Origin: Clostridia bacterium
GTDB lineage: Bacteria; Bacillota; Peptococcia; DRI-13; UBA5745
Length of the DNA: 64,000 bases
Direction of reading: 5' to 3'
Assembly (NCBI GenBank): GCA_018434325.1
Contig: JAHDPO010000023.1
Span: 1-64,000, forward strand
A model generated the notes under the pieces. The model was not told the DNA's origin and ran no database searches. It worked only from the letters and a program-made list of their open reading frames with translations. How positions within the stretch are numbered: the first letter of the stretch is position 1; every line of letters begins with the position of its first letter. Below, piece after piece: positions 1 through 64,000 of this stretch. Made by a program: the position numbers and the translations under genes.

Positions 1-31
1 ATACATTCCCGGTTGTTGTATAATCTGGCTG

Positions 32-133
32 TAAGATTATTGGTTTCACAACTATATTTTACAACAAAAAACGGCTTCTGGCTTACGCCAGTTGCCGTTT
101 TTTGTTCCTTTTTTAGGTGCTGTTACTGCGACA
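32..133. repeat. Intergenic repeat carrying a terminator, copy A
   Basis: This stretch of about 100 bp recurs at 57903-58023 in the same orientation with only scattered changes: shared blocks are TTTCACAACTATATTTTACAA, the AAAAAACGGC...GCCGTTTTTT hairpin, TTTTTTAGGT and CTGTTACTGCGACA. Both copies lie just downstream of the 3' end of a minus-strand gene. The other copy has 19 extra bases in the hairpin loop. It is followed at about 140-200 by short imperfect repeats of a CTGTCAC-containing unit. Origin unknown. Confidence 0.75.
66..103 (-). terminator. Rho-independent terminator of the ABC importer operon
   Basis: A 10-bp outer stem AAAAAACGGC/GCCGTTTTTT with an inner CTGGC/GCCAG stem. The arms give A- and T-tracts on both strands, so it can work either way. 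It lies 90 bp past the stop of the ATPase gene on the minus strand. Confidence 0.8.
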
Positions 134-192
134 GCCCCTTTACTCTGTCACACTTGCTGTCACACATGCTGTCACGTTTGTCGTGCCTGCTG

Positions 193-972
193 TCATGCCT
201 GAAGCATCATATAACGGTTTTCATGCTCCAATATAATGATATCGCCATAAATCTTAGCCAGGCACTGCCGAATCTCCTCTTTCGAGGCTGCCGCCAAGGA
301 AAGCTCTCCTGCAATTTCACCGCCTTGCAGCAAAAAGAGCCGGTGGCAATAAGCTAAGGCAAAATTGGGATCGTGCAGAGTCACCAAGCCGGCTTTGCCT
401 TCATCACAGATCAGCTGCCGGACCCGGGCCAGCATCTTGTGGCGGTTGAGGAAATCCAGGGCGCTGTCCGGCTCATCCATCAGCATGACAGGTGCATCCT
501 GCAGCAAAGTACGGGCCAGGATTACCAATTGCTTTTGCCCTTCGCTGATCCGGGCAAAATCCTGGTGGGCCAGTTGGGCAATATTCATCTTGTCCAGCAG
601 GTTTTTTGCCTGTTCCCGGTCAGCTCCGGAAGGCGAGGCAAACAAGGCCAGGTGAGGATTACGGCCCATCAATACGGCGTCCAGCACCGTAACCCCTTGC
701 ATTTTGCTGTATCGCTGGGGTATATAAGAGATGTATTTCGCTCGCTTATATTCGTTAAAACCGGTGCAATCCAGGCCGTTAACCAGGCAGCGGCCTTCTT
801 CCATCGGCAGCAAACCGCAGACCGCCTTCAGCAAAGTAGTTTTGCCGGAGCCATTGAGGCCCAGGAGGGCGCAAAACTCCCCCCGCTCAATGGCCAGGTT
901 CACCTTCCGAACAACCCTGCGGCTGCCGTAGCCTGCCGAGATATTTTCTAAGGTCAGCAAACCCCTCGTCAT
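193..972 (-). CDS. ABC transporter ATP-binding protein, FecE/BtuD type
   Basis: This 259-residue ATPase powers import of an iron complex, haem or cobalamin across the membrane. Walker A is GLNGSGKT near residue 38. The signature reads ISEGQKQ (SEGQ instead of the usual SGGQ), Walker B is VMLMDEP, the D-loop is SALDF and the H-loop histidine is in TLHDPNFA. The start ATG overlaps the permease stop by four bases, so the genes are translationally coupled. It is the last gene of a three-gene importer operon. Family known; the cargo cannot be read from sequence alone. Confidence 0.93.
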   Translation of the reverse strand: MTRGLLTLENISAGYGSRRVVRKVNLAIERGEFCALLGLNGSGKTTLLKAVCGLLPMEEGRCLVNGLDCTGFNEYKRAKYISYIPQRYSKMQGVTVLDAVLMGRNPHLALFASPSGADREQAKNLLDKMNIAQLAHQDFARISEGQKQLVILARTLLQDAPVMLMDEPDSALDFLNRHKMLARVRQLICDEGKAGLVTLHDPNFALAYCHRLFLLQGGEIAGELSLAAASKEEIRQCLAKIYGDIIILEHENRYMMLQA

Positions 973-1970
973 ATCCGGCCCGCCTTTCTGCTGCGCATAA
1001 AGTAAATCAGAAAGGGCACGCCGATGAATGTGGTCAGGATGCTGATGGGTATTTCCGCACTATAAATGGAACGGGCCAGGCAATCGGCCACCAGCAGGAT
1101 GAACGCTCCGGCCAGGGAAGCAAAAACGCTGGAGGCAAAGCTGGTCCGTTTGAGAACCAGGCGGGCAATATGCGGTGCGATAAGTCCGACAAAATTGATC
1201 AAACCCGTAAGACAGATGATGGAGGTAACCATCAGGGTGGAAAAAGTGAGGATGACAATGCGGATCAGCTTTACCCGCACGCCCAGCATCCGGCTTTCTT
1301 CCTCTTCAAGGCCCAGCAGCGCCACCTGCCGGCGCAGCAGTAAAAGTCCCGCCAGACCGATAAAGAAAATCGGCAAAATGACGAATAGCTTAGAAGCGGT
1401 AATGTTGCCGAAGCTGCCCATAGACCAAAACTCAATAGCCGCCAGTTCTTTTTCCGGATCGGCAAAAAACTTCAAGATCATGATGCAGGCCTCGGAAACA
1501 GCTTTAAGAATAATACCGGCCAGAATATAGGTAGTGGTATTGGCGTAACCGCTGGAACGCACCAGAGCAATCACCAGCAGCATTACCAGCATGCCGCCTG
1601 CAAAAGCCGAAGCCGCCAGCAAAAAAGTGCTATGGCCAAATAAAACGATGGCAATGGCGGCCCCCAGATTAGCCCCGCTGGCTACGCCGATAATATCCGG
1701 CGAGGCCAGGGGGTTTTTGAAAATAGTTTGGTAAACGGAGCCGGCCATACCCAGACCGACTCCGGCCAGCAGAGCCATTATGGTACGGGGAACCCGCAGA
1801 GTAAAGAAAACGTCGCGCTTCAGCTGGCTGATTTCACCGCCCAGCAAGATAGTTTGTATCTCGCTTAAGCTCAAGGGGTATTTGCCAACGCAGACGGACA
1901 TGGCAAAAGCAGCCGCCACAAGAACGGCTGCCAGCAGGAATATCTGTTTTCTGCGGCCCTCACTGATCAT
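969..1970 (-). CDS. ABC transporter permease, FecCD/BtuC family
   Basis: A 333-residue polytopic membrane protein with the roughly ten hydrophobic segments expected of FecCD permeases. The family's cytoplasmic coupling loop is visible as GLIAPHIARLV near residue 265, and the N-terminal segment has the usual RVPRTIMALLAG motif. It lies 3 bp after the binding-protein gene and overlaps the ATPase start, so it is the middle gene of the importer operon. It forms the transmembrane channel, presumably as a homodimer. Confidence 0.95.
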   Translation of the reverse strand: MISEGRRKQIFLLAAVLVAAAFAMSVCVGKYPLSLSEIQTILLGGEISQLKRDVFFTLRVPRTIMALLAGVGLGMAGSVYQTIFKNPLASPDIIGVASGANLGAAIAIVLFGHSTFLLAASAFAGGMLVMLLVIALVRSSGYANTTTYILAGIILKAVSEACIMILKFFADPEKELAAIEFWSMGSFGNITASKLFVILPIFFIGLAGLLLLRRQVALLGLEEEESRMLGVRVKLIRIVILTFSTLMVTSIICLTGLINFVGLIAPHIARLVLKRTSFASSVFASLAGAFILLVADCLARSIYSAEIPISILTTFIGVPFLIYFMRSRKAGRI

Positions 1971-1973
1971 TGA

Positions 1974-3050
1974 TTACTTTCCAATCAAAGCGGTATCAAT
2001 ATCTATACCGTAAAACTCTTTGTAAAAGCCGGCGGCGTCAGCCTGAAGCTCCGCCAGCGGATAGACGTCTTCATGCAGAGCATTTAACAGCCAGCGGATA
2101 CCCAAGGTACAGGAAGGCACGGGAGAATCCCAGGCCTCAAAGCCTTTGGGCATCTGGTAAACCCGGTCTTCCTTTATCGCCGTAATCTGGGCCAGCTGCG
2201 GATCTGCCAGCACATCTTCCTTGGAGTAGCCGGCTTCGGCAGGGATAACAATAATCTCCGGATCCATGGCGATGATCTGTTCATAGGAAACATCGGTCCA
2301 ATTATCGCCGGCCATGGCCTCGGCAACATTAACACCGCCGGCAGCGGCAATCAGGGAGGCCTGGTACATATCCTTCGGCGCTGTGGTGAGATAAGCGCTG
2401 TTGCCGGCCATGTAGACGTCGGGCTTTTCGCTGATATCCTTCGTTAATCCAGCAACCGCAGCCAGCTCGTCATTATAATAGCCAATCAGCTTGGCGGCTC
2501 TTTCCTCGGCGCCGACAGCCTGGCCGATCAGGCTGATCATGTCCACTAACTCCTGATGGCTTTCCGGACTCACCAGGATCACCGGTATGCCCAGTTCCTC
2601 CATGGTGGCTGCACTGTCCTTGAGGCGTTTAGGCAGGATTACCAAATCCGGCTCCAGAGCGATACAGCCTTCCATATTAAACTCTTTGGCGCTGCCTACA
2701 TTGGGCAAGTCCAACAGCTGTGGTGCAGCCATAGCGTAGATGGGGCGGCTGGCAGCTTTCGCTTCAATGCCCACCAGCTTATCGCCAAGACCTAAAGCAA
2801 TGCAAGCCGAAGAAGAAATATAATAACCGCTGACGATCTTTTCTACCGGCCCTTCAATAACCACCTGCCGGCCGGCTTGATCGGTAACGGTGACAGCCGT
2901 ATTTTCCGGCTCTGTGGCCTCGCTGCCTTGAGTCGCTTCAGGCTGCTGGCCCGCAGGTGTCTGGCCTGCCGGACTGCCGCAAGCCGCCAGCGAGGCGATT
3001 AGCATTAGCCCCAGCAACAGGCATAATAGTTTACTGCTTAGTTTACGCAT
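1974..3050 (-). CDS. Iron-complex/cobalamin-type ABC substrate-binding lipoprotein
   Basis: The protein has a signal peptide starting MRKLSSKLL and a lipobox (LAAC) followed by a low-complexity linker, then a Peripla_BP_2 (helical-backbone metal/siderophore receptor) fold. The start at 3050 is chosen because GGAGAAGGAGAG precedes it; a reading-frame extension of 20 codons upstream has no ribosome site and is basic and unlikely. It gives 358 residues. It is first in the operon with permease and ATPase. A candidate DtxR-like site sits over the transcription start, which would fit iron, but this is inference; cobalamin or haem remain possible. Confidence 0.92.
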   Translation of the reverse strand: MRKLSSKLLCLLLGLMLIASLAACGSPAGQTPAGQQPEATQGSEATEPENTAVTVTDQAGRQVVIEGPVEKIVSGYYISSSACIALGLGDKLVGIEAKAASRPIYAMAAPQLLDLPNVGSAKEFNMEGCIALEPDLVILPKRLKDSAATMEELGIPVILVSPESHQELVDMISLIGQAVGAEERAAKLIGYYNDELAAVAGLTKDISEKPDVYMAGNSAYLTTAPKDMYQASLIAAAGGVNVAEAMAGDNWTDVSYEQIIAMDPEIIVIPAEAGYSKEDVLADPQLAQITAIKEDRVYQMPKGFEAWDSPVPSCTLGIRWLLNALHEDVYPLAELQADAAGFYKEFYGIDIDTALIGK

Positions 3051-3102
3051 ATGTACTCTCCTTCTCCCGATTTTTATACGTTGGCCTTTTTTAACGCAAG
3101 CG

Positions 3103-3153
3103 TTATCCAATATTAGCCTAACGCATTATATCACAGGGCCGGCAGTAACACAA
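3103..3153 (-). promoter_or_regulatory. Promoter and candidate metal-regulator operator of the importer operon
   Basis: On the minus strand TTGTGT (3153-3148) and TATAAT (3130-3125) are 17 bp apart. Immediately downstream, over the expected start of transcription, lies TTAGGCTAATATTGGATAA (3121-3103), whose first half matches the TTAGGCTAA half-site known for DtxR/IdeR-type iron regulators; the second half is degenerate. A further short inverted repeat, AACGC-AA-GCGTT, is at 3093-3104. The promoter is seen; the regulator is inferred. Confidence 0.6.
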
Positions 3154-3173
3154 CATTGCCGTCCATCGGATAA

Positions 3174-3205
3174 AAGGAGCTGCCGCAAATTTGCGGCAAC
3201 TCCTT
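3174..3205 (-). terminator. Rho-independent terminator of the pucR-like gene
   Basis: An almost perfect inverted repeat, AAGGAG-TGCCGCAAA/TTTGCGGCA-CTCCTT, followed on the minus strand by TTTTAT. It lies 36 bp past the stop of the PucR-family gene. Confidence 0.85.
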
Positions 3206-3240
3206 AACATTCTCATCCTGCTTTGTCGTGGATCTTCATC

Positions 3241-4983
3241 TCAGCGTCTTCTATCCTTCCTGCCTCCTTCAGGCTCGGCGGCATCCACATGGAAGTTTTT
3301 TAAAAAATTGACAATGCGCAGCCCCAGTTGGATTTCAAAAACCGTCTGGGTTTCCTTTAGATCGATCCCTAAAATACCCTCGATTTTTTCCACACGATAG
3401 ATCAGGGTATTGCGGTGCAGAAACATTTTCTTGGCGGCAATGCTGACATTCCCTCCACATTCAAAATATTGCTCCAGGGTCTCCACCAGATTAGTGCAGT
3501 TTTTTCTGTCATATTCAAGCAATAAACCCACGGCATACTGTGCAAACTCCTCCAGTATAACTTTGGGCACAGAATCTAAAAGGTGGTAAACCAACAGAGA
3601 TTCATAAAAAGAAACGCATCCTTCCTGCCCGATCTGGGCAGAAATCCGATTGGCCTCCCGCGCCTGCATATAACTCTTATGCATCTGAAAAAAATCCAGG
3701 CAGGGTTCTCCTACGCCAATGTCCAAAGAACCATGCAGTTTAGATAGAGAGGCGTGAATCTCGTTTACAAAATCCGACAGGTATAAGCTGCCTCTATGCT
3801 TTTTTTCATTTTCACTCATTAGGATAAAGGATATCAAAAGGTTGCCGCGATGAATGGAAATCACATTCTTTTTCCACGCGAAGGCCACCGCATCGATCTG
3901 ATTGATCAATTTTCTTTTCAGCTGCAAGAATAAATCTTTCTTTTCCGCTGTGTCGGTATTGGCAGTCTCTTCTGACTGCCTGATCCGGGTAACCATGCAG
4001 ACGTATTGCTTGCCGGCGTCCATGTAGTGAATCTCCGCCAAGCTGTTGACCGCATGCACCGATTCGATTTTGCCATGCAGCAGGTCATCGAAAAAATCCT
4101 TCCTGAGGTGGTGCTTGATCTCTTCGATCTGCTTGGACTTGATTCGTTCCAGCGCCACTGTAGTCGCTGCGCTTTCCAGAGCCATATATCCTATACTGGT
4201 CATCTTTTGCACCGTCTCCCAGGCAACCAGATAGCCATATATCGTTTTATCTGCAGCAACAGGCATCAGCCGGCAGGTAATGTCCCCTTCAGCATCGGGA
4301 TACCTGCGTTTGATGGATTTGGTAAATTGGTCGATGTTGCGGGGAACGCCCTCAAGAAATGCCGGAGGAAAAACCAGCTCTTTTTTGGACAAGTACAAAT
4401 GATCCTCCAGCCTTATCGGGTTGTTGGGATGGTCTGCGTAAGAAAGCAGTCTCCACCTGCTGTCAACAATGATAATCGGGTTGTTGATCAGCGTGCTCAC
4501 CAGCTTTGCGATCTCATCCAGGCTGCCGCCCTCCAAAACACACTGATTCAAGGTGTTATGGATGTGGATCAGTTTTTCCAGCATCGTATCTTTTCGTCTG
4601 GCAATTTCGTTTTCAATGACACTGGATACCTTGGCAAGACTTAAATGATAAGGGATCTCCACAATGGGCAAACCGTAACGGTCAGCCTCTCTCGCCATCT
4701 CGGGGGGTACTGCATCCAGGTATCGCTTTACCTTTATGCCGATCCCGGAGCAGTTGATCTCCGCAAGCTCGCGAATGATCTGCAGCTGCAAGTCCGGGTC
4801 ATCCTTGAATATGTATCCGGTGGTCATCAAAAAATCGCCGGCTGCCAGCCAGTCATAGGTGTCGGGATTATCCATGATGTTGACGCCGGAAATTTTGTTA
4901 TCAAGATACTCCTCTCCCGCTGCTACACGCAAACCTTTCAAGCTGTTATTTTCCAGCAATTGCTTGACCGTATAGTCCGGCAT
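3241..4983 (-). CDS. PucR-family transcriptional regulator
   Basis: A 580-residue regulator with the N-terminal PucR purine-catabolism sensor domain (residues 1-120, opening MPDYTVKQLLEN), a central region, and a C-terminal PucR helix-turn-helix (about 510-575; NVSIAAKKMFLHRNTLIYRV). PucR relatives control degradation of purines, allantoin and similar nitrogen compounds. The start at 4983 is preferred over an upstream in-frame ATG at 5013 because GCGGAGGAAAT lies just before it, while the upstream ATG has none. It has its own terminator and lies downstream of the TRAP and amidohydrolase genes, so it is the likely regulator of this island. Its ligand is unknown. Confidence 0.9.
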   Translation of the reverse strand: MPDYTVKQLLENNSLKGLRVAAGEEYLDNKISGVNIMDNPDTYDWLAAGDFLMTTGYIFKDDPDLQLQIIRELAEINCSGIGIKVKRYLDAVPPEMAREADRYGLPIVEIPYHLSLAKVSSVIENEIARRKDTMLEKLIHIHNTLNQCVLEGGSLDEIAKLVSTLINNPIIIVDSRWRLLSYADHPNNPIRLEDHLYLSKKELVFPPAFLEGVPRNIDQFTKSIKRRYPDAEGDITCRLMPVAADKTIYGYLVAWETVQKMTSIGYMALESAATTVALERIKSKQIEEIKHHLRKDFFDDLLHGKIESVHAVNSLAEIHYMDAGKQYVCMVTRIRQSEETANTDTAEKKDLFLQLKRKLINQIDAVAFAWKKNVISIHRGNLLISFILMSENEKKHRGSLYLSDFVNEIHASLSKLHGSLDIGVGEPCLDFFQMHKSYMQAREANRISAQIGQEGCVSFYESLLVYHLLDSVPKVILEEFAQYAVGLLLEYDRKNCTNLVETLEQYFECGGNVSIAAKKMFLHRNTLIYRVEKIEGILGIDLKETQTVFEIQLGLRIVNFLKNFHVDAAEPEGGRKDRRR

Positions 4984-5024
4984 GCCTATTTCCTCCGCTT
5001 GTTTCCGCATCATTATTATTCAAT

Positions 5025-5050
5025 ATTATAACATAAAACTCTATTCACAA
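5025..5050 (-). promoter_or_regulatory. Possible promoter of the pucR-like gene
   Basis: TATAAT is at 5030-5025 on the minus strand, about 40 bp before the chosen start codon. Upstream is a TTGTGA-like hexamer at only 14 bp spacing, so only the -10 element is convincing. Confidence 0.4.
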
Positions 5051-5077
5051 AAAACCCGGATTAAAAATCCGGGTTTT
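5051..5077 (-). terminator. Rho-independent terminator of the TAXI-TRAP genes
   Basis: The perfect stem AAAACCCGGAT/ATCCGGGTTTT with a five-base loop and T-tract lies 32 bp past the TRAP permease stop. It separates the catabolic run from the pucR-like gene. Confidence 0.9.
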
Positions 5078-5108
5078 CTAAATATTTCCAAATAATGATG
5101 CTGCAGTC

Positions 5109-6992
5109 TTAGACCGCTCTCTGTAAAGCAGCCTCCTTCTTTTTCCGGGTTAGCTGCAAGGCAAATACGGAGGCAATTAACAGGATGCCAATGAGGTCGG
5201 TCATCCAGCCAATCAGCAGAGTCATAACGGCGGCAACGCCCATAATTACCCGTTCATACCAGGTCAGCTTTAGAATCAGGAAGCCCTGGGAGACAACGGC
5301 ATAGGCAAAAACACCGATCAGCGTGCAGAAAATCGCATACAGGATAGAAGCGGTACTGCCGATCAGCAAGAGACCCGGCATATAGACGAACAAAATAGGC
5401 ATGTAGTAAATGACAAGGCCCATACGCAGGGAAGACCAGCCGGTTTTCCAGATATCCGCTCCCGCTATAGCGGCAGCTACATAGGCGGAAAGGCAAACCG
5501 GCGGCGTGACAACGGCCAGCTGGCTGGTCCAGAAGACGAAGAAATGCGCCGTCAGTAAAGGAACCCCCAGCTGGGTCAGGGCCGGCGCCGTCAGGGTAAC
5601 CAGCAGCAGATATGCTGAAGACACATTCATGCCCATACCCAGTATGAAACTGGCCGCCATGACCAACAGCAGGGCCAGGGGCAAAAATCCGTTGGAGATC
5701 TGCATAATGATAGTGCTGATTTTCATGCCAAGTCCGGGCAGCGAGATCGCTGCAATCAGGATACCGATAGCCCCGGCGGTGTTGGCCATGGAAAGGGAAC
5801 CGATGGCGCCCTCCGACAAAGCGTCCAGGATCTCTTTTATTCCCATGCGCCTGTCCTTGGTGAGCCAGCTGACGCCAACACAGGCAACAATGGACCAGAA
5901 CCCGGCTTTCGCGGGGGAAGCGCCGATGGCAAGGTAGAACACGATGACAGCAATGGGAATAAGGTAGATCCAGCCCTTTTTAAATACCTGGGACATTTTG
6001 GGGATTTCGGTTTCCGGCAGCGGCTTTAACCCCGAGCTTTTCGCCTCCAGGTATACCATCAGCATCATGCTGATGAAAAACAAAATGGCGGAAGGCAGAC
6101 CGGCCAAGGCAACCTGGGAATAGGGGATACCAATCATCGACGCCATTAAAAAGGCGGCGGCCCCCATAATGGGAGGCATGAATTGACCGCCTATCGAAAC
6201 AACCGCTTCTATGGAAGCGGCCACGTGCCGCTTGTAACCATTTTCGATCATCAGGGGGATGCTCACCGCGCCGCTGATTGCAGCGTTGGCAGTGGATGAA
6301 CCCATGATGGAGCCAAAGATCCAACTGGAAATTACGGCTGCCTGGGCCGCTCCGCCGGCCAATCGGCCGGCCACCGCCTTGGCAACGTCAATGAAAAACT
6401 GTCCCGCACCGGATTTTTGCAGGAAGGAGCCAAAGATAATAAACAGGAATATATAAGTGGAAAAGGTGTAAACAACCGATCCAAAAATACCTTCTGTTCC
6501 GGCAAACATCACATTAACGATGCGGTTGAGACTGAATCCTTTATGCATCAGAGGTCCGGGCATATAACGCCCCACATAGCAGTATACCAAAAAGGCAGCT
6601 ACAATGATCGGCAGCGCCAGGCCAATGCAGCGCCGGCAAGCTTCCAGCACCAGCAGCAAGGTTAAGATGCCCATAAATAAATCAACCGGACCCAAAGGCA
6701 TGCCCGCATGTATCGCATAATATTGGTAGCGGCCGATAAAATAAAGGACACATCCAAGGGTGACCACCGCTAAGGCCACATCCATAACATGCAGCCACAG
6801 GGGCACCTCTTTGCCTTTTTTACGGTTCGGACTGGTGAGAAAAGCCAGGGCCAGGGCAAAAAAGATATAGCATCCCCGGCTGTACTGCGGTTCCCACACA
6901 CCAAAGGCCGCCTGGTAAATATATATGCCGGAAAATGCGGTAGCCATAATTTTGACTAATAAAGCGAGTTTAGCATTATTTGTTTTTTCCAC
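5109..6992 (-). CDS. TRAP transporter fused 4TM/12TM permease (TAXI type)
   Basis: About 627 residues carrying the small DctQ-like and large DctM-like membrane domains in one chain, as in TAXI-type TRAP systems. Family hallmarks include GSIMGSSTANAAISGAVSIP (near 235) and GMGMNVSSAYLL (near 450). Import is driven by a cation gradient with substrate delivered by the receptor encoded just upstream. The GTG at 6992 is preferred because AGAAGGAG precedes it at good spacing; an upstream in-frame GTG at 7013 lacks a ribosome site. The substrate is not readable; neighbours suggest the ring compound or its organic-acid products. Confidence 0.93.
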   Translation of the reverse strand: MEKTNNAKLALLVKIMATAFSGIYIYQAAFGVWEPQYSRGCYIFFALALAFLTSPNRKKGKEVPLWLHVMDVALAVVTLGCVLYFIGRYQYYAIHAGMPLGPVDLFMGILTLLLVLEACRRCIGLALPIIVAAFLVYCYVGRYMPGPLMHKGFSLNRIVNVMFAGTEGIFGSVVYTFSTYIFLFIIFGSFLQKSGAGQFFIDVAKAVAGRLAGGAAQAAVISSWIFGSIMGSSTANAAISGAVSIPLMIENGYKRHVAASIEAVVSIGGQFMPPIMGAAAFLMASMIGIPYSQVALAGLPSAILFFISMMLMVYLEAKSSGLKPLPETEIPKMSQVFKKGWIYLIPIAVIVFYLAIGASPAKAGFWSIVACVGVSWLTKDRRMGIKEILDALSEGAIGSLSMANTAGAIGILIAAISLPGLGMKISTIIMQISNGFLPLALLLVMAASFILGMGMNVSSAYLLLVTLTAPALTQLGVPLLTAHFFVFWTSQLAVVTPPVCLSAYVAAAIAGADIWKTGWSSLRMGLVIYYMPILFVYMPGLLLIGSTASILYAIFCTLIGVFAYAVVSQGFLILKLTWYERVIMGVAAVMTLLIGWMTDLIGILLIASVFALQLTRKKKEAALQRAV

Positions 6993-7037
6993 GGCTTGCT
7001 CCTTCTCCAACACTAGGTTGGGAAACGGTCTTACCTT

Positions 7038-8039
7038 TTACTTCAAGAGTCCGATTTCCTTGTAATACTGTTCCGCACCGGGATGCAGAGGCAGGTTAAT
7101 GGCTGCAAAGCGCTCCAGACCGGGCTGCATTTCACTGAAAGCGGCCTGGACATTCTGCAGATAGCTTTTTCCCTCATCGGAGAACATGGCCTTCAGCATT
7201 TCATAAACGATCCAGTCCTCCACGCTGGCATCGGCTACCCAAACCACCGGATAGCCCACTGTCTCCACCGGCTCGCTGAGGCTGCTGTATCCGCTGGCGG
7301 GAATGGTATAGGGAACATAGTAAGGATGATCTTTCAGGAATTTTTCCCGCACTTCGCCGTCTACCGGGATAAACTTAAGGGGCTTGGAGGCTTCCAGTTC
7401 AATCAGAGTAGGCACAGGCGTGCTGCCGCCGATAATGAGAGCATCGGTGTGCCCATCCCGCAGGGAGGAGGAAGAATCGTCAAAGCTGAGATATTGGATC
7501 GTGCATTGTTCAAAAATACCCGCCGATTTGAGGAGCTGCTCGGATACATCGGCACTGCCGGAACCCTGGGGCCCGATAGCTACCGATTTGCCGACGAGAT
7601 CCTGGAGCGTATTGATACTGGAGTTTTTGGTGGTGACAATGTTCATCGCACCGTCATGGATACCGGCCACGCCACGAATCCCATCATAGCTTTGTCCCGC
7701 AAATACGCCCGCGCCGTTTGTAATGTCGTAGGCAGTGGAGCTATAGGCAAAACCCATTTCCGTTTCACCATTGGCCAGCAGACGCATATTTTCCACAACG
7801 CCTTTTGTGGTCTCGGCGGTTACGGTAAGGCCGGGAACCTTGTCGGTAACCAATGCGGAGATGCCGGCGCCGGCAGTATAAAAAGTACCTCCCTGGCCGC
7901 TGGTGGCAAAGGCAACCGATGCAGTACGACTGTTTTGTGCCGGTTCCGAAGAACTGGGTACGCTGCCGCCTCCGCCGCAGGCGGATAATGAAAACATGGT
8001 CAGTACCAGAGAAGCAATCACCGCATATTTCTTTTTCAT
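7038..8039 (-). CDS. TAXI-family TRAP solute-binding lipoprotein
   Basis: A 333-residue receptor with a lipoprotein signal (MKKKYAVIASL, lipobox LSAC) and a glycine/serine linker. The TAXI start motif FATSGQGGTFYTAGAGIS is at about residues 49-66, followed by the usual TTKGVVENMRLLANGE. AAGGAGGG precedes the ATG. It lies 45 bp upstream of the fused permease, forming a complete TAXI-TRAP system. TAXI receptors bind small carboxylates or amino acids in characterised cases; the ligand here is unknown. Confidence 0.93.
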   Translation of the reverse strand: MKKKYAVIASLVLTMFSLSACGGGGSVPSSSEPAQNSRTASVAFATSGQGGTFYTAGAGISALVTDKVPGLTVTAETTKGVVENMRLLANGETEMGFAYSSTAYDITNGAGVFAGQSYDGIRGVAGIHDGAMNIVTTKNSSINTLQDLVGKSVAIGPQGSGSADVSEQLLKSAGIFEQCTIQYLSFDDSSSSLRDGHTDALIIGGSTPVPTLIELEASKPLKFIPVDGEVREKFLKDHPYYVPYTIPASGYSSLSEPVETVGYPVVWVADASVEDWIVYEMLKAMFSDEGKSYLQNVQAAFSEMQPGLERFAAINLPLHPGAEQYYKEIGLLK

Positions 8040-8177
8040 TATAGAAAACCCTCCTTACTGATATGATTTTACCTGTTATTAAGTTTATCAAAAAACAAAA
8101 AAATGTCTTTATTCAGAAAAACCAAAAAATTGAGGGGTCATTAGACTGATTGCACAAAAGGCCTGTTCTATAACTAT

Positions 8178-9788
8178 TTACAGGATCATTAATTGACTGA
8201 GTAAAATAAGGCCCACCAATATGGCCATCATCGCCGCCAGAGGAAAGACTTTCCTGAGAACCAGCCCTTCCTGGCCGGCGATATTTGCCGTTATGGTGCC
8301 CAAAACGATTTTGCTGGGGCTTACCATGCTGCCAATAGCGCCGCCTACTGTCTGAGCCCCTAAAATGGCGGGAGGTGCAAACCCCAGCATGGTGGCCGTA
8401 GTCATTTGGAGTTTAGCAAACAAAATGTTGGAGGACATGTTGCTGCCCGTAATAAAAGAACCCAGCATGCCGATCAGCGGCGAGCAAATCACGTATCCCT
8501 TCCCCAGTACCGATGTGATGCCTTCTGCCAGCATCATCGTCTGACCGCTGCCGCCCATAATACGGGACATGATGATAAATCCGGTGATGGAAACTGCGGA
8601 GGGAATAGTTTTAGCAACCGAGCGCCGGAAAACCTCTTTCGTACTTTCGGCGGTGAGCCAGCCCCGGCTCCTGTAATAAAAAACGCCCAACAGAGCCGAG
8701 AGCAAAATAAAAAAGCCGGCATGGGTAAAAGGGGTAAGGGGTGCAAAATGTTCTGACGCCGCAATCACATAACCATATCCGGTAGTCATAGCCGGAAACG
8801 AAAAGGACAAGGACCAGCCTCCGAGAACTCTCTCCACAGGGGAAATAAACAGGGCGCCCAGAGTTATTGCGGTGAGCACGTAATAGGGCATAAAGGCCTG
8901 ATGCATGGTCATTCCCCCAGGTTCTTCCTCCTGCTTGCCGCCGTCAAAGGATCGATCCATGATCTGACTGTTTTCACAAGCCCAAGGCTTTCGGTACAGC
9001 GCCGTTCTGCCCAGCAGCAAAACAGCGGCGATGGCAAGGCAGGAAGGGAAAAAGGCTGCCAGAATATAATTGGTTCGTGCCAGCAGCAATTCCCCGCCGC
9101 CATGGATCAGAGAAATAACCAAAACGGCAGGCAGACCTTTGCGGACCGCTGCCCAGCGCCCATAAAACCAACAGATCACCACGCCGGTAATAAAATTGAA
9201 TATCCAGAGAAAAGCCGACGCCCACATGGCGGCAAGCAGGGCGGCAGATTGATCGAAAAGCCCGGACTGGGTCAGCAGCGCATCCCAGGCCACAGCCAGC
9301 GTACCGAAGGTGTTGCCCCAGGCCTGGCCCACCAGAGGAATAATCACGGCCCATAGCGGCAATACGCCGATGCCTGCCAAAAGGGGAGCGCCAACCGCAA
9401 TGGGAACGCCAAAGCCGGTGATCCCCTGGAGAAAGCTGACAAAACCCCAGCCCATAGCCAGGATTTGCAGCAATTCATTGGGCAAAAGCTTTTGAATACC
9501 CAGCCTGAATACGGAAAATGTCTTTGCCTCGCAGGCCACTTCAAAAATCAGGATGGCAGGCCAAACCACAATCAGAACAGAAATGGCGCTCCATATGCCT
9601 TTGGCGCTTTCCATAACAATCAGCCGGTAATCCGCTTTGTAAAACGCCATGCCGACAATAATCGAAACCACGAGGCCAACCAGTGCCGCTTCCTTTGCTC
9701 CCCATTGAAAGCGGGTCATCAAAAGCAGTAATATGACGATGGGCAAAGCAGCCGCCAGCCACATCAAAAAGTTCACCGATAATTCCAT
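8178..9788 (-). CDS. LctP-type (L-lactate permease family) transporter
   Basis: A 536-residue membrane protein of the lactate permease family, with 12-14 hydrophobic segments and family motifs ITGFGVPIAVGAPLL (near 127) and GSFITGSNMSSNILFAKLQ. The start at 9788 begins MELSVNFLMW; the open frame runs 56 codons further upstream but that part overlaps the amidohydrolase gene and is not hydrophobic. It follows that gene by 13 bp, so it belongs to the same operon. The family name says lactate, but in this context a ring compound or a ring-opening product is as likely. A second, TRAP-type importer lies directly downstream. Confidence 0.87.
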   Translation of the reverse strand: MELSVNFLMWLAAALPIVILLLLMTRFQWGAKEAALVGLVVSIIVGMAFYKADYRLIVMESAKGIWSAISVLIVVWPAILIFEVACEAKTFSVFRLGIQKLLPNELLQILAMGWGFVSFLQGITGFGVPIAVGAPLLAGIGVLPLWAVIIPLVGQAWGNTFGTLAVAWDALLTQSGLFDQSAALLAAMWASAFLWIFNFITGVVICWFYGRWAAVRKGLPAVLVISLIHGGGELLLARTNYILAAFFPSCLAIAAVLLLGRTALYRKPWACENSQIMDRSFDGGKQEEEPGGMTMHQAFMPYYVLTAITLGALFISPVERVLGGWSLSFSFPAMTTGYGYVIAASEHFAPLTPFTHAGFFILLSALLGVFYYRSRGWLTAESTKEVFRRSVAKTIPSAVSITGFIIMSRIMGGSGQTMMLAEGITSVLGKGYVICSPLIGMLGSFITGSNMSSNILFAKLQMTTATMLGFAPPAILGAQTVGGAIGSMVSPSKIVLGTITANIAGQEGLVLRKVFPLAAMMAILVGLILLSQLMIL

Positions 9789-9801
9789 AGCTGCCAAGCC
9801 T

Positions 9802-10962
9802 TCAAGAGGGCATAGACAGAGGCCGTCCCCTGCGCAGAATGAAGCCCGGCTGCACCTGGGAGGCAATGACTTCGGCAGGGTTGTCTGCCGGGAAAACGGT
9901 GACGTCTGCTGCCCCGCCCACCTTGATGCCGTAATCGATCCCCAGAATCTCTGCACCGGCCTCCGTAATCATCCGCCACACACTGTCCACTTCGCCGGCA
10001 GTGTAAAAGGCCTGCAGGTAAGAGAGCAGCAGCGCCATCTGTTTAATATCCCCGCAGCCCAAAGGATTAAAGAAATCCCGGACATTGTCGGAGCCGAGGC
10101 CAAGGGGTACGCCGGCGGCAAGGAGCTTTTTCACGGGGGCCACCTGCCGGGTAGCAATTGCCGTGGGGGCAATCGTCGCTTTCAGCCCGCTGCTTTTCAA
10201 TAGGGCAAGGGCTTCCTCAAGTTCTTCTTCTGTTAAGGCAGCCAACGTACACATGTGGATTCCGTTGACCCTGCCCTGGAGCCCCCGTTCCTGCATCTGG
10301 CGGGCAAGGTAAGGCAGCAGATAGTGCTGGCGGTTGCCGGATTCATCCAGATGGAAATCGGCCTCCACATTGTATTTACAAGCCAGGTCCAAAATAAAGT
10401 CAATATGCTTTTCACCTTCGCCGCCGGTGATGGTATGCCCGCCCACCAGGTCGGCGCCCATGTTCAGGGCTTCTTCCAAGAGCTCCGGTGTTTTCCCGTC
10501 TTGGAAAATCCCTTCCTGGGCAAAGGCGGCGATTTGCAGGTGTAGAGTATCCTTGTACTTGTCCCGCAGGGCCAAAAGCGCCTCGATCCCTTTCAGGCCG
10601 ACAATCCCATCTACATCCACGTTAGTGCGCAGCGCCAGGGTTCCGGTTTTGATGGCGTGGCCGATAACCAGCTCCGCCCGCCGGGTGATGTTTTCCACGG
10701 TGAACTTCGCCTTTTCTCCGCGGGTTAAGGCGCCCTTTTCCGGCCCTGTCCCCGGGACATAGGGGCTTTGCTCGTTAAGGTGGGATTTATCAATATGGGC
10801 ATGGCAATCCACCAGGCCGGGAACAGTGATTCCACCCTTGGCATCATAGGTATGCTCCGCGTTATAGTCAAGGTTTTTTCCCATGTCGGCAATCTTACCG
10901 CCGTCCACAGCGATGTCCAGAAGCTGGCCGCCCACACAGGCGTTCTTAATTATCCATTCCAT
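9802..10962 (-). CDS. Metal-dependent amidohydrolase, cytosine deaminase/AtzC-like
   Basis: A 386-residue amidohydrolase-superfamily enzyme. The metal ligands are visible: HAHIDK (HxH) near residue 55, HLDES near 201, HMCT near 235 and the aspartate in GSDNVRDFF near 285. This layout is that of cytosine deaminase and N-isopropylammelide hydrolase (AtzC), which deaminate or hydrolyse amidine/amide groups on pyrimidine and triazine rings. The ATG at 10962 follows the ring-opening amidohydrolase stop by 4 bp with AGAGG upstream. It probably converts an amino-substituted ring to the oxo form before ring opening. The exact substrate is inference. Confidence 0.85.
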   Translation of the reverse strand: MEWIIKNACVGGQLLDIAVDGGKIADMGKNLDYNAEHTYDAKGGITVPGLVDCHAHIDKSHLNEQSPYVPGTGPEKGALTRGEKAKFTVENITRRAELVIGHAIKTGTLALRTNVDVDGIVGLKGIEALLALRDKYKDTLHLQIAAFAQEGIFQDGKTPELLEEALNMGADLVGGHTITGGEGEKHIDFILDLACKYNVEADFHLDESGNRQHYLLPYLARQMQERGLQGRVNGIHMCTLAALTEEELEEALALLKSSGLKATIAPTAIATRQVAPVKKLLAAGVPLGLGSDNVRDFFNPLGCGDIKQMALLLSYLQAFYTAGEVDSVWRMITEAGAEILGIDYGIKVGGAADVTVFPADNPAEVIASQVQPGFILRRGRPLSMPS

Positions 10963-10966
10963 CGTC

Positions 10967-12067
10967 TTAGCCCTCTGCCTTGACAATGGCTGCCACAAGG
11001 TTTGCACCTAAGGGGCCCTGGTGCTCAAAGCCTGCGGAGGCCAAAATCATGGTATCGCCAATCATTGCGCCTACAATTGCGTTGATTACCGCTTTGGCAA
11101 AAATGCCCTGATAGGCGGCAAGATAATCGGATTTCATGGTTGTGCGCCTGCCGCGAATGCTGCCCATGGCGTCGGCGCCGGCATTGATAAACACAGTTGC
11201 AACCCGCTGGGCTTCGCCTTGGGGAATGACTTCGTCAAACTTCAGACCGGCGCTTTTGAAAGCGGCCTTGGCGCCTGCCAGATCCAGAGTATCCTTCATC
11301 ACGCCGGAGCCGATGTGATATTGGCTGACGGATTTGGCGGAGTTGCCCATCAGGAGGACTTTGCAGGCCACTTGCTCGTTGCCTGCGGAGGTAGTGGCAA
11401 AATTGGAATAGAGGTTCCAGTTGCTGCAGATCGCTTCGTCGGTGACGTCGCTTTCTTGAATTTCTCCCAAGGCCAGGGCTACCCCAAGGGCACAGGCGCC
11501 CTTTGCTTTGGATCCTGCCTCGGCAAAGTTGGTGCTGACGCACTTTTTACCCCGGGAAGTAGCATCGGCAAGGCGGGCGGCAGTAAGGTTGGGGCATTTG
11601 ATGGATACGCAGTGAACATCGGCAATATCGTCGATACCGGCGTCCGCCATGGCCTCTTTGACCGCTTCGGCAACCAGCTTGACTTGAATAGCCGTGCCAT
11701 ACTCTTCCGGCAACAGAACCCGGGTCTGTTTAACGCCCACAGAAAAACGCTTCACGCCGCTTTCTGCCGCCTCCACTTCCTTGCGGGTAAACACGGTGTA
11801 ATGGGGACTCATCAGCCCGCCGGTAAGTCCGATCATCAGCATGGGGATGCGGGCGGCAACTTCGGCCCGGGAAATGCCCATTTTCTCCGAGAGCATCAAT
11901 TCAAAGGAAAGGGAACTATACCCTCTGGAATAACCATCGCCCTCTGTCTGCGCCTTAATTGCACAGATGTCCTTGGGGTCTATGACGCCGTTGTCGATCA
12001 ATTTCGCCAGTTCCGATACATCGTCGGGGCTGGCCATGGGCAAGCGGTAAACATTAACGTCGTTCAT
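10967..12067 (-). CDS. Ring-opening amidohydrolase, AtzD/barbiturase family (divergent)
   Basis: A 366-residue member of the family that opens cyanuric acid or barbituric acid rings. The three internal repeats are recognisable: KAQTEGDG and GLTGGLMSPH (first), IKCPNLT and TTSAGNEQ (second), RGRRTTM and SAGFEHQGP (third). Compared from memory with cyanurate hydrolases, the second repeat's lysine and serine are kept, but the first repeat's SGGTEG reads IGLTGG and the third repeat's lysine position reads asparagine (FINAGA). So the fold is clear while the substrate may differ. The start at 12067 has GAGGAGG upstream; a longer frame would start inside that site. Confidence 0.85.
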   Translation of the reverse strand: MNDVNVYRLPMASPDDVSELAKLIDNGVIDPKDICAIKAQTEGDGYSRGYSSLSFELMLSEKMGISRAEVAARIPMLMIGLTGGLMSPHYTVFTRKEVEAAESGVKRFSVGVKQTRVLLPEEYGTAIQVKLVAEAVKEAMADAGIDDIADVHCVSIKCPNLTAARLADATSRGKKCVSTNFAEAGSKAKGACALGVALALGEIQESDVTDEAICSNWNLYSNFATTSAGNEQVACKVLLMGNSAKSVSQYHIGSGVMKDTLDLAGAKAAFKSAGLKFDEVIPQGEAQRVATVFINAGADAMGSIRGRRTTMKSDYLAAYQGIFAKAVINAIVGAMIGDTMILASAGFEHQGPLGANLVAAIVKAEG

Positions 12068-12093
12068 TGAAAATTTCCTCCTCATTCGTTTGT

Positions 12094-13350
12094 TTATTTT
12101 AAGTATTGATCCCCATAGGCAAGAAGTGCTTGTTGAAACATGGCGAGGGGCGCCTGGGCAATTCCCGCCCCGATCATGCCTACTCCCGGTTCTTTGTTGA
12201 CGATGGCGGTATTGATGATAGGACAGATGCCGCTTTCCACCACTTTTACGATATCGATGCCGATAGGGGCTCCCCGATAATCCAGATTGGGAATGGTAAA
12301 CTGCTCGCTTTCCGAAAGGGAAATTTCGTACATATCACTTGTGTAGTTGAGGGCGTCACGATAAGTGCCGGCCCCTAAAAACCGTACGATGGCGGGAGCG
12401 GCGGCAATGGTGAAACCACCCAGGCCGGCGGTTTCCATAATTGCGCTGTCGCCGATGTCCTTATTGGCATCCTCGCTGCTATACCCGGAAAAATAGAGGC
12501 CCTTTACCGCGGCAGCCGGCGCCGTAAACCACTGTTCTCCCAGACCGCTGACCCGGATGCCGATATTGACGCCATTTCTGGCCATGGCCGTTACCATAGT
12601 CGAATGGGCTATACCGTGGGCTGCATCGGCGGAGCATTTGCTGGCCGCCATGGCAAAGTTCAGGAAAAACTGGTCGTTATTCACCGTCATAAATTTGATA
12701 ATGCTTTTCAGCGCCTCCAGCTCCCCTGGTTCGCATACATTTGCCAGCTCCGGCACAACGGTCTTAATGAAAAGGTTGGTGGAAGACGCATTGCGCATAT
12801 GAAGCTCGTCGCCCATGTTCAAAGATTGGGACATCAGATTTTTTAAATTGATGCCGCCGCAGTGGAGCACGGCTTTTTTCATCATGGGCGCCAGGGTTTC
12901 CTCGATCCATTTCAGGCGTTTAACCGTGTTGCTGCTGAAGGCGCCAAAGCGGATCACATCACCGGCGCCCTCGTTAAACGTGCTGTAGGAATAATTGCCG
13001 TTTTCTTTATTCAGCACGCAAATCAGCGGCATGGAATAAGAGGTAATCCCGGTCATCGGGCCGACGGCGCCGTAATGATGGCAGGGTTCGTATTTGATTT
13101 TACCGGAAGCAGCCATGCCCCAGGCCTCTTCATCGCTTTTGGCCAGGCCCTCATATTTTAAAACCGCGACGATAGCCCCCTTCATGGGACCGCACATCTC
13201 TTCCCAGGCAATGGGCGGGCCGGCGTGCAAAAAGGTATGCCGGTCAATCCCCAGCACTTCTCCCGCCGGTTTTACGTCAACCCAAAAGGGCATGGCGTTT
13301 TTCAGCTTTGACACCGCTTGCCGGTTCGCATTCAATAGCAGTTCTTTCAT
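12094..13350 (-). CDS. DUF1116 protein, AllG/YlbE-like (paralogue 1)
   Basis: A 418-residue DUF1116 protein carrying the family block HAGPPIAWEEMCGP near residue 42. In E. coli the homologue YlbE (AllG) works with FdrA and YlbF as oxamate carbamoyltransferase, taking carbamoyl from an oxaluric-acid-type donor to phosphate. GGGAGG precedes the ATG. It is one of two tandem DUF1116 genes here, between the second paralogue and the ring-opening enzyme. Two copies suggest a hetero-oligomer or two specificities; this is inference. Confidence 0.88.
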   Translation of the reverse strand: MKELLLNANRQAVSKLKNAMPFWVDVKPAGEVLGIDRHTFLHAGPPIAWEEMCGPMKGAIVAVLKYEGLAKSDEEAWGMAASGKIKYEPCHHYGAVGPMTGITSYSMPLICVLNKENGNYSYSTFNEGAGDVIRFGAFSSNTVKRLKWIEETLAPMMKKAVLHCGGINLKNLMSQSLNMGDELHMRNASSTNLFIKTVVPELANVCEPGELEALKSIIKFMTVNNDQFFLNFAMAASKCSADAAHGIAHSTMVTAMARNGVNIGIRVSGLGEQWFTAPAAAVKGLYFSGYSSEDANKDIGDSAIMETAGLGGFTIAAAPAIVRFLGAGTYRDALNYTSDMYEISLSESEQFTIPNLDYRGAPIGIDIVKVVESGICPIINTAIVNKEPGVGMIGAGIAQAPLAMFQQALLAYGDQYLK

Positions 13351-13381
13351 CGCACTACCATCCTCCCAAATTGGCTTTGGT

Positions 13382-14629
13382 TTACTCTATCCCTTCGTTT
13401 TCCGCAAAGGCATAAAGCGCTTCGGTAAAACAACCCAGGGGCGCCCGGACGATTCCTGCGCCAACCTGGCCGACCCCCGGTTTTTTATGGGCCATGCCGG
13501 TATTAATGGCGGGCAATATCCCGGTCTCCACAACCTTGCGGATGTCAATGGCCGTTGGTACTCCGGCAAAATCCATCGCAGGCATGGTGTAAGAACTACT
13601 GGCGCCCACAGTGATTTCCCCCATTTCCCGGGTATATTCCGCTGCCTGTCCTACGGATTCCGCGCCCACAAACCGCACAACCGCAGGGGCCGAGCCCATG
13701 GCGAAGCCTCCGATGCCGAAGGTCTCGCAAATAGCGCTGTCCCCCATGTCCGGGTTGGCGTCAGCCTCAGAATAGCCGGGAAAGTAAAGTCCCTTGGGGG
13801 TCAGGCAGGGGGCTTCGAACCAACGTTCACCCAGGGCGCTGACTTTAATGGCGAAGTTTGTACCGTTGCGGCTCATGGCCGTGACCACGGAAGAGTGAGG
13901 AATGTTTTTTACCGGATCCATGGTGGCCTTTCCTGCAGCCATAGCAAAGTTCAGGAAAAGCTGGTCGTTGCCGGTCAAATATTCGGTGATCGCTATAAGG
14001 TCGTCACCCTGGGTCACACGGACCAAATAGGGCATCAATGTGCGAACAAACAGGGAGGAGGCCGCAATGTTCCGTTGGTGCATCTCATCTCCCATAGACA
14101 GCGCCTTGGCGATGATCACCTTTAACGAGATCGGTCCGCTGATGGCCAGGGCCTTTTTCACGGCGGCGGCCAAAACTGATTCCAGCCACTTCAGGCGGGC
14201 GATAACGCTTTCGTCGTTTGCACCGAAGCGCATTACTTTACCCAGACCCTCGTTGAAGGTACTGTAAGCGAGATTGCCATAGGTTTTGTTGCGCACCTCG
14301 CACAGCGGCATAGAATAGGTGATCATTCCGGTCATTGGTCCCACACAGCCTAAGCTGTGGTTGGGCACAAACTTGATTTTGCCGGCTTCCACTATTTTTT
14401 CCGCATCCGTAAGTGTATCCGCCAAGCCCTCGTAGACAACCGCCCCCAATATGGCGCCTTTGAGCGGACCGCACATCTCCTCCCAGGCAATCGGGGGGCC
14501 GGCATGGCCGATAGTGTATTGATCCATTCCCGGAAGGGCATCCTTGGCATATTTTACATCAATCAGTTCCGGTTCTGCGTTGTTGATGATCTCCAGGGCC
14601 CTCTGGTTTGCTTGATCGATTGGGTTCAC
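13382..14629 (-). CDS. DUF1116 protein, AllG/YlbE-like (paralogue 2)
   Basis: A 415-residue paralogue of the next gene, with the same HAGPPIAWEEMCGP block and a parallel layout along its whole length (both have KHGVVTAM-like HSSVVTAMSRNG/HSTMVTAMARNG segments). It begins with GTG at 14629 after GGAGAGGAG. The tandem pair looks like an old duplication, because the two chains differ at many positions. It lies 21 bp after the 57-residue gene and 31 bp before paralogue 1, inside one operon with fdrA. Confidence 0.88.
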   Translation of the reverse strand: MNPIDQANQRALEIINNAEPELIDVKYAKDALPGMDQYTIGHAGPPIAWEEMCGPLKGAILGAVVYEGLADTLTDAEKIVEAGKIKFVPNHSLGCVGPMTGMITYSMPLCEVRNKTYGNLAYSTFNEGLGKVMRFGANDESVIARLKWLESVLAAAVKKALAISGPISLKVIIAKALSMGDEMHQRNIAASSLFVRTLMPYLVRVTQGDDLIAITEYLTGNDQLFLNFAMAAGKATMDPVKNIPHSSVVTAMSRNGTNFAIKVSALGERWFEAPCLTPKGLYFPGYSEADANPDMGDSAICETFGIGGFAMGSAPAVVRFVGAESVGQAAEYTREMGEITVGASSSYTMPAMDFAGVPTAIDIRKVVETGILPAINTGMAHKKPGVGQVGAGIVRAPLGCFTEALYAFAENEGIE

Positions 14630-14650
14630 ACAAATTCTCCTCTCCGGCAG

Positions 14651-14824
14651 TCAGCTGTTTAATTTGCGCAGGATTTCCATCAAGCGCACATCTCCCCCCG
14701 CCGGGGGCTTCCAGTCCACATGGGCGGCCCTGAGGTTTTGGTCGCACATTGCCTCAAAAAACCGTTCAAGCCCCAAATTTACGCAGATTAATTTACTGTC
14801 AAACAATTGATTGATCTCGTTCAT
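14651..14824 (-). CDS. 57-residue small protein between fdrA and DUF1116
   Basis: An uninterrupted 57-codon frame, MNEINQLFDS to RKLNS, fills the gap between fdrA and DUF1116 paralogue 2. It has AAAGGCGG upstream of its ATG, starts 16 bp after the fdrA stop and ends 21 bp before the next start. Its VNLGLERFFEAM and HVDWKPPAGG segments recall, from memory, a conserved element found with FdrA/DUF1116 proteins, where it may be fused to one of them. I infer a subunit or split domain of the carbamoyltransferase-like complex. Confidence 0.75.
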   Translation of the reverse strand: MNEINQLFDSKLICVNLGLERFFEAMCDQNLRAAHVDWKPPAGGDVRLMEILRKLNS

Positions 14825-14840
14825 GCAAACCCGCCTTTCT

Positions 14841-16388
14841 CTATTCTGCTTTTTGCTTCAAGATTTTTGCGGCCAGTAAAGCGGCTTGCTGATTACTGGG
14901 CATGACGATAGCCCCCGCATCCCGCAGAATTTTTTCCTGGCTGCCCCGATTTTGCCTATCGGCGTCGGTGCCGCAAACAGAGACAATATAGGTAATGTAG
15001 TTTTTTCCGGAGCCCCGGGCGGCATGAATGGCATCTGCGATTGCGCCGGCGGGATTTTCATGGGCTCCGTAGCCAAGCACACAATCCAGAAGCATCACCG
15101 CCACCGACTCATCCTGGGCCTCTCTTTTGATGCGCTCGGCCCGCAGGCGGGGATCGATCATGGGATGGGGCATGCCGTCGGTAAAATAATCGTCGCCCAT
15201 GTCGATGAGTGTGTTCCCCTTTGAACTTTCTACGTCTTTTAACTCATATTCCCCGTGGGCAATGTTTGAGTAAATCCCACCGATCTCTTTTTCTAACAGC
15301 AGCATGCTCTCATAACAGAGGCTGCCGCCGGAATACAGACCCCGGACATAACGCTGGCTTGCTGCATATTTTGCCCTTTCCCCTGCAACAATGCCGTCAA
15401 CGTCTTCGTCGGGCAGCTTCTGCGGTTGCCTGCCCTGGGAAAGATCTACCAGATATGACGCCGCCTCTCGCAGCGTCTCTGCAGCCACAACGCCGGCACC
15501 GGCGACCAGTTTTTCGTCTCCCCCAAGGAAGCAGGCGACTACCGGTTTCTGGAAATTCTGAATCAAATTGAGAATTCTTTGCATTACCGAAGGGGAGGGC
15601 GGCTTGGAAACAATGCCGATGACCTGGGTCTGAGGATCATTGTTTAGTGCGTTCAGCGCCAGGAGCATCATCTTGCCTCCCACTTCTTCCTTAACGTCCC
15701 GGCCGCCTGTGCCCAGGGCCTGGGAAATGCCGCCGCCCATACGGCCAATCAAAACGCTTACCTCCTGAAGACCGGTTCCTGCTGCCGCTACAACGCCAAT
15801 ATTCCCCTGGGGAACAACATTGGCAAAGCCTAACGCCGCCCCATTAACAATAGCTGTGCCGCAATCCGGCCCCATCATCAGCAGCTGATGCTCCACAGCA
15901 TAATCTTTCAGCCTGTTCTCTTCTTCAATGGAGACATTGTCGCTGAAAAGCAAAACATGCATCCCGTTTTTCATTGCTTTCATGGCCTCGTCGCCGGCAA
16001 ACTTTCCCGGCAGCGAGATTACTGCAAAATTGGGGTTGCCCAGCTGCTTGACGGCGCTTTCCAGTGTTTTGGCCCGGATCCGCTCATCGCCGGCCACAGA
16101 CTGCCGCTTATTTTCGAACTGTTCTTCTAAAACCTTAAGGGCCTGCTGAATATGATCGTCGCCTTCCCCGCGAATACCAATAACCAGATCGTTGGGCGTG
16201 ATGGATCGGGCCAATTCTTCGGTAAGAATTCCCGATTTCATCATCAGAGATTTGTTGTGGTCTGTGCCCATCATTACTGCGGCATCTTTAATCCCTTCTA
16301 CAGAAGCCAGTTTGCTGGAAAAAAGCATTAACGTAACGGAATCATAGTAAGCGTTCTGCTTATAGGTGTTGTACATAACCATTTTCAC
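14841..16388 (-). CDS. fdrA: FdrA family protein (acyl-CoA-synthetase-like; carbamoyltransferase component)
   Basis: A 515-residue FdrA protein, related to succinyl-CoA synthetase. Visible are LLMMGPDCGTAIVNG near residue 168, the glycine-rich GVVAAAGTGLQEVSVLIGRMG near 197 and GTGGRDVKEEVGG near 225. The E. coli homologue (AllF) is a subunit of oxamate carbamoyltransferase with AllG (DUF1116) and AllH (DUF2877). The GTG at 16388 follows GGGGGAGG closely; an ATG two codons later is also usable. It is first in the minus-strand run and diverges from the DUF2877 gene. The direction and donor of the reaction here are inferred. Confidence 0.9.
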   Translation of the reverse strand: MKMVMYNTYKQNAYYDSVTLMLFSSKLASVEGIKDAAVMMGTDHNKSLMMKSGILTEELARSITPNDLVIGIRGEGDDHIQQALKVLEEQFENKRQSVAGDERIRAKTLESAVKQLGNPNFAVISLPGKFAGDEAMKAMKNGMHVLLFSDNVSIEEENRLKDYAVEHQLLMMGPDCGTAIVNGAALGFANVVPQGNIGVVAAAGTGLQEVSVLIGRMGGGISQALGTGGRDVKEEVGGKMMLLALNALNNDPQTQVIGIVSKPPSPSVMQRILNLIQNFQKPVVACFLGGDEKLVAGAGVVAAETLREAASYLVDLSQGRQPQKLPDEDVDGIVAGERAKYAASQRYVRGLYSGGSLCYESMLLLEKEIGGIYSNIAHGEYELKDVESSKGNTLIDMGDDYFTDGMPHPMIDPRLRAERIKREAQDESVAVMLLDCVLGYGAHENPAGAIADAIHAARGSGKNYITYIVSVCGTDADRQNRGSQEKILRDAGAIVMPSNQQAALLAAKILKQKAE

Positions 16389-16474
16389 AAAGCCTCCCCC
16401 ACCATTTCTGTCTATATCTTTTCATAACGGCACTAAAAAAGAATCGTTTAGCTGTATGAAATACGGCGAAATAG

Positions 16475-16553
16475 ATTAGGCAAATTGCCTAATTCGGGCA
16501 AACTGTATTATTCCGGCATATCGCACAATTCGGGTACACCGCAAAAATTGTGC
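16475..16553. promoter_or_regulatory. Palindrome-rich control region between fdrA and the DUF2877 gene
   Basis: A perfect 19-bp palindrome ATTAGGCAAATTGCCTAAT is at 16475-16493. A second inverted repeat, GCACAATT...AATTGTGC, has arms at 16523-16530 and 16546-16553. AATTCGGGCAAAC and AATTCGGGTACAC recur as a direct repeat (from 16491 and 16527). These are good operator candidates for the divergent catabolic genes. PucR or an unseen regulator could bind; none is proven. Confidence 0.6.
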
Positions 16554-16596
16554 AGTTTGTGCCGCAAGACAAAGCTTTTTCGTACTGCCTGATCAG

Positions 16597-16624
16597 TTGT
16601 TTGGCGCGGGGGTTATGGTATACT
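16597..16624 (+). promoter_or_regulatory. Promoter of the DUF2877 gene
   Basis: TTGTTT (16597-16602) and TATACT (16619-16624) are 16 bp apart and lie about 30 bp before the AAAGGAG ribosome site of the DUF2877 gene. Confidence 0.6.
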
Positions 16625-16661
16625 TTAGCGAGACAGACCGGCAGAAAGGAGCAATGCGGCT

Positions 16662-17510
16662 TTGCAGATCACCAGCTATTCCGTTTACGCTCAAGGGATT
16701 TTGAGGCAGGGGAGCGTTGCGGCTGTTCATTCGGTATATCGCAATACGATTAACCTTTGGATTGGGGAAACTGTCTTGTCGCTGCAGCCTGCCGGCATAC
16801 CCCTTTCTCCCCTTTCCTTGGCAACGGATTTGTCCGCGGATCAATTTGCCTTGCTGGACGTGGCGCCAGGCGACGCCGCCAATTTCCGGGACGAAGAAAT
16901 TATCTTGGCCAAGTGGCGGTTTGCAAAATCCGGCGGGCAAATTTGGGATTCGGCCCTTACCTCTATACCGGCGCTGGCCCCTTCCGGCGCTAAACGCTGT
17001 ATGTGCAAGTTACAGGAAGGAATTGCGGCACTGGCTTATAAGGGCGGTTTTGCCGATATTGCTTTACCGACAGCGGAGGGCTGGCGGGCATCGCCGGCGG
17101 CCTGCCGTGCAATGGAGCAACTGCTCTCTGTGCGGCATTTTGCCGCAGAAAAGCGCTGGCAAGAAGCTGCCCGGTCAGCAGCGGGGCTGATTGGACTTGG
17201 GGAAGGACTCACGCCCTCCGGGGATGACTTTTTATGCGGGATGGCCGCCGGGCTCTTGATGAGACGCCAAAAGGGACAGGCCAGGGAATTCCTGGCCTGC
17301 CTGCAAGAAGAGATCTTAAATGCAGCAGAGCGAACAAACCAGATCAGCGCCTCTTTTTTGCGCAGCGCCTGTGCGGGGCATTTTAGCCCTGCCGTTTTGG
17401 CGGTGGCGGAGGGATGCTCCCACAGCAAGCTAATCGATGCATTTTCCAGGATCGGCCATAGCTCCGGCCTGGATACGCTAAATGGCATTTTGTTTTCTTT
17501 GATGCTTTAA
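16662..17510 (+). CDS. DUF2877 protein, AllH/YlbF-like
   Basis: A 282-residue DUF2877 protein with the family's signature GLGEGLTPSGDDFLCG near residue 184. In E. coli the homologue (AllH) is needed with FdrA and DUF1116 for oxamate carbamoyltransferase activity. The start is TTG at 16662, with AAAGGAG nine bases upstream; the nearby ATG at 16654 is in another frame that stops after a few codons. It is transcribed away from the fdrA operon, so the complex would be made from two divergent transcripts under shared control. Confidence 0.85.
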   Translation: MQITSYSVYAQGILRQGSVAAVHSVYRNTINLWIGETVLSLQPAGIPLSPLSLATDLSADQFALLDVAPGDAANFRDEEIILAKWRFAKSGGQIWDSALTSIPALAPSGAKRCMCKLQEGIAALAYKGGFADIALPTAEGWRASPAACRAMEQLLSVRHFAAEKRWQEAARSAAGLIGLGEGLTPSGDDFLCGMAAGLLMRRQKGQAREFLACLQEEILNAAERTNQISASFLRSACAGHFSPAVLAVAEGCSHSKLIDAFSRIGHSSGLDTLNGILFSLML

Positions 17511-17590
17511 AGACTATTGAGCAATCCAAACTCAACATTGATCATAAAACGGACCACAAAACGGATCATAACGGAGGGGAGAATCTGCAT

Positions 17591-18277
17591 ATGGGAAAAA
17601 TCAAGACGATTTTATGGGATGTGGACGGCACACTCATCGATTTCAAAGGATCGGAGAACCTTGCCTTAAGGCGGTGCTTTGAGCAAGCGGGGGTCAGTAT
17701 TACCGCTGAGCAACTGGAAATCTACAGGCAAATCAACGCTTCCTATTGGAAAAAGCTTGAGTTAGGAGAGATAACGAAACAGCGCGTGCTGTGCGGCCGG
17801 TTTGAGGACTTCTTTGCGGCCGTCCACATTAAGGGCATCGACGCCTCGCAGTTTAACGCTGCCTACCAAAAAGCTCTGGGCGAGACCGCCATCCCCAATG
17901 ACGGCGCCCTGGAGGTGTGCGCGGCACTATATGGGAAGCTGCCGCAGTACGTGGTAAGCAACGGCACCGCCATCGCCCAAAAAGGCAAGCTGGCCATCTC
18001 CGGACTCGGCAATTATATGGACAAACTGTTCATTTCAGAGGAGATTGGCTGCGAAAAGCCAGATTTGCGGTTTTTTGAAAGAAGTTTTGCGCAAATCCCT
18101 GATTTTCAAAAAGAAAGCACAATCATTGTAGGCGACTCCCTCAGCAGCGATATCCGCGGCGCAAACAACGCGGGTATTCTATGCTGCTGGTACAATCCGG
18201 AGAATCTGCCTGCGCCAAAGGATCTGCGCATCGACTATACGGTAGGCAGCTTGCTTGAAATCCCTGCTCTTTTGTAA
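17591..18277 (+). CDS. HAD-family nucleotidase, YjjG/YfnB-like
   Basis: A 228-residue HAD hydrolase with the nucleophile motif LWDVDGTLIDF at residues 8-18, motif II SNGT near 118, the lysine near EKPD and the acidic pair in VGDSLSSDI. The N-terminal stretch resembles YjjG/YfnB pyrimidine nucleotidases, which dephosphorylate dUMP and non-canonical pyrimidine nucleotides. GGAGGGGAG precedes the ATG. It follows the DUF2877 gene by 80 bp on the same strand, which would fit handling of pyrimidine-like ring compounds, though general phosphatase activity is possible. Confidence 0.82.
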   Translation: MGKIKTILWDVDGTLIDFKGSENLALRRCFEQAGVSITAEQLEIYRQINASYWKKLELGEITKQRVLCGRFEDFFAAVHIKGIDASQFNAAYQKALGETAIPNDGALEVCAALYGKLPQYVVSNGTAIAQKGKLAISGLGNYMDKLFISEEIGCEKPDLRFFERSFAQIPDFQKESTIIVGDSLSSDIRGANNAGILCCWYNPENLPAPKDLRIDYTVGSLLEIPALL

Positions 18278-18292
18278 TATGGTCCACAACAA

Positions 18293-18320
18293 AAAACCCG
18301 GTTCTTGCGAGCCGGGTTTT
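18293..18320 (+). terminator. Rho-independent terminator after the nucleotidase gene
   Basis: AAAACCCGG...CCGGGTTTT hairpin with a ten-base loop, 16 bp past the stop codon. Confidence 0.85.
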
Positions 18321-18380
18321 ACTCTGTCTTGCCTGCCGTCACATCTGCCGTCATTTCCTGCCGTTAAGGCGGGAAAACTC

Positions 18381-18476
18381 CCAATGTCATTTAGAAAGCA
18401 AAAAGTTGGCGAGTTCATGGAGCATTGGCCGGCGCCACGCCAATAGAACAATGCAGCAATGATTCCCGCTACTGCT
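18381..18476. repeat. Approximately 95-bp dispersed repeat, copy 1
   Basis: This segment matches the reverse complement of 57558-57653 at roughly 84 of 96 positions by eye. It includes the conserved block AGCATTGGCCGGCGCC and CAATAGAACAATGCAGC. One frame could encode a short peptide ending EHWPAPRQ in both copies, but copy 2 has an internal stop there, so I treat it as a non-coding relic, perhaps of a mobile element. Confidence 0.7.
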
Positions 18477-18521
18477 GTTAGTGGACCCTTGGCGGGGCAC
18501 TGACCTCCTGACGGCGGCACT

Positions 18522-18743
18522 TGTACAAAAATTGCGGTTGTGGTCAATTGCCTGGGGCAAGGTGTACAAAAATTACGGTTGTAGGTAAAATGCAGGGGAA
18601 GTATTCCCTCACAACCGAAGAAATTGCACAAAATAGCCTGAGATTGGCTAAAATAGGCCTCAGCTGCTGCTGCAATTCACCCACAAACGTAAAAATTGTA
18701 CAGACCGAATCCAGGATCTGCATACAAACGAAAAAATTGTACA
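18522..18743. mobile_element. 222-bp MITE-like element with paired terminal repeats
   Basis: Each end carries two copies of a 20-bp motif, and the spacing is exactly 41 bp at both ends. On the left TGTACAAAAATTGCGGTTGT (18522) and TGTACAAAAATTACGGTTGT (18563) point inward; on the right ACAAACGTAAAAATTGTACA (18683) and ACAAACGAAAAAATTGTACA (18724) are in reverse orientation. The outer ends are TGTACA...TGTACA. No transposase lies inside. The layout resembles paired transposase-binding sites at transposon ends beginning TGT. No clear target duplication is visible. Confidence 0.7.
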
Positions 18744-18846
18744 TCTGCGCTCCATGACACAGGCGGTCACTGCCCTGACACTTCCCGCTTTTTCACTTGA
18801 CCCAATCATGACATTGGGAAAACCCCCACCCCTTTTGGCTGCTATT

Positions 18847-20307
18847 TTATAAATGCTTTTTGATGGTGTCGTAGTTCACCGCCAGCTGCAGGAGGCCTTT
18901 CGTCCGCAGCCGGGGAAAAAGAGCAAATTTCCAATACTGCTTATCATGCTGGGCCACCTTAATGGGTGAAATAAACTCCTTCACCTTGCCCTCAAGCATG
19001 TCCCCGTATAGCGGGCGCAGCTTCGGCATATTGAGGCCGACCTGGCTGGGGTGAGTGCAGATTTTCACCACGCCGGCGGCATCGGTGACACTGAGCAAAT
19101 CGATACCCAATTCTTTTTGTATTGTCTTCAAATCCTGGTCCTCAATGGCCTGTTTTATATCTAATTGCTGCAGGCGCTGCCCTGCCTTCAGCATCAACAA
19201 TTCTAAGGTTTTCGAGTTGATGGCCTGCTGCAGCTCATCACTTTGATGGCGCAAGCCTTCGGTTAGACCGGCGATCTCCTGAATGGACGCCGTTTGCTGC
19301 TGCGTGGCGGAGGCCACTTCCTCGCTGGCTGCCGAAGTATTGGCGGTGGTGCCCTTCAAATAGTCTATGGCTTCCGCTATATGTTCGGACTTATTCAGCA
19401 GCCCCTCGGCATACTGCTTAAGGCTGGAAAACTCCTGGTCGGTCTTATTAATGGAAGAGGTAATGGTATTCAACGTATCGCCGGTAACATGGATGACCTT
19501 ATTGCCGGTATCCACCATCTGCTTAACCTCGTTCATCATGGTCACAGCCTGCTGAATTTCCTGCTGGATGCCGCTGACGATGACGATGATATCCTGGCCG
19601 GAACGTCCCGATTGATCGGCCAAAATCCTTACTTCATCCGCCACTACGGCAAAACCCTTGCCCTGCTCGCCGGCCCTGGCCGCCTCGATGGCGGCATTCA
19701 GTGCCAGCAGATTGGTTCTCCTGGCGATGTCCGTTATTACCTCTACGACCTGAGCGATCTTTTCTGATTGGATAGCCAAGTTATGGGAGATCTCCAGCAT
19801 GCTGTCTACGCCATCCTTGATCTGCCCGATCTGCTTCACGGCCTGGCCGGCGGCATCGCTGCCCTCCCGGGCCTTGACCATGGACTCGCCGGAAGCGGCG
19901 GCGGCTTTTTCTACCGCGGCAACCTGCCCGGCAACCAAATCCTTCACTGCTGTGGCCGATACCGCTACCGTTTCGATTTGCTGCTGCTGGGTCAGCATAT
20001 CCCTGGTTATGCTTTCCGTGCTCTGAGCCACTTCCCGGGTAGAGATAGCTATGTCCTTAACGGTCTCCTCCAGCTTCGTCGTGGCTTTAAGCACATCCAA
20101 AGCCATACTCATCACTTGATCATTGCATGATTTGCCTGCCGGGCCTGCCGAATCGTCTCCCTTTGTATTCTGGCGCCCTTGTCTTAGAAGGAGAAAAATT
20201 GTCAAGCCTGCACAGAAAACAGCCAATCCGATGCCCAAAAGCCAGGAGAACTTGGCCGCCAAAACGGGAATAAGTACCACACTCCCAACGTAGATGAATC
20301 TGCTCAA
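18847..20307 (-). CDS. Methyl-accepting chemotaxis protein with C-terminal sensor-like region
   Basis: A chemoreceptor of about 486 residues. Two hydrophobic segments sit at the N-terminus (about 5-20 and 25-45) with almost no external loop. Then comes the MCP signalling coiled coil with the conserved hairpin tip [20 protein letters not shown] near residue 208. A C-terminal domain of roughly 110 residues follows ([20 protein letters not shown]...), resembling a Cache/PAS sensor placed in the cytoplasm. TTG at 20307 is preferred since GGAGGGAG lies just before it; the GTG at 20322 overlaps that site. Monocistronic; ligand unknown. Confidence 0.88.
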
Positions 20308-20640
20308 TTTTGCTCCCTCCACTATTTTAATAGTTTAGCAATTCAGCATCCAGGGAATTGCTCTCCTTATTATCGCTTATTATGACAATTATTTAAAGTG
20401 TAAAATAGCAAATTTAATGTTTTTTTGATTTATTTATAAAGAAGAAGTGCCCTTTCAGGCGCTCAATCAGAAAACCCTTAGTCTATGTTAAGAAATTGGA
20501 TGTTGTTTTCTCCGTATTAATTATCATAATATTTTGTCTAATATTAATTTCTGTCCCATAAGTAAATACGACGCCCTCATTCTACCGCTGTCATCCGACT
20601 ACTTTGCCGGAACATGTAACCCGCACTTGGTCATTTTTGC

Positions 20641-20752
20641 GCAAAATTGCAAGTTTAAAGTGTACTATTACCCTAAAAATAGAATTTTTAACTGTTAACA
20701 GGCCAAAACCGCCCAAAAGCGGGGTGCGGACACTTTAAACTTGCAATTTTGC
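20641..20752. repeat. Inverted-repeat element with 23-bp perfect arms, copy 1
   Basis: The arms at 20641-20663 (starting GCAAAATTGCAAGTTTAAAG) and 20730-20752 are perfect reverse complements around 66 bp. The left arm plus flank CATTTTTGC recurs at 42331. The core differs between copies. It lies in the 600-bp gap upstream of the chemoreceptor; the rest of that gap (20323-20640) is AT-rich and shows nothing I can name. Probably a small non-autonomous element. Confidence 0.75.
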
Positions 20753-20858
20753 TCATTTGCCAAGGTTAGCATGCATTAACCAGATGCCGCCAACTAACGG
20801 CGGATAGGCAATAAAAGCACAACCTATTTCAAGGCCTGCAATTTCTATATGTAAATAA

Positions 20859-20882
20859 GCCCGACGCCAAATAGCGCCGGGC
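20859..20882 (-). terminator. Terminator of the rplM-rpsI operon
   Basis: GCCCG-A-CGC/GCG-C-CGGGC hairpin with one mismatch, followed on the minus strand by TTATTTA, 48 bp past the rpsI stop. Confidence 0.75.
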
Positions 20883-20929
20883 CCATTGTATAACTTGAAT
20901 ATTGTCGATAAAGCTGACTGCCGAAAAAA

Positions 20930-21325
20930 CTATCTCTTGGAGAACTGGGGAGCTCTACGGGCGCCTTTGAGGCCGTATTTCTTACGCTCTTTCATTCTGG
21001 GATCACGGGTGAGGAAGCCGGCTTTCTTCAGGGAAGGACGCATTTCGGCGTCTGCCTTGAGCAAAGCTCTGGCGATACCCAGACGGATAGCGCCGGCCTG
21101 ACCGGTGATACCGCCGCCTTTAACGGTGGCCATGATATCGTATCTGCCTTCGGTCTTCGTCAGAACCAGAGGCTGCTTTACTACCATCTCCAAAGTCTTT
21201 TTACCGAAGTACTCGGTAAGGGGACGCTTATTGATTAATACTTTGCCTTCCCCGGGAATCAGCCGAACCTGGGCCACGGAGGTTTTCCGACGGCCAGTAC
21301 CTCTGTATTGGATTGCTTGAGCCAT
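20930..21325 (-). CDS. rpsI: 30S ribosomal protein S9
   Basis: A 131-residue S9 protein. The opening [16 protein letters not shown], the central [19 protein letters not shown] and the basic C-terminus ending in [17 protein letters not shown] are diagnostic. It follows rplM by 20 bp, the usual order in bacteria. The final SKR tail reaches the P-site tRNA in known ribosomes. Length is normal. Confidence 0.98.
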
Positions 21326-21345
21326 TCTTCAAATACCTCCTTTCC

Positions 21346-21780
21346 TTACGCTCTGATTGTCCACGCTTCAGGCTGCTGGGCCTGATGGGGATGCTCCGGT
21401 CCTCTGTAGACCTTCAGCTTGCGATACATCTGGTCGCCTAATTTATTCTTAGGCAGCATCCCTTTGATAGCTTTCTCCATAACCCGCTCGGGTTTCTTCT
21501 GGAGCATAATGCCATAAGCGGTGCGTTTTAATCCACCGGGATAACCGGAATGGGTGATGTACTCTTTTTGCTGCAGCTTTTTGCCGGTGAGTTCTACCTT
21601 TTCCGCATTGATGACGATAACGAAATCGCCGGTATCCACATGAGGCGTGTATGTGGGTTTATGCTTGCCCCGCAAAAGCACTGCTGCTTCTGTGGCTACG
21701 CTGCCTAAAGTCTTGCCTTCAGCGTCCAGTACATACCATTTCCGCTGAACCTGGCTAGGTTTTGCCATGAAGGTTGTCAC
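21346..21780 (-). CDS. rplM: 50S ribosomal protein L13
   Basis: A 144-residue L13 with the typical N-terminus [19 protein letters not shown] and the [18 protein letters not shown] and [17 protein letters not shown] blocks. GTG at 21780 is the start because AGGAGGGAATATC precedes it directly; the frame runs seven codons further but without a ribosome site. First gene of the two-gene operon with rpsI. Confidence 0.97.
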
Positions 21781-21877
21781 GATATTCCCTCCTAAAAACA
21801 CTTGCGTCCATTATATCCGGCGCCGCAAATCTTACGGCGCTGTTTCACCGGGGCTGGTGGGCATATAATAGGATAAC
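21781..21877 (-). promoter_or_regulatory. Leader of rplM with hairpin (possible L13 autoregulatory leader)
   Basis: The untranslated leader of about 97 nt contains the perfect stem GCGCCG/CGGCGC (21835-21840 with 21820-21825) and an upstream purine-rich stretch. L13 leaders that bind the protein for feedback control are known in Bacillota. The position fits; whether this matches that family's consensus needs a covariance search. Confidence 0.45.
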
Positions 21878-21883
21878 ATGAAG

Positions 21884-21912
21884 ATTCTAATACACCCGGC
21901 CTGGCGTGTCAA
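21884..21912 (-). promoter_or_regulatory. Promoter of rplM-rpsI
   Basis: TTGACA (21912-21907) and TAGAAT (21889-21884) on the minus strand are separated by exactly 17 bp, about 105 bp before the rplM start. Confidence 0.8.
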
Positions 21913-21980
21913 GCCCTTTGCCCCAACATTTTCGGGATATCGCCGAATTATTCCACCTTTATTCCAGCTTTGTTAAAGCT

Positions 21981-23153
21981 TTATTCCACTTTGGCCAGGG
22001 TTTCCATGATATAATCGCCAAACTGCCGGCAAGTGGCGCCTGACTTGTCGCCGGTGATCCGCAGCTTTTTTTCTTCCTGGAGACAGATGTCGAGAGCCCG
22101 GTCCAGCCGGCGGCTTTCCTGAGCCAGCCCCACATGGGCAAGCAGCATGGCCGCTGCCCGCAAAAGGGAGGAAGGATTGGCATAATCGCCTCTGCCTTCG
22201 GCCATCATCCTGTCGGCGGAGCCGTGAATGGCTTCAAACATAGCGTATTTCTTACCGATATTGGCGCTGCCGGCAGTGCCGACGCCGCCCTGGATCTGGG
22301 CCGCTTCATCGGTAATAATATCGCCGTAAAGATTGGGCAGCACCATCACCTGGAAGCCTTTTCTGACCCGGTCGTCGATGAGGTTGGCGGTCATGATGTC
22401 CACATAGCGCTCATCCCTCTGGATGTCAGAATATTTTGCGCCGATTTCATGAAAAATTTCCAGAAATTTGCCGTCCGTGGTCTTGATCACGTTGGCTTTT
22501 GTGACGGCGGTGACTTTAGTCTTGCCGTTTTTCACCGCATAATCGAAGGCCGTTTCAATGATCCGGCGGCAGCCCTCGTCGGTGACCATGGTGAAGTCCA
22601 CCGCCAGCTCCGGGGATATCTCAAAGCCCTTGCTGCCTACGGCGTAAGCCCCTTCGGTATTTTCCCGGAAAAAGGTCCAGTCGATACCCAGATCAGCCAC
22701 CTTCACAGGCCTGACGTTGGCAAAAAGGTCCAGAGCCTTGCGCATAGCCACGTTGGCACTTTCAATATTCGGCCGGCCGTCGCCCTTTTGAGGCGTAGCC
22801 GTAGGCCCTTTCAAAATGACGGGGCAGCCTTTCAGCTCCTCCAGCACATCGTCGGGAATGGCCTTGCCGGCCAATATGCGGTTTTCTATGGTAAGACCGG
22901 CAATGTCCCGGAAAATAATCTCGCCTTTTTGCAGGGGGCCGGCCAGCAGGCTGCCGAGAATCCGCCGGGACTCCGCCATAATGATCGGCCCGATGCCGTC
23001 GCCGCCGCAAAAGCCGATGGTCAAAGGCCGCAAGCTGCCGTAATCCGTAAACTCTCCCTGGGCCTTAATGGCTTCCGCCCGGGTCAGCTGTTCTCTTACC
23101 AGGCCGGCAAACTTTTCGCAAGCAATACTAATTTGATGCTCCAGATTCTCCAT
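21981..23153 (-). CDS. Isocitrate/isopropylmalate dehydrogenase family (probably NAD isocitrate dehydrogenase)
   Basis: A 390-residue beta-decarboxylating dehydrogenase. GGDGIGPIIMAE near residue 49, FRENTEGAYAVGSKG near 160 and the divalent-metal/substrate stretch NLYGDIITDEAAQIQGG near 278 are visible. The substrate serine position lies in RPNIESANVAMRKAL. It overlaps the GntR gene by 26 bp, downstream of a Re-citrate synthase gene, so isocitrate is the sensible substrate. It would make 2-oxoglutarate for glutamate synthesis in an incomplete oxidative TCA branch. No aconitase is in the window. AAAGGAG precedes the start. Confidence 0.85.
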   Translation of the reverse strand: MENLEHQISIACEKFAGLVREQLTRAEAIKAQGEFTDYGSLRPLTIGFCGGDGIGPIIMAESRRILGSLLAGPLQKGEIIFRDIAGLTIENRILAGKAIPDDVLEELKGCPVILKGPTATPQKGDGRPNIESANVAMRKALDLFANVRPVKVADLGIDWTFFRENTEGAYAVGSKGFEISPELAVDFTMVTDEGCRRIIETAFDYAVKNGKTKVTAVTKANVIKTTDGKFLEIFHEIGAKYSDIQRDERYVDIMTANLIDDRVRKGFQVMVLPNLYGDIITDEAAQIQGGVGTAGSANIGKKYAMFEAIHGSADRMMAEGRGDYANPSSLLRAAAMLLAHVGLAQESRRLDRALDICLQEEKKLRITGDKSGATCRQFGDYIMETLAKVE

Positions 23154-23844
23154 AAGCTGCTCCTTTATCTTCTTTCGCTAAAAGCTTCAGTAAATTTTCT
23201 TTGGCATTATTAATATGGATTACCGTCAATCGCTCGGCCTCATCACCATTGCCCTGGCAAATAGCCTCCAGAATCAGGCGATGTTCGGCAATGGCCTTTT
23301 CCGTGCGGCCGGAGGCGGCAATGGATTGCCGCCGGTAGCGCTGAATCATATGATGCAAATCCCGCAGCATGTGCTGAAGGGTGCGGCTTTCACAATAGGA
23401 AAAAATCGTTTCATGGAAGCGGGAGTCCATCTCGCTGATTTGCTCCTGGTAGGATTTCAGGTGATAAAACTCTTGCAGGTCCACGATTTCCCGCAATTCC
23501 TTGCGCCGGGCTTCCGTGATATTTTCCGCCGCCCAGCGGGAAGCCAAACCTTCGATATAGGTACGTATGGTATAAACGTCCAGCAGATCCTTGCTGTCCA
23601 CACCCAGCACCACCGCGCCTTTGTTTGGCACCAAGCGCACCAGGCCTTTTTGTTCCAGCATGCGGATAGCTTCCCTGACCGGCGTGCGGCTGACTCCCAA
23701 TTCCCCCGAAAGCTTCAGTTCGATGAGGCTTTCTCCCGGCAGAATGCTGCCGTTTAAAATACCTTCCTCCAACTGCTCAAAAACCCGCCAGCTGAGGGAA
23801 TTGGCTTCGCCGCCGCCAACTCCTACGTTTTCCTGCTTCTTCAT
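23128..23844 (-). CDS. GntR family regulator, FadR/FCD subfamily
   Basis: A 238-residue repressor-type regulator: N-terminal winged helix (about 20-85; LKLSGELGVSRTPVREAIRMLE) and C-terminal all-helical FCD ligand domain, whose metal-binding type histidines appear in SRFHETIF and EHRLILEAI. The start at 23844 has CGGAGG upstream; an earlier in-frame ATG overlaps that site. It lies 4 bp after the Re-citrate synthase stop and inside the operon. It likely controls this operon through the inverted repeat at 25255-25282, responding to an organic acid. This is inference. Confidence 0.9.
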   Translation of the reverse strand: MKKQENVGVGGGEANSLSWRVFEQLEEGILNGSILPGESLIELKLSGELGVSRTPVREAIRMLEQKGLVRLVPNKGAVVLGVDSKDLLDVYTIRTYIEGLASRWAAENITEARRKELREIVDLQEFYHLKSYQEQISEMDSRFHETIFSYCESRTLQHMLRDLHHMIQRYRRQSIAASGRTEKAIAEHRLILEAICQGNGDEAERLTVIHINNAKENLLKLLAKEDKGAAYGESGASN

Positions 23845-23848
23845 CGCC

Positions 23849-25213
23849 TTATACCTCCGGAGCAAAACTCTCCACTAAAGCCTCCAGCTCACCGTCGCTG
23901 ATCAGCGTCTGACGGCCTTCGGCATACTGAATATCGATCCATTCTTTGACCTTTAAAACCATGGGATCTTGTTTGCTCACTTTTTTCTCTTCCGTTAAAT
24001 CATAATGCTCATTGATCCAATATGCAATACCTGCCAAGCCGCTGGTATTGCTGATGGCCACGGCGGCAGGGCGCGAGAGCAGGGTATTCGTATCAAAAAT
24101 ATTATAGATTTCCTCGTCCTTCATCAAACCGTCGGCATGGATGCCGGCTCTGGTGACGTTGAAATTTTTCCCGACAAAGGGCGTCATGGCCGGTATGCGG
24201 TAGCCGATTTTTTTCTCATAATAACGGGCAATCTCCGTGACCACCGTAGGATCCATGCCATCCATGGTCCCTCTTAAGGAAGCATACTCAAATACCATGG
24301 ATTCCAGGGGCACATTGCCGGTACGCTCGCCAATGCCCAAAAGAGAGCAGTTGACGGCGCTGGCTCCGTAAAGCCAAGCTGTGCTGGCATTGACCACCGC
24401 TTTATTAAAATCGTTATGGCCATGCCATTCCAGCAGTTCCGAAGGCACATCGGAATAATGCTGCAAGCCGTAGATGATACCGGGAATACTGCGGGGCAAA
24501 GCCACGCCGGAATAAGGAATACCGTAGCCCATGGTGTCGCAGGCCCGGATTTTCACCGGAATGCCGGCCTCTTTCGACAGCTTCATCAGCTCGTTGACGA
24601 AAGGCACCACGAAGCCGTAAAAGTCCGCCCGGGTAATATCCTCCAGGTGGCAGCGGGGCCGCACACCCATCTCCAAAGCCTGACTGACCACGGCTAAATA
24701 AGCGTCCATAGCTTGTTTTCTGGTTTTACCCAGTTTCTTAAAAATATGATAATCGGAGCAGCTGACCAAAATGCCGGTTTCCTTGATGCCGATATCCTTA
24801 ACCAGCTGAAAATCCTCTTTGGTGGCTCGTATCCAGGTAGTAGGCTCAGGGTAAGTGTAGCCCAGATCCATACACTTCAGGAGCGCCTGCCGGTCTTTGT
24901 CGCTATACACAAAAAATTCTGTCTGCCGGATCTTGCCCTGAGGGCCGCCTAAACGGGCCAGCATTTTGTACAGATCAACGATTTGTTCTATCGTGTAAGG
25001 GGCTCTCGACTGCTGGCCGTCCCGAAAGGTGGTGTCCGTAATCCAGATTTCTTCCGGCATGCCGATGGGCACCCGCCGGTGATTAAAGGAGATTTTCGGC
25101 ACCTCGGCGTAAGGATACAGATCCCGGTACAAATTAGGCTCCGCCACATCCTGCAGAGAATACTTATAAGGGTCTTGCTCCAATAAATTACTTTGTTTAT
25201 TAATTTCAATCAT
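23849..25213 (-). CDS. Re-type citrate synthase (isopropylmalate/homocitrate synthase superfamily)
   Basis: A 454-residue DRE-TIM-barrel enzyme with IWITDTTFRDGQQSRAPY near residue 55, the metal-ligand HGHND near 265 and GIGERTGN near 293. Length, the long N-terminal arm and the TTFRDGQQS form are those of the Re-citrate synthases of Clostridium kluyveri and Dehalococcoides, distinct from leucine or lysine pathway enzymes. It condenses acetyl-CoA with oxaloacetate. The neighbour isocitrate dehydrogenase supports this. ATG at 25213 follows GAGGAGG; an upstream GTG at 25231 is not favoured. Confidence 0.85.
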   Translation of the reverse strand: MIEINKQSNLLEQDPYKYSLQDVAEPNLYRDLYPYAEVPKISFNHRRVPIGMPEEIWITDTTFRDGQQSRAPYTIEQIVDLYKMLARLGGPQGKIRQTEFFVYSDKDRQALLKCMDLGYTYPEPTTWIRATKEDFQLVKDIGIKETGILVSCSDYHIFKKLGKTRKQAMDAYLAVVSQALEMGVRPRCHLEDITRADFYGFVVPFVNELMKLSKEAGIPVKIRACDTMGYGIPYSGVALPRSIPGIIYGLQHYSDVPSELLEWHGHNDFNKAVVNASTAWLYGASAVNCSLLGIGERTGNVPLESMVFEYASLRGTMDGMDPTVVTEIARYYEKKIGYRIPAMTPFVGKNFNVTRAGIHADGLMKDEEIYNIFDTNTLLSRPAAVAISNTSGLAGIAYWINEHYDLTEEKKVSKQDPMVLKVKEWIDIQYAEGRQTLISDGELEALVESFAPEV

Positions 25214-25254
25214 AGGTCTGCCTCCTCTCACTTGCCCTCATCATATCCACAATG

Positions 25255-25308
25255 AATACTTGTATGCAATCATGCAAGTATTATATGAGGCTGACTGGCA
25301 ATAGTCAA
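25255..25308 (-). promoter_or_regulatory. Promoter and GntR-type operator of the Re-citrate synthase operon
   Basis: On the minus strand TTGACT (25308-25303) and TATAAT (25285-25280) are 17 bp apart. From the last bases of the -10 onward lies the inverted repeat AATACTTG-12-CAAGTATT (25255-25282), containing TTGTATGCAA, a form common for FCD-type GntR operators. Binding there would block initiation. The GntR gene is in the same operon, so autoregulation is likely. Confidence 0.75.
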
Positions 25309-25335
25309 GAGATTTGCGGAGGCTGCATTATGTAT

Positions 25336-26127
25336 TCATTGTCCGCCGGCCAGATATTCTTCCAGGCAAAGGCCTTGCTCCATGATCTCCCGGGCCGCCG
25401 GCAGGCCTACGTAACGAAAATGCCAGGGCTCGTAAATGACGCCGGTGACCTGGCTTTTATCTTTGGGATAACGCAGGATAAAGCCGTATTCCTGGCAATG
25501 GGCATGGAGCCATTGAATCTCCGCCGTGTCGCCCTGGGCGTCGTCCAAATGCTGATAGCTATAGGAAACCAGATCTGCCGCCAGGCCCAGGTTGTGCTCG
25601 CTGGTGCCGGGGTAGGCCACTTCTTTGCGGGCTTCCTTTTCTGCTTGCTCCTGGCTTAAGCCTTGAGCCATCAATCTGGCCACCTTATTATCATAGAGCT
25701 GCCATTGCCGCTCCACGGAGCGGTAAGCCGAGGCCACCACCGGAAACAAGCCTTCCGCCTTGGCGTCGCTGATCATCTGCTCCAAAAACCCGATGGCCCT
25801 GGCGTCGAACTCCAGACCATTATTCAGAACCGCCAGCTTGATTTCATAGTCGGCAGGCAAGGGATTGCTTTCATTAACTAAAATTAAAGGCCACTCCACA
25901 GCGATTGCCGGCGTGGCAGGCTCCGGAATTTGCGGACCAGGATCCGTCTCTGCCTGGATCGCCGCCGGCGGCTGGTTTTTACTATGGGGCAGGCGAAAAA
26001 TCAGGAACAGCTCCACTACCGCCACGATAGCCAGAATAACTGCCACAACAATAAAACCGTAAGTACTCAGGGCAAAACCTGATTTGTCTGCAAAAGGGTC
26101 TCTCTCCATAATCTCCTCTTTACTCAT
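25336..26127 (-). CDS. D-alanyl-D-alanine carboxypeptidase, VanY (M15B) family
   Basis: A 263-residue protein anchored by an N-terminal membrane helix (about 22-45) with a proline-rich linker and an external M15B peptidase domain. Zinc and catalytic motifs are visible: SAYRS, SEHNLGLAADL and EPWHFRYVG. It trims the terminal D-Ala from peptidoglycan stems. It is last of a four-gene run with a response regulator, a kinase and an unknown membrane protein, resembling vanRS-vanY arrangements but without vanH/A/X. A start six codons later (26109) is possible since AGAGGAG lies just before it. Confidence 0.88.
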   Translation of the reverse strand: MSKEEIMERDPFADKSGFALSTYGFIVVAVILAIVAVVELFLIFRLPHSKNQPPAAIQAETDPGPQIPEPATPAIAVEWPLILVNESNPLPADYEIKLAVLNNGLEFDARAIGFLEQMISDAKAEGLFPVVASAYRSVERQWQLYDNKVARLMAQGLSQEQAEKEARKEVAYPGTSEHNLGLAADLVSYSYQHLDDAQGDTAEIQWLHAHCQEYGFILRYPKDKSQVTGVIYEPWHFRYVGLPAAREIMEQGLCLEEYLAGGQ

Positions 26128-26150
26128 GTTTTTAACGTAATCAGCGGGCC

Positions 26151-26969
26151 TCAGCGGATGGCGACGTTTTTAGAGCCGGCGGCATACTCGTAATTGGCCC
26201 GGGGATAATGCAAAACCCAGCGGTTGGAACCCGTCGCCTGAATAAGGCTGTAAAACTGGCCGCCGATGCTGCGGGTGCCGGAAGTCAATTCAAAAAAATA
26301 AATGTCCTGCTGCAGCTCTCCCGCCTTTGCCGCTTCCTGCCCGGCAGCGGTTTCCGTTTTCACCGTTTCCGTCTTTAAGGCCTCCTCGGTCTTGCCGATA
26401 TTCTTTACTTCCGTCCCCAGATAAGCGGCCCAAACTGCCGCCATCTCCTGGGTATAAACGCAATCGCCATAAGCGGCGGCTCGCATATCAAAGCTGAGGA
26501 TCTTGCCGGTCTGGTCATCCATAAAAAAAGTGGCGGTGATGCCTTCTGCCCGGAAACTGATCTCCCACAAAATCATGCTGATGGCAGGCGCGTCATTTTG
26601 AATATAAAGGGTGACGCCGGGATTAAAGCTCTTGTATTCCCCGGTTACCGGCAGGGGGAAAAACTTTAATTCATACAGTTTCCCCAATTCCTCAAAAAAC
26701 TTTACCTTGACGGTATCCTGATCATAGTTGGAACCGGTTTTCAGGGGAACCAAAGATGTGCCCTTGGCCTGGCCCAGCAGGCTGACTTTATCCACCATGG
26801 ACACATTGACGTAATCCGATAGCTCCGCCTGATCCAGGGGCTGGCTTTTCACCTGGCCCAAAATTTTCTGATCGCTGCCGGCAGCCAGCTGCACCGGCAA
26901 AAACAGGCCGGCAACCACCAGCAGAACCACGGCCGTAACGCCGACTATATATTTTACGGACCTTTTCAT
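26151..26969 (-). CDS. Unknown membrane-anchored extracytoplasmic protein
   Basis: A 272-residue protein I do not recognise. It has one N-terminal membrane segment (about 8-30), then an external part rich in mixed alpha/beta sequence, and a lysine/threonine/glutamate-rich low-complexity stretch near residues 200-215 (EALKTETVKTETAAGQE). It starts 4 bp after the kinase gene and ends 23 bp before the VanY gene, so it is part of that envelope-stress-like operon. A role as sensor partner of the kinase or wall-associated factor is inference only. Confidence 0.7.
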   Translation of the reverse strand: MKRSVKYIVGVTAVVLLVVAGLFLPVQLAAGSDQKILGQVKSQPLDQAELSDYVNVSMVDKVSLLGQAKGTSLVPLKTGSNYDQDTVKVKFFEELGKLYELKFFPLPVTGEYKSFNPGVTLYIQNDAPAISMILWEISFRAEGITATFFMDDQTGKILSFDMRAAAYGDCVYTQEMAAVWAAYLGTEVKNIGKTEEALKTETVKTETAAGQEAAKAGELQQDIYFFELTSGTRSIGGQFYSLIQATGSNRWVLHYPRANYEYAAGSKNVAIR

Positions 26970-26973
26970 GCCA

Positions 26974-28368
26974 TCACCCCTTCAGCTCCAGTATTACTTT
27001 CGTGCCCTGGTCAATGACGGAAGCAAAGCTCATCGTACCGCTGTGGAGCTCCACAATCTCGTGGCAGATGGCCAGGCCCAGGCCGGCGCCGCCTTTAGCC
27101 CGGGACCGGGATTTATCCACCATGTAAAAGGCTTCGGTAATCCTGGATATCTCCGATTCCGGTATGCCCCGGCCATTGTCCTCCACCGTAATGCTGTATC
27201 TATCCTCGGATATTCGGGCCCCCTCCAAATGGATCAAGCCTTCAGCCGCAATGGATTTTCTGGCATTGTCGATCAGATTGAGGATCAGGGTCTTCATCAG
27301 GTCGGCTTCAATCCTGATCATGGTATCCTGGGCCTTATACGTAAAACGGATTCCCGTATCCTTTAATATCGGGTAAATAATGCCGTTGATGCTGGCAAAG
27401 AGCTGCTCCATACTTACTTTCTTCATCAGGAAGTCCCGGTTTTGCAAGACAATCAGCTCCAGCAGCTTCAAAGACAGAGCTTCCAGCCGCTTGCCTTCGC
27501 TGAATATGTAGTCTGCCGCCAGCATTCTGTCCTCTTCTCCCATCTGGCGGGAACGCAGCATATCGGCATAGCCGATAATGGAAGTAAGGGGGGTTTTGGC
27601 CTCATGAGCAAAGCTGCCCACGAAGTCCCGCTGCCGGATGGCGGCAGCCTCCAGATCGCCGATCTTGATCTCCAGGCTTTCCGCCATATTATTGAAATCG
27701 TCGGCCAGCATACCCAGCTCGTCGGAGGTGTGAACCTCCACTCTATTGTTATAACGGCCCTGGGCGATTTTTCTGGTAGCCCTGGATAGCTTTCGGATGG
27801 GGTAAGCCGTCCAAAAAGACACGGCATAAATCAAGATGCCGTTAAGAGCCACCAGAACCAGCAGCAGCTTGCGATAAATGCCGAATTGATTCTGCCTGTC
27901 GGTAAATATAGGAGTGATATCATGAAAGCTTTCTAAATAAACCTTGCTTCTTTGGGCATTGGCTACGCTGACCGTCTGTACGAAATAAGCCTCTTCCTGC
28001 TGCACCACGGTATGCACCCGGGTATTGTCCGTTATCTTACCCAGTAAGCCGGCGCCGAAATTCACTTCGCCGCTTTGGCGGATCACTTGGTTATTCTCGT
28101 CCCAAATCCTGATTTTTAGCTTGTCCCCGGCGGAATAAGAGATAATCGACTCGGCAATGGCCTCCAGGCCGCCGGAGCTGCCGGTGACCATGGTGGTCAC
28201 CGCCGACTGGAAAGCGTAGCGCAGCATCTTGTTTTCCTCCTGGGCCGCGATGATCTCCCGGTCCAGGGCAGCTTTAAAAGAGGAGGATATCAGGATATAG
28301 CCTCCTAAACTGAACGTTAATATGGTAATGATCAGGGTGCTGAAAAAAACCTTCCACGATAAGCTCAT
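26974..28368 (-). CDS. Sensor histidine kinase
   Basis: A 464-residue kinase. Membrane helices at about 8-28 and 163-187 flank an external sensor of roughly 130 residues. A HAMP domain follows (ending near 240), then the phospho-acceptor SFAHEAKTPLTSIIGY near 252, N-box LNLIDNARKS and G-boxes NGRGIPESE and KGGAGLGLAI. It is 35 bp downstream of its response regulator gene. The operon also encodes a VanY peptidase, so the signal is likely cell-wall related. Confidence 0.95.
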   Translation of the reverse strand: MSLSWKVFFSTLIITILTFSLGGYILISSSFKAALDREIIAAQEENKMLRYAFQSAVTTMVTGSSGGLEAIAESIISYSAGDKLKIRIWDENNQVIRQSGEVNFGAGLLGKITDNTRVHTVVQQEEAYFVQTVSVANAQRSKVYLESFHDITPIFTDRQNQFGIYRKLLLVLVALNGILIYAVSFWTAYPIRKLSRATRKIAQGRYNNRVEVHTSDELGMLADDFNNMAESLEIKIGDLEAAAIRQRDFVGSFAHEAKTPLTSIIGYADMLRSRQMGEEDRMLAADYIFSEGKRLEALSLKLLELIVLQNRDFLMKKVSMEQLFASINGIIYPILKDTGIRFTYKAQDTMIRIEADLMKTLILNLIDNARKSIAAEGLIHLEGARISEDRYSITVEDNGRGIPESEISRITEAFYMVDKSRSRAKGGAGLGLAICHEIVELHSGTMSFASVIDQGTKVILELKG

Positions 28369-28403
28369 TTGTTTTCCCGCTTTTTATTCTGCTGATTCTT
28401 CCG

Positions 28404-29063
28404 CTATACGTCCAGCTCCAGCCGGTAGCCTACTTTATATACCGAGGCAATTTTCTGCTCCCAGCCCAATTTTTTGCGCAAGCGCTGGACATGGAGGTCC
28501 ACGGTGCGGCTGTCGCCCATGTAATCGCTTTCCCAGATTTTTTCATAGATTTTATCACGGAAAAGGGCAATATTTTTATTGCGGATAAAAAACAGCAGCA
28601 ATTCGTATTCTTTTTTGGTGAGTGAAACCTCCCGGCCGGCCTTTTTGACCGTCCTTGAACCCGTATCGATGACCAGATCATCGACCTCGATCATGCGCTG
28701 GTTCAGATTATAACGGCGCAGCACCGTTTCCACCCGGGCCAAAAGCTCGATAATCTCAAAAGGCTTCACCAGATAGTCGTCAGCTCCCAGCTTTAAGCCT
28801 TTGACCCTGTCTTCCACCCTGCCTTTGGCCGTCAAAAAAATCACCGGCGTACCGTAAGGCTGAATATAGGACATCAGCTCATAACCATTGACTTCCGGCA
28901 GCATAATATCTAAAAGGATCAGGTCATAGCGGTTTCCCTCAACCTTGTGAGCAGCCGCCATGCCGTCGAAAGCGCAGTCGCAGAAATAGCCTGCCGACTG
29001 CAAATTTAAGCGAATCAAGTCCGATATCGGTTTTTCGTCTTCCACAATCAGGATGCGGATCAT
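28404..29063 (-). CDS. OmpR/PhoB-family response regulator
   Basis: A 219-residue two-domain regulator. The receiver domain has the acidic pocket in IVEDEKP, the phosphorylated aspartate in LILLDIMLP near residue 51 and the lysine in YLVKPFE. The C-terminal winged helix ends SVYKVGYRLELDV. The ATG at 29063 has GAGGTGA upstream. First gene of the operon with kinase, unknown protein and VanY. Confidence 0.95.
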   Translation of the reverse strand: MIRILIVEDEKPISDLIRLNLQSAGYFCDCAFDGMAAAHKVEGNRYDLILLDIMLPEVNGYELMSYIQPYGTPVIFLTAKGRVEDRVKGLKLGADDYLVKPFEIIELLARVETVLRRYNLNQRMIEVDDLVIDTGSRTVKKAGREVSLTKKEYELLLFFIRNKNIALFRDKIYEKIWESDYMGDSRTVDLHVQRLRKKLGWEQKIASVYKVGYRLELDV

Positions 29064-29213
29064 CGGCAATCACCTCAAACATCATTTTTAATGAGATTAT
29101 AACATTAGTCGCCTTATTATACTGCGGACTTGCATTGTTATTGTATCATATGCAAGCTATATCTTTGAGTAGCCTTTTGTCCCCATGAACAAAAAATCAC
29201 GAAAAGGCAGCCA

Positions 29214-29242
29214 TTGTAATTTTTCTGATCACGGCATAAAAT
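29214..29242 (+). promoter_or_regulatory. Promoter of the helD-like operon
   Basis: TTGTAA (29214-29219) and TAAAAT (29237-29242) are 17 bp apart, 20 bp before the start codon and directly upstream of GGAGGG. Confidence 0.6.
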
Positions 29243-29261
29243 AGAGGCCGGAGGGTTTAAA

Positions 29262-31496
29262 ATGGATACAGATTTTTTACACGAACAGGCATATTTAAAG
29301 CAAACCCAGGCCCTGATTGAGCGGAGCCTTACGGAATTGTTAAATACCATGGATGAAGAACGGGAGAAGCTGGCCCAGGCCCGGCAGGAGCTCCAGGAAA
29401 ACCAGCCGGCTTTTTCCGATGACAGGGACAAGCAGATGGAGACCGCCCAATATTTAAACGGTCTGCAAACCCAGTTGGCGGCTTACCGTGTCTATGCCGA
29501 GCGTCTTAAAAAACTTCAGGGGCTGCAAGACTCCCCTTATTTTGGCCGTATCGATTTTGCGGAAGAGGGCCAGGATGCCGGCACTTATTATATCGGCCGC
29601 GGCAGTCTCAGAGATCCCCTGACCTTCCAAATCCAGGTCTGCGACTGGCGGACGCCTTTAGCCAGCATGTTTTACCGGGCCGCCCCCGGTCCCGCTTCCT
29701 TTCTGGCGCCTCAAGGCCCCATTGCCGGCCGCCTGCTGCTGAAACGCCAATATGAGATCAGCAAGGGAGAATTGCTTTATTATTTTGATACGGATTCTCA
29801 TATTAAAGACAATATATTAAAGACGCTGCTGGGCCAAAAAGCCTCTCCCCAGATGAAGACCATCGTGGAAAGCCTGCAGGAAGCCCAAGACCGGCTGATT
29901 CGAGAAAAAAGCCGCAAAATCCTGCTGGTTCAGGGAGCCGCCGGCAGCGGTAAGACCAGTCTGGCCCTGCACCGGGCCGCCTTCCTGATGTATCAGGATT
30001 TTCAGGATTCCTTATCCTCCCAGGAGATTCTGGTCATCTCCCCCAACCATCTTTTCAGCCATTATATCAGAAGGGTTTTGCCGGAGCTAGGGGAGGACAA
30101 TATTACCAGTCTGACCTTTGAGGATATTTTCAGCCTCAATTTAAACGTGCTAAACGCGGTTTCAAATGAGCCAAACCGGGCCTCGGATCTGGAGAGCTTG
30201 CTCGCGGAAAACCGGCGCCGGCTTTTTAGCCTGCGTCAGGATATTTATGCCTTTAAAAATTCCGCGGCCTTCGCCGCATTGCTTTCCCGGCTGGCCGATT
30301 ATTATGGCCGCCGCTTAATCGAGCTGCCGGATATCTATTACCACCATACTTACATCGCCAGCCGCCAGGAGCTGCGGGAAGAGCTTTTACGAGACCGGGC
30401 AGGGCTGCCCCTGGCTAAGCGTCTGGAGCAAATACGGCAGCGGCTCTCCCAGAAAATTCACCAGTTAAAAAAACAAAGACTGCCGGCGCTGCAGCTTTTT
30501 GTCAGCGACTTTCCCGATCATCAGCTGGAGATTTTTCCCTTTGCCCGGCTCTTGTCCATGAAGCGGGGCGCTTATTTGAACAAAACCCTGGAAAAGCTGA
30601 CTACTATTGATATTCCCGGCCTTTATCGCCGCCTTTGGGATAAAGAGCTTTTCTATCATTTGGCCAAAGGGCTGACTTTGCCCGCCAACATCGAGGATAT
30701 CCGCCAAGCCTGCTTTGATTCCTTGTCAGAGTCCGGCTTTGAGCAAAGCGATGCTGCCGGCCTGATTTGGCTGCGGCTGCTTTTGGAAGGCACCGCCGAT
30801 TACCCCCAAATTCGTCAGGTTATGGTGGATGAAGCCCAGGATTACGGTCCCCTCCACTATATGCTTTTAAAGAAATGGTTTCCTAAGGCTAATTTCACCG
30901 TATTAGGCGATATTCAGCAGAGCCTGATCCAGCCCCATCGTCTTGATTATTATCAGGATATCGGCAAAGCCTTAGGGGATCCGGACTGCCCCACGGCTAT
31001 TTTACGGGAAAGCTACCGCAGCTCCTGGGAAATCAGCAGCTTTTGCCGCCGTTTCCTGGAATATCCCGATCTTCTGGAGCCTTTTCAGCGCCACAGCAAG
31101 CCGGTGGAGATTTTTGGAGCCTCAAACGACCAGGAAGCCGTACAGCTGCTTTTGGATACCATCAACCGTTTTCGCAAAGAAGACGTAGGCTCCATAGCCG
31201 TGATCTGCAAAACCACTGCTCAGGCTACCGCTCTTTACCAGCAGGTCAAAGGCAAATCCGCCTTGCAGCTGGTCAAGGATCCCGGCAAAAGCGATTTCAA
31301 CCGCAGCCTGCTGCTGCCCCTGCATCTGGTCAAGGGCCTGGAGTTTGACGCCGTCATCCTTTGGGATGTCAGCGAGGAAAATTATAGCTGGCCTGAACAA
31401 AAGCGCTTTTTATATCTGGCTGCCAGCCGGGCCCTCCATCGTTTGACCTTGCTGTTTACCGGCCAATTAAGCCCCCTGGTCCAGGAAACGCTATAA
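29262..31496 (+). CDS. helD: HelD-type ATPase (RNA polymerase recycling factor, UvrD-like)
   Basis: A 744-residue superfamily 1 ATPase. The N-terminus is a long coiled coil (about 1-90), as in HelD proteins that reach into RNA polymerase. Then come VCDWRTPLASMFYRA, Walker A QGAAGSGKTSLALHRAA near 228, Walker B VMVDEAQDYGP near 523, LRESYRSSWE and KGLEFDAVILWD. HelD frees stalled RNA polymerase from DNA; some versions protect against rifampicin. First gene of a run with MoxR, DUF58 and a membrane protein, 21 bp apart from the next. Confidence 0.88.
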   Translation: MDTDFLHEQAYLKQTQALIERSLTELLNTMDEEREKLAQARQELQENQPAFSDDRDKQMETAQYLNGLQTQLAAYRVYAERLKKLQGLQDSPYFGRIDFAEEGQDAGTYYIGRGSLRDPLTFQIQVCDWRTPLASMFYRAAPGPASFLAPQGPIAGRLLLKRQYEISKGELLYYFDTDSHIKDNILKTLLGQKASPQMKTIVESLQEAQDRLIREKSRKILLVQGAAGSGKTSLALHRAAFLMYQDFQDSLSSQEILVISPNHLFSHYIRRVLPELGEDNITSLTFEDIFSLNLNVLNAVSNEPNRASDLESLLAENRRRLFSLRQDIYAFKNSAAFAALLSRLADYYGRRLIELPDIYYHHTYIASRQELREELLRDRAGLPLAKRLEQIRQRLSQKIHQLKKQRLPALQLFVSDFPDHQLEIFPFARLLSMKRGAYLNKTLEKLTTIDIPGLYRRLWDKELFYHLAKGLTLPANIEDIRQACFDSLSESGFEQSDAAGLIWLRLLLEGTADYPQIRQVMVDEAQDYGPLHYMLLKKWFPKANFTVLGDIQQSLIQPHRLDYYQDIGKALGDPDCPTAILRESYRSSWEISSFCRRFLEYPDLLEPFQRHSKPVEIFGASNDQEAVQLLLDTINRFRKEDVGSIAVICKTTAQATALYQQVKGKSALQLVKDPGKSDFNRSLLLPLHLVKGLEFDAVILWDVSEENYSWPEQKRFLYLAASRALHRLTLLFTGQLSPLVQETL

Positions 31497-31517
31497 GGAA
31501 AGGTGTTGATTCCTTTA

Positions 31518-32465
31518 ATGGATAATCAGGAAATTCAACGTTTCGCCCGGTTTCGCCGGCAGGTAATAGAAAACTGCTCTAAAGTGATCTTAGGCAAGGA
31601 ACAGGCCATCAGCAATCTGCTCACTACCTTTCTCTGCTCCGGCCACATTTTGCTGGAGGATTTGCCCGGCACCGGCAAGACCATGCTGTTAAAGGCCTTT
31701 GCCCGCTCCATCGGCGGCGATTTCAAACGTATCCAGTTCACCCCCGATCTTTTGCCCTCGGATTTGACGGGCATCAATTTCTATAATCAGAAGACGGGCA
31801 ATTTTGAATTTCGCCCCGGCCCTTTGTTTACCAACATCGTCCTGGCCGACGAGATCAACCGGGCCACCCCCAGGACCCAATCCAGCCTCCTTGAGGCCAT
31901 GGAGGAGCGGCAAATCACCGTTGACGGCCAAACCCGCCTGCTGGCTCAGCCATTTATGGTGATGGCCACCCAAAACCCCATTGAATCTTACGGCACCTTC
32001 CCCTTGCCGGAGGCCCAGGTCGACCGCTTCTTCATGCGCTTGTCCCTGGGCTATATGGAGAGGGCTGATGAGCTCACCGTCATCAGCCGCCGGGATTCGC
32101 AGGATATTTTGGGAGATCTGGACAAGGTCGTCACTGCCGAGGAAACGGCCTGGCTGAAAGAAAATTACCGCCGCATCACCGTTAGTCCCGATGTGGCCAA
32201 TTATCTAATGGATATTGTGGATCAGACCAGGCAGGACAGCCGTTTTGCCGCCGGCGTTTCCACCCGGGGGGCTTTGGCCTTATATAAAGCGGCCCAGGTT
32301 ACCGCCGCTTTTGCCGGCCGTTCCTTTGTGGCGCCGGAGGATATCCGGCAGCTGGCGCCCCAGGTACTGGCTCACCGTATATTGGCCGGCAATTTAGGCC
32401 ACAGCAGCGCCGTCCTCGATTGCCTGGAGGAGCTGATCCGCCAGATTCCGGTACCCATGGAATAG
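31518..32465 (+). CDS. MoxR-family AAA+ ATPase
   Basis: About 315 residues. Walker A is EDLPGTGKTML, Walker B region VLADEINRATPRTQSSLLEAMEE, and the sensor NPIESYGTFPLPEAQVDRF is typical. MoxR ATPases act as chaperones with DUF58 and membrane partners encoded next to them, as here. The start is uncertain: ATG at 31518 is given, while in-frame GTG 31503 and TTG 31506 lie nearer the AAGGAAAGG site. Confidence 0.93.
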   Translation: MDNQEIQRFARFRRQVIENCSKVILGKEQAISNLLTTFLCSGHILLEDLPGTGKTMLLKAFARSIGGDFKRIQFTPDLLPSDLTGINFYNQKTGNFEFRPGPLFTNIVLADEINRATPRTQSSLLEAMEERQITVDGQTRLLAQPFMVMATQNPIESYGTFPLPEAQVDRFFMRLSLGYMERADELTVISRRDSQDILGDLDKVVTAEETAWLKENYRRITVSPDVANYLMDIVDQTRQDSRFAAGVSTRGALALYKAAQVTAAFAGRSFVAPEDIRQLAPQVLAHRILAGNLGHSSAVLDCLEELIRQIPVPME

Positions 32466-32474
32466 GAGGCCATT

Positions 32475-33578
32475 GTGCTGCTCTTTTTTCTCTTGCTCAT
32501 CCTGGGCGCCTTCTTGCTGGAACGGGCCTCTCTCAAGGACGAGCTGCCCTACATTTCTTATACCTGCCGGCCGGACCGTCGTCAAACGGAACCGGGTCAG
32601 CCTTTCACCATTACCACGGCCCTGACCAACCGGCGGCGGCTGCCGGTGGCTTTTTTGCGTTTGGAAGAGCAGCTTCCGTCCTTGCTTACGATCAAAGGCG
32701 AAGGCTTAGACCTGCGGCGGAAGCCTGATTTCCTTCTGCTTTGCAGCACCGTATTTCTTATGCCTAAAGAAATTCTCACCCGCAAAATAGCGGCCAGCTT
32801 GCCTAAGCGGGGCCGTTATATCTTCCGGGGGGCTCTGATCTACGCCGGGGATTTCCTGGGTCTTCAGGAAAGGGGCCGGCAATTCCGGCAGACGGAGGAG
32901 ATCGTCGTTTATCCCGCCGCCGCTAAAAACCAGGCTTTGCCTCAGGTCTTGGGCAGCTTTTTAGGGGCTCAATCCGTCCGGCGCTTCATTTTGGAGGACC
33001 CTGTTTTAACTTTGGGCTTCCGGGAGTACACCGGCCATGAACCCCAGCGCAGCATCAGCTGGCCTCAAAGCCTGGCTAAAGACCGGCTGATGGTAAGGCA
33101 GTACGATTATACCCAGGATCTCTCCGTCACCGTGTTGCTGAACACCGACTGCGGCATCAAAAATTATCAGGACCCGCTGCTGATCGAGGAGGCTTTCTCC
33201 TTAGCTCGCAGTGTTTGTGAGAATTTGGAGGCCAAAAAGATTCGCTATAGTTTTTTAACGAATGCCACTACCGCCGGCGCCATGGGCCAATGGAGTTTTC
33301 TTCCGGCAGGCTTAGGCCGCCAGCATTTTTATACAATTATGGAGGGTCTGGGCAGAGCTACCTACGATCATAAAGAGTCTTGCAGCAGCTTGCTTAAACG
33401 GGCGGAAAAGCGCGGGGAGCAGGGTCAGGCTCACATCCTGATTACGCCCCGCCAAAGTCCCCGGCTGGCGGCCATGGTTAAAAGACTGGAAGCCTTAATC
33501 GGCGGCAAGGTTTGTTTATTAAGCGCCTCTGGCACGGCTATACCGGAAACCGCGGAAGAAGAGGAGGCTCCGGCATGA
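32475..33578 (+). CDS. DUF58 domain protein
   Basis: A 367-residue protein with one N-terminal hydrophobic segment, a beta-rich region and the DUF58 motif (GHEPQRSISWPQSLAKDRLMVRQYD) near residue 190, distantly related to von Willebrand A domains. Start is GTG at 32475 after AGGAGG. It follows the MoxR gene by 9 bp and overlaps the next gene by four bases, so all are co-translated. Partner of the MoxR ATPase; precise role unknown. Confidence 0.88.
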   Translation: MLLFFLLLILGAFLLERASLKDELPYISYTCRPDRRQTEPGQPFTITTALTNRRRLPVAFLRLEEQLPSLLTIKGEGLDLRRKPDFLLLCSTVFLMPKEILTRKIAASLPKRGRYIFRGALIYAGDFLGLQERGRQFRQTEEIVVYPAAAKNQALPQVLGSFLGAQSVRRFILEDPVLTLGFREYTGHEPQRSISWPQSLAKDRLMVRQYDYTQDLSVTVLLNTDCGIKNYQDPLLIEEAFSLARSVCENLEAKKIRYSFLTNATTAGAMGQWSFLPAGLGRQHFYTIMEGLGRATYDHKESCSSLLKRAEKRGEQGQAHILITPRQSPRLAAMVKRLEALIGGKVCLLSASGTAIPETAEEEEAPA

Positions 33579-34867
33579 TCCTTAGCTTTTTTTGCCGTTT
33601 GACGGCAGACTTGGCTTTTTATTTCTCTTTTGCCAATTATCTTTTTATCTTTTCTGCCTCCACTACCCCTACCGCCGCGGCCACAACCACGGCCTCCGTT
33701 TTGTGGCCGATAGCCTTGTTGCTGGCGGCAGGCCTTCTTTCCTATTTAATTAAAATAAAAACAGGAAAAAAACTGGTGCAAGCGCTGCCCCTTTTCCTTC
33801 CCTGCCTGATTTTACTCTTGACGCCGGGCTGGCGTCCCCTTCTCGTATTGCTGCCGCCCTGGGCCTATCTGGCCTATATCATTTTTCACGACCGGGAACA
33901 GCTTTCCTATAGCCAATACCACGACCGTTTCTTCTGGAGCCTCAAGCTTTTACCTTTGCTGATGCTGCCGCCGCTGCTCAGCTTCCGCCTCGACCTCTTT
34001 TCCCTTGTGCAAAGGCAAATACTGCCCTTTGTGGTTCTTTATCTCTTTTGCAGCGTTTTATCGCTGCGGCTTGCCCGCCATCAGCAGGAGACCTTAGGCC
34101 GCAAATCCATGCTGCTGACCAATCTTCTGCTATTGCTCTGCTTTTTTCTGCTCTGTCTTTCCTTCGTCTATTCTCAGGTCTGGTCCTTGGCCTGGCAAGG
34201 CCTGGCCCTGGCTTACCGGCATCTCTTGCTGCCCCTGATAATGCTGCTGGCAATGGCTATTGCTTTGCCCTTTTTTGCCTTCGGCCTGCTCCTGAAGCTG
34301 CTGCTGAAAAAAACGCCGCCGGAAGAGGGGGCCGCCTTCACGCAAGAATTGGGCGAAGCCATGACCTCCGCTTTCGGTGAAGCTCCTCTGGGAGGATTTC
34401 CCGAACCCCTGCGCTACGCTTTATTGATCTTGCTGCTGCTGGCCTTTCTCTGGGCGGCCTGGCGTTTATTCCGGCGGCTGGCCGGCGGTCCCGCCGTACC
34501 GGCAGCCTCTGCCGCCATCAGCGAAAGCCGGCAAAAGCTTACCCCTTCTGCCGGCCGCCAGGATATCAATTTGCTGCCGCCGGCGGATGCGCGGCTGGCT
34601 GTACGCTATTATTACCGCAAGTTTTTGCGCTTATGTCAAAAACAAGGGCTGCCTTTGGAGGCCGGTCAAACCAGCCTGGAGATTCAGTCCATGGCTGAGC
34701 AGCAATTCCCTGCTCAACAAGCCGCTTTAGCGGAATTGAGAGAGCTCTATCTACCGGCCCGCTACGATGAAAGCAGCTCCGCCGCAATGAATAAAGAAAA
34801 AGCCGGCAAAGCCAAATCGGCTTACCGGCTGCTTAAAAAAGCTTTTTTAGAGAAAACAAACAGCTGA
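33575..34867 (+). CDS. Membrane protein with DUF4129-like C-terminal domain
   Basis: A 430-residue protein with about eight to nine membrane segments, then a soluble tail (from about 330) that ends in an arrangement like DUF4129 (VRYYYRKFLRLCQKQGLPLEAGQTSLEIQ...). Such proteins, often with a transglutaminase core, accompany MoxR-DUF58 operons; no transglutaminase Cys-His-Asp core is evident here. The ATG at 33575 overlaps the DUF58 stop (ATGA) and follows GGAGG. Confidence 0.8.
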   Translation: MILSFFCRLTADLAFYFSFANYLFIFSASTTPTAAATTTASVLWPIALLLAAGLLSYLIKIKTGKKLVQALPLFLPCLILLLTPGWRPLLVLLPPWAYLAYIIFHDREQLSYSQYHDRFFWSLKLLPLLMLPPLLSFRLDLFSLVQRQILPFVVLYLFCSVLSLRLARHQQETLGRKSMLLTNLLLLLCFFLLCLSFVYSQVWSLAWQGLALAYRHLLLPLIMLLAMAIALPFFAFGLLLKLLLKKTPPEEGAAFTQELGEAMTSAFGEAPLGGFPEPLRYALLILLLLAFLWAAWRLFRRLAGGPAVPAASAAISESRQKLTPSAGRQDINLLPPADARLAVRYYYRKFLRLCQKQGLPLEAGQTSLEIQSMAEQQFPAQQAALAELRELYLPARYDESSSAAMNKEKAGKAKSAYRLLKKAFLEKTNS

Positions 34868-34928
34868 TGATCCCGGGCGCCGCCGTCGGCAGACAAGCCG
34901 CTGCCGGATGGCCTTAAAAGCCTCTATC

Positions 34929-35098
34929 ATACTAATCTGCAATTAAAAACCTTTAGTTTTTAATTTGCCGCACAGAGTGCGGCAGTGGGCTTTGCCCACG
35001 CAGATTGGCATATATGCTATTCTGCCTGCGCCTTTGGCGCAGTGGCAATCAAGAATTGCCAGATTAAAATATGGAATATTTTAATCGCAGAATAGTAT
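34929..35098. repeat. 170-bp two-fold symmetric multi-hairpin element
   Basis: Ends are 12-bp inverted repeats with one mismatch: ATACTAATCTGC (34929) and GCAGAATAGTAT (to 35098). The left half closes with AATCTGC/GCAGATT around three hairpins (34941-34965, 34967-34983, 34985-34999). The right half closes with CTATTCTGC/GCAGAATAG around three more (35026-35042, 35043-35061, 35062-35086). GCATATATGC (35008-35017) marks the centre. Matching hairpins in the two halves keep position and size but differ in sequence while remaining paired. It sits between convergent genes and runs into the end of idi. Possibly a mobile or structured-RNA element and bidirectional terminator. Confidence 0.8.
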
Positions 35099-35636
35099 CG
35101 CCAGTCAAATGGCTGATAACCTTGGGTGCGGCAATCAGAAACCAGGCGGCATAGCGGCCGGGATTATCCTTCAGATCTGCGGCCAAAGCCTCTATCTCCA
35201 CCCAGGCCAGTTCCCGGATTTCTTCAGGATCCGGCCGCAAACGGCCTCCTGCCCGCTCATCCCAGAAACCGATAAAAACATGATCGAATTCATATTCCGA
35301 CAGGCCGTCTGCAAAAACCTGGCGGTAGACAAAGGCGTCAAGCTCTCTCAGCTCGCATTGAATACCCACTTCTTCCAACAGCCGCCGCTGGGCGGCTGCT
35401 TTTGTATCCTCTCCGGGCCGGGGATGAGAACAGCAAGTATTAGCCCAAAGGCCGCCGCTGTGGTATTTGCCGTCAGCCCGCTGCTGGATCAATAAGCGTC
35501 GGGCTTCTTTATCCGCCACGAATACAGAAAAGGCTCTGTGCAAAAGGCCTTTCTGGTGCGTCTCTTTTTTGCCTGCTTCGCCCAAAGGCCGGTCTAATAT
35601 ATCCACGAGAATTAGCCGGTCTTGATCGTTATTCAT
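35064..35636 (-). CDS. idi: Isopentenyl-diphosphate delta-isomerase, type 1
   Basis: A 190-residue Nudix-fold isomerase interconverting IPP and DMAPP. LHRAFSVFV, KYHSGGLWANTCCSHPRPGE (active-site Cys in NTCCSHP) and the acidic catalytic region YEFDHVFIG are visible. It begins 10 bp after the threonine dehydratase gene behind AAGGAGAG. Its last 11 codons (DTILRLKYSIF) and stop lie within the symmetric repeat at 34929-35098, so the tail appears to have been replaced by insertion. Confidence 0.93.
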   Translation of the reverse strand: MNNDQDRLILVDILDRPLGEAGKKETHQKGLLHRAFSVFVADKEARRLLIQQRADGKYHSGGLWANTCCSHPRPGEDTKAAAQRRLLEEVGIQCELRELDAFVYRQVFADGLSEYEFDHVFIGFWDERAGGRLRPDPEEIRELAWVEIEALAADLKDNPGRYAAWFLIAAPKVISHLTGDTILRLKYSIF

Positions 35637-35646
35637 TATTCTCTCC

Positions 35647-36804
35647 TTACCATTTCAGAAGCGTGATACCGTCCCGGCGCAGGGCGGATAAGATTTCTTC
35701 GCCGTGCTGAAAACTTTTCGTCTCGATGAGCACCGTAACCCCAACCATATTGATAGGCATGTCCGCCCGGTTTCGCTCATGGATGACGTTAATCACATTA
35801 CCTTTTTCCTTGGCAATGATCTCCAAATAATGCTGCAAGGCCCCCGGCCGGTCACCCAAAGCCGCCGTGATTTCCCGGTATCTGCCGTTTTTCATCATGC
35901 CTCGCTGGATGATCTGGGCCATAAAGTTTACGTCAATATTGCCGCCGCTGACGATACAGACCACTTTCTTGCCGTCTGTCGGGAATTTTTTGTATAAGGC
36001 GGCGGCCACCGTGGCGGCGCCGGCTCCCTCCGTCACCACCTTGGCCCGTTCAAGCAACAGCAGAATGGCCCCGGCCAGCTCTTCATCATCCACCTGAACG
36101 ATGTCGTCCAGATACTTCTCCAAAATAGGGCCTGTGACCTGACCCGGTTTTTTGACCTTGATGCCGTCGGCAATGGTGTTGCTGCGGTTGGCCGCCTCAA
36201 CGCCGATCACCTGGATTTGAGGATTCAGGGATTTGACAGCCAAAGCCACGCCGGCGGCAAGGCCGCCGCCGCCTATCGGCACGAGAATCACCTCGGCTTC
36301 CGGCAGCTGTTCTAAAATCTCCAGGCCCACGGTGCCCTGGCCGGCAATGATGTAGGGATCGTCGTAGGCATGAACGAAAGTAGCTCCCGTTTCCCGCTGA
36401 ATCTCCATGGCCTTTTGGTGAGCTTCATCATAATTCTCACCGGCCAGCACCACTTGAGCGCCGTAGCTTTTCGTGGCCGCCACCTTGGCTAACGGAGCCC
36501 CCTCCGGCATAACGATGGTAGCCGCAAGGCCGCTATTGCCGGCGGCCAGCGCCACGCCTTGGGCATGATTGCCGGCGGAGGCGGCGATAACGCCTTTAGC
36601 CGCTTCTTCCGGCGAAAGATTCAATATCCGGTTGGCGGCTCCTCTGGATTTGAAAGACCCCGTCTTCTGCATGTTTTCCAGCTTGAGATAAGTTTGGCCG
36701 CCGATCAGCTGATCCAGGGAGCGGGAACGGGAAAGACCCGTTTTATGAACCTGTCCTTGCAGCCTCTCTTTGGCCTGCCAAATGTCTTTTAATTGGATAT
36801 CCAA
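35647..36804 (-). CDS. ilvA: Threonine dehydratase with C-terminal ACT-like domain
   Basis: A 385-residue PLP enzyme of the short, catabolic-like length class. The PLP lysine is in TGSFKSRGAANRIL near residue 54, the glycine loop is PIGGGGLAAG near 180, and an ACT-type regulatory region starts near 310. It deaminates threonine (possibly serine) to 2-oxobutyrate. The start is TTG at 36804 because GGGAGGAG lies before it; the frame extends 19 codons but these overlap a TATAAT promoter element. Upstream gene of idi in one operon. Confidence 0.9.
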   Translation of the reverse strand: MDIQLKDIWQAKERLQGQVHKTGLSRSRSLDQLIGGQTYLKLENMQKTGSFKSRGAANRILNLSPEEAAKGVIAASAGNHAQGVALAAGNSGLAATIVMPEGAPLAKVAATKSYGAQVVLAGENYDEAHQKAMEIQRETGATFVHAYDDPYIIAGQGTVGLEILEQLPEAEVILVPIGGGGLAAGVALAVKSLNPQIQVIGVEAANRSNTIADGIKVKKPGQVTGPILEKYLDDIVQVDDEELAGAILLLLERAKVVTEGAGAATVAAALYKKFPTDGKKVVCIVSGGNIDVNFMAQIIQRGMMKNGRYREITAALGDRPGALQHYLEIIAKEKGNVINVIHERNRADMPINMVGVTVLIETKSFQHGEEILSALRRDGITLLKW

Positions 36805-36929
36805 AATACACTCCTCCCACTTTTCAAATAAACGCAACTTAATAAATAGATTATACCCCAATTTTGAAATTGCGATAGTCTGTTTTCAGCGTTATTTTCA
36901 AGTGGGATCCATCAGATAGGCAGGATTCT

Positions 36930-37514
36930 TTATTTTTCGATGCCTAATCTGGCCTCGAGACCCAGGTCATTATAGTAATGCTTGATCTCCTTCATTTCCG
37001 TGACCAGATGAGCTTTTTCGATCAACTCAGCCGTGGCCCCCCGGCCGGTGAGAATAACTTCCGTTTCTTCCGCCCTGCTGTCCAGCAGCGCCTCCAAAGC
37101 AGGCCAAGCAATGAGCCCGAAACTCAAAGCCACATTGATTTCATCCAAAACCACCAAATCGTATTCACCGCCGGCTACCACTTCGGCCGCCCTGGCCAGC
37201 CCCTGATCCACTATCGCCTGATAATCTGCCGGCGGCTTGCCCGGCGGAAAAATCACCACGCTATCTCCCCATTTGGCCTTGTCCTCTTCAGAGATCACGT
37301 TTTCGGGCACCACAAAAAAAGGCTTGCCCACCGTCTCTAAAATCAACTGAGGCGCAAACTCCGCCAGAATCTTATGTTCACTGTAGCCCTTGGCTTTCAT
37401 GAATTGCAAAAACATGACTTTTTTGCCGGCTCCCAAAGCCCGGAGGGATAAACCAATAGCCGCCGTAGTTTTGCCTTTACCATTGCCCGTGTAAACCTGA
37501 ATCATACCCTTCAT
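36930..37514 (-). CDS. cobO: Cob(I)yrinic acid a,c-diamide adenosyltransferase
   Basis: A 194-residue CobA/CobO/BtuR-type enzyme that adenosylates cobalamin precursors. The P-loop variant YTGNGKGKTTAAIG is near residue 8, and the family motif LDEINVALSFGLI is near 123. Good AGGAGG site before ATG 37514. It overlaps the TPR gene by 38 bp. It could use corrinoid brought in by the ABC importer at the left edge, but that is inference. Confidence 0.94.
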   Translation of the reverse strand: MKGMIQVYTGNGKGKTTAAIGLSLRALGAGKKVMFLQFMKAKGYSEHKILAEFAPQLILETVGKPFFVVPENVISEEDKAKWGDSVVIFPPGKPPADYQAIVDQGLARAAEVVAGGEYDLVVLDEINVALSFGLIAWPALEALLDSRAEETEVILTGRGATAELIEKAHLVTEMKEIKHYYNDLGLEARLGIEK

Positions 37515-38043
37515 CTTTCTTCCCTCCTATAAAATCCACAGCATCCAGCTGGGCAGCATTATTAAAATACTGCTGAGCCTGGTTATAACACTCCCCCGCC
37601 TCCCGGTACTTTTCCTCTCTCTGCAATTGAGTGGCCAGCTGATTGAAAGCCAAAGCCAGATTGTAGTGAGTCTCATGGGCAGCCGGCTCTAAAAGCAAGG
37701 AGGCTTGCAGCATCCAAATGGCTTGGGGCAGATTGTATTGGGCAGTCATTTCTGTGCCTTCGTAGAAAAGCTGGCTGGCCAATTCTTCATTGTAGACATT
37801 GAGCCAGGCGCAATATTGAGGATTCTGCGGCGACTCTGGCTCATGACCCAGCAAAAACACCATGGTGCTGGCAATGGCGGCAAAAAACTCCTGGCTGCTC
37901 ATGCCTTGCTTCAATGAGGAGATGAAGATGGGATAGGCCGGCAGCACCGGCGATTGCTCCATCCCCGGCAGCTCCGGCTGCACCCAGGGCAAATAAGTGA
38001 TCTGGCTGTGCCAGGTTTTGTCCCAAGGTAAATAACCAGTCAT
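37477..38043 (-). CDS. TPR-like protein of unknown function
   Basis: A 188-residue protein, probably cytoplasmic. Its C-terminal half contains two TPR-like helix pairs (AIWMLQASLLLEPAAHETHYNLALAFNQLA and KYREAGECYNQAQQYF, shown here only in part by their key residues W, A, L and Y). AGGTGGATAA precedes the ATG. It overlaps cobO, so the genes are coupled. No function can be assigned. Confidence 0.7.
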   Translation of the reverse strand: MTGYLPWDKTWHSQITYLPWVQPELPGMEQSPVLPAYPIFISSLKQGMSSQEFFAAIASTMVFLLGHEPESPQNPQYCAWLNVYNEELASQLFYEGTEMTAQYNLPQAIWMLQASLLLEPAAHETHYNLALAFNQLATQLQREEKYREAGECYNQAQQYFNNAAQLDAVDFIGGKKDEGYDSGLHGQW

Positions 38044-38166
38044 TTATCCACCTGCTTTCCTTTTTTTGGGGTGAAGACTATTCAACAAAGCTTTTATTTT
38101 ATACTTTTATTATACTATTAATTATATGGAATCGCAACAAAGCGGATCTGCAAAAGCCTTTACTCT

Positions 38167-38409
38167 ATGGCTGTTTTAGTGTTCCCTGGCTGTTCATTCA
38201 TGATCAATATCCTCTACAAAATGCTTTCCTATCCGAAACATACTTTTTCACGCGCGCAACTTATGGATGAGTTTTGGGGACTGGAGAGCGAAACCAGTTT
38301 GCGGGCGGTGGATGTATATATCACAAAGCTGCTCGACAAGTTTTCTGACTGCAAGGATTTTAAGATTGTCACGGTACACGGGCTTGGCTATAAGGCGGTG
38401 TTGTCGTGA
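38167..38409 (+). pseudogene. Fragment of an OmpR-family response regulator (C-terminal DNA-binding domain)
   Basis: Only the winged-helix domain survives (80 codons): SYPKHTFSRAQLMDEFWG, SLRAVDVYITKL and IVTVHGLGYKAVL. The receiver domain is absent and the first dozen codons are unrelated. Its stop overlaps the next fragment by four bases, as in an intact kinase operon. Sequence style matches regulators carried on Tn916/Tn1549-like elements. Confidence 0.75.
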
Positions 38410-38648
38410 AAGACAAACAAAAAAAGGTCGAAAAAACCATTAACATCAAGCGCGTTTCGTGGCAGGAGTTTTTGGCTATCTGGGTAATAATGACACTCTG
38501 CATTTGTGCGGTGACAGCCCTCATGCGCCGCCGCAGCCTTGTTCTGCCGATGGAAAAAATGTGCGAAGCAGCAATGCGGGTAGCGGAGGGCGATTTTTCT
38601 GTCTACATCTCGCCAATGAGAAAAGACGGCAAAAAAGACGATGTGTAG
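38406..38648 (+). pseudogene. Fragment of a sensor histidine kinase (TM and HAMP region)
   Basis: Eighty codons with a single membrane helix (WVIMTLCICAVTALM) and the start of a HAMP domain (VLPMEKMCEAAMRVAEGDFSV), then a stop. The sensor loop and the whole kinase core are missing, so an internal deletion removed the rest. It pairs with the regulator fragment just upstream. Confidence 0.75.
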
Positions 38649-38676
38649 CAGTAGGTTCGGCACAGTCAAAATGCAG

Positions 38677-38711
38677 CAACACGGCGGCACAAGGAGGATA
38701 CCGCCGTGTTG
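38677..38711 (+). terminator. Hairpin with T-tract in the element scar
   Basis: Perfect 11-bp stem CAACACGGCGG/CCGCCGTGTTG with a 13-base loop that carries AAGGAGG, followed by TGTTTTTAT. Confidence 0.6.
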
Positions 38712-38720
38712 TGTTTTTAT

Positions 38721-38813
38721 AGCTTTGATGCTTTCTGTAAGAAAGTCATGTGTCTTGAAGCTCGCAACTACTACAAGGAAATTAAACGGCGAGAGCGGCG
38801 AGAAGCATTATAA
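38721..38813 (+). pseudogene. Fragment of a Tn916-type sigma-like (ORF7-like) gene
   Basis: A 30-codon frame without a start reads SFDAFCKKVMCLEARNYYKE and continues with IKRRERRE before a stop. The FDAFCKKV...ARNYY...KR pattern is, from memory, the N-terminus of the small sigma-factor-like regulator of Tn916/Tn1549-family conjugative elements. The remainder is lost. Confidence 0.65.
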
Positions 38814-38848
38814 ACGAAAAATTGCCAATGCAATAAATAGTGGGAAGA

Positions 38849-38898
38849 AAAAGCAAACCGGACTATCAGATCATTTGATGATAGTCCGGTTTGCTTTT
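38849..38898. terminator. Strong bidirectional terminator
   Basis: Perfect 20-bp stem AAAAGCAAACCGGACTATCA with its reverse complement at 38879-38898, loop of ten bases. It ends the scar region and lies about 100 bp from the 3' end of the minus-strand YwgA-like gene. Confidence 0.85.
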
Positions 38899-39002
38899 GA
38901 ACTCTGTATGGCAGCTACCCTAATTCAATTACGGTTCTATACTGTCTTATTGGTAACCGCCTTTGGGGCCCAATCTTCTTATCTCTAACTTGGTAAATCA
39001 TT

Positions 39003-39524
39003 TTATTGATAAAACGGCTTACTAAAATAATCAAAATTCTCCAGTGCACACTGGATTTGCTCTACGGAGTATTTGGCGCCTTTGATTTTTTGTACGCCTG
39101 CAATCACGCTTTCCCTTGACTTGTCCTCTAAATGGTCATAAGCGTACATCGCTGTGGTCAGCAATTCCAAATCCGACGGGGATTCATGAGAGAAATGCCG
39201 AATTAATTGATCAACGGTCTCCCGCTGCTCCTCTGATAACGCATCCGGTAACACAACGAAATCTCTTTCATTTATACCCATTAAATGGGAATGGCCGGTA
39301 TAGTCAAACTCAATTATGCCATCAGCACCCAGAGACATAGTAGCGGTATCCAATGCTGCGCTATAAGGGCCATAGAAATGAATGCCATAATTATATCCCA
39401 AATCCACACCTTTTTGCTGGATAAGAAAAATCATCTTATGCAAAGCTTTTTTCCCTGGTTTCTTTTCCCAGATATCATTAATCCTTTTGACCACATATGC
39501 CGCATTATCAAAAATCTCCATCAT
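39003..39524 (-). CDS. YwgA/DUF4065 (Panacea)-like protein
   Basis: A 173-residue cytoplasmic protein with the pattern KKALHKMIFLIQQKG, YGIHFYGPYSAALD, typical of YwgA and the broader DUF4065/Panacea (SocA) group. Panacea domains serve as antitoxins in several systems. It is encoded directly after an HD phosphohydrolase with a one-base overlap (TGATG), so the two act together in some way. Function unknown; defence or housekeeping are both open. Confidence 0.7.
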   Translation of the reverse strand: MMEIFDNAAYVVKRINDIWEKKPGKKALHKMIFLIQQKGVDLGYNYGIHFYGPYSAALDTATMSLGADGIIEFDYTGHSHLMGINERDFVVLPDALSEEQRETVDQLIRHFSHESPSDLELLTTAMYAYDHLEDKSRESVIAGVQKIKGAKYSVEQIQCALENFDYFSKPFYQ

Positions 39525-40855
39525 CAGCTCTCCTTCCCCTCGTTCAGCAGTTCAGCGACGATTCTTCTTGCATCTGCAGCATGCAATTTATCCACATAAA
39601 GCCGCTTGATATTAATCGGTTTAATAAGGCTTTGCAACAATATTGACTCAGTTGCAATGCTTGAGGGCTGCTCCATATGGTTCACTAATATGGGAATCCC
39701 TTTGCCGCTGTTAGCGGCATACTCCTCCAGCACAGGAATTTTATGAGGCAACTTGCTGGCTGTATCTTCAAATATATCACAGGCTAATTCACTTTTCAAC
39801 TTGTCCTTAATCACCTTGTATAAAAGCAAATCGCTTCCTTGGCTGCTGTGAGCCGTTGTTTCATAAACGCAGGACATAACTATTCGCCTTAAAAACTGAT
39901 CCGCAGCAGGATTGGCGGCTTGAGTCTCTTTAATTTTATCCAATACCGTTAAATCATCCCACTTTAAGTATTCTGCCACTTCTTCAGGATATTTAGCATC
40001 AGGTAAAACATGGCGAACACTTTCAGTTAGAAGGTTATCCAAATACCGCCGGGTTTTGTGAAAATAAACCTGAATAAACATAAAATATCTGGCTATTAAA
40101 AATTCCTCAAAGGCATGGATGCCTCCTCTTTCCACTGCTAATTGCATTATATTGTCCCTTGGTTTAACATACACACTTAAAGAAGATAGCAGTCTGTTTA
40201 AATCATATCTGCCATAATTAACACCGCAATAATAGGAATCTCTCAATAAATAATCCATTTTATCGCAATCAAGCTCACTATCCATAAAGCTTCTGAGAAG
40301 TTTATAGTCGGGCACTCTGTATTGGGTATTCATTTCCGGATTTTTTTCACCATAGATTAACCACAACAAATCCGGTGTGATCGCATATTCTTCTCCTACC
40401 TCATATCTTTGCCGAAAATCATCACCAATATCACGGATACATTGGGCGATTTCCGTGCTGCAGATTATTTTTCGGGTGAAGTCTTCATGCTCCTCACCTT
40501 TGTCAAAAAGCTCCTCAGACCCATGAGAAAATGGTGCATGGCCAAGGTCATGAGTCAAAGCAATCAATCTTAATATCTGCTTATACCACTCTCTGCGCAC
40601 GTTATCAAAAAGTGGCATTTCTTTTGATTTTCTATAGTTCTCCAATGCAGAATCATAAGTTTTTGTCACTAAATGCATTACACCCAGAGAATGCCCAAAG
40701 CGACTATGCTCCGCTCCCGGATATACCAAATATGTAGTAGACAATTGCTTTATGTTGCGTAGTCGTTGAAAAGGGCGAGAATCAATGATTTTTAACTCAA
40801 GATCGCTTACTTCAATAAAACCATGTATAGGGTCCCGGAATCGATATGGCAACAC
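39524..40855 (-). CDS. HD-domain phosphohydrolase, YwfO/SAMHD1-like
   Basis: A 443-residue HD-superfamily enzyme. FRDPIHGFIEV opens the chain, QRLRNIKQLSTTYLVYPGAEHSRFGHSLG holds the first histidine (HSRFGHS), and LTHDLGHAPFSHG near residue 103 is the HD pair. Relatives hydrolyse dNTPs (YwfO of Bacillus, SAMHD1). The start is GTG at 40855 with GAGGTGAT before it. This gene and its partner are more AT-rich than the neighbouring pyrimidine genes, hinting at acquisition. Confidence 0.85.
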   Translation of the reverse strand: MLPYRFRDPIHGFIEVSDLELKIIDSRPFQRLRNIKQLSTTYLVYPGAEHSRFGHSLGVMHLVTKTYDSALENYRKSKEMPLFDNVRREWYKQILRLIALTHDLGHAPFSHGSEELFDKGEEHEDFTRKIICSTEIAQCIRDIGDDFRQRYEVGEEYAITPDLLWLIYGEKNPEMNTQYRVPDYKLLRSFMDSELDCDKMDYLLRDSYYCGVNYGRYDLNRLLSSLSVYVKPRDNIMQLAVERGGIHAFEEFLIARYFMFIQVYFHKTRRYLDNLLTESVRHVLPDAKYPEEVAEYLKWDDLTVLDKIKETQAANPAADQFLRRIVMSCVYETTAHSSQGSDLLLYKVIKDKLKSELACDIFEDTASKLPHKIPVLEEYAANSGKGIPILVNHMEQPSSIATESILLQSLIKPINIKRLYVDKLHAADARRIVAELLNEGKES

Positions 40856-40948
40856 ACATCACCTCTTCTTTACATAATATTACTATTTCTCTCCAGTTTC
40901 CTCAATCTATTAATTATTGATTTTATTTTGATGTTGTCCTCAGACTCC

Positions 40949-40977
40949 TTGACGAGGTCTGGCCGGCCCGATACAAT
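40949..40977 (+). promoter_or_regulatory. Promoter of pyrC
   Basis: TTGACG (40949-40954) and TACAAT (40972-40977) are 17 bp apart, 21 bp before the start and next to AGGAAAGGAGG. The leader is too short for a PyrR attenuator. Confidence 0.75.
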
Positions 40978-40998
40978 CTTAGGAAAGGAGGTTTTCCT

Positions 40999-42306
40999 AT
41001 GCCTGCAAATATTATCCGGCTTACCGGGGCCCTTTTGGCCGATCCTGCCGCCGGTATCTTCGCCCCCTTTGATCTGCAGCTTGAAAATGACCGGATCGAG
41101 GGCATCTACCCCGCCGGCAGCCTCAAGGGCAAAGCTCAGGGTCAAGAAATAGACTTATCCGGCTGCATTTTAGCGCCGGGCCTCACCGATCTCCACGTTC
41201 ACCTGCGGGAACCCGGCGGTGAAGAAAACGAGACTATCCACTGCGGTTTGAAGGCCGCCGTTGCCGGCGGTTTTACCGCCATCTGCACCATGCCCAATTC
41301 CCTTCAGACGGCTGATCATCCGGAAGTTCTCCGCTACATTAAGGATAAGGCAGCCAGCTTAAATCTGGCCGATATCCTGCCTATCGCCGCCATCACCAAG
41401 GGTCTGGCCGGCCAGGAATTTACGGATATGGCAGCTTTGAAAGAAGCAGGAGCCGTGGCTTTCAGCGACGACGGCATGCCGGTGAGAGATAGCGGTATTA
41501 TGGAGGAGGCTCTTGTGCGAGCCAAAGCTTTGGGCCTTGCCATCATTGATCATTGTGAAGACTTGGCCCTAAAAAAAGACGGTTTGATGCATGAGGGCGA
41601 AATCTCCAGCCAACTGAGGCTCCCCGGTATTTCCGCCGTCAGCGAGGCCGTGCCCATCGCCCGCAATATTTTGCTGGCCCAAAAAACCGGCGGCCGTATG
41701 CACATTGCCCATTTAAGCACCCGGGAAGGCGTGGCGTTGATGGCTTTTGCCCGCAGCCAGGGTATCGCCGTCACAGCCGAGGCCATGCCTCATCATATCC
41801 GGCTTACGGACAAAGAGCTGCTGGGCTTCAACACCATGGCCAAGGTCAGTCCGCCCCTCAGAGGGGAAGAGCATCGCCAGGCCGTAGCTGACGGGGTAAA
41901 AAACGGCCTGCTGACCTGCCTGGCTACGGATCACGCTCCCTGGTCATTGGCTGCCAAAGCCAAACCCTTTGCCCAGGCCCCCAACGGCATCAGCGGCTTG
42001 GAAACAGCCCTGCCCGTGGCTTGGGATACCCTGGTGGTCAAGGAGGATATGGCGCCCTTGGATCTGCTGGCCCGCTTCATTGTTGGTCCTGCTCAGGTGC
42101 TGGGCCGGCGGCCCGCTACTCTGGCTGCCGGTGAGCCCGCCAATTTGGTAGCCATTGATCCTTCATTAAAAAAGGCAGTGGAACCCGATCATTTCTATTC
42201 CAAGGGCAAAAATACGCCCTTTGCCGGTTTGACACTCCAAGGCTGGCCGGTGCTCACCATTTATCGGGGCCGCGTCGTCATGGAAAAGGGCCGGGTCATC
42301 GGTTGA
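40999..42306 (+). CDS. pyrC: Dihydroorotase
   Basis: A 435-residue type I dihydroorotase. LTDLHVHLREPGGEENETI holds the first metal ligands (HVH) near residue 63, followed by DHCEDLAL, MHIAHLST and CLATDHAPW with the catalytic aspartate. It closes carbamoyl-aspartate to dihydroorotate. Ribosome site AGGAAAGGAGG is strong. No aspartate carbamoyltransferase gene is next to it in the window. The gap to pyrF contains repeats. Confidence 0.96.
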   Translation: MPANIIRLTGALLADPAAGIFAPFDLQLENDRIEGIYPAGSLKGKAQGQEIDLSGCILAPGLTDLHVHLREPGGEENETIHCGLKAAVAGGFTAICTMPNSLQTADHPEVLRYIKDKAASLNLADILPIAAITKGLAGQEFTDMAALKEAGAVAFSDDGMPVRDSGIMEEALVRAKALGLAIIDHCEDLALKKDGLMHEGEISSQLRLPGISAVSEAVPIARNILLAQKTGGRMHIAHLSTREGVALMAFARSQGIAVTAEAMPHHIRLTDKELLGFNTMAKVSPPLRGEEHRQAVADGVKNGLLTCLATDHAPWSLAAKAKPFAQAPNGISGLETALPVAWDTLVVKEDMAPLDLLARFIVGPAQVLGRRPATLAAGEPANLVAIDPSLKKAVEPDHFYSKGKNTPFAGLTLQGWPVLTIYRGRVVMEKGRVIG

Positions 42307-42330
42307 CCGCAGGGATGCGGGCATTTTTGC

Positions 42331-42476
42331 GCAAAATTGCAAGTTTAAAGTGTGCTGCACCTTCACGAATAGCGGGCATCTTCTAACCGCGACACTAAAT
42401 ACAGCTTAAATGAGGGTAAAACCGGTGAAAAGTACCAAGAAGCAGGTTTCTGATACCGCTAAACTTGCAATTTTGC
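42331..42476. repeat. Inverted-repeat element, copy 2 (pyrC-pyrF gap)
   Basis: The left arm 42331-42353 is identical to that of the copy at 20641, with shared flank CATTTTTGC. The right arm 42460-42476 keeps 17 bases (TAAACTTGCAATTTTGC). The core of about 105 bp is unrelated to copy 1 by eye. It interrupts what is normally a tight pyr operon. Confidence 0.72.
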
Positions 42477-42492
42477 TCAGTCGGGGACAGTT

Positions 42493-42549
42493 CTCCAGTT
42501 TGGGGACCGCACTCCAGCTTGGGGCCGCCACTCCAGTTTGGGAGCCGCA
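42493..42549. repeat. Tandem repeat, three units of 19 bp
   Basis: Units CTCCAGTTTGGGGACCGCA, CTCCAGCTTGGGGCCGCCA and CTCCAGTTTGGGAGCCGCA follow each other with no gap. They are preceded by TCGGGGACAGTT. Non-coding, between pyrC and pyrF. Confidence 0.85.
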
Positions 42550-42647
42550 TCCGGTTAGGGATTCCTATTCCGGCTCCGATTCCATAGGCCACCTTGCCAT
42601 TCATGATAAACTGTTATAATCAAAACTTAGAGAAGGAGTGTTGCAGA

Positions 42648-43373
42648 ATGAACCACGAAGAGCGGTTGATCGTAGCCCTGGATTTTCCCCGCTGGCAAGA
42701 GGCCTTGGAGCTGGTGGATTCCTTGCCGGAGGTCGTTTTCTATAAGATCGGCCTGGAGATGTTCCTGTCAGCGGGCCAGCAAGCCATAAAGGATTTGAAG
42801 GACCGGGGCAAAAAGGTTTTCCTGGATTTGAAATTTCATGATATACCCAATACCGTAGCCCAGGCTTGCTGCCAGGCTTGCCGCTTCGGGGCCGATATTA
42901 TCAATGTCCACGCCGCCGGCGGCGCCAAAATGATGGAGCAGGCCGCTAAAGAAATGGCTGCTTATGCCCAAAAAGAGAACCTTACGCCGCCGGCCTTGAT
43001 TGCCGTTACTATCTTGACCAGTATGGCGGCGGAAGATCTGGCCTCTGTGGGCTTTAGCGGTGTGCCGGCAGAAAACGTGGTGCGGCTGGCCAAGCTGTCT
43101 CAGGTCTCCGGTATGCAGGGTGTGGTGGCTTCCCCCAGGGAAATCAGACAGATCCGGGAAGCTGCCGGCCAGGACTTTCTGATCGTCTGTCCCGGCGTCA
43201 GGCCTGCCGGCGCCGACCTCAATGACCAGCAAAGAACCATGACGCCCCGGGAAGCCATGGCTACCGGCGCCGATTATCTGGTGGTGGGCCGTCCTATTAC
43301 CAAAGCAGCCGAGCCCCGGGCAAAAGCTCTGGAAATCCTGGAGGAAATCAAGCAAGGCCTGGCTGATCGGTAA
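42648..43373 (+). CDS. pyrF: Orotidine-5'-phosphate decarboxylase
   Basis: A 241-residue OMP decarboxylase. LIVALDF opens the barrel, FLDLKFHDIPNTV near residue 61 carries the catalytic Asp-Lys-Asp set, and GVRPAG and VVGRPIT bind phosphate. The ATG at 42648 follows AGAAGGAG; a TATAAT at 42615-42620 suggests its own promoter after the repeat insertion. Confidence 0.96.
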   Translation: MNHEERLIVALDFPRWQEALELVDSLPEVVFYKIGLEMFLSAGQQAIKDLKDRGKKVFLDLKFHDIPNTVAQACCQACRFGADIINVHAAGGAKMMEQAAKEMAAYAQKENLTPPALIAVTILTSMAAEDLASVGFSGVPAENVVRLAKLSQVSGMQGVVASPREIRQIREAAGQDFLIVCPGVRPAGADLNDQQRTMTPREAMATGADYLVVGRPITKAAEPRAKALEILEEIKQGLADR

Positions 43374-43430
43374 GCCGATGTCGTCAGCTAATGCCGATGT
43401 CGTCAGCTAATACCGATATCGTCAACTAAC
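43374..43430. repeat. Tandem repeat, three units of 19 bp after pyrF
   Basis: Begins with the base after the pyrF stop: GCCGATGTCGTCAGCTAAT twice exactly, then ACCGATATCGTCAACTAAC. Period and copy number equal those of the repeat at 42493-42549, although the sequence is unrelated. Confidence 0.85.
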
Positions 43431-43483
43431 GCCCGCCCTGTATAACCATATCATTAGAACTAGTGAAATATGGAGGAGTTACT

Positions 43484-44359
43484 TTGAATCACGATAGCTC
43501 AACGGTTAATCATTCCCGGCAGCAGGCGGAGGGCTCCCTTGTTAAAAAGGCTTTGCTTACCAGGAATCAAGAGATTGCCAAAGGCATATATGAAATGGAG
43601 CTGGTAGAGCCTGATCTGGCTGCCGCAGCCCGGCCCGGCCAATTCGTCATGCTCTCCATCAGCAAAGGCTTAGAGCCTTTTTTGCGGCGGCCCTTCGGCA
43701 TCGCCGGTATCGAGCCCCAAAAAGGCAGTATCCGCCTGATTTATCAGCTGGCAGGCCGGGGAACCAAGCAGATGGCCGCCTGGGAAGCCGGACGGCCGGT
43801 GGAGCTTTTAGGGCCTTTAGGCAACGGCTTTGCCTGGGAAAATGGCCCCGGCCGGGCCGTTCTGGCCGGCGGCGGCATGGGCATCGCCCCCCTGCTCCCT
43901 TTAGCCAAGGCCTTGCGTTCCCTGAATAAAGAAGTCACCGTTTTTCTGGGAGCCCGCAGCCTCGATCTGGTCTTCGGCATCAAAGAGTTGGGCCAGGCCG
44001 GCTGCCAAGTACAGCTGGCCACAGAGGACGGCTCTGCCGGAGCCGCCGGCTTTGTGACCCTGCCCTTGGAAGCCTATTTGCAAAAAAACGCCGGGTCAAG
44101 CGCCGGCAATTCCTCTTCCGCCCAGCTGCAAGGGCTATACGCCTGCGGCCCCACTCCTTTTCTCAAGGCCGTAAGCGGTTTATGCGACCGCTACAGTATC
44201 ACCGCCCAACTTTCCCTGGAAGAACGGATGGGCTGCGGCCTGGGCGCCTGCATGGGTTGTACCGTCCAAATCAAGGACAGCGCCGGAAAAATCAAGCAGC
44301 AGCGAGTCTGCTATGAAGGCCCGGTATTCAAAGCAGAGGAGGTAGTCTTCCATGGCTGA
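43484..44359 (+). CDS. pyrK: Dihydroorotate dehydrogenase electron-transfer subunit
   Basis: A 291-residue flavoprotein/iron-sulfur subunit that passes electrons from dihydroorotate to NAD. RRPFGIAGI binds FAD, GGGMGIAPLLPLA binds the nicotinamide cofactor, and CGLGACMGC plus a cysteine in RVCYEGP hold the [2Fe-2S] cluster. The start is TTG at 43484, five bases after GGAGGAG; the upstream GTG at 43463 lies before that site. It overlaps pyrD by 8 bp. The N-terminal 20 residues are an unusual polar extension. Confidence 0.94.
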   Translation: MNHDSSTVNHSRQQAEGSLVKKALLTRNQEIAKGIYEMELVEPDLAAAARPGQFVMLSISKGLEPFLRRPFGIAGIEPQKGSIRLIYQLAGRGTKQMAAWEAGRPVELLGPLGNGFAWENGPGRAVLAGGGMGIAPLLPLAKALRSLNKEVTVFLGARSLDLVFGIKELGQAGCQVQLATEDGSAGAAGFVTLPLEAYLQKNAGSSAGNSSSAQLQGLYACGPTPFLKAVSGLCDRYSITAQLSLEERMGCGLGACMGCTVQIKDSAGKIKQQRVCYEGPVFKAEEVVFHG

Positions 44360-45269
44360 TCTTAAGGTAAATTTAGCCGGCCTGGCCTTGGATAATCCCG
44401 TTATGGCCGCCTCCGGCACTTACGGCTTCGGCCGGGAATTTCTGAAATTCTACCCCTCCAGCCTGCCCGGAGCCATCATGGCCAAGGGCCTGACGGTGGA
44501 GCCCACCGCCGGCAATCCCACACCCCGCATTGCCGAAACTCCTGCCGGCATGCTAAACAGCATTGGTCTGCAAAACCCCGGCGTTGACGCTTTCATCGCA
44601 GAAGAACTGCCCTGGCTAAAAAGTCAAGGCGCTCGGGTCATTGCCAATATTAACGGCCATTCATTAAAGGATTTTGAAGAGATCAGCCGCCGCTTGTCGG
44701 CAGCAACCGGCCTTGACGCCATCGAAGTCAATATTTCTTGCCCCAACGTGGACAATGGCGGCATGTTTTTCGGCACTGACCCGGCGCTGGCTGCCCAAGT
44801 CACCAAAGTGGTTAAAAAACATTGCCGGGTACCGCTGATCATCAAGCTTTCGCCAAATGTCACCGATATCACCGCTATTGCCAAAGCTGTAGCCGCCGAA
44901 GGCGCCGATATTCTCTCTTTGATTAACACTCTTTTGGGCATGGCCATAGATCGCAAAACCCGGCGGCCGGTACTGGCCCGGCAGGTAGGCGGCCTTTCCG
45001 GTCCTGCGGTCAAGCCGGTGGCTCTGCGGATGGTCTGGCAGGTCGCCCAAACCGTGGATTTGCCGATCATCGGTATGGGAGGCATCGTCTCGGCAGAAGA
45101 CGCCATCGAGTTTTTCCTGGCCGGCGCAGCCGCCGTCGCAGTGGGCTCAGGTAATTTAACGAACCCTTATTGCATACCGGAGATCGTTGCCGGTATCAGC
45201 CAATGGCTGGATCAGGAGGGCTACGTTTCCATCAATGATATCAGGGGTTTGGCCTTGCCTGGCCATTAA
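44352..45269 (+). CDS. pyrD: Dihydroorotate dehydrogenase, class 1B catalytic subunit
   Basis: A 305-residue FMN enzyme. AASGTYGFGRE near residue 20, NSIGLQNPG near 68, the active-site cysteine in VNISCPNV near 127 and GMGGI in the phosphate-binding region are visible. It pairs with pyrK to use NAD as acceptor, fitting an anaerobe. The stop is followed by about 100 bp leading to degV. Confidence 0.96.
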   Translation: MADLKVNLAGLALDNPVMAASGTYGFGREFLKFYPSSLPGAIMAKGLTVEPTAGNPTPRIAETPAGMLNSIGLQNPGVDAFIAEELPWLKSQGARVIANINGHSLKDFEEISRRLSAATGLDAIEVNISCPNVDNGGMFFGTDPALAAQVTKVVKKHCRVPLIIKLSPNVTDITAIAKAVAAEGADILSLINTLLGMAIDRKTRRPVLARQVGGLSGPAVKPVALRMVWQVAQTVDLPIIGMGGIVSAEDAIEFFLAGAAAVAVGSGNLTNPYCIPEIVAGISQWLDQEGYVSINDIRGLALPGH

Positions 45270-45325
45270 CCAAAGCTTAACACAAAGCTTGATAGAAACT
45301 TAACGCAAGCCAGTGAGAAAAGGCC

Positions 45326-45354
45326 TTGCCAAAGAAGACTAAACCCTGTACACT
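45326..45354 (+). promoter_or_regulatory. Promoter of the DegV gene
   Basis: TTGCCA (45326-45331) and TACACT (45349-45354), 17 bp apart, 54 bp before the start. Confidence 0.55.
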
Positions 45355-45408
45355 GTAGGGAATAAGATGCCCGATAAACCGTTTGGAATACGAGAAAGAA
45401 GGTTCTCT

Positions 45409-46269
45409 ATGGCTGAAAAAGAAATTCGCATCGTTACGGACAGCACCGCTGATCTTCCCCATGACTTCATCAAAGAACACCGGATTGCAGTGGTGCCTTT
45501 ACATATCACCTTCCCCAAAGGGGGTGTCTATCGTGACGGCCTGGATCTGACAGCCAAGGATTTCTACCCTATGCTGCTGGCTGCCGGCGACGCTATTCCC
45601 AAGACCTCCACACCTACCAAGGATGAGTTTGCCAGGACTTATCAGGAGCTGATGGCGGAAAACCCCGATTGTCAGATTATTTCTATTCATCTGTCGGGTG
45701 GCCTCAGCAGTACCATAAGCGTGGCCCAGACTGCCGCCCGGGAAATCAGTCCGGAAATCTTCCCTTTTGACAGCCGCAATATCAGCTTCGGCATGGGGCT
45801 TCAAGTTCAGGAGGCCATTCGCCTGGTTAAGGAAGGGGCCGCCGTCAAAAAAATTCTGGATCATTTAAGCCTGGTAGCCGCTCATACGGAGACCATGTTT
45901 TGCCTGGATACCCTGGAGTATCTCTATAAGGGCGGCCGTATCGGCAAGGTCACCGCGTTTTTCGGCTCGATTCTCAATGTCAAGCCCATTATCCATGTTA
46001 AAGACGGCGTCTACGAATCCTTTGACAAGGTTCGCAGCCAAAAACAAGCTATCCAAAAGATGGTGGATCGGGGCCTCAGTGTATTGGACGGACGCAAGCC
46101 TCTGCGGACGGGTGTAATTCATGGGGCCTGCGAGTCTATGGCTGATCTGCTGAAAGAAAAAGTCGAGACGGCTTACGGCAAGGCTGTCGATTGCTTTACC
46201 GAAACCGGCGCTGTCATCGGCACTCATACCGGGCCGGGCACTCTGGGCATGACGGTTTGCCACCTGTGA
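45409..46269 (+). CDS. DegV family fatty-acid-binding protein
   Basis: A 286-residue DegV protein. IRIVTDSTADLP at the N-terminus, PKTSTPTKDEF, SIHLSGGLSSTISVAQ and LEYLYKGGRIGK are family hallmarks. DegV/FakB proteins hold a fatty acid for phosphorylation by FakA; no kinase partner is nearby. ATG 45409 follows AGAAAGAAGG. Own promoter and terminator. Confidence 0.93.
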   Translation: MAEKEIRIVTDSTADLPHDFIKEHRIAVVPLHITFPKGGVYRDGLDLTAKDFYPMLLAAGDAIPKTSTPTKDEFARTYQELMAENPDCQIISIHLSGGLSSTISVAQTAAREISPEIFPFDSRNISFGMGLQVQEAIRLVKEGAAVKKILDHLSLVAAHTETMFCLDTLEYLYKGGRIGKVTAFFGSILNVKPIIHVKDGVYESFDKVRSQKQAIQKMVDRGLSVLDGRKPLRTGVIHGACESMADLLKEKVETAYGKAVDCFTETGAVIGTHTGPGTLGMTVCHL

Positions 46270-46324
46270 TTATAAGGCCGGACCGGCTTCGGCGTAATCT
46301 TCACGAATAAAGTATGCACTTGAT

Positions 46325-46373
46325 AAAATGACGCACCGTTCTGCTTTTACACAAGCAAGCGGCGCGTCATTTT
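46325..46373 (+). terminator. Terminator after the DegV gene
   Basis: AAAATGACGC (46325-46334) pairs with GCGTCATTTT (46364-46373), followed by GTTTATTTAT. Confidence 0.75.
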
Positions 46374-46402
46374 GTTTATTTATCCGACAATAAAAAATAG
46401 CA

Positions 46403-46431
46403 TTGTAAAAACAAGAAGCTGTGCGTATAAT
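46403..46431 (+). promoter_or_regulatory. Promoter of mntA-hepT
   Basis: TTGTAA (46403-46408) and TATAAT (46426-46431) are 17 bp apart; GAGGTGAAGGG precedes the start at 46477. Confidence 0.75.
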
Positions 46432-46476
46432 GAAATTAGGGAAAATATGTAACTATAGGCTGAGAGGTGAAGGGCA

Positions 46477-46800
46477 ATGATCTTTACTCTGGATGAAATA
46501 AAACAAAGAGTCACACCGGTAGCGGTCAAGTATGAGTTGCCTGCCGTATATCTCTTTGGTTCTTATGCCCGAAACGAGGCCACAGAGGATAGCGACGTTG
46601 ATATCCTAATTGATAGAACCGGATCTTCAGTCAAGGGGTTTGGCATCGGCGGTTTATATAATGATTTATGTGAGAGTATCGGTAAAAAAATTGATCTGCT
46701 TACAACATCTGCATTGGAGCAGGAAAGCACGAATCAGCAAACGCCATGGTTTGTGGAAAATCTGAAAAAGGAAATGGTGCTGCTTTATGAAAGACAGTGA
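46477..46800 (+). CDS. mntA: MntA-type minimal nucleotidyltransferase antitoxin
   Basis: A 107-residue nucleotidyltransferase with YLFGSYARNEATEDSDVDILI (GS...DxD catalytic motif) near residue 26. In characterised HepT-MntA pairs this protein neutralises the toxin by transferring AMP units to it. It overlaps hepT by 14 bp. The pair is AT-richer than its neighbours, suggesting acquisition. Confidence 0.9.
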   Translation: MIFTLDEIKQRVTPVAVKYELPAVYLFGSYARNEATEDSDVDILIDRTGSSVKGFGIGGLYNDLCESIGKKIDLLTTSALEQESTNQQTPWFVENLKKEMVLLYERQ

Positions 46801-47143
46801 TATACAGCGTATACAGCATATAAAAACCTATTGCGAAAAAATCGCCCGAACTATCGAGCGTTTTGGTGCGGAGTACGAAATATTCGCCTGTGATGAAGAC
46901 TATTATAACTCTGTTTCCATGTCCATTATGCAGATTGGGGAACTGAGCGCCGGGTTGTCCGCAGTGTTTAAAGAAAGTACCAAAAATCAGATGCCCTGGG
47001 GCATGATAAAGGGAATGCGCAACATGTTTGCCCATACTTACGCCACGATGGATAAAGGAATTATCTGGGAGGTTGCGGCTAATGATATACCAGGTCTGCT
47101 TCTCTTTTGTGACAGGATTATCATCGAGAATTGCAGGCCGTAG
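46787..47143 (+). CDS. hepT: HepT-type HEPN toxin
   Basis: A 118-residue HEPN protein (DUF86). The ribonuclease motif RNMFAHTY (R-x4-H-x-Y) is near residue 79; the tyrosine is the AMP-acceptor in known pairs. It presumably cleaves RNA unless modified by the upstream nucleotidyltransferase. All key residues are present, so the pair looks active. Confidence 0.9.
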   Translation: MKDSDIQRIQHIKTYCEKIARTIERFGAEYEIFACDEDYYNSVSMSIMQIGELSAGLSAVFKESTKNQMPWGMIKGMRNMFAHTYATMDKGIIWEVAANDIPGLLLFCDRIIIENCRP

Positions 47144-47191
47144 GATCCTGGTAGAGAAAAGTGCCCTCTTTTTACTAACCTCACAAAAAAG

Positions 47192-47239
47192 AACCGACAT
47201 GAAACACAGCCTTTGATTGGCTAATATCTCATGTCGGTT
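47192..47239. terminator. Bidirectional terminator between hepT and ispA
   Basis: AACCGACATGA (47192-47202) pairs with TCATGTCGGTT (47229-47239), flanked by A-tract and T-tract, between convergent genes. Confidence 0.85.
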
Positions 47240-47256
47240 TTTTATAATACAAGTAT

Positions 47257-48150
47257 TCAGCTTTGCCGGCAAACCAGCAGATCGGCCAGCCCCTTAAGAA
47301 ACCGGGTATCTCCCGGCAGCTTGTCCAAAGCCTTTTTGGCCTTGGCGTTTAGCCGCTCTACTTCATTGCGGGCCGCGTCCAAGCCATACAGGCTGACGTA
47401 AGTGGTTTTGCCATTAGCCTCATCGCTGCCGACGGGCTTGCCTAAAAGGGCGGTATCGCCGGTAATATCCAAAATATCATCCATGATCTGAAAAGCAAAG
47501 CCCACATGAGCCGCGTACTCTACGGCGGCCTGGCCGGCTTCCCGGTCAGCTCCCGCCAAAATACAGCCGATTTCGGCAGCTACGGCCAGGAGAGCTCCCG
47601 TCTTTAATTTGTGCATGCGCTCCAGCAGCTCCGCCGGCGTGTCCTTGCCTTCCTGAGCTAAATCGATGGCTTGTCCGCCGATCATGCCGCCAAGACCGGT
47701 GGCCCGGCCCAGGCGATTCACTGCCTGCAAAACTCTTTCCGGAGGAAAGAACCGGCTGTGCTGCGGCTCCGTCATTATATCAAAGGCTAAACTCAGCAAG
47801 GCGTCCCCCGCCAGCAAAGCCTGGGCTTCCCCGAAAGCCTTATGGCAGGAGGGCTTACCCCGCCGCAGGTCATCGTCATCCATGCAAGGCAGATCATCAT
47901 GAATCAAAGAAAAAGCATGAATCATTTCCAGGGCTCCGGCATAAGGCAGAGCCGCCTCTGTTTCCTCATGATACAAATGATAGAAAGCCAGCACCAGCGC
48001 CCCTCTGATCCGCTTGCCGCCGCCCAGCAGGCTATAACCCATGGCCTGGGCCACCTGATCCTCCGGCAGAGGACATTGAGGCAAATAAGAGGCCAAGACT
48101 GCCTCCAGACTGTCGGCATACCAAGCCAGCTGTTTTTTTACTGCTTCCAT
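47257..48150 (-). CDS. ispA: Farnesyl/geranyl-type polyprenyl diphosphate synthase
   Basis: A 297-residue trans-prenyltransferase. GGKRIRGALVL near residue 43, the first aspartate-rich motif DDLPCMDDDDLRRG near 84 with the two-residue insertion typical of bacterial FPP synthases, and the second motif MDDILD near 222 are present. It joins IPP units to C10-C20 diphosphates. ATG 48150 follows GGGAGCG, 10 bp after pyrE; an upstream extension overlapping pyrE is rejected. Confidence 0.93.
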   Translation of the reverse strand: MEAVKKQLAWYADSLEAVLASYLPQCPLPEDQVAQAMGYSLLGGGKRIRGALVLAFYHLYHEETEAALPYAGALEMIHAFSLIHDDLPCMDDDDLRRGKPSCHKAFGEAQALLAGDALLSLAFDIMTEPQHSRFFPPERVLQAVNRLGRATGLGGMIGGQAIDLAQEGKDTPAELLERMHKLKTGALLAVAAEIGCILAGADREAGQAAVEYAAHVGFAFQIMDDILDITGDTALLGKPVGSDEANGKTTYVSLYGLDAARNEVERLNAKAKKALDKLPGDTRFLKGLADLLVCRQS

Positions 48151-48160
48151 GATCGCTCCC

Positions 48161-48823
48161 TTACTTGATGCAATACTGCTCCTGATATTCATCCATCCGC
48201 CGCAAATCCTCGGGATTGCCGCCGGTGACCGCCATCCATTCCCGGATATCCTCCACCGTCACTAAAGCATGGACCTGCAGGCCGAACTCTTCGGCAACCT
48301 CCATCACGGCCGTCTTACCGGGGGTCTGGCCGTATTCCCGGCGGTCTACGGAGATGAACATATCGGTAACCTGTACATCCCCAAAACCCTTAAGCAACGG
48401 CATGACTTCCCGGACGGCAGTGCCGGCGGTAATCACGTCTTCGATCAGGATGATTCTGTCGCCGGCCACCGGTTTATAGCCGATAGTATTGCCGCCTTCG
48501 CCGTGATCCTTTATTTCCTTACGATTAAAAAAGTAAGGCTTGTCGATTTGATATTTTTCCGCTAAAGCTATGGCGCAGGCCGCCGCCAGAGGTATTCCCT
48601 TATAAGCCGGGCCAAACATAGCGGAGAATTTATTGCCCACCACCCGCTGCACCATAGCGGCGTAAAACCGACCCAAGGCCGCCAGCTGACTGCCGGTGCG
48701 GTAATTGCCCGTATTGATAAAATAGGGGCTTTTTCTGCCGCTTTTCATGACAACATCACCAAAACGCAGGACGTCGGCCGCCACCATAAAATTGATAAAT
48801 TCTTTTTTTTCTTCTGTAAGCAT
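48161..48823 (-). CDS. pyrE: Orotate phosphoribosyltransferase
   Basis: A 220-residue type I phosphoribosyltransferase. SGRKSPYFINTGNYRT opens the substrate site, and RIILIEDVITAGTAV near residue 124 is the PRPP motif. The start MLTEEKKEF at 48823 is favoured as GAGGGA lies seven bases before it. It lies on the opposite strand from the other pyr genes, between a uridine-kinase-like gene and ispA. Confidence 0.94.
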   Translation of the reverse strand: MLTEEKKEFINFMVAADVLRFGDVVMKSGRKSPYFINTGNYRTGSQLAALGRFYAAMVQRVVGNKFSAMFGPAYKGIPLAAACAIALAEKYQIDKPYFFNRKEIKDHGEGGNTIGYKPVAGDRIILIEDVITAGTAVREVMPLLKGFGDVQVTDMFISVDRREYGQTPGKTAVMEVAEEFGLQVHALVTVEDIREWMAVTGGNPEDLRRMDEYQEQYCIK

Positions 48824-48841
48824 TAACATTCCCTCACATTC

Positions 48842-50521
48842 TTATTCATCGTGGATTGAGCTGCCGCCGATAAACTCCCTTAAAATCGAATTCAAGGGCA
48901 CATCCTTGTCATCAATGGACGGAAAATAAGACAAAATCGATAGAAGCCTTTGGGCATCGGCGTATTCCGGAATCGACTGCCTGACCTGCTTCAGCAGCGG
49001 CTCCGCGTATTTTTTGAAGACGCCGGTTTCATAAAGCAGCGCCGTATTGAACATGGAATCGGCATCCTCCTGGAAAGGAAAAATGTTTTGCTCCTCACCT
49101 TTGCGCACTGCCGGCCATTGAATCAGGGTAGCCTCCGCCGTCTTGCCCCGGTATTGGGAATCCCGCACCAGCCGCCGCAAAAGCCGGGCGTCGCTGGTAG
49201 CCACCCGGTTGTAAGAGTCGATATCGATCTGAACCATGGAACTGATATAGATTTTAAATTTCATGCCCCGGCCTACGGCAGGAGTCAGAGCTTCATTGAG
49301 GGCATGGATGCCTTCGATGATCACAGGATGGCCGGGCTCCAGCTTCAGAGGCCGGAAGTTGTCGATTCGTAAGCCCTGTTTGAAATCGAAGACCGGTGTC
49401 ATCACTTCCTCTCCGGCAATCAGCCGGGCCAGATTGTCATTAAACAAATCGATATTGATGGCTCGCAGGGATTCAAAATCATAAGAACCGTCGGCGTTTT
49501 TGGGCGTCTCCCAGCGGCTGACAAAATAATCGTCGGTAGACAAGGTCACCGGACGCAGGCCCAACACCCGTAATTGGATGGCCAGGCGATAGCAGAAGGT
49601 GGTTTTGCCCGATGAGGAAGGGCCGGCAATCAGGATTACCCGCAGCCGGTCTCTGTCTTCATAAATCTGGTCTGCCAGATTGGCCAGGTATTTTTCCTGC
49701 AGAGCCTCGGAGACATGGATCAAATCCCGGACGGCTTTAGCTCCCCGGGATACGGTCTGATAAAGGCCCGGCACATTATATACATTTAATATCTTCGTCC
49801 AATCCTTTGTCTCCCGCAAAACCCCAGCCACCTTCGGCATTTCCGTCAGAGGAGCCACCCGCTCCGGCACCTCCATGGTAGGATAGCGCAGGAGGAAGCC
49901 TTTTTCGTAAGGCTCCAGGCTAAACACCTTCAAACAGCCGGCGCTGGGGGCCAAGGAATAAAAGGAATGGAAAATCTGCTGGCCCATCGTATAAATACAG
50001 ATTCTTTTGCCCCCAACGCTTTGCAGCAACTGAGCCGTCTTGGCGTAGCCGGCCTCCTCCAGCACCTCTATGGCCAGAGAATCCGGCAGGTAATTGGGTA
50101 CAATAGGCTCGTCGGTCTCAATCAATTTGTTCATGTGTTCGGTAATCAATTCCAGGGTCCTGGCAGAAGGGTTAGTGGTACCGTCCAGCTCACAATAGCT
50201 GTGCTTGCCTAAAGAGTGATGGACATCCAAAGACCAATGAGGAAACAGCTCCCTGACGGCTTGAGCTAAAAGCATCACCAAGCTTTGCTTGTATATCCGC
50301 ATGCCGTGTTCACTGGTCATATCCAGCCACAATATGGTACCATGCTCCCGTACCGGTGTATAAAGATCCACTACCTCGTTATTATACAAAGCACCGATGA
50401 TAGGCAAGCTTCTGCCGGGACTGTAGGATTTGGACAGGTCTAATAGCAAGGCCCCTTCCCGGATCTCCGCCTCATCTCTTTCTTTTGCTGTCCAATGGCC
50501 TATTTTTAAATTAACTGTCAT
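48842..50521 (-). CDS. Nucleoside (uridine) kinase-like protein with ThrRS-type N-terminal region
   Basis: A 559-residue two-part protein. The first 270 residues resemble the TGS/second additional domain of threonyl-tRNA synthetase (HHSLGKHSYCELDG). The C-terminal part is a P-loop kinase with VILIAGPSSSGKTTFCYRL near residue 297 and LSTDDYFV near 330, as in uridine kinase. Such fusions are widespread in Bacillota; the substrate is not firmly known. First gene of an operon with pyrE and ispA (18 and 10 bp gaps). Confidence 0.85.
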   Translation of the reverse strand: MTVNLKIGHWTAKERDEAEIREGALLLDLSKSYSPGRSLPIIGALYNNEVVDLYTPVREHGTILWLDMTSEHGMRIYKQSLVMLLAQAVRELFPHWSLDVHHSLGKHSYCELDGTTNPSARTLELITEHMNKLIETDEPIVPNYLPDSLAIEVLEEAGYAKTAQLLQSVGGKRICIYTMGQQIFHSFYSLAPSAGCLKVFSLEPYEKGFLLRYPTMEVPERVAPLTEMPKVAGVLRETKDWTKILNVYNVPGLYQTVSRGAKAVRDLIHVSEALQEKYLANLADQIYEDRDRLRVILIAGPSSSGKTTFCYRLAIQLRVLGLRPVTLSTDDYFVSRWETPKNADGSYDFESLRAINIDLFNDNLARLIAGEEVMTPVFDFKQGLRIDNFRPLKLEPGHPVIIEGIHALNEALTPAVGRGMKFKIYISSMVQIDIDSYNRVATSDARLLRRLVRDSQYRGKTAEATLIQWPAVRKGEEQNIFPFQEDADSMFNTALLYETGVFKKYAEPLLKQVRQSIPEYADAQRLLSILSYFPSIDDKDVPLNSILREFIGGSSIHDE

Positions 50522-50626
50522 TCTTGCTCACCTGCCCTTGTTGTGTTTTATAAAAAATCCTTGCTTCCAGATTGTATTAGTTATCAATTATACCATATAC
50601 GGGATTTCATTCCTATGATTTTACTG

Positions 50627-50656
50627 CTATACTTAATAAAACTATACTTAATAAAA
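50627..50656 (+). promoter_or_regulatory. Duplicated -10 region before the deaminase-like gene
   Basis: CTATACTTAATAAAA is repeated exactly, head to tail (50627-50641, 50642-50656). Each unit carries TATACT; TTTACT at 50620 is 17 bp from the second. The duplication may give two start points. Confidence 0.5.
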
Positions 50657-50678
50657 GTATGTGAAAGGAGGCTGTCCA

Positions 50679-51983
50679 ATGCTGTTCAAAAATATTCAAA
50701 TGATCGATCCCGCCTTCCGGGTGCTGGAGGACATGACGGTAGCTGTCCGGGGAGACACCATCGCTTATATCGGTTCCTGGAAGGACCTGCCGGAAGGTGA
50801 GGATTGGGGTGAAATTTACGATGGCCGGGGCAGGCTTCTGATCCCCGGATTGTATAATATCCATGCCCATACGCCCATGACCCTGCTGAGAGGCTACGGT
50901 GAAAACCTCAGCCTCCACGACTGGCTCAATCAAAAAATCTTTCCTTTTGAAGCGAAGCTGACAGCAGAAGATATTTATTACGGTTATCTTCTGGGGGTAG
51001 CGGAAATGGTCCGCTTTGGCACCGTGGCTTCCACCGATATGTATTTTCAGGGCGACAGCCTGGCCCGGGCCATTGTGGACAGCGGCTTCAAGAGCAATAT
51101 GAGCATCTCTGTCACCTGCTTTGACAACAGAGATTATAAGGAACTGCCCATCTACAAGGAAACCCTGACTATCCTGGACAAATACCATCTGGCCGGCGGC
51201 GGCCGCCTAAAAATCGATCTTTCTCTCCACGGCGAATACACCTCCACCCCTAAGGTGGCGGTGGGACTGGCCCAGCATTGCAAAAGCCTGGGCCTTAATA
51301 TGCACGTTCATCTTTCGGAAACTCAGTCGGAGCACGAAGGCAGCAAAATGCGTCATGACGGCAAAACACCGGCCCGCTATTTTGCGGACCAGGGAGTTTT
51401 CGACAGTCCTACCACCGCCGCCCACTGCGTCTGGGTGGATGAAGACGACCTGGATATCCTGGCCGATAAAGGCGTTACCATCGCCACCAACCCCATCAGC
51501 AATTTAAAACTGGCCAGCGGTATCTGCCCCATTCCCCGCGCCAAAGCCAAAGGCATCAACATCGGCTTGGGCACCGACAGCGTGGCCAGCAATAACAGTC
51601 TAAATCTTTTTGAAGAGCTGAAGCTTTACGCCCTGCTCCACAAAACCACCGCCAACGACCCTACGCTAATCACCCCGGAGGAAGCCTTTGCCTGTGCCAC
51701 GGTAAACGGCGCCCTTTCCCAAAAAAGGGCGAACTGCGGCAGTATTGCTTTAGGCAACAAAGCCGACCTGGTGGTTTTGGATACCACTGTACCGAATATG
51801 CAGCCTTGCCACCATCAATTATTTAATCTGGTTTATTCGGCAGACGGCGGCGACGTCCGCCTGACCATGGTAGACGGCCAAATCCTTTACCGGGATGGCA
51901 AATGGCCTACTCTGGATATGGAAAACATCCTCAAGCATGTCAATGCTTCCTGCCGCCGGATCGTCAAGGAACTGGGCAAATAA
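50679..51983 (+). CDS. Amidohydrolase, MTA/S-adenosylhomocysteine deaminase-like
   Basis: A 434-residue amidohydrolase of the TrzN/MtaD/SsnA branch. NIHAHTPMTLLRG near residue 57, HVHLSETQSE near 210, AHCVW near 248 and GLGTDSVASNNSLNLFEEL near 297 supply the metal site and the substrate motif seen in MTA/SAH deaminases. ATG 50679 follows AAAGGAGG. Single-gene unit. SAH deamination to S-inosylhomocysteine is the best guess; guanine-type substrates are not excluded. Confidence 0.87.
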   Translation: MLFKNIQMIDPAFRVLEDMTVAVRGDTIAYIGSWKDLPEGEDWGEIYDGRGRLLIPGLYNIHAHTPMTLLRGYGENLSLHDWLNQKIFPFEAKLTAEDIYYGYLLGVAEMVRFGTVASTDMYFQGDSLARAIVDSGFKSNMSISVTCFDNRDYKELPIYKETLTILDKYHLAGGGRLKIDLSLHGEYTSTPKVAVGLAQHCKSLGLNMHVHLSETQSEHEGSKMRHDGKTPARYFADQGVFDSPTTAAHCVWVDEDDLDILADKGVTIATNPISNLKLASGICPIPRAKAKGINIGLGTDSVASNNSLNLFEELKLYALLHKTTANDPTLITPEEAFACATVNGALSQKRANCGSIALGNKADLVVLDTTVPNMQPCHHQLFNLVYSADGGDVRLTMVDGQILYRDGKWPTLDMENILKHVNASCRRIVKELGK

Positions 51984-52038
51984 GGCTTATTCTTCTCCGG
52001 GCAAATAGCGCCATTTCCTCGCCGTTGCGACTCCTCTT

Positions 52039-53022
52039 TTACTGCCGCCAGTGCCCTTCCTTTTGGCGATAGCCGGTTTTGCTGTCCACCAAATTGAGCA
52101 GCGGCTCACCGGCGAAGTACCGCTTCAGATTATCGCAGCTTATGGCCACGACTTTTTCCAGGATATCCCCGGCATGAAAGCCGCCGGCCACATGGGGGGT
52201 CAGCAGGCTGTTGGGGGCAGTCCACAGAGGATGATCCTGGGGCAAAGGCTCCGGCTCGATGACGTCTACGGCGGCGCCGCCCAAATGGCCGCTGGCCAGT
52301 ACTTCGGCCAGAGCCACATTATCCACCGCATTGCCGCGGCCCACATTCAAGAAATAAGCCCCCTGCTTCATGGCCAGCAGCCGTTGCCGGTCCAGCAGCC
52401 CCTTGGTCAAAGGCGTATCCGGCAGGCACATGGCCACCACATCGGCCTGAGGCAGCAGTTCGTCTAATTGATCCAAGGTATAGATCTGATCCACGTAATC
52501 CGGCTGATCCCCGGTATGGCGGCGGATACCGCTGACCTGGCCACCCATAGCTTTGATGCGCCGGGCAAAAGACAGACCGATATCACCCAGCCCTACCACC
52601 AATACCCGGCTGCCCATGATGGTCCTTACCCGGCCCATATCCTTCCAGATTTTATTCTGCTGATTATCTCTGTATAAGTAGAGTTTTTTCATCAAATACA
52701 GCAGCATCGCCACCAAATATTCGCCGATGGCCTCGCCGTAAGCGCCGGAGCTGTTGGTCAGCAGCGTCCGGGGCGGCAGCACCCCCGGATTGGCAAATTT
52801 GCCAATGCCGGCATAGTTAAGCTGCAGCCATTGCAGATTCTCGCTGTCGGCCAAATGCTCCGGCGGCAGATTGCCAATGATAATATGGGCTGCTTTCGCC
52901 GCCTCCGGCGTTACCGCCGCCGGCTTCAGGTAGCTGAAGACTGCCGCCGGCGCAGCGGCCTCCAGCTTCGCCTTGTGCTCTTCCGTGACCGGCAGCACCA
53001 CCAAAATATTCGTTTGCGTCAT
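52039..53022 (-). CDS. D-2-hydroxyacid dehydrogenase family protein
   Basis: A 327-residue NAD-dependent dehydrogenase. The Rossmann motif VLVVGLGDIG is near residue 142, MCLPDTPLTKGLLD near 200 and the catalytic His in TPHVAGG near 275, with the arginine in NVGRGNAVD. It is convergent with the deaminase-like gene. The C-terminal 15 residues are polar and end HWRQ. Substrate unknown (2-oxo acid reduction typical). Confidence 0.88.
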   Translation of the reverse strand: MTQTNILVVLPVTEEHKAKLEAAAPAAVFSYLKPAAVTPEAAKAAHIIIGNLPPEHLADSENLQWLQLNYAGIGKFANPGVLPPRTLLTNSSGAYGEAIGEYLVAMLLYLMKKLYLYRDNQQNKIWKDMGRVRTIMGSRVLVVGLGDIGLSFARRIKAMGGQVSGIRRHTGDQPDYVDQIYTLDQLDELLPQADVVAMCLPDTPLTKGLLDRQRLLAMKQGAYFLNVGRGNAVDNVALAEVLASGHLGGAAVDVIEPEPLPQDHPLWTAPNSLLTPHVAGGFHAGDILEKVVAISCDNLKRYFAGEPLLNLVDSKTGYRQKEGHWRQ

Positions 53023-53077
53023 GTGCTGATCTCCCTTTTTCTTAAGCTTAAGCCTGATTGCTCAGACTTTAAATCCT

Positions 53078-53115
53078 CTGTTTCGGAAACAGGACGGGCC
53101 CTTGCGAGCCCGTCC
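53078..53115 (-). terminator. Paired hairpins after the L,D-transpeptidase gene
   Basis: AGGACGGGC/GCCCGTCCT (53091-53115) abuts a second stem CTGTTTC/GAAACAG (53078-53092). On the minus strand this follows the transpeptidase stop by 34 bp. The T-tract is weak. Confidence 0.55.
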
Positions 53116-53148
53116 TTCTTATGCCTGCTTTTTTCACTGAGCCGGCAA

Positions 53149-54006
53149 TCAATATTTATTCAGATCTCTTACCGACTGGGCAATCACCATCTTTGTATCG
53201 CCATCGATAAATTTCAGTAATTTGACCATGTCCTCCTCGCTTACGCTGACACAGCCGGCGGTGGCGCCATTGGTGGAGCAATGGAGGAAAATAGCGGAGC
53301 CGTTGCCTTTAACGATGGGATCCATGTTGTAATCAATAACCATGGCATATTTATAAGCAACCGTCTCCGTGGACAAATCTTCGGCGGAATTCCAATCCTT
53401 ATCGGCCGCATCGCCGTAAGCCCACATGTTGTAATATTTGGAGTCTACGTCATCCACCCAAAAATCGTTGGCCGTCAGCTGGGTATAGGGTAGCGTAGAA
53501 CCGGGGTCTGCCGCCGTGCCAAAGGGCTTGCTCAGGCTGTAGACGCCGGCCGGCGTTTCGCCGTCTCCTTCTCTCTTGGAAGAAGTAACGCCATTGCGGC
53601 CCACGAAGCCTTCCATCTTATACTTTTCAACCCAGGCGCCGTCTACCTTCTCATAGGCATAAGTGGTGGCATGAGGGCCGGCCTGGCCTACAGTAATGAC
53701 CAGCTTATCCGTGTCGGCAGCGGCTTTCAGCTTAGATACGTCAAAAACCTGAGCCTCACCGATTTCTACCTGGGATTTCTCTTCATTCCAAAGGTATTTC
53801 ACTTTCAAAAGATCGCTGATTTTCGCCAGAGGCAAATAAGTTCTGCCCTCATAGTTCAACAGGGGATACTCTTGATCGCTGTACTCGGCGCCATTGACCA
53901 AAACGGGGTACTCCACGGGAGTCAGTGTAAAACCTGCGGCCGCCAATAAAGGAATGGCACTAAAAAGCAACGCTCCTACCAATAAACCTGCCAGAAACTT
54001 TTTCAT
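53149..54006 (-). CDS. Secreted L,D-transpeptidase (YkuD-like) with copper-amine-oxidase-N-like region
   Basis: A 285-residue exported protein with signal peptide MKKFLAGLLVGALLFSAIP. The first external part (about 30-100; YPVLVNGAEY...YLPLAKISDLL) looks like the copper amine oxidase N-terminal fold common in Bacillota surface proteins. The catalytic domain holds FLHCSTNGATAGCVSVS near residue 240 (His and Cys of YkuD enzymes). It would crosslink or modify peptidoglycan or be an anchored hydrolase. Good AGGAGGGG site. Confidence 0.83.
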   Translation of the reverse strand: MKKFLAGLLVGALLFSAIPLLAAAGFTLTPVEYPVLVNGAEYSDQEYPLLNYEGRTYLPLAKISDLLKVKYLWNEEKSQVEIGEAQVFDVSKLKAAADTDKLVITVGQAGPHATTYAYEKVDGAWVEKYKMEGFVGRNGVTSSKREGDGETPAGVYSLSKPFGTAADPGSTLPYTQLTANDFWVDDVDSKYYNMWAYGDAADKDWNSAEDLSTETVAYKYAMVIDYNMDPIVKGNGSAIFLHCSTNGATAGCVSVSEEDMVKLLKFIDGDTKMVIAQSVRDLNKY

Positions 54007-54140
54007 TACTTCCCCTCCTCATTATTTGGTTTGGACAACACAACCATTATAACGCATTGGGAGAAAAATTACTATATTTAGAAATACTTCTTTCAGCGGT
54101 CAAATCAGCCGGCCCACTTCCAAGGTAAAATCCTGGAATT

Positions 54141-54653
54141 TCATTTATCTTCTTCCGGCTTAAGGGCGGCAGGAGCCGGCAAAAACTTATTGACGGCTAC
54201 GGCTATCACGATGCCGATGAACGTATCGGTCAACCGATATAAACCGTAAATAACAGGGGGCTCCGTGCTTTGATCCAGCAAAATTAACAAAAGCACCACC
54301 GTGCCGATGACGATGGATTCATTTTTGTTCAGGAGATTGCACAGTGAGATCAACAGCATCACACCCAAAGAAGCCAGGATGATCGTTAAGTCGGCGGCGG
54401 TAACAGCTTGCTTGATATACATAAGCACCGTGCCCAGAAAGGCCCCCAGGGCCGTGCCGTACAGGCGGTTGAAGCCGCTGAATACAGACTTCTCCACGCT
54501 GTCTTGCAGACAGATAATAGCCGAGGTGCTGGCCAAAAAACTGCCGTCTCTGGGCAGGAAGCGGTAAAGCAGCAAGCAGAGCAGCACGGAAGCAGCAGTT
54601 TTGACATTGCGCATACCGATAGGGATGGGGAATTTTTTCTTCTCTTCTGTCAA
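54141..54653 (-). CDS. FUSC/aromatic-acid-exporter-like membrane protein (DUF939 type)
   Basis: A 170-residue membrane protein with about five helices and the family stretch RLYGTALGAFLGTVLMY near residue 65. The start is TTG at 54653, eight bases after GGAAGGAG. It contains only the membrane half; the soluble C-terminal domain of longer relatives is absent, which is usual for this short subgroup. Transport role unproven. Confidence 0.8.
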   Translation of the reverse strand: MTEEKKKFPIPIGMRNVKTAASVLLCLLLYRFLPRDGSFLASTSAIICLQDSVEKSVFSGFNRLYGTALGAFLGTVLMYIKQAVTAADLTIILASLGVMLLISLCNLLNKNESIVIGTVVLLLILLDQSTEPPVIYGLYRLTDTFIGIVIAVAVNKFLPAPAALKPEEDK

Positions 54654-54739
54654 ATCAACCGCTCCTTCCAATATATTACATATTCGAGGAGTATATCATA
54701 TCACTTAAATCCATTATGTCAAGGGCCGGCTGTAAATAG

Positions 54740-57283
54740 CTAAAACGGCTCCGTACCGATGGAGATTTCTCCTGCCTTTATCAGTTCGACAAATATCCGG
54801 GCCATTTGGGGATCAAATTGAGTTCCCGCATGCTTCGAAATCTCTTCAATAGCGTAGCTTAAGCTTTGCTTTTGCCGGTAGGGCCGCTCCGTGGTCATAG
54901 CCTCAAAGGAATCGGCGATGGCCAAACAGCGGGCGGCTACGGGTATATCCTCACCGGCCATTCCCGCGGGATAGCCTTTTCCATCCCAGCGCTCATGATG
55001 GCCCACAGCGGCGGGAATGATATAATCCATGTGAGGCAGATGCCGAATGATATCGATGGAATTATTGACATGGCCCTTCATGATCTCATACTCTTCGGCA
55101 GTCAAGGGCTCTTCTTTGCTGAGAATGGCTTCGGGAATGCTTATCTTGCCGATATCATGAAGCAGCGAGGCTTCATAGACCAGCCTGATCTCATCGTCAT
55201 TCAGACCGATGGCGCAAGCCAGAATGCTGGCATATTTCGCTACATTCTGACTATGGCTGTAGGTATAATGGTCCTTGGCATCGATAGCCGCCGTCAAGGC
55301 CAAAATGGTGGAGGAATATTCTTCATAGGAGCTGCCGCTGACCATGTCGGGACGTTCAATGATCGTCATGACCCGTTCAATGATTTGAGAATTGGCCGCC
55401 AGTTGCCCCCGGTACAAGGTGATTTTCCCCTTGCCGGCATTCTTGGCATTATAGAGGGCCACATTGGCGGACTCAATCAACTCCTTGGAGCTGCCGGCCG
55501 TTTGGGGGCTGACCGAGATGCCGCCGCTTAAAGTCAAGGACTTCAGCTTGCTGCGCTGCGCGGAGATATTGATGGCATTAACCTGCTGCTGAATATCATT
55601 AGCCAATAAAACCGCCTGATCGCCGTCCAGGCCCGGCAGAAAAACAGCGAAGACCTTACCGCTGTAGCGAAAGATTATGCCCTTGTTTTCTGTGGTTTTG
55701 GCAATGATGTCGGCTATTTTTTTCAGGGCATAATCGCCTTCACCGATACCGTAAAGCTGGTTATACAGCTTAAAATCATCCACATCTAAAAAAAGCAGCG
55801 ATAAAAAGGTGCCTTTATATTTTTTATAAATATTATCGGCCTTTTCGATGAAATATTTATAATTATATACGCCCGTAAGCCCATCCACACGGGACTCCCG
55901 GTAAACCTGCTCGTACAGCGAGGCGTTTTTCATGGCAATGGACGTAATGGAGTTAACCGTATCCAGGAAGCTTAATTCCTCATAGGTAAAGGAGCCGTCT
56001 CTTCTTTTGCCGGTCAAAAGCACTAAGCCGGTAATATTTTCGCCATCCCGCAAAGCGCCTGCACAGCGTACGCCATAAGTCTGAAAAAGCTCTTTTTCCC
56101 GCTGCCAAAAAAACCGGTACCTCGAAGTGCCCCGGAAATCATCCAGCAGAAAATAGGACCCTTCCGTAAATAAATACTGGAGAACAGGGCTATCTTTGCC
56201 GATGTAAAGAGGCTCCGCCGCTCCCCCTTTTAGTCTGCACTTTTCACTGAAGCCCTCTCTGGAATCAACGCAGATATAGATTCCCTCTACCGGTATAATT
56301 TCGCCGATCACCTGGGCCAAAGCGGCCATAATCTCATCGCTGTCCAGGGATTTTGCTATTTTGCCGCTGAAATTCTTAACGACCTTACTCTGCTTTTCTT
56401 CCCGGGTAAAAATGACCTCGATGGCCTTTCGAAGAGTCATGTGAACGCCGATAAAAAACATGGAAAAAAACACTACCACAATAGCATTAACGTGGCTTTC
56501 CATCATGGGAAAAAGATCGAGGATAAAAGCCTCAATAGGCTCAACCCAATAGACTGCCGCCAAAAAACACAAGGCAATAGCAATAAAAAGCAGGACGTTG
56601 CGGGAAATCAGCAGCGTCATGCGAATACTGCGTTTTTTATATAAAGCAAAAATTAAAAATACGGCAAAGACTATACCGGACAAGCTATCCCAGGGAAAAA
56701 TATTGCCGGAAACCATTTGCATCATATTGCCCGCAGTAATTGACAGAAAGCCCAAAATAACCAGCAAAAGGCCGGGAGCATAGATGCCCCTATCCTTAAT
56801 CATTTTGGCGATAATGATTAAGATAGAGATCACAATACATAGCAGAACGACGAAAGGAATAGAGACTTTCCAGGTCATCTCATATAAAAAAGCCGCTCTA
56901 CTTTCATCTAATAATGACATAACAGGGGGTTTCAGAAAAACTCCCTGGGAAGTCAAAAATAAAAGAATAGCGGTAGTTATCGTCCATATCGTTTTTAATG
57001 GCTGGCCCTTGGTACCGGAAAAATCGCAGATGAAGAAAAAGATCAGTACCGGCAGGGTAAAAAGAGCCATGATAGAAAGGTAAAACCAAAAAGCCACTCC
57101 CGGATAGATTTGGAGCCGCATGAGCAAGGAGCCGCCGGACCATAGGATGAAAGCCAGGAGCACCAAAATGAATAGTTTGATTTCGGAAGTTCTTCTAACC
57201 GCTAAAAAAGCGGACAGCATCAAAACGTAACAGCATAGAGCCAGGATATTGATGTATAAAAAAGGAACTGTAACCGTACCCAC
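54740..57283 (-). CDS. 7TM-GAF-GGDEF-HD-GYP signalling protein
   Basis: An 847-residue membrane protein. About eight N-terminal helices (to 305) resemble the 7TM histidine-kinase sensor region; a GAF domain follows (about 330-475), then a GGDEF domain whose active-site loop reads YSGKVFAVF in place of GGDEF/GGEEF, so cyclase activity is probably lost. The C-terminal HD-GYP domain is intact: YSHSQNVAKYA, LLHDIGKISIP, AVGHHERWDGKGYP. It likely degrades cyclic di-GMP under control of a membrane signal. Start GTG 57283 follows a consensus AAGGAGGTGA. Confidence 0.9.
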   Translation of the reverse strand: MGTVTVPFLYINILALCCYVLMLSAFLAVRRTSEIKLFILVLLAFILWSGGSLLMRLQIYPGVAFWFYLSIMALFTLPVLIFFFICDFSGTKGQPLKTIWTITTAILLFLTSQGVFLKPPVMSLLDESRAAFLYEMTWKVSIPFVVLLCIVISILIIIAKMIKDRGIYAPGLLLVILGFLSITAGNMMQMVSGNIFPWDSLSGIVFAVFLIFALYKKRSIRMTLLISRNVLLFIAIALCFLAAVYWVEPIEAFILDLFPMMESHVNAIVVVFFSMFFIGVHMTLRKAIEVIFTREEKQSKVVKNFSGKIAKSLDSDEIMAALAQVIGEIIPVEGIYICVDSREGFSEKCRLKGGAAEPLYIGKDSPVLQYLFTEGSYFLLDDFRGTSRYRFFWQREKELFQTYGVRCAGALRDGENITGLVLLTGKRRDGSFTYEELSFLDTVNSITSIAMKNASLYEQVYRESRVDGLTGVYNYKYFIEKADNIYKKYKGTFLSLLFLDVDDFKLYNQLYGIGEGDYALKKIADIIAKTTENKGIIFRYSGKVFAVFLPGLDGDQAVLLANDIQQQVNAINISAQRSKLKSLTLSGGISVSPQTAGSSKELIESANVALYNAKNAGKGKITLYRGQLAANSQIIERVMTIIERPDMVSGSSYEEYSSTILALTAAIDAKDHYTYSHSQNVAKYASILACAIGLNDDEIRLVYEASLLHDIGKISIPEAILSKEEPLTAEEYEIMKGHVNNSIDIIRHLPHMDYIIPAAVGHHERWDGKGYPAGMAGEDIPVAARCLAIADSFEAMTTERPYRQKQSLSYAIEEISKHAGTQFDPQMARIFVELIKAGEISIGTEPF

Positions 57284-57557
57284 AGCGCTTTCACCTCCTT
57301 ACCTAAAGGCTGACTATCTATAATGAAAACGACCTTAATTTACAGCTTCTTTCCTATACCGCAACTGATTTCCACTTTACCGTAATTTTCCCTACATTGC
57401 AAGGAAATTTAGCATGATCAGGAAAAATTTTATTAAGCGCACCGTGAAAAAATGGCGTGTCGCAAAACGTTAATGAAAAACGTCGGGCGATACGCGCTGC
57501 CATGATTCGGGTGTCAAAAGCGGAAAGTGGCAGGATAGTTACCGCCTGTGCCCAAGG

Positions 57558-57653
57558 GGCAGTACCGGAAGTCATCGCTGCATTGTTCTATTGACGCGGC
57601 GCCGGCCAATGCTCGATGAATTCTCCAACTTTTTGCTATCTTAATGACATTGG
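57558..57653. repeat. Approximately 95-bp dispersed repeat, copy 2 (inverted)
   Basis: Reverse complement of the segment at 18381-18476 with about a dozen changes. It lies in the 760-bp non-coding gap between the signalling gene and rubrerythrin. The rest of the gap (57284-57557, 57654-57860) holds no gene I can support; a perfect 11-bp hairpin GGTAGACAAGT/ACTTGTCTACC is at 57864-57892. Confidence 0.7.
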
Positions 57654-57902
57654 GGTGATACGCCCGTTTTTTATCCTGCTTAGATCAGCGAGAATCTTAA
57701 TTACAGAGCTTCGGCAGCGTTTCGGCAGGGAACTAAAAAAGTCGGTCAAGCCACAGACCATTGTGCAAAATTGCCCCCGTCTCAAATTTAGAGGCAGCCT
57801 TTTAGGCAAGAAAATTGGGCAAGAGAAAGGGCTGTCTCAAATTGGTTGGTATGCTCCTTTCCCGGTAGACAAGTTTATTTCACTTGTCTACCTGACCCTG
57901 CA

Positions 57903-58023
57903 TAAGATTATCGTTTTCACAACTATATTTTACAATAAAAAACGGCTTCCAGCTTAATGGTATGCTACCCCATAACGCCAGCTGCCGTTTTTTGTTCTTT
58001 TTTAGGTACTGTTACTGCGACAC
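57903..58023 (-). terminator. Repeat copy B with terminator of the rubrerythrin gene
   Basis: Second copy of the repeat at 32-133. The AAAAAACGGC/GCCGTTTTTT hairpin is kept but its loop carries 19 additional bases (57957-57975) with ATGG/CCAT at its ends. It lies just past the rubrerythrin stop on the minus strand. Confidence 0.75.
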
Positions 58024-58044
58024 GCCCTCCCTTGATTTACCAGC

Positions 58045-58638
58045 TTATTTGCCAAAGGGGGAATCTTCCCGGCGGACAAAAAATCCTTGATTATGGCTGC
58101 AAACCGGACAAATCTGCGGTGCGCCCGTGGCTTTATGGACGTGGCCGCAGTTCAGGCAGATAAATTCGGTAACCGCCCCGTTTTCAAACAGCTTATTTTC
58201 CTGCATCAATTGGGCATAGTGGGTAAAACGCTGGCTGTGAACCGCCTCGATTTCGGCAATCATATGAAAGGAATTGGCGATATTGGTGAAACCCTCGGCC
58301 TGGGCCTGATCGCCAAAAGATTTGTAAATGGTGTCATGCTCGGCAGCCTCATGCTTGGCGGCCAGCTGCAAAAGCTCCTGGAGATTCTCCGAATTGTCAA
58401 TGGGATAGTCGGCGCTCAGAGAAATTTCCTGGCCGTTGAATTCCTTCAAATAATTGTAGAATACCTCGGCATGTTCCTTCTCCTGGTTGCCGGTATAATG
58501 AAAAAGCCAGTATAAAACCTCAAGATTTTGGGCCTTCGCCTGACCGGCGGCAAATTCGTAGCGCCGCCAGGCCTGACATTCCCCGGCAAATGCTCTCAAA
58601 AGGTTTTCCTTCGTAACGCTGTCTTTCAGTGCTACCAT
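58045..58638 (-). CDS. Rubrerythrin
   Basis: A 197-residue peroxide-reducing protein. The diiron ligands lie in GECQAWRRYEFA, EKEHAEVF, KHEAAEHD and AEIEAVHSQRF; the C-terminal rubredoxin-type centre is CLNCGH...CPVCSH. It uses NADH-derived electrons to remove peroxide in anaerobes. Single gene with terminator. Confidence 0.95.
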   Translation of the reverse strand: MVALKDSVTKENLLRAFAGECQAWRRYEFAAGQAKAQNLEVLYWLFHYTGNQEKEHAEVFYNYLKEFNGQEISLSADYPIDNSENLQELLQLAAKHEAAEHDTIYKSFGDQAQAEGFTNIANSFHMIAEIEAVHSQRFTHYAQLMQENKLFENGAVTEFICLNCGHVHKATGAPQICPVCSHNQGFFVRREDSPFGK

Positions 58639-58698
58639 TCTTTATTCCTCCTATGCTTCATTTGCCATCATTATTGCCCGATTTACCATTATTTATAA

Positions 58699-59841
58699 TT
58701 AGGCTTTCTTCTTGTCCGCAAACAATTGGGCCTGCCACTTGTAATAATTATGGATTAAATGCAAGGTATACCGGTCATTATCGCTGTGTACCGGGTCAAG
58801 CTCTAGCAGATTTTTGATTTGTTTTATTCTGAAGATAAGGGTATTGCGGTGAATATATAGGCTGTTTGCTGCCTCGGCTATATTCATATGGTGCAGCAGC
58901 AAAGCTTCCATGGTTTGAAAGAAAAGAGAATTGGCGGTAATCTCTTGCACATCTTCATGAAAGAAATGCTTCAATAATTCCAGCGGCGTATGCTCAAAAA
59001 TAATCTCGATCAAGTGATCAATAGCATAAGAAAGGCCCTTGGGGTCTGTGCGGCTGCGTTGCAGCGCCAGTTGGGCACAAGTATAGCTATGGGCATATTC
59101 CGGGATGCTTGATACGGTAAAACCAACACCCACAAAGGTCTGGCAGCCAAGACCGGATGCCAGATAGTTCTGCAACTGTAAAAAATATTCGTTACATTGA
59201 GCTTTTGCCGATAAGGCCTTTTTTGTCAATCTGCGGCAGAGCAGCAATTGGGAGTTTTCACTGATACCTACGATATCGCCGGCGTGAGAAAAGCGAAAGC
59301 TGCGGACTAATGTTGCCGCGGCAGCTAAAAGCTCTTGCTTCTGATACTCTTTACCGGGGATCTCCTCAAAATCAATAAGACAAACCACCCGGGGCAGCGT
59401 AAGGTCAATACCGGCTTCCGAAGCCAGCATGGAAATGAAGGATGCCTCTTCCGTTGCCGGCCCCCGTAAAAGCTGTTTAACAAACAAGGAATACTTATCT
59501 TTAATCATTTTGGGTGTGGCTTGCTTATCCGCAAGAAAGACGGCCTGTTCCAAAGAATAGACCATTGCCAAAGGACTTTCCGCCGACTCATAGTTTTCTG
59601 CCGGCAAAGACAGCAACAGATAAAAGCCTCCCGGCAGCAGAAGTGAAATTAAAATATATTGCCGGCCTCCCGATTTGAAAAAAGAAGCGGCTTTCCTGAT
59701 GGAGAAAAGCTCCGCAGTCAGCACCCGCAGAACAAATTTAGAGAATATTACATCCCGTGCTTTAGATAAAATCATGATATCCGATTGAGGAAAGGCTGAG
59801 CAAAGGGCCTTAAGTAAGCGTTCCAGTTCCTTGTTGGTCAT
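58699..59841 (-). CDS. PucR/CdaR-type transcriptional regulator
   Basis: A 380-residue regulator whose C-terminal 65 residues are the PucR-type helix-turn-helix (NIAEAANSLYIHRNTLIFRIKQIKNLLELD, with key residues A, H, R, N, T). A GGDEF-like middle region (about 130-260) is usual for CdaR. The N-terminal 120 residues are not a clear known sensor. AAAGGAG precedes the ATG. The gene starts inside the end of the upstream regulator gene (32-bp overlap), so both are made together. Confidence 0.85.
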   Translation of the reverse strand: MTNKELERLLKALCSAFPQSDIMILSKARDVIFSKFVLRVLTAELFSIRKAASFFKSGGRQYILISLLLPGGFYLLLSLPAENYESAESPLAMVYSLEQAVFLADKQATPKMIKDKYSLFVKQLLRGPATEEASFISMLASEAGIDLTLPRVVCLIDFEEIPGKEYQKQELLAAAATLVRSFRFSHAGDIVGISENSQLLLCRRLTKKALSAKAQCNEYFLQLQNYLASGLGCQTFVGVGFTVSSIPEYAHSYTCAQLALQRSRTDPKGLSYAIDHLIEIIFEHTPLELLKHFFHEDVQEITANSLFFQTMEALLLHHMNIAEAANSLYIHRNTLIFRIKQIKNLLELDPVHSDNDRYTLHLIHNYYKWQAQLFADKKKA

Positions 59842-61864
59842 GATATATCTCCTTTTCCTTCAACAGACCTTTAATCAGAAAATGCTCCTGAATGGAAGCA
59901 TAAACCCTTTTTGCGGTTTCTTGCCACAGTTCCTTCTCCTCTGCCGCCGGCTGTATAATCTTCATCCCTTTGGCCGCCAGTTCTGTCCTGGCTTCCAAAT
60001 TAACTCTTTCCGCCTCCGATAGCATCCAGCGGCAGGTTTCGTCAAAAGCAGACTGGGTTATGTCCCGCAAATGGCCGGGTAAACGCTCCCAGGCCGATTT
60101 TGAAAACAAAACCGCATTGACGTCATAAATAGAATTCAATTCTGTCACAAACTTTTGCTTTTTATAAAATTCCATAGCCAATATATTGGAATAGGGATTT
60201 TCCTGACAATCAATGGCTCCCGTTTCCAAAGCTTCCGGGACGTCATTATAATTGGCCATAACGACGTTAGCTCCCATGGAATGGTAAAACTCTTTGATGA
60301 TTTTTGCAAAAACCACGACTCGGATTCGTTTATTTCGCATATCTGCCGGTATATGGATGGGCTCATTAGAGGTTATATACCGCCAGCCCATGCTCCAGAA
60401 ACCGGCCAATACGGCTCCCATAGCGTGAAGGGCCGGAAACATTTCCTTCCTTACATAACCGTTGAGCAGATAACTTGCTTCCTCCGCCGAATCAAACAAA
60501 AAAGGCAGCTCCAGTATATGGGGCCAACCTTTGAGAGAGTTAAACAGCAGGCCGCTATTAACGGAAACACAGTCGATCTTGCCGCTGCAAGCAGACTCAA
60601 ATAATTGGCGGTAATCCCCTGCTTTCGAGATAACTTCAATATTCAATTGCATTCTGCCGTCGCTCATTTGCTGAAGAAGCTGCGAAAATTTTTCCAGGCC
60701 TCTTTGTTGGATATTGCCGGAATGAATATTGACGCAAGCATGCCAGGTAATGGTCTGGCTTTTAAAAAGAGAGTAGCAATACATGGAAGCCCTGTCCACA
60801 TCATTATGCAGGGGGTCCGCGGCCAAGGCTCCCTGAGCCTTGCTAAAACGTTGTAAAATAGTATTGCGGTGGATGCCCAACTCCTCTGCCCCATGGGTCA
60901 AATTATTATTGTTTGTGGTTATGGCTTCAAGGGTCTCTTCCATAGTTTTGGAGTTGGCAAGGGCCAGGTCATAATCCCGAAAAATAATCTCCTTAAATTC
61001 TTCGGGAAGCAAAGTCGACAGATAAGAAAACAGGTATTTGTTTATCGTCAGACAGGCGTAGCCTTTCTTATTCAAAAACTGAGAATTATTGCTCAAAAAT
61101 TGGGCTTCCAGGAAGCTGTTGTGAAGCTGCTCCAGCTTTACGTAAGGGCTGCCTGCAAAAGCATAAGCTGATATTTGATACACAGTGCCGAGGGTTCCGA
61201 TAAGATCCTCGGCATATCTTTTGGCTTCGGCGATTTTTTCCCTAAAACTTTTACCGCCGATGCTTTTAAATACTAAAATTTTATTTTGGCTGATGGGACC
61301 AAAGATGTCTTCAGCAGAAAAATGAGGAGATGCGGCATGTAAAAGATTAAAGGCCGTCTGGAAATTGACAGGACCGTTATCATCCTGAGTCGGCGGCAAA
61401 CAAAACAAAACGGCACAACGGGGCAATCCGAAAGAATATTGCAAAAGTTTCATAAAGGATAATATTTCCCAGTTTGTTTTGTCATAAAAGGCCAGTTGAT
61501 TAGCTAACTGGGTGCGGACGTCTTGACGCCACTGGGAATTTGTATCTGAAATACTATTCAGCAGTAAATCCAGCATGGAAAAAATGAAAGGGAAGGTTGA
61601 CGAAGGCGCAGCACAGTCAAAAGCCAGAACATAGCCCATCATCCTCCCGTTTAGATGATAGGGCCTTATTTCAAAGGTATACTCCCTTTGCAGCTGCCGA
61701 AAATCCTTTTGACGGCAACAGTTTTTAATCCTTGCCTTATCGAAAGCATCAGGATCAGTAAAGACCAAAATATTGCCCTCATCATCACATATACAAACTG
61801 GAAAAGTCAGAGCATTCCGGATATTAGCCACAAGGAATTCTTGTTGAAGGGGTGTCAGCCACAC
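59810..61864 (-). CDS. CdaR-type regulator fused to a DctP (TRAP receptor) domain
   Basis: About 684 residues. Residues 1-120 resemble the sugar-diacid recognition domain (VCICDDEGNILVFTDPD), followed by a GGDEF-like middle and a helix-turn-helix near 320-365 (HGAEELGIHRNTILQRFSKA). The remaining 300 residues are a DctP solute receptor: ELPFLFDSAEEASYLL, MRNKRIRVVVFAKII, GAIDCQENPYSNIL and LFSKSAWERLP. There is no signal peptide, so the receptor domain is cytoplasmic and probably senses ligand. GTG 61864 is preferred because AGAGGAGG precedes it; the frame opens 20 codons earlier. Confidence 0.85.
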   Translation of the reverse strand: MWLTPLQQEFLVANIRNALTFPVCICDDEGNILVFTDPDAFDKARIKNCCRQKDFRQLQREYTFEIRPYHLNGRMMGYVLAFDCAAPSSTFPFIFSMLDLLLNSISDTNSQWRQDVRTQLANQLAFYDKTNWEILSFMKLLQYSFGLPRCAVLFCLPPTQDDNGPVNFQTAFNLLHAASPHFSAEDIFGPISQNKILVFKSIGGKSFREKIAEAKRYAEDLIGTLGTVYQISAYAFAGSPYVKLEQLHNSFLEAQFLSNNSQFLNKKGYACLTINKYLFSYLSTLLPEEFKEIIFRDYDLALANSKTMEETLEAITTNNNNLTHGAEELGIHRNTILQRFSKAQGALAADPLHNDVDRASMYCYSLFKSQTITWHACVNIHSGNIQQRGLEKFSQLLQQMSDGRMQLNIEVISKAGDYRQLFESACSGKIDCVSVNSGLLFNSLKGWPHILELPFLFDSAEEASYLLNGYVRKEMFPALHAMGAVLAGFWSMGWRYITSNEPIHIPADMRNKRIRVVVFAKIIKEFYHSMGANVVMANYNDVPEALETGAIDCQENPYSNILAMEFYKKQKFVTELNSIYDVNAVLFSKSAWERLPGHLRDITQSAFDETCRWMLSEAERVNLEARTELAAKGMKIIQPAAEEKELWQETAKRVYASIQEHFLIKGLLKEKEIYHDQQGTGTLT

Positions 61865-62125
61865 TGCACAAAGCCTCCTCTCACTCAAGGATAAGCGGCG
61901 ATCAAAATAACAACTATTCATCATAATGTCTCAATAAGACCAGGCTGTCAATACAGTCTTGCTTTACAAGTTTTTCCATGTGCAGTCAGCACAATTTTTC
62001 CCTCAAAATATTGGCCTTCGGTTATATTGTTTTACAGGCCGGAGAAATGCTACCCTATAGACAAATGAGAGGCCTCTTATTTTATCAGCACCTATATTGT
62101 TTTTTCTGAATCATCTGGTTTTTTA

Positions 62126-62149
62126 TAGGCTATTTAACAATCTAGCCTA
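62126..62149. promoter_or_regulatory. Inverted repeat before the SAF-dehydrogenase operon
   Basis: TAGGCTA (62126-62132) and TAGCCTA (62143-62149) form an exact inverted repeat, 30 bp before the start codon. TATATTGTTTT is repeated at 62023 and 62093. These are operator candidates for the divergent regulators; unproven. Confidence 0.45.
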
Positions 62150-62178
62150 AGCATTCCATGAATTAGGAGGAAAATTTC

Positions 62179-63519
62179 ATGAATTTATATACCATGCTGC
62201 AGCAAAAGCAGAGTCAAGGCGCTCCCTTGCGGGTAGGCATCATTGGCACAGGTAAATTCGGCACCATGTATCTTTCTCAGGTCAGGAAAGTACCGGGAGT
62301 TCATCTCGTCGGTATTGCCGAGCTTAACATGCCCCGGGCTTTCGACAATTTACAGCGTACCCTTTGGCCCAAAGAACAAGTGGATGCCAAGACATTGGAA
62401 GAAGCTTATAACACAGGCAAAACCTGCGTCATGGACAGCGGTGACGATCTAATCGCTTCCCCCTTTACCGAAATTATTATCGACTGTACCGGCGACCCTG
62501 AGCTGGGCATCAAGAACACTTTACGCTGCTGTCAATACGGCAAGCATATCGTAAACGTCAATGTGGAAAGCGACGCTTTGGCCGGCCCGCTGCTGGCAAA
62601 AAGAGCGGCTGCTGCCGGCATCGTCTACTCCCTGGCTTACGGCGACCAGCCTGCCATGATCTGCGAAATGGTGGACTGGGCAAGAGCCGCCGGTTTTGAA
62701 GTGGTCTGCGCCGGCAAAGGCACCCGTTTTCAGCCCATATATCATCAGTCCACTCCAGATACTATCTGGGGTTACTACGGCATATCTCCTGAAAATGCCG
62801 CCAAAGGCGGCATGAATCCCAAGGTGTTCAACTCCTTCCTTGATGGTACAAAATCGGCCATTGAGATGGCTGCCGTTTCCAACGCCACCGGTCTGCTGCC
62901 CAATAGTACCGGCCTGCTGTTTCCCCCCTGCGGCGCCGACGATCTGCCCCGTATTTTGAAGCCTAAGTCTGCCGGCGGCATTCTTGAGCAAAGCGGCATG
63001 GTGGAAGTGGTGGCCAGCGAAGAACGGGATTACCGCCCGGTCTACCGGGATTTGCGTTTTGGTATTTATATCACGCTGAAGGGTGATTCGGAATACATGA
63101 TGAATTGCTATAAAGAATACGGCATGGTCACCGATGAAACCGGCGAATATACTTGCCTTTACCGTCCTAATCACATGATCGGCCTGGAGATGAATTTATC
63201 TGTGGCTTCTGTGGGAGTACGCCGGGAACCTACGGGCTGTCCCAGAGCCTTTAATGCCGACGTGGTTTCCGTTGCCAAATGTGATATTCCCAAAGGAACA
63301 ATACTGGACGGCGAAGGCGGTTATTACGTCTATGGCGAAGTCCTGCCGGCAAAGACCTCTGTGGAAAAAGGCTGCCTGCCCCTGGGTTTTAGCGGCAATA
63401 AAAAAGTTTTACGCGACATCAAAGCCGGGGAAATTCTTACCTATGATGCCATCGAATACGACAGCAGCTGCCTGACCATGGAAATCCGGCGGGAGCTTGA
63501 GGCAATGGCCAAAAAATAA
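62179..63519 (+). CDS. SAF-domain, homoserine-dehydrogenase-like NAD(P) oxidoreductase
   Basis: A 446-residue protein. The N-terminal Rossmann motif VGIIGTGKFGTMYL near residue 20 and IIDCTGDPELGIKN near 95 resemble homoserine dehydrogenase; the C-terminal 100 residues (VSVAKCDIPKGTILDGEGGYYVYGEV) are a SAF domain. Such proteins occur in sugar-acid catabolic operons; the reaction is not established. Strong AGGAGGAAAA site. First of the operon that continues past the window, divergent from the DctP-fused regulator. Confidence 0.85.
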   Translation: MNLYTMLQQKQSQGAPLRVGIIGTGKFGTMYLSQVRKVPGVHLVGIAELNMPRAFDNLQRTLWPKEQVDAKTLEEAYNTGKTCVMDSGDDLIASPFTEIIIDCTGDPELGIKNTLRCCQYGKHIVNVNVESDALAGPLLAKRAAAAGIVYSLAYGDQPAMICEMVDWARAAGFEVVCAGKGTRFQPIYHQSTPDTIWGYYGISPENAAKGGMNPKVFNSFLDGTKSAIEMAAVSNATGLLPNSTGLLFPPCGADDLPRILKPKSAGGILEQSGMVEVVASEERDYRPVYRDLRFGIYITLKGDSEYMMNCYKEYGMVTDETGEYTCLYRPNHMIGLEMNLSVASVGVRREPTGCPRAFNADVVSVAKCDIPKGTILDGEGGYYVYGEVLPAKTSVEKGCLPLGFSGNKKVLRDIKAGEILTYDAIEYDSSCLTMEIRRELEAMAKK

Positions 63520-63540
63520 AGCATTGGAGGAGTACACCCA

Positions 63541-64000
63541 TGACCAAAAACAAAGCAGTCATTGCCGGCGCCGGCTTAATGGGCGCCTCTCTGGCCCAGG
63601 TATATGCCGAGGCCGGCTATGAAGTTGTTTTATACGACCTGGCTGACGAATTCCTGGAACGGGGCCAAAAGCTGATTGCCTTAAATCAGGCTACTATGGT
63701 AAAAGAAGAGATGCTGACTCAGGAGGATTCCGATGCTTTAATAGCCCGCATCGCTTATACCTGCGACGACAGCTGCTTCGCCGACCCTCAATTAACCATT
63801 ATTCTCGAAACAATCATTGAAAAGTTAGATATTAAGCAAGATTTTTGGGCAAAGGTTTCCGACCTGGCCAACCCTGACTGCTTGCTGGCCTCCAATACCT
63901 CCGGCCTGCACATCGGTGATATTGCGGCAAAAATGGAGCATAAGGACCGTTTTATGGGCCAGCATTGGCTAAACCCCCCTCATCTCCTGCCTTTATGCGA
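63541..64000 (+). CDS. 3-hydroxyacyl-CoA dehydrogenase family protein (partial)
   Basis: The first 153 codons of an NAD-dependent dehydrogenase cut by the window edge. AVIAGAGLMGASLAQVYAEAG is the Rossmann motif at residues 7-27 and SNTSGLHI near 120 holds the serine-asparagine pair of the family; GQHWLNPP carries the catalytic histidine. Relatives act on 3-hydroxyacyl-CoA, carnitine or gulonate; with SAF and CdaR neighbours a sugar-acid or hydroxy-acid is plausible. GGAGGAG precedes the ATG. Confidence 0.85.

Follow-up and report, generated by a model that had tools for sequence, protein, structure and literature searches.

A candidate energy-conserving route for small nitrogen heterocycles linking an AtzD-family hydrolase to an AllFGH-type carbamoyltransferase in a Clostridia bacterium

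The operon described here probably encodes an anaerobic route for a small nitrogen heterocycle in which the energy of the last C-N bond is saved. It lies in a stretch of 64,000 nt from a Clostridia bacterium (GCA_018434325.1 JAHDPO010000023.1:1-64000), the whole of which is referred to below as the window. A wider proposal, for and against which we see the scales evenly balanced, is that AtzD-family ring opening, AllFGH phosphorolysis and carbamate kinase form a third, energy-conserving route for cyanurate-type rings in anaerobes and on plasmid cassettes (flanked by IS26 in the one inspected), and that the window clade represents a new Toblerone-fold enzyme for a new, asymmetric ring.

The genes of the first-pass annotation (9802-18277) all proved to be real, each at its place and on its strand. 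The minus-strand order starts with the AllF/FdrA subunit (14841-16388; NF004760 FdrA, 511 bits, cut-off 433), followed by a gene of 57 residues (14651-14824), recognized by its identity to genes of relatives as a detached domain of the complex, AllG1 (DUF1116; 13382-14629; PF06545, 1.7e-84) and its old paralogue AllG2 (DUF1116; 12094-13350; PF06545, 2.4e-85). Next come the AtzD-family, Toblerone-fold ring-opening hydrolase (10967-12067; PF09663, 4.8e-121), an AtzC/CodA-like metal-dependent amidohydrolase (9802-10962; PF07969, 4.2e-24) and an LctP-family (lactate/glycolate permease-like) transporter (8178-9788; PF02652, 8.1e-67). The same strand continues with a TAXI-family TRAP solute-binding protein (7038-8039; TIGR02122, 241 bits), a TRAP fused permease (5109-7013; TIGR02123, 582 bits) and a PucR-type regulator (3241-5013; PF07905, 1.4e-30, and PF13556). 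The seven genes from AllF to LctP are separated by gaps of about 5-32 bp, and a purine-rich, Shine-Dalgarno-like stretch is found 5' of most of them, with AGGAGG preceding the ATG of the AtzD-family gene. The operon probably extends past the amidohydrolase to include LctP, TAXI-TRAP and PucR. AllH (DUF2877; 16662-17510, plus strand; PF11392, 1.2e-23) is divergent from the operon in the window genome; in relatives it shares the strand of AllF and directly precedes it. With AllH the AllFGH set is complete by profile, PF06545 being found twice and PF11392 and NF004760 over their cut-offs. The YjjG-type nucleotidase (17591-18277, plus strand), earlier counted with the set, runs away from the operon; being absent from related neighbourhoods, it is rejected as a bystander. 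A dihydroorotase match with an apparent in-frame TGA (41071-42315) is an ordinary pyrC that ends at its own stop.

The window AllF is 44% identical to E. coli YahF and 38% to E. coli AllF, and the two AllGs are 45-50% identical to E. coli AllG (AllG1 50%), AllG1 forming its own clade in the tree. The duplication leading to AllG1 and AllG2 is older than the clade, and both copies have been inherited together. The 57-residue protein is 51-53% identical to likewise free-standing genes at two related loci (L060 and L061) and, in other relatives, to the N-terminal part of AllG; it also has a weak match to residues 514-554 at the C-terminus of E. coli AllF. Judged by these similarities it is a detached AllG domain of the carbamoyltransferase, and the single copy may serve both AllG paralogues in the window lineage.

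The homology of AllF, AllG and AllH, together with a purine-degradation cluster in the window genome, would fit an ordinary oxalurate carbamoyltransferase, supplied by ring enzymes that yield oxalurate, e.g. from a parabanate-like ring. We consider this unlikely, as neither allantoinase (best match 268 bits, cut-off 358) nor AllD (235 bits, cut-off 496) exceeds its cut-off anywhere in the genome, a result that also upholds the initial view that this is not the known allantoin pathway. Moreover, the AtzD-linked AllF and AllG fall into clades separate from E. coli AllFG and YahFG, and only this clade has the duplicated AllG.

The ring-opening hydrolase clearly belongs to the AtzD family (TIGR02714, 338 bits, cut-off 153), is the sole AtzD of its genome, and its AlphaFold model (pLDDT 88) has the expected Toblerone fold (TM 0.94 to 6bum, the crystallised cyanuric acid hydrolase of Moorella). 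The Ser226-Lys156 dyad and Glu230 (A. caulinodans numbering), which are absolutely conserved in the family and proposed to be catalytic (PMC4051656), are all present. Relative to AtzD, and in AtzD numbering, the protein carries K42Q, S85I, R195K, K296N and G345A, and retains the catalytic K162, S233 and Glu. The residues Q, I, K, N and A at positions 42, 85, 195, 296 and 345 are identical in all nine members of its clade (the window protein counted in; 71-83% identity to it), and the same nine share a deletion of four residues after the first dyad Lys; the combination of substitutions and deletion occurs in 0 of the 34 other AtzDs aligned. All nine have lost two of the three Ser-Lys dyads and kept the Ser-Lys-Glu site. 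The counterpart of Glu301, its position inferred from the alignment, is Gly in the clade; mutation of Glu301 in the Moorella enzyme lowers stability via a Ca2+ site (PMC6557486). In the tree the clade has a support of 100/100 and a long stem, and its position beside the Bacillota enzymes of the cyanurate type has weaker support.

The known specificity signatures are both absent. Cyanuric acid hydrolases are characterized by three Ser-Lys dyads plus Arg195 and Gly345, and barbiturases by Asn195, His321, Lys325 and Val345 (PMC3758960), at the first and last of which positions the window protein has Lys195 and Ala345. Cyanurate and barbiturate are therefore improbable as substrates, and by its residues the window AtzD is unlikely to be either a cyanurate hydrolase or a barbiturase of the known type. 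The cyanurate- or barbiturate-type substrate and biuret-type product assumed in the first-pass annotation are not upheld in that form for this enzyme, because two Ser-Lys dyads are gone and neither signature is present.

A barbiturase-like pyrimidine route, from barbiturate via ureidomalonate to malonamate and carbamoyl phosphate, would be chemically attractive: ureidomalonate is oxalurate with one additional CH2 and, on chemical reasoning, would be a natural substrate of an AllFGH-like complex, and S85I and G345A would raise the hydrophobicity of one side of the pocket, like G345V of barbiturase (PMC3758960). However, Asn195 and Val345 are missing from the window protein, and proteins with the barbiturase signature retain all three dyads, which makes this route improbable. 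Less probable still, and in our view very unlikely, is a plain cyanuric acid pathway (ammelide to cyanurate to carboxybiuret) in which the AtzD, its changes notwithstanding, is an ordinary cyanuric acid hydrolase. The pair of AtzC-like and AtzD-like enzymes does resemble the triazine pathway, true cyanuric acid hydrolases are found in sister clusters (see below), and the cyanuric acid hydrolase equivalog NF052395 scores the window protein at 348.8 bits (cut-off 360) and its relatives at 359-372, some clade members passing. However, a barbiturase-signature protein also passes with 442 bits, and this non-discriminating model was dropped as a specificity test. The equivalents of Lys42, Ser85, Arg195 and Lys296 are replaced clade-wide, and mutants at equivalent Ser and Lys positions lose activity by about 10^4 to 10^8-fold (PMC4051656) or have none left (PMC3758960).

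We propose instead that the window AtzD probably acts on another, less symmetric cyclic amide. New specificities are plausible in this fold, since the PDB already holds a barbiturase and an orotic acid hydrolase that share it. The clade represents a natural experiment, in which a threefold-symmetric active site has kept a single catalytic site. Among the substrate candidates considered were vicine-type pyrimidines (isouramil, dialurate).

Among solved structures the amidohydrolase scores highest with AtzC (206 bits) and lower with the cytosine deaminase CodA (about 114 bits), so that its earlier description as CodA/AtzC-like holds for AtzC and is corrected in its order. Its motifs HAH, HLDE, H and SDN align with the metal site of AtzC, with the HxH, His and Asp ligands and the catalytic His (PMC4577212) all in place, and it is probably a deaminase. 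In relatives the protein is 51-64% identical and encoded directly after AtzD, and three of them (L023, L025 and L032) have a second amidohydrolase of the TRZ/ATZ type, which may mean that the ring bears two or more substituents that can be taken off. Deamination as a first step, put forward in the first-pass annotation, is kept as a proposal for the window; an amidohydrolase is missing altogether from clusters of the cyanuric acid hydrolase type (Moorella, plasmids). The transporters recur as well: LctP is 51-57% identical in clusters of relatives, and the TAXI-TRAP binding protein (59-63%) and the fused permease (58-59%) are found in those of L021, L023 and L025. PucR genes flank most related clusters.

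The window-type gene set recurs at no fewer than 14 other Bacillota loci and on enterobacterial plasmids. The order AllF-AllG-AtzD is kept in Erysipelotrichaceae, Oscillospiraceae, Moorella-type and other Bacillota, usually with AllH. Among 398 genomes of the phylum, AtzD was found in 12 and AllG in 59, and both in 10 where 1.8 are expected (Fisher p 1.3e-7); counted by genus, AtzD is accompanied by AllG in eight of ten (p 1.5e-5). The two are mostly neighbours where they co-occur, often with carbamate kinase, so that the association of AtzD with FdrA-DUF1116 suspected at first holds across genomes as well as in the neighbourhoods of relatives. Around the AtzDs of alpha- and betaproteobacteria (31-41% identical) these neighbours are missing, apart from an amidohydrolase relative in some cases. 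A coincidental neighbourhood, or AllFGH-like proteins unrelated to the ring-opened product, is most improbable given this statistical association and the parallel cases in Moorella, Erysipelotrichaceae, Oscillospiraceae and plasmids, where carbamate kinase is a recurrent companion, even if E. coli has YahFG-type relatives of no function known to us and one genome (G239) has AtzD and a biuret hydrolase without AllG. Absence of AtzD from the 24 other sampled genomes of the order of the window organism (1 of 25 in all) suggests that the window AtzD was acquired.

The predicted role of carbamate kinase is supported by gene location. The relative closest by AtzD (83%), L032, has a carbamate kinase gene (410 bits, cut-off 358) in the operon between LctP and AtzD; others lie within the clusters of L053-L056 and L060, and in seven of the nine genomes tested the gene is at most about 11 kb from AtzD. 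The window genome has a single arcC over the cut-off, outside the operon in a YgeW/diaminopropionate ammonia-lyase/YgeY/SsnA/YgfK purine cluster, which it may serve instead. Allophanate hydrolase was rejected as the next step, as none of the nine cluster genomes has one over the cut-off, and so was urease as a downstream enzyme, which none of the nine has over its cut-off and which was found only in G345. Among the same nine a good match to biuret hydrolase was seen only in G185 (281 bits, cut-off 370), and neither AtzF nor BiuH is over its cut-off in the window genome. With the usual downstream hydrolases missing, the step that follows ring opening would most naturally fall to AllFGH, in Moorella as in the window genome.

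The AtzD of locus L053 is almost identical to 6bum, differing in a few short stretches, and its genes are ordered PucR, permease-like protein, AllH, AllF, AllG, AtzD, YdcZ, NCS2 permease and carbamate kinase; thus the gene of a proven cyanuric acid hydrolase adjoins those of an AllFGH-type complex and of a carbamate kinase. On plasmids, AtzD relatives were found by tblastn in 132 records. The one inspected, from Citrobacter freundii, encodes between IS26 transposases a permease-like protein, AtzD, NCS2 permease, AllH, AllF, AllG, carbamate kinase and LysR. Matches to this stretch were obtained in 50 plasmid records, with 80% or more of its length covered in 47. Their hosts include Citrobacter, Klebsiella, Enterobacter, Leclercia, Raoultella, Aeromonas and Shewanella, and some plasmids come from showers and hospital swabs. 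None of the complete E. coli genomes of the collection has the cassette, and one E. coli plasmid record does. The cassette AtzD is 74% identical to that of Moorella and has the full cyanurate signature, and since an amidohydrolase is lacking, the minimal set consists of AtzD, AllFGH and carbamate kinase. These cassettes suggest a trait that is spreading today in Enterobacterales of hospitals and water, where cyanurate may be supplied by chlorinated isocyanurate disinfectants.

From the observed gene content, conservation and residue changes we infer the following reactions and their order. The TRAP and/or LctP-family permeases would carry substrate and products, and the AtzC-like amidohydrolase would remove an exocyclic amino (or other) group. 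The AtzD-like hydrolase, with Ser233-Lys162-Glu (AtzD numbering) as its sole site, would then open the cyclic amide, an asymmetric ring that is probably neither cyanurate nor barbiturate, to a carboxylate with an N-carbamoyl group. AllF/AllG1/AllG2/AllH would pass the carbamoyl group to phosphate, in analogy to the conversion of oxalurate and Pi to oxamate and carbamoyl phosphate, carbamoyl phosphate formation from oxalurate being proven for E. coli AllFGH (PMC11326118). Carbamate kinase, encoded elsewhere in the window genome and inside the L032 operon, would finally yield ATP, CO2 and NH3. In the Moorella and plasmid sister clusters the AllFGH substrate could be carboxybiuret, biuret or allophanate. 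Oxalurate, ureidomalonate and carboxybiuret share the terminal unit -CO-NH-CO-NH2, so that phosphorolysis of an AtzD product by an AllFGH-type complex would be a small chemical step from the oxalurate reaction. We know of no AllFGH complex with an activity outside oxalurate metabolism.

If the proposal is correct, ring use by Moorella-type organisms would be explained despite their missing downstream hydrolases, and AllFGH would no longer count as a single enzyme of the allantoin pathway but as a module that handles ureido acids in general. Two cyanurate routes have been described, both hydrolytic (PMC6219798); those in the accessible literature yield no ATP, and a phosphorolytic route would differ in this respect. 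A link between AtzD and AllFGH, or between cyanurate and carbamate kinase, was not found in the open literature, to which our search was confined, and subscription literature may have mentioned the Moorella neighbourhood before.

Among known systems, the E. coli allantoin branch (AllFGH oxamic transcarbamylase and carbamate kinase AllK; PMC11326118, PMC9843812) has the three subunit families and the kinase logic in common with the window. The window operon differs in having no allantoin genes, two AllGs, a detached 57-residue domain and an attached ring-opening hydrolase. The E. coli yahEFG-yahI-yahJ operon, for which we know of no function, also combines AllH, AllF, AllG, carbamate kinase and an amidohydrolase, but has no AtzD, and YahJ is only 28% identical to the window amidohydrolase; YahFG has its true counterpart in the window genome at another locus (C58, YahG 70%). 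Pseudomonas ADP (atzC and atzDGEHF) and the Rhizobium biuret pathway (PMC6219798) share AtzC-like and AtzD-like enzymes with the window, but proceed hydrolytically through AtzE/BiuH and AtzF with no gain of ATP. In comammox and archaeal genomes allFGHK lies beside biuret/triuret genes and so adjoins a cyanurate-related pathway, as in the window, but no AtzD was found at these loci, which their authors read as oxalurate use (PMC12625717). Barbiturase and orotic acid hydrolase (5hwe, 5hy0) share the Toblerone fold (TM about 0.9 to the window model); the window AtzD lacks the barbiturase signature, and its likeness to orotic acid hydrolase is one of fold. The Moorella 6bum cluster differs in its three intact Ser-Lys dyads, NCS2 permease, single AllG and lack of an amidohydrolase, but shares with the window an AtzD of 46-48% identity, the order AllH-AllF-AllG-AtzD and a carbamate kinase.

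A membrane protein family of about 411–417 residues was found in every AllFG cluster of the CAH type, i.e. those whose AtzD is of the cyanuric acid hydrolase type, as well as in the plasmid cassette (12526–13761 in the Moorella-type cluster L053; homologues in L054–L058 and the cassette locus L068), and is missing from clusters of the window type. The match of this family to DctM is weak at most, and it is a candidate for a new transporter family. The cassette itself (NZ_CP056596.1, 9398–23682; L068 and L069) encodes a CAH-type AtzD, an NCS2 permease, AllH, AllF, AllG, carbamate kinase and LysR. Its gene stretch is matched by 50 plasmid records from Enterobacterales, Aeromonas and Shewanella, shower and clinical isolates among them; this count refers to the gene stretch, the flanking IS26 copies having been seen in NZ_CP056596.1, the sole plasmid inspected.

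In cluster L058 (5211–7203), a biuret hydrolase-like gene adjoins the CAH-type AtzD gene, with AllH and AllF encoded in the same cluster, and hence allophanate may be the AllFGH substrate there. A possible third variant is represented by L065 (G345:C1:2282000-2300000) and L062, in which a distant AtzD of the Thr345/Arg346 type has an AtzE-like amidase nearby, as well as a xanthine dehydrogenase-like protein. An AtzC-like amidohydrolase and a divergent AllG-like gene lie some 12 kb away from this AtzD.

Elsewhere in the window, an HMGL-like gene (homocitrate/isopropylmalate synthase type), a GntR-FCD regulator and an isocitrate/isopropylmalate dehydrogenase-family gene form a single minus-strand run (21981–25231). 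Ordinary pyrimidine biosynthesis genes, namely pyrC and, apparently, judging by sequence, pyrF, pyrK and pyrD, occupy 40999–45269.

The sole carbamate kinase above cut-off in the window genome belongs to a purine-degradation cluster (YgeW-diaminopropionate ammonia-lyase-YgeY-SsnA-YgfK; L020, G000:C9:64000-82000). A second AllF-AllG locus of this genome (L019, G000:C58:75000-93000, 1723–8837) also contains a pair of YahJ-like amidohydrolase genes, together with genes for an AbgT-type transporter and for an ankyrin/TPR protein. Its AllF-AllG are nearest to E. coli YahFG (70% identity to YahG), and the ankyrin/TPR protein can be likened to E. coli yahD, also an ankyrin-repeat gene.

Follow-up and report, generated by a model that had tools for sequence, protein, structure and literature searches.

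A TRAP receptor domain behind the helix-turn-helix of a PucR/CdaR-type regulator as a candidate cytoplasmic carboxylate sensor in Clostridia and spirochaetes

TRAP receptors (DctP) are known as exported proteins. On the 64,000-nucleotide stretch of a Clostridia bacterium contig analysed here (the window), such a domain is encoded behind the helix-turn-helix (HTH) of a DNA-binding protein. We consider it likely that this protein is one half of a cytoplasmic regulator pair that controls a TRAP operon on the opposite strand, with its internalised DctP domain acting as the sensor of a carboxylate. The features on which the argument draws are these.

58702..59841 (stop codon 58699-58701), minus strand: partner regulator of 380 aa with GGDEF_2 and HTH_30 (Pfam)
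59813..61864 (stop codon 59810-59812), minus strand: fusion regulator of 684 aa, start GTG 61864
61550..61864, minus strand: N-terminal alpha/beta domain of the fusion, residues about 1-105 (structure model and hhalign)
61100..61468, minus strand: GGDEF-like region (PF17853), residues 133-255 (Pfam, below cut-off in the window)
60806..60937, minus strand: HTH_30 (PucR C-terminal helix-turn-helix), residues 310-353 (Pfam)
59888..60721, minus strand: DctP (TRAP solute-binding) domain, residues 382-659 (Pfam, structure model, Foldseek)
61923..61951, minus strand: promoter-like hexamers TTGACA, 17 nt, CATTAT upstream of the fusion (weak match)
61979..61993, no strand: candidate operator TGTGC-N5-GCACA, a perfect dyad (motif search)
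62179..63519, plus strand: DRL-type oxidoreductase with SAF domain, gene 1 of the divergent operon
63540..64000, plus strand, cut by the window end: 3-hydroxyacyl-CoA dehydrogenase-like protein, gene 2 of the divergent operon
Past the window (L043, 6492-11167): IlvD/EDD-type dehydratase, DctP, DctQ and DctM of the same operon

The minus-strand frame 59810-61924 is open over 704 codons and contains an in-frame ATG at 61924. GTG 61864, the start taken by an earlier reading made from the sequence only, nevertheless appears the better supported, because AGAGGAGG, a good ribosome-binding site, stands before it, because in the nearest relative (96%) the residues ahead of it are out of frame and then run into a stop, and because the Dysosmobacter and full-length spirochaete homologues start near the matching residue. 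Residue numbers are counted from this GTG.

A pattern scan of the genomes of 84,980 species returned three loci, namely one in the window's genus (L040, 96% identity, in genome G004), one in a Dysosmobacter MAG (L041, 52% identity to the window fusion) and one in a Spirochaetales MAG (L042, HTH-DctP part only, 35% identity). The fusions now number seven in two phyla: those of the window, G004, Dysosmobacter, G423, G1292, G1295 and G1264. The full architecture is present in the window, the same-genus genome, the Dysosmobacter MAG and three spirochaete genomes, while the fourth spirochaete copy (G423) is shortened; some 290 residues are missing from its N-terminus, the HTH and DctP are retained, and it may be either a relic or differently used. 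Among genomes drawn from GTDB, the fusion was found in 2 of 40 relatives (the window genome, G000, and G004), 1 of 398 from the window's phylum (G000 itself), 1 of 350 from the same family as the Dysosmobacter genome, 1 of 86 from the same genus (in both cases that genome itself), 1 of 344 from the spirochaete phylum (G423 itself) and 4 of 139 from the spirochaete family (G423 and the full-length G1292, G1295 and G1264). In the samples of 398, 350 and 344 genomes, no more than two or three candidates were scored in each genome, and the rarity of the fusion is an upper-level impression only, since the phylum sample of 344 genomes missed three fusions that the family sample of 139 recovered. A plasmid collection gave no match to the HTH-side query, and viral contigs held no relative of the fusion.

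Might the joined frame have arisen from faulty assembly or sequencing, or be a fusion that occurred only once? Three of the genomes, G004 among them, are recorded as MAGs, in which such errors can occur. We nevertheless regard this explanation as practically ruled out, because the same junction, with identical spacing between HTH and DctP, recurs at seven loci in two phyla whose DctP parts fall to 32–40% identity, because the fused DctPs form one clade, and because the frame is under purifying selection. Both of the outcomes that the sequence-only reading had named as fatal to its claim, a join made by sequencing error and the absence of the fusion from other genomes, are thereby set aside. 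Between the window and G004, dN, dS and dN/dS are 0.018, 0.260 and 0.070 over the whole frame and 0.017, 0.193 and 0.090 over the DctP part, and dN is 0 over a 65-codon HTH stretch; by these rates, the entire fusion frame is under purifying selection.

The protein is read from its N-terminus as a small alpha/beta domain, a GGDEF-like region, the HTH and DctP. The first of these has the order alpha-beta-beta-alpha-alpha-beta-beta-alpha, is PAS-like by shape only in the predicted model, bears a weak likeness to the N-termini of seven CdaR-like proteins (hhalign 61%, 35 columns) and is found in every fusion except the shortened G423 copy. Pfam searches for Diacid_rec (PF05651) found nothing in the window proteins up to E 10, nor in the other fusions scanned with thresholds of 0.01 or 0.05, and the PucR N-terminal domain was undetected in the fusion. 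GGDEF_2 (PF17853) scores below the cut-off of 24.5 bits in the window (E 8e-4, 20.0 bits) and in the three full-length spirochaete fusions (17.3–20.7 bits), is above it in the Dysosmobacter homologue (26.5 bits), and was not found by the Pfam scan in the shortened copy. For the HTH, HTH_30 (PF13556) reaches E 1e-7 and 31.8 bits against a cut-off of 27, it is also above cut-off in L041, L042 and all three other spirochaete fusions, and its HRNT motif is kept with its surroundings in all seven. The label of a CdaR-type regulator given by the sequence-only reading thus stands at the level of the PucR/CdaR-type (HTH_30) superfamily and is unsupported for CdaR in the strict sense; its domain order is right, but a diacid-recognition identity of the first domain is not shown.

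With a Pfam E value of 6e-55 (PF03480, 187 bits against a cut-off of 23.4), no Pfam match to SBP_bac_5 in the window fusion, and the TRAP receptor 4p47 as its closest solved structure (Foldseek, E 4.6e-22), the DctP domain is complete over about 300 residues, as had been read from the sequence. Its place after the DNA-binding domain, likewise noted before, is borne out by the Pfam order and is the same in all seven fusions, where the HTH is not the C-terminal end and is followed by about 300 residues of DctP, the spacing from HRNT to the first DctP strand being identical throughout (counts of 42 and 43 differ only in where the search pattern begins). In the AlphaFold model (mean 75, pTM 0.53), pLDDT is above 90 over most of the DctP domain and the block means of the N-terminal domain are mostly 69–90; because the GGDEF-like region is modelled at low confidence (pLDDT about 33–54), the coupling between the domains is unseen.

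The expectation that the protein stays in the cell was also correct as far as the missing signal peptide is concerned, as none of the seven fusions has a hydrophobic leader. Neither a signal peptide nor a membrane helix was detected in them (highest 19-residue hydropathy 1.04–1.68), whereas six stand-alone operon DctPs begin with hydrophobic, lipoprotein-like leaders. The best reading is that the fusion is a cytoplasmic regulator, and since it has no signal peptide and is joined to a DNA-binding protein, its DctP part would be unable to serve DctQM as a receptor in the periplasm or at the cell surface.

What might the domain bind? In SiaP, Arg147 is the beta-strand 6 arginine that binds the carboxylate of the ligand, as described in PMC5812351, and according to PMC4646407 this arginine restricts TRAP receptors to carboxylates. 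All seven fusions keep the corresponding residue (R515 in the window) together with R495 and the QENP motif (QENPYSN in the window), and the beta-strand 6 arginine was present in 34 of 35 stand-alone DctP rows when the alignment was read by eye. Within the alignment of the seven fusions, ELPFLF, WS(M)GWRYIT and QENP are invariant. An alternative is that DctP no longer binds a ligand and has become a module for oligomerisation or protein contact, for instance by holding the partner regulator or by docking to DctQM at the membrane, while the N-terminal domain or the partner reads the signal. Some TRAP receptors do dimerise, as reported in PMC5812351, and the N-terminal domain, present in six of the seven fusions, resembles a small sensor fold in prediction. 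We consider this alternative distinctly improbable, for the pocket motifs (in the window ELPFLF, WSMGWRYIT and QENP, with the beta-strand 6 arginine) rank with the best conserved segments of these proteins, identity between the window and Dysosmobacter is higher in the DctP part than in the N-terminal and HTH part (61% against 44%), and the shortened G423 copy has dropped the N-terminal part and kept HTH and DctP.

The preferred reading, a DctP domain that senses a carboxylate, leaves the origin of the sensor to be considered. In a tree of 70 rows, made without rows of <220 residues and without the long branches L006, L008, L030, L072 and L074 (an earlier tree left out rows of <180 residues), the fused DctPs form a single clade (100/100). 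A larger clade of 17 rows (99/97) joins to them the exported DctPs encoded opposite the pair in spirochaetes and a small number from Clostridia; it includes L102 and L103, duplicates of fusions. L077 is also a duplicate row; the three do not count as separate rows, and the support of the fusion clade is unaffected by them. This shared clade suggests that the fused sensor came from a TRAP subfamily that, in spirochaetes, still serves the transporter next to the pair. Operon DctPs of the Clostridia belong to other subfamilies (fused and operon DctP are 27% identical over 211 residues in the window genome and 20% in Dysosmobacter), so that a ligand shared with the transporter is unsupported in Clostridia, and the pocket of the fused DctP could serve a metabolite other than the transporter's substrate. 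Derivation of the fused DctP from that of the window operon was judged unsupported, the two lying in different clades. Five sister stand-alone DctPs have mixed neighbours, which from their first residues only we take to be peptidases, lactate/glycolate-type FAD-linked oxidases and others, and hence they name no ligand.

The fusion does not occur alone. In the window its end, including the stop codon, is overlapped by 32 bp by the partner gene, and at all seven loci the fusion is followed on its own strand by a second HTH_30 gene of 370–388 codons that overlaps or directly adjoins it (overlaps of 44, 50 and 26 bp in the three full-length spirochaetes). Among 60 relatives searched, a close match of the partner was found only in G000 and G004, both of which have the fusion. 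When GGDEF-HTH parts were compared in a tree, the seven fusions and the seven partners formed sister clades (99/96) against 16 other CdaR-like rows, and the two clades have broadly the same branching order, with Clostridia and spirochaetes separate in both. By this tree, the partner and the regulatory half of the fusion are sister paralogues. In the plainest history, a single tandem duplication would have been followed by the acquisition of DctP in one of the two genes, which were then inherited or transferred together.

Opposite the pair lies the catabolic operon from which, as the sequence-only reading had it, the fusion diverges; its enzyme genes face the fusion and its TRAP transporter genes lie past the window edge. 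Divergence from an operon containing DctPQM holds at both loci of the window's genus, and in each of the three spirochaetes with a full-length copy DctP-DctQ-DctM is the set of genes immediately divergent from the pair, which gives five of seven loci, the sixth (Dysosmobacter) being inferred across a contig gap; TRAP genes were not found beside the shortened G423 copy. In Dysosmobacter, the end of contig C27 carries orthologues of three enzymes (78, 59 and 85% identity) that read away from the end and, beside them, a TRAP system with 29–37% identity to that of the window. Its operon ends the contig 314 bp from the first gene, and the fusion begins contig C43 after 322 bp, likewise reading away from the contig end. 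Both ends lie in a repeat that is present at 10 places, all of them contig ends, and the operon and the fusion probably adjoin each other, with a mobile element predicted to lie between the two divergent genes. The TRAP transporter is the constant neighbour and the enzymes differ between the phyla. Between the window and Dysosmobacter, the fused DctP is 61% identical as against 29% for the exported DctP, and this difference fits a sensor that may be tied to the compound of the pathway rather than to one transporter. A D-apionate pathway, considered for the divergent operon, gained no support from a literature search.

The stretch between the divergent transcripts contains a candidate binding site. 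TGTRY-N5-GCACR occurs once in the 64-kb window (61979-61993, against 0.42 expected) and is present in all six intergenic stretches examined, the G423 locus aside: there is one site each in the window, in G004, at either Dysosmobacter contig end and in G1264, and there are two each in G1292 and G1295 (in G1295 the sole sites in 20 kb, against 0.26 expected). The 18-kb contig of the shortened G423 locus has no match. The motif was first spotted by eye in these same sequences and then put to an unbiased count over all patterns of a 3-mer, a gap of 0–15 and a 4-mer (about 262,000). The first such count was made without the G004 stretch, a near copy of the window's, and with the first 72 bases of the Dysosmobacter contig ends removed as repeat. 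TGT-N7-GCAC was the sole pattern with at least four G+C present in all six stretches and stayed so after related stretches were dropped, while no such G+C-rich pattern appeared in any of 60 Markov sets or of 600 exact dinucleotide shuffles. Of the nine sites listed, with the palindromic window and G004 sites entered once each, six have TGTAT for the TGTGC half, an asymmetry that a heterodimer might explain.

Does the pair activate or repress? The motif lies near both transcripts and sequence does not fix the sign of control, so the pair may be a repressor that frees the DNA on binding its ligand, or a regulator that stops uptake when the acid accumulates. Either seems unlikely to us, as the motif centre in the window is about 35 bp upstream of the fusion's -35-like hexamer, a site more usual for activators, although the hexamer pair itself matches at chance level (1 observed against 1.2 expected in shuffles).

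We return to the favoured model, in which the binding of a ligand, the binding of DNA at the motif, the heteromer and activation over repression are all inferred. As a one-component transcription regulator, the fusion would have acquired a DctP domain to sense its ligand, and the clamshell follows straight on from the helix behind the HTH with an unvarying spacing. The domain would bind the organic acid imported by the divergent TRAP transporter, or a close metabolite, and its closure in the cytoplasm would alter the HTH and the seating of the fusion and its partner on the operator. Acting with its sister regulator, probably as a heteromer, on the TGTRY-N5-GCACR sites between the divergent transcripts, the fusion would activate the operon for TRAP uptake and catabolism, with its own transcript perhaps activated as well. 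It would be tempting to go further. More tentatively, the captured receptor may let the cell measure the same acid with two copies of one fold, the outer copy serving uptake and the inner one gene control; the paralogues with and without the sensor may form an asymmetric heterodimer whose halves read TGTGC and the deviating TGTAT; and the cassette may have moved between Clostridia and spirochaetes together with its operator, with transporters and pathways exchanged on the way.

Several known systems resemble parts of this one. The closest are the SgrR-type regulators: E. coli SgrR and Vibrio DsvR are likewise cytoplasmic, with the HTH first and a complete solute-binding fold after it, DsvR being described as an N-terminal HTH with a C-terminal SBP_bac5 domain (PMC13060122), and solute-binding-type Pfam domains are also mentioned as sensor domains of transcriptional regulators (PMC9602780). 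However, their receptor belongs to the ABC-importer family SBP_bac_5 and that of the fusion to the TRAP family DctP (PF03480); their DNA-binding family differs from the PucR/CdaR HTH_30, which here follows GGDEF-like and N-terminal domains; and the obligate-looking partner gene and the divergent TRAP operon are on the fusion's side. By its architecture, the fusion appears to work like an SgrR-type regulator without being a member of that group. With PucR/CdaR-type regulators, of which MabR and 3onq are solved relatives (PMC11617747), it shares a putative GGDEF-like region followed by HTH_30 and the adjoining catabolic genes, but in that family and in the partner HTH_30 ends the chain, whereas the fusion adds about 300 residues of DctP. 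With TRAP solute-binding proteins (4p47, SiaP) it shares the complete fold, the carboxylate-binding arginine and the QENP motif, but it has no signal peptide and a DNA-binding protein is attached.

In AmiC-AmiR, as is proposed for the fusion, a solute-binding-protein fold inside the cell senses its ligand, an amide, and controls gene expression, but there two separate proteins act by antitermination, whereas the fusion combines sensor fold and HTH in a single chain. The joining of a regulator to a solute-binding domain is known (SgrR-like); what appears to be new is that the putative cytoplasmic sensor comes from the TRAP family and stands behind HTH_30, along with the partner and the candidate operator, and a literature search of one open-access library found no earlier description of a DctP-HTH_30 protein. 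A TRAP receptor appears to have been turned into the cytoplasmic allosteric domain of a transcription factor, and the fusion, its partner and the candidate operator appear to have been kept by selection across a great evolutionary distance. The fusion would be a natural example of a solute-binding fold coupled to an HTH without a flexible linker, and it may offer a ready (predicted) carboxylate sensor for biosensors and a ligand handle for orphan TRAP operons, while a regulator pair with the sensor on one member only presents a testable case.

As a side observation, four elements described above were absent from the sequence-only reading, namely the sister regulator, the divergent TRAP transporter, the intergenic motif and the occurrence in spirochaetes.

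The enzyme operon that diverges from the fusion gene has a homologous counterpart in a Dysosmobacter genome:

window 62179-64000 and L043 4179-11167: enzyme operon of the window genus, running on past the window edge
L078, a contig end: Dysosmobacter counterpart

A DRL-SAF oxidoreductase, a 3HCDH-like enzyme and an IlvD-type enzyme are common to the two, with identities of 78%, 59% and 85%, respectively, and the remaining matches to the DRL protein among 299 genomes of the phylum reach at most 38%. The three enzymes form a set that co-travels between the window genus and a Dysosmobacter genome, and the TRAP system alongside them has been swapped. At least 10 contig ends of the Dysosmobacter genome terminate in a repeat, which is probably the terminus of a multi-copy mobile element:

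L079 1-72 and the last 72 bases of L078: repeat with palindromic GGCGAAAATCGCC-like units

A shortened copy of the fusion is found in a spirochaete genome:

L141 14246-15451: shortened fusion copy

This copy lacks the first ~290 residues and starts at TTG. No TRAP genes were found beside it and the candidate operator motif has no match at the locus, yet the partner gene is retained there; the copy could be either a relic or a minimal form.

Adjoining a TRAP operon in another genome (G038) are twin ORFs that flank each other and are identical over their first ~90 residues, reflecting either a recent duplication or an assembly repeat:

L114 2643-3428 and 4431-5216: two 262-codon ORFs

Two more proteins are encoded elsewhere in the window:

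3241-5013, minus strand: second, ordinary PucR-type regulator (PF07905, GGDEF_2, HTH_30)
54740-57283, minus strand: 847-residue protein

The latter, as judged by eye from its translation, is a single chain that unites a membrane segment, a GAF-like region and the two domains GGDEF and HD-GYP.
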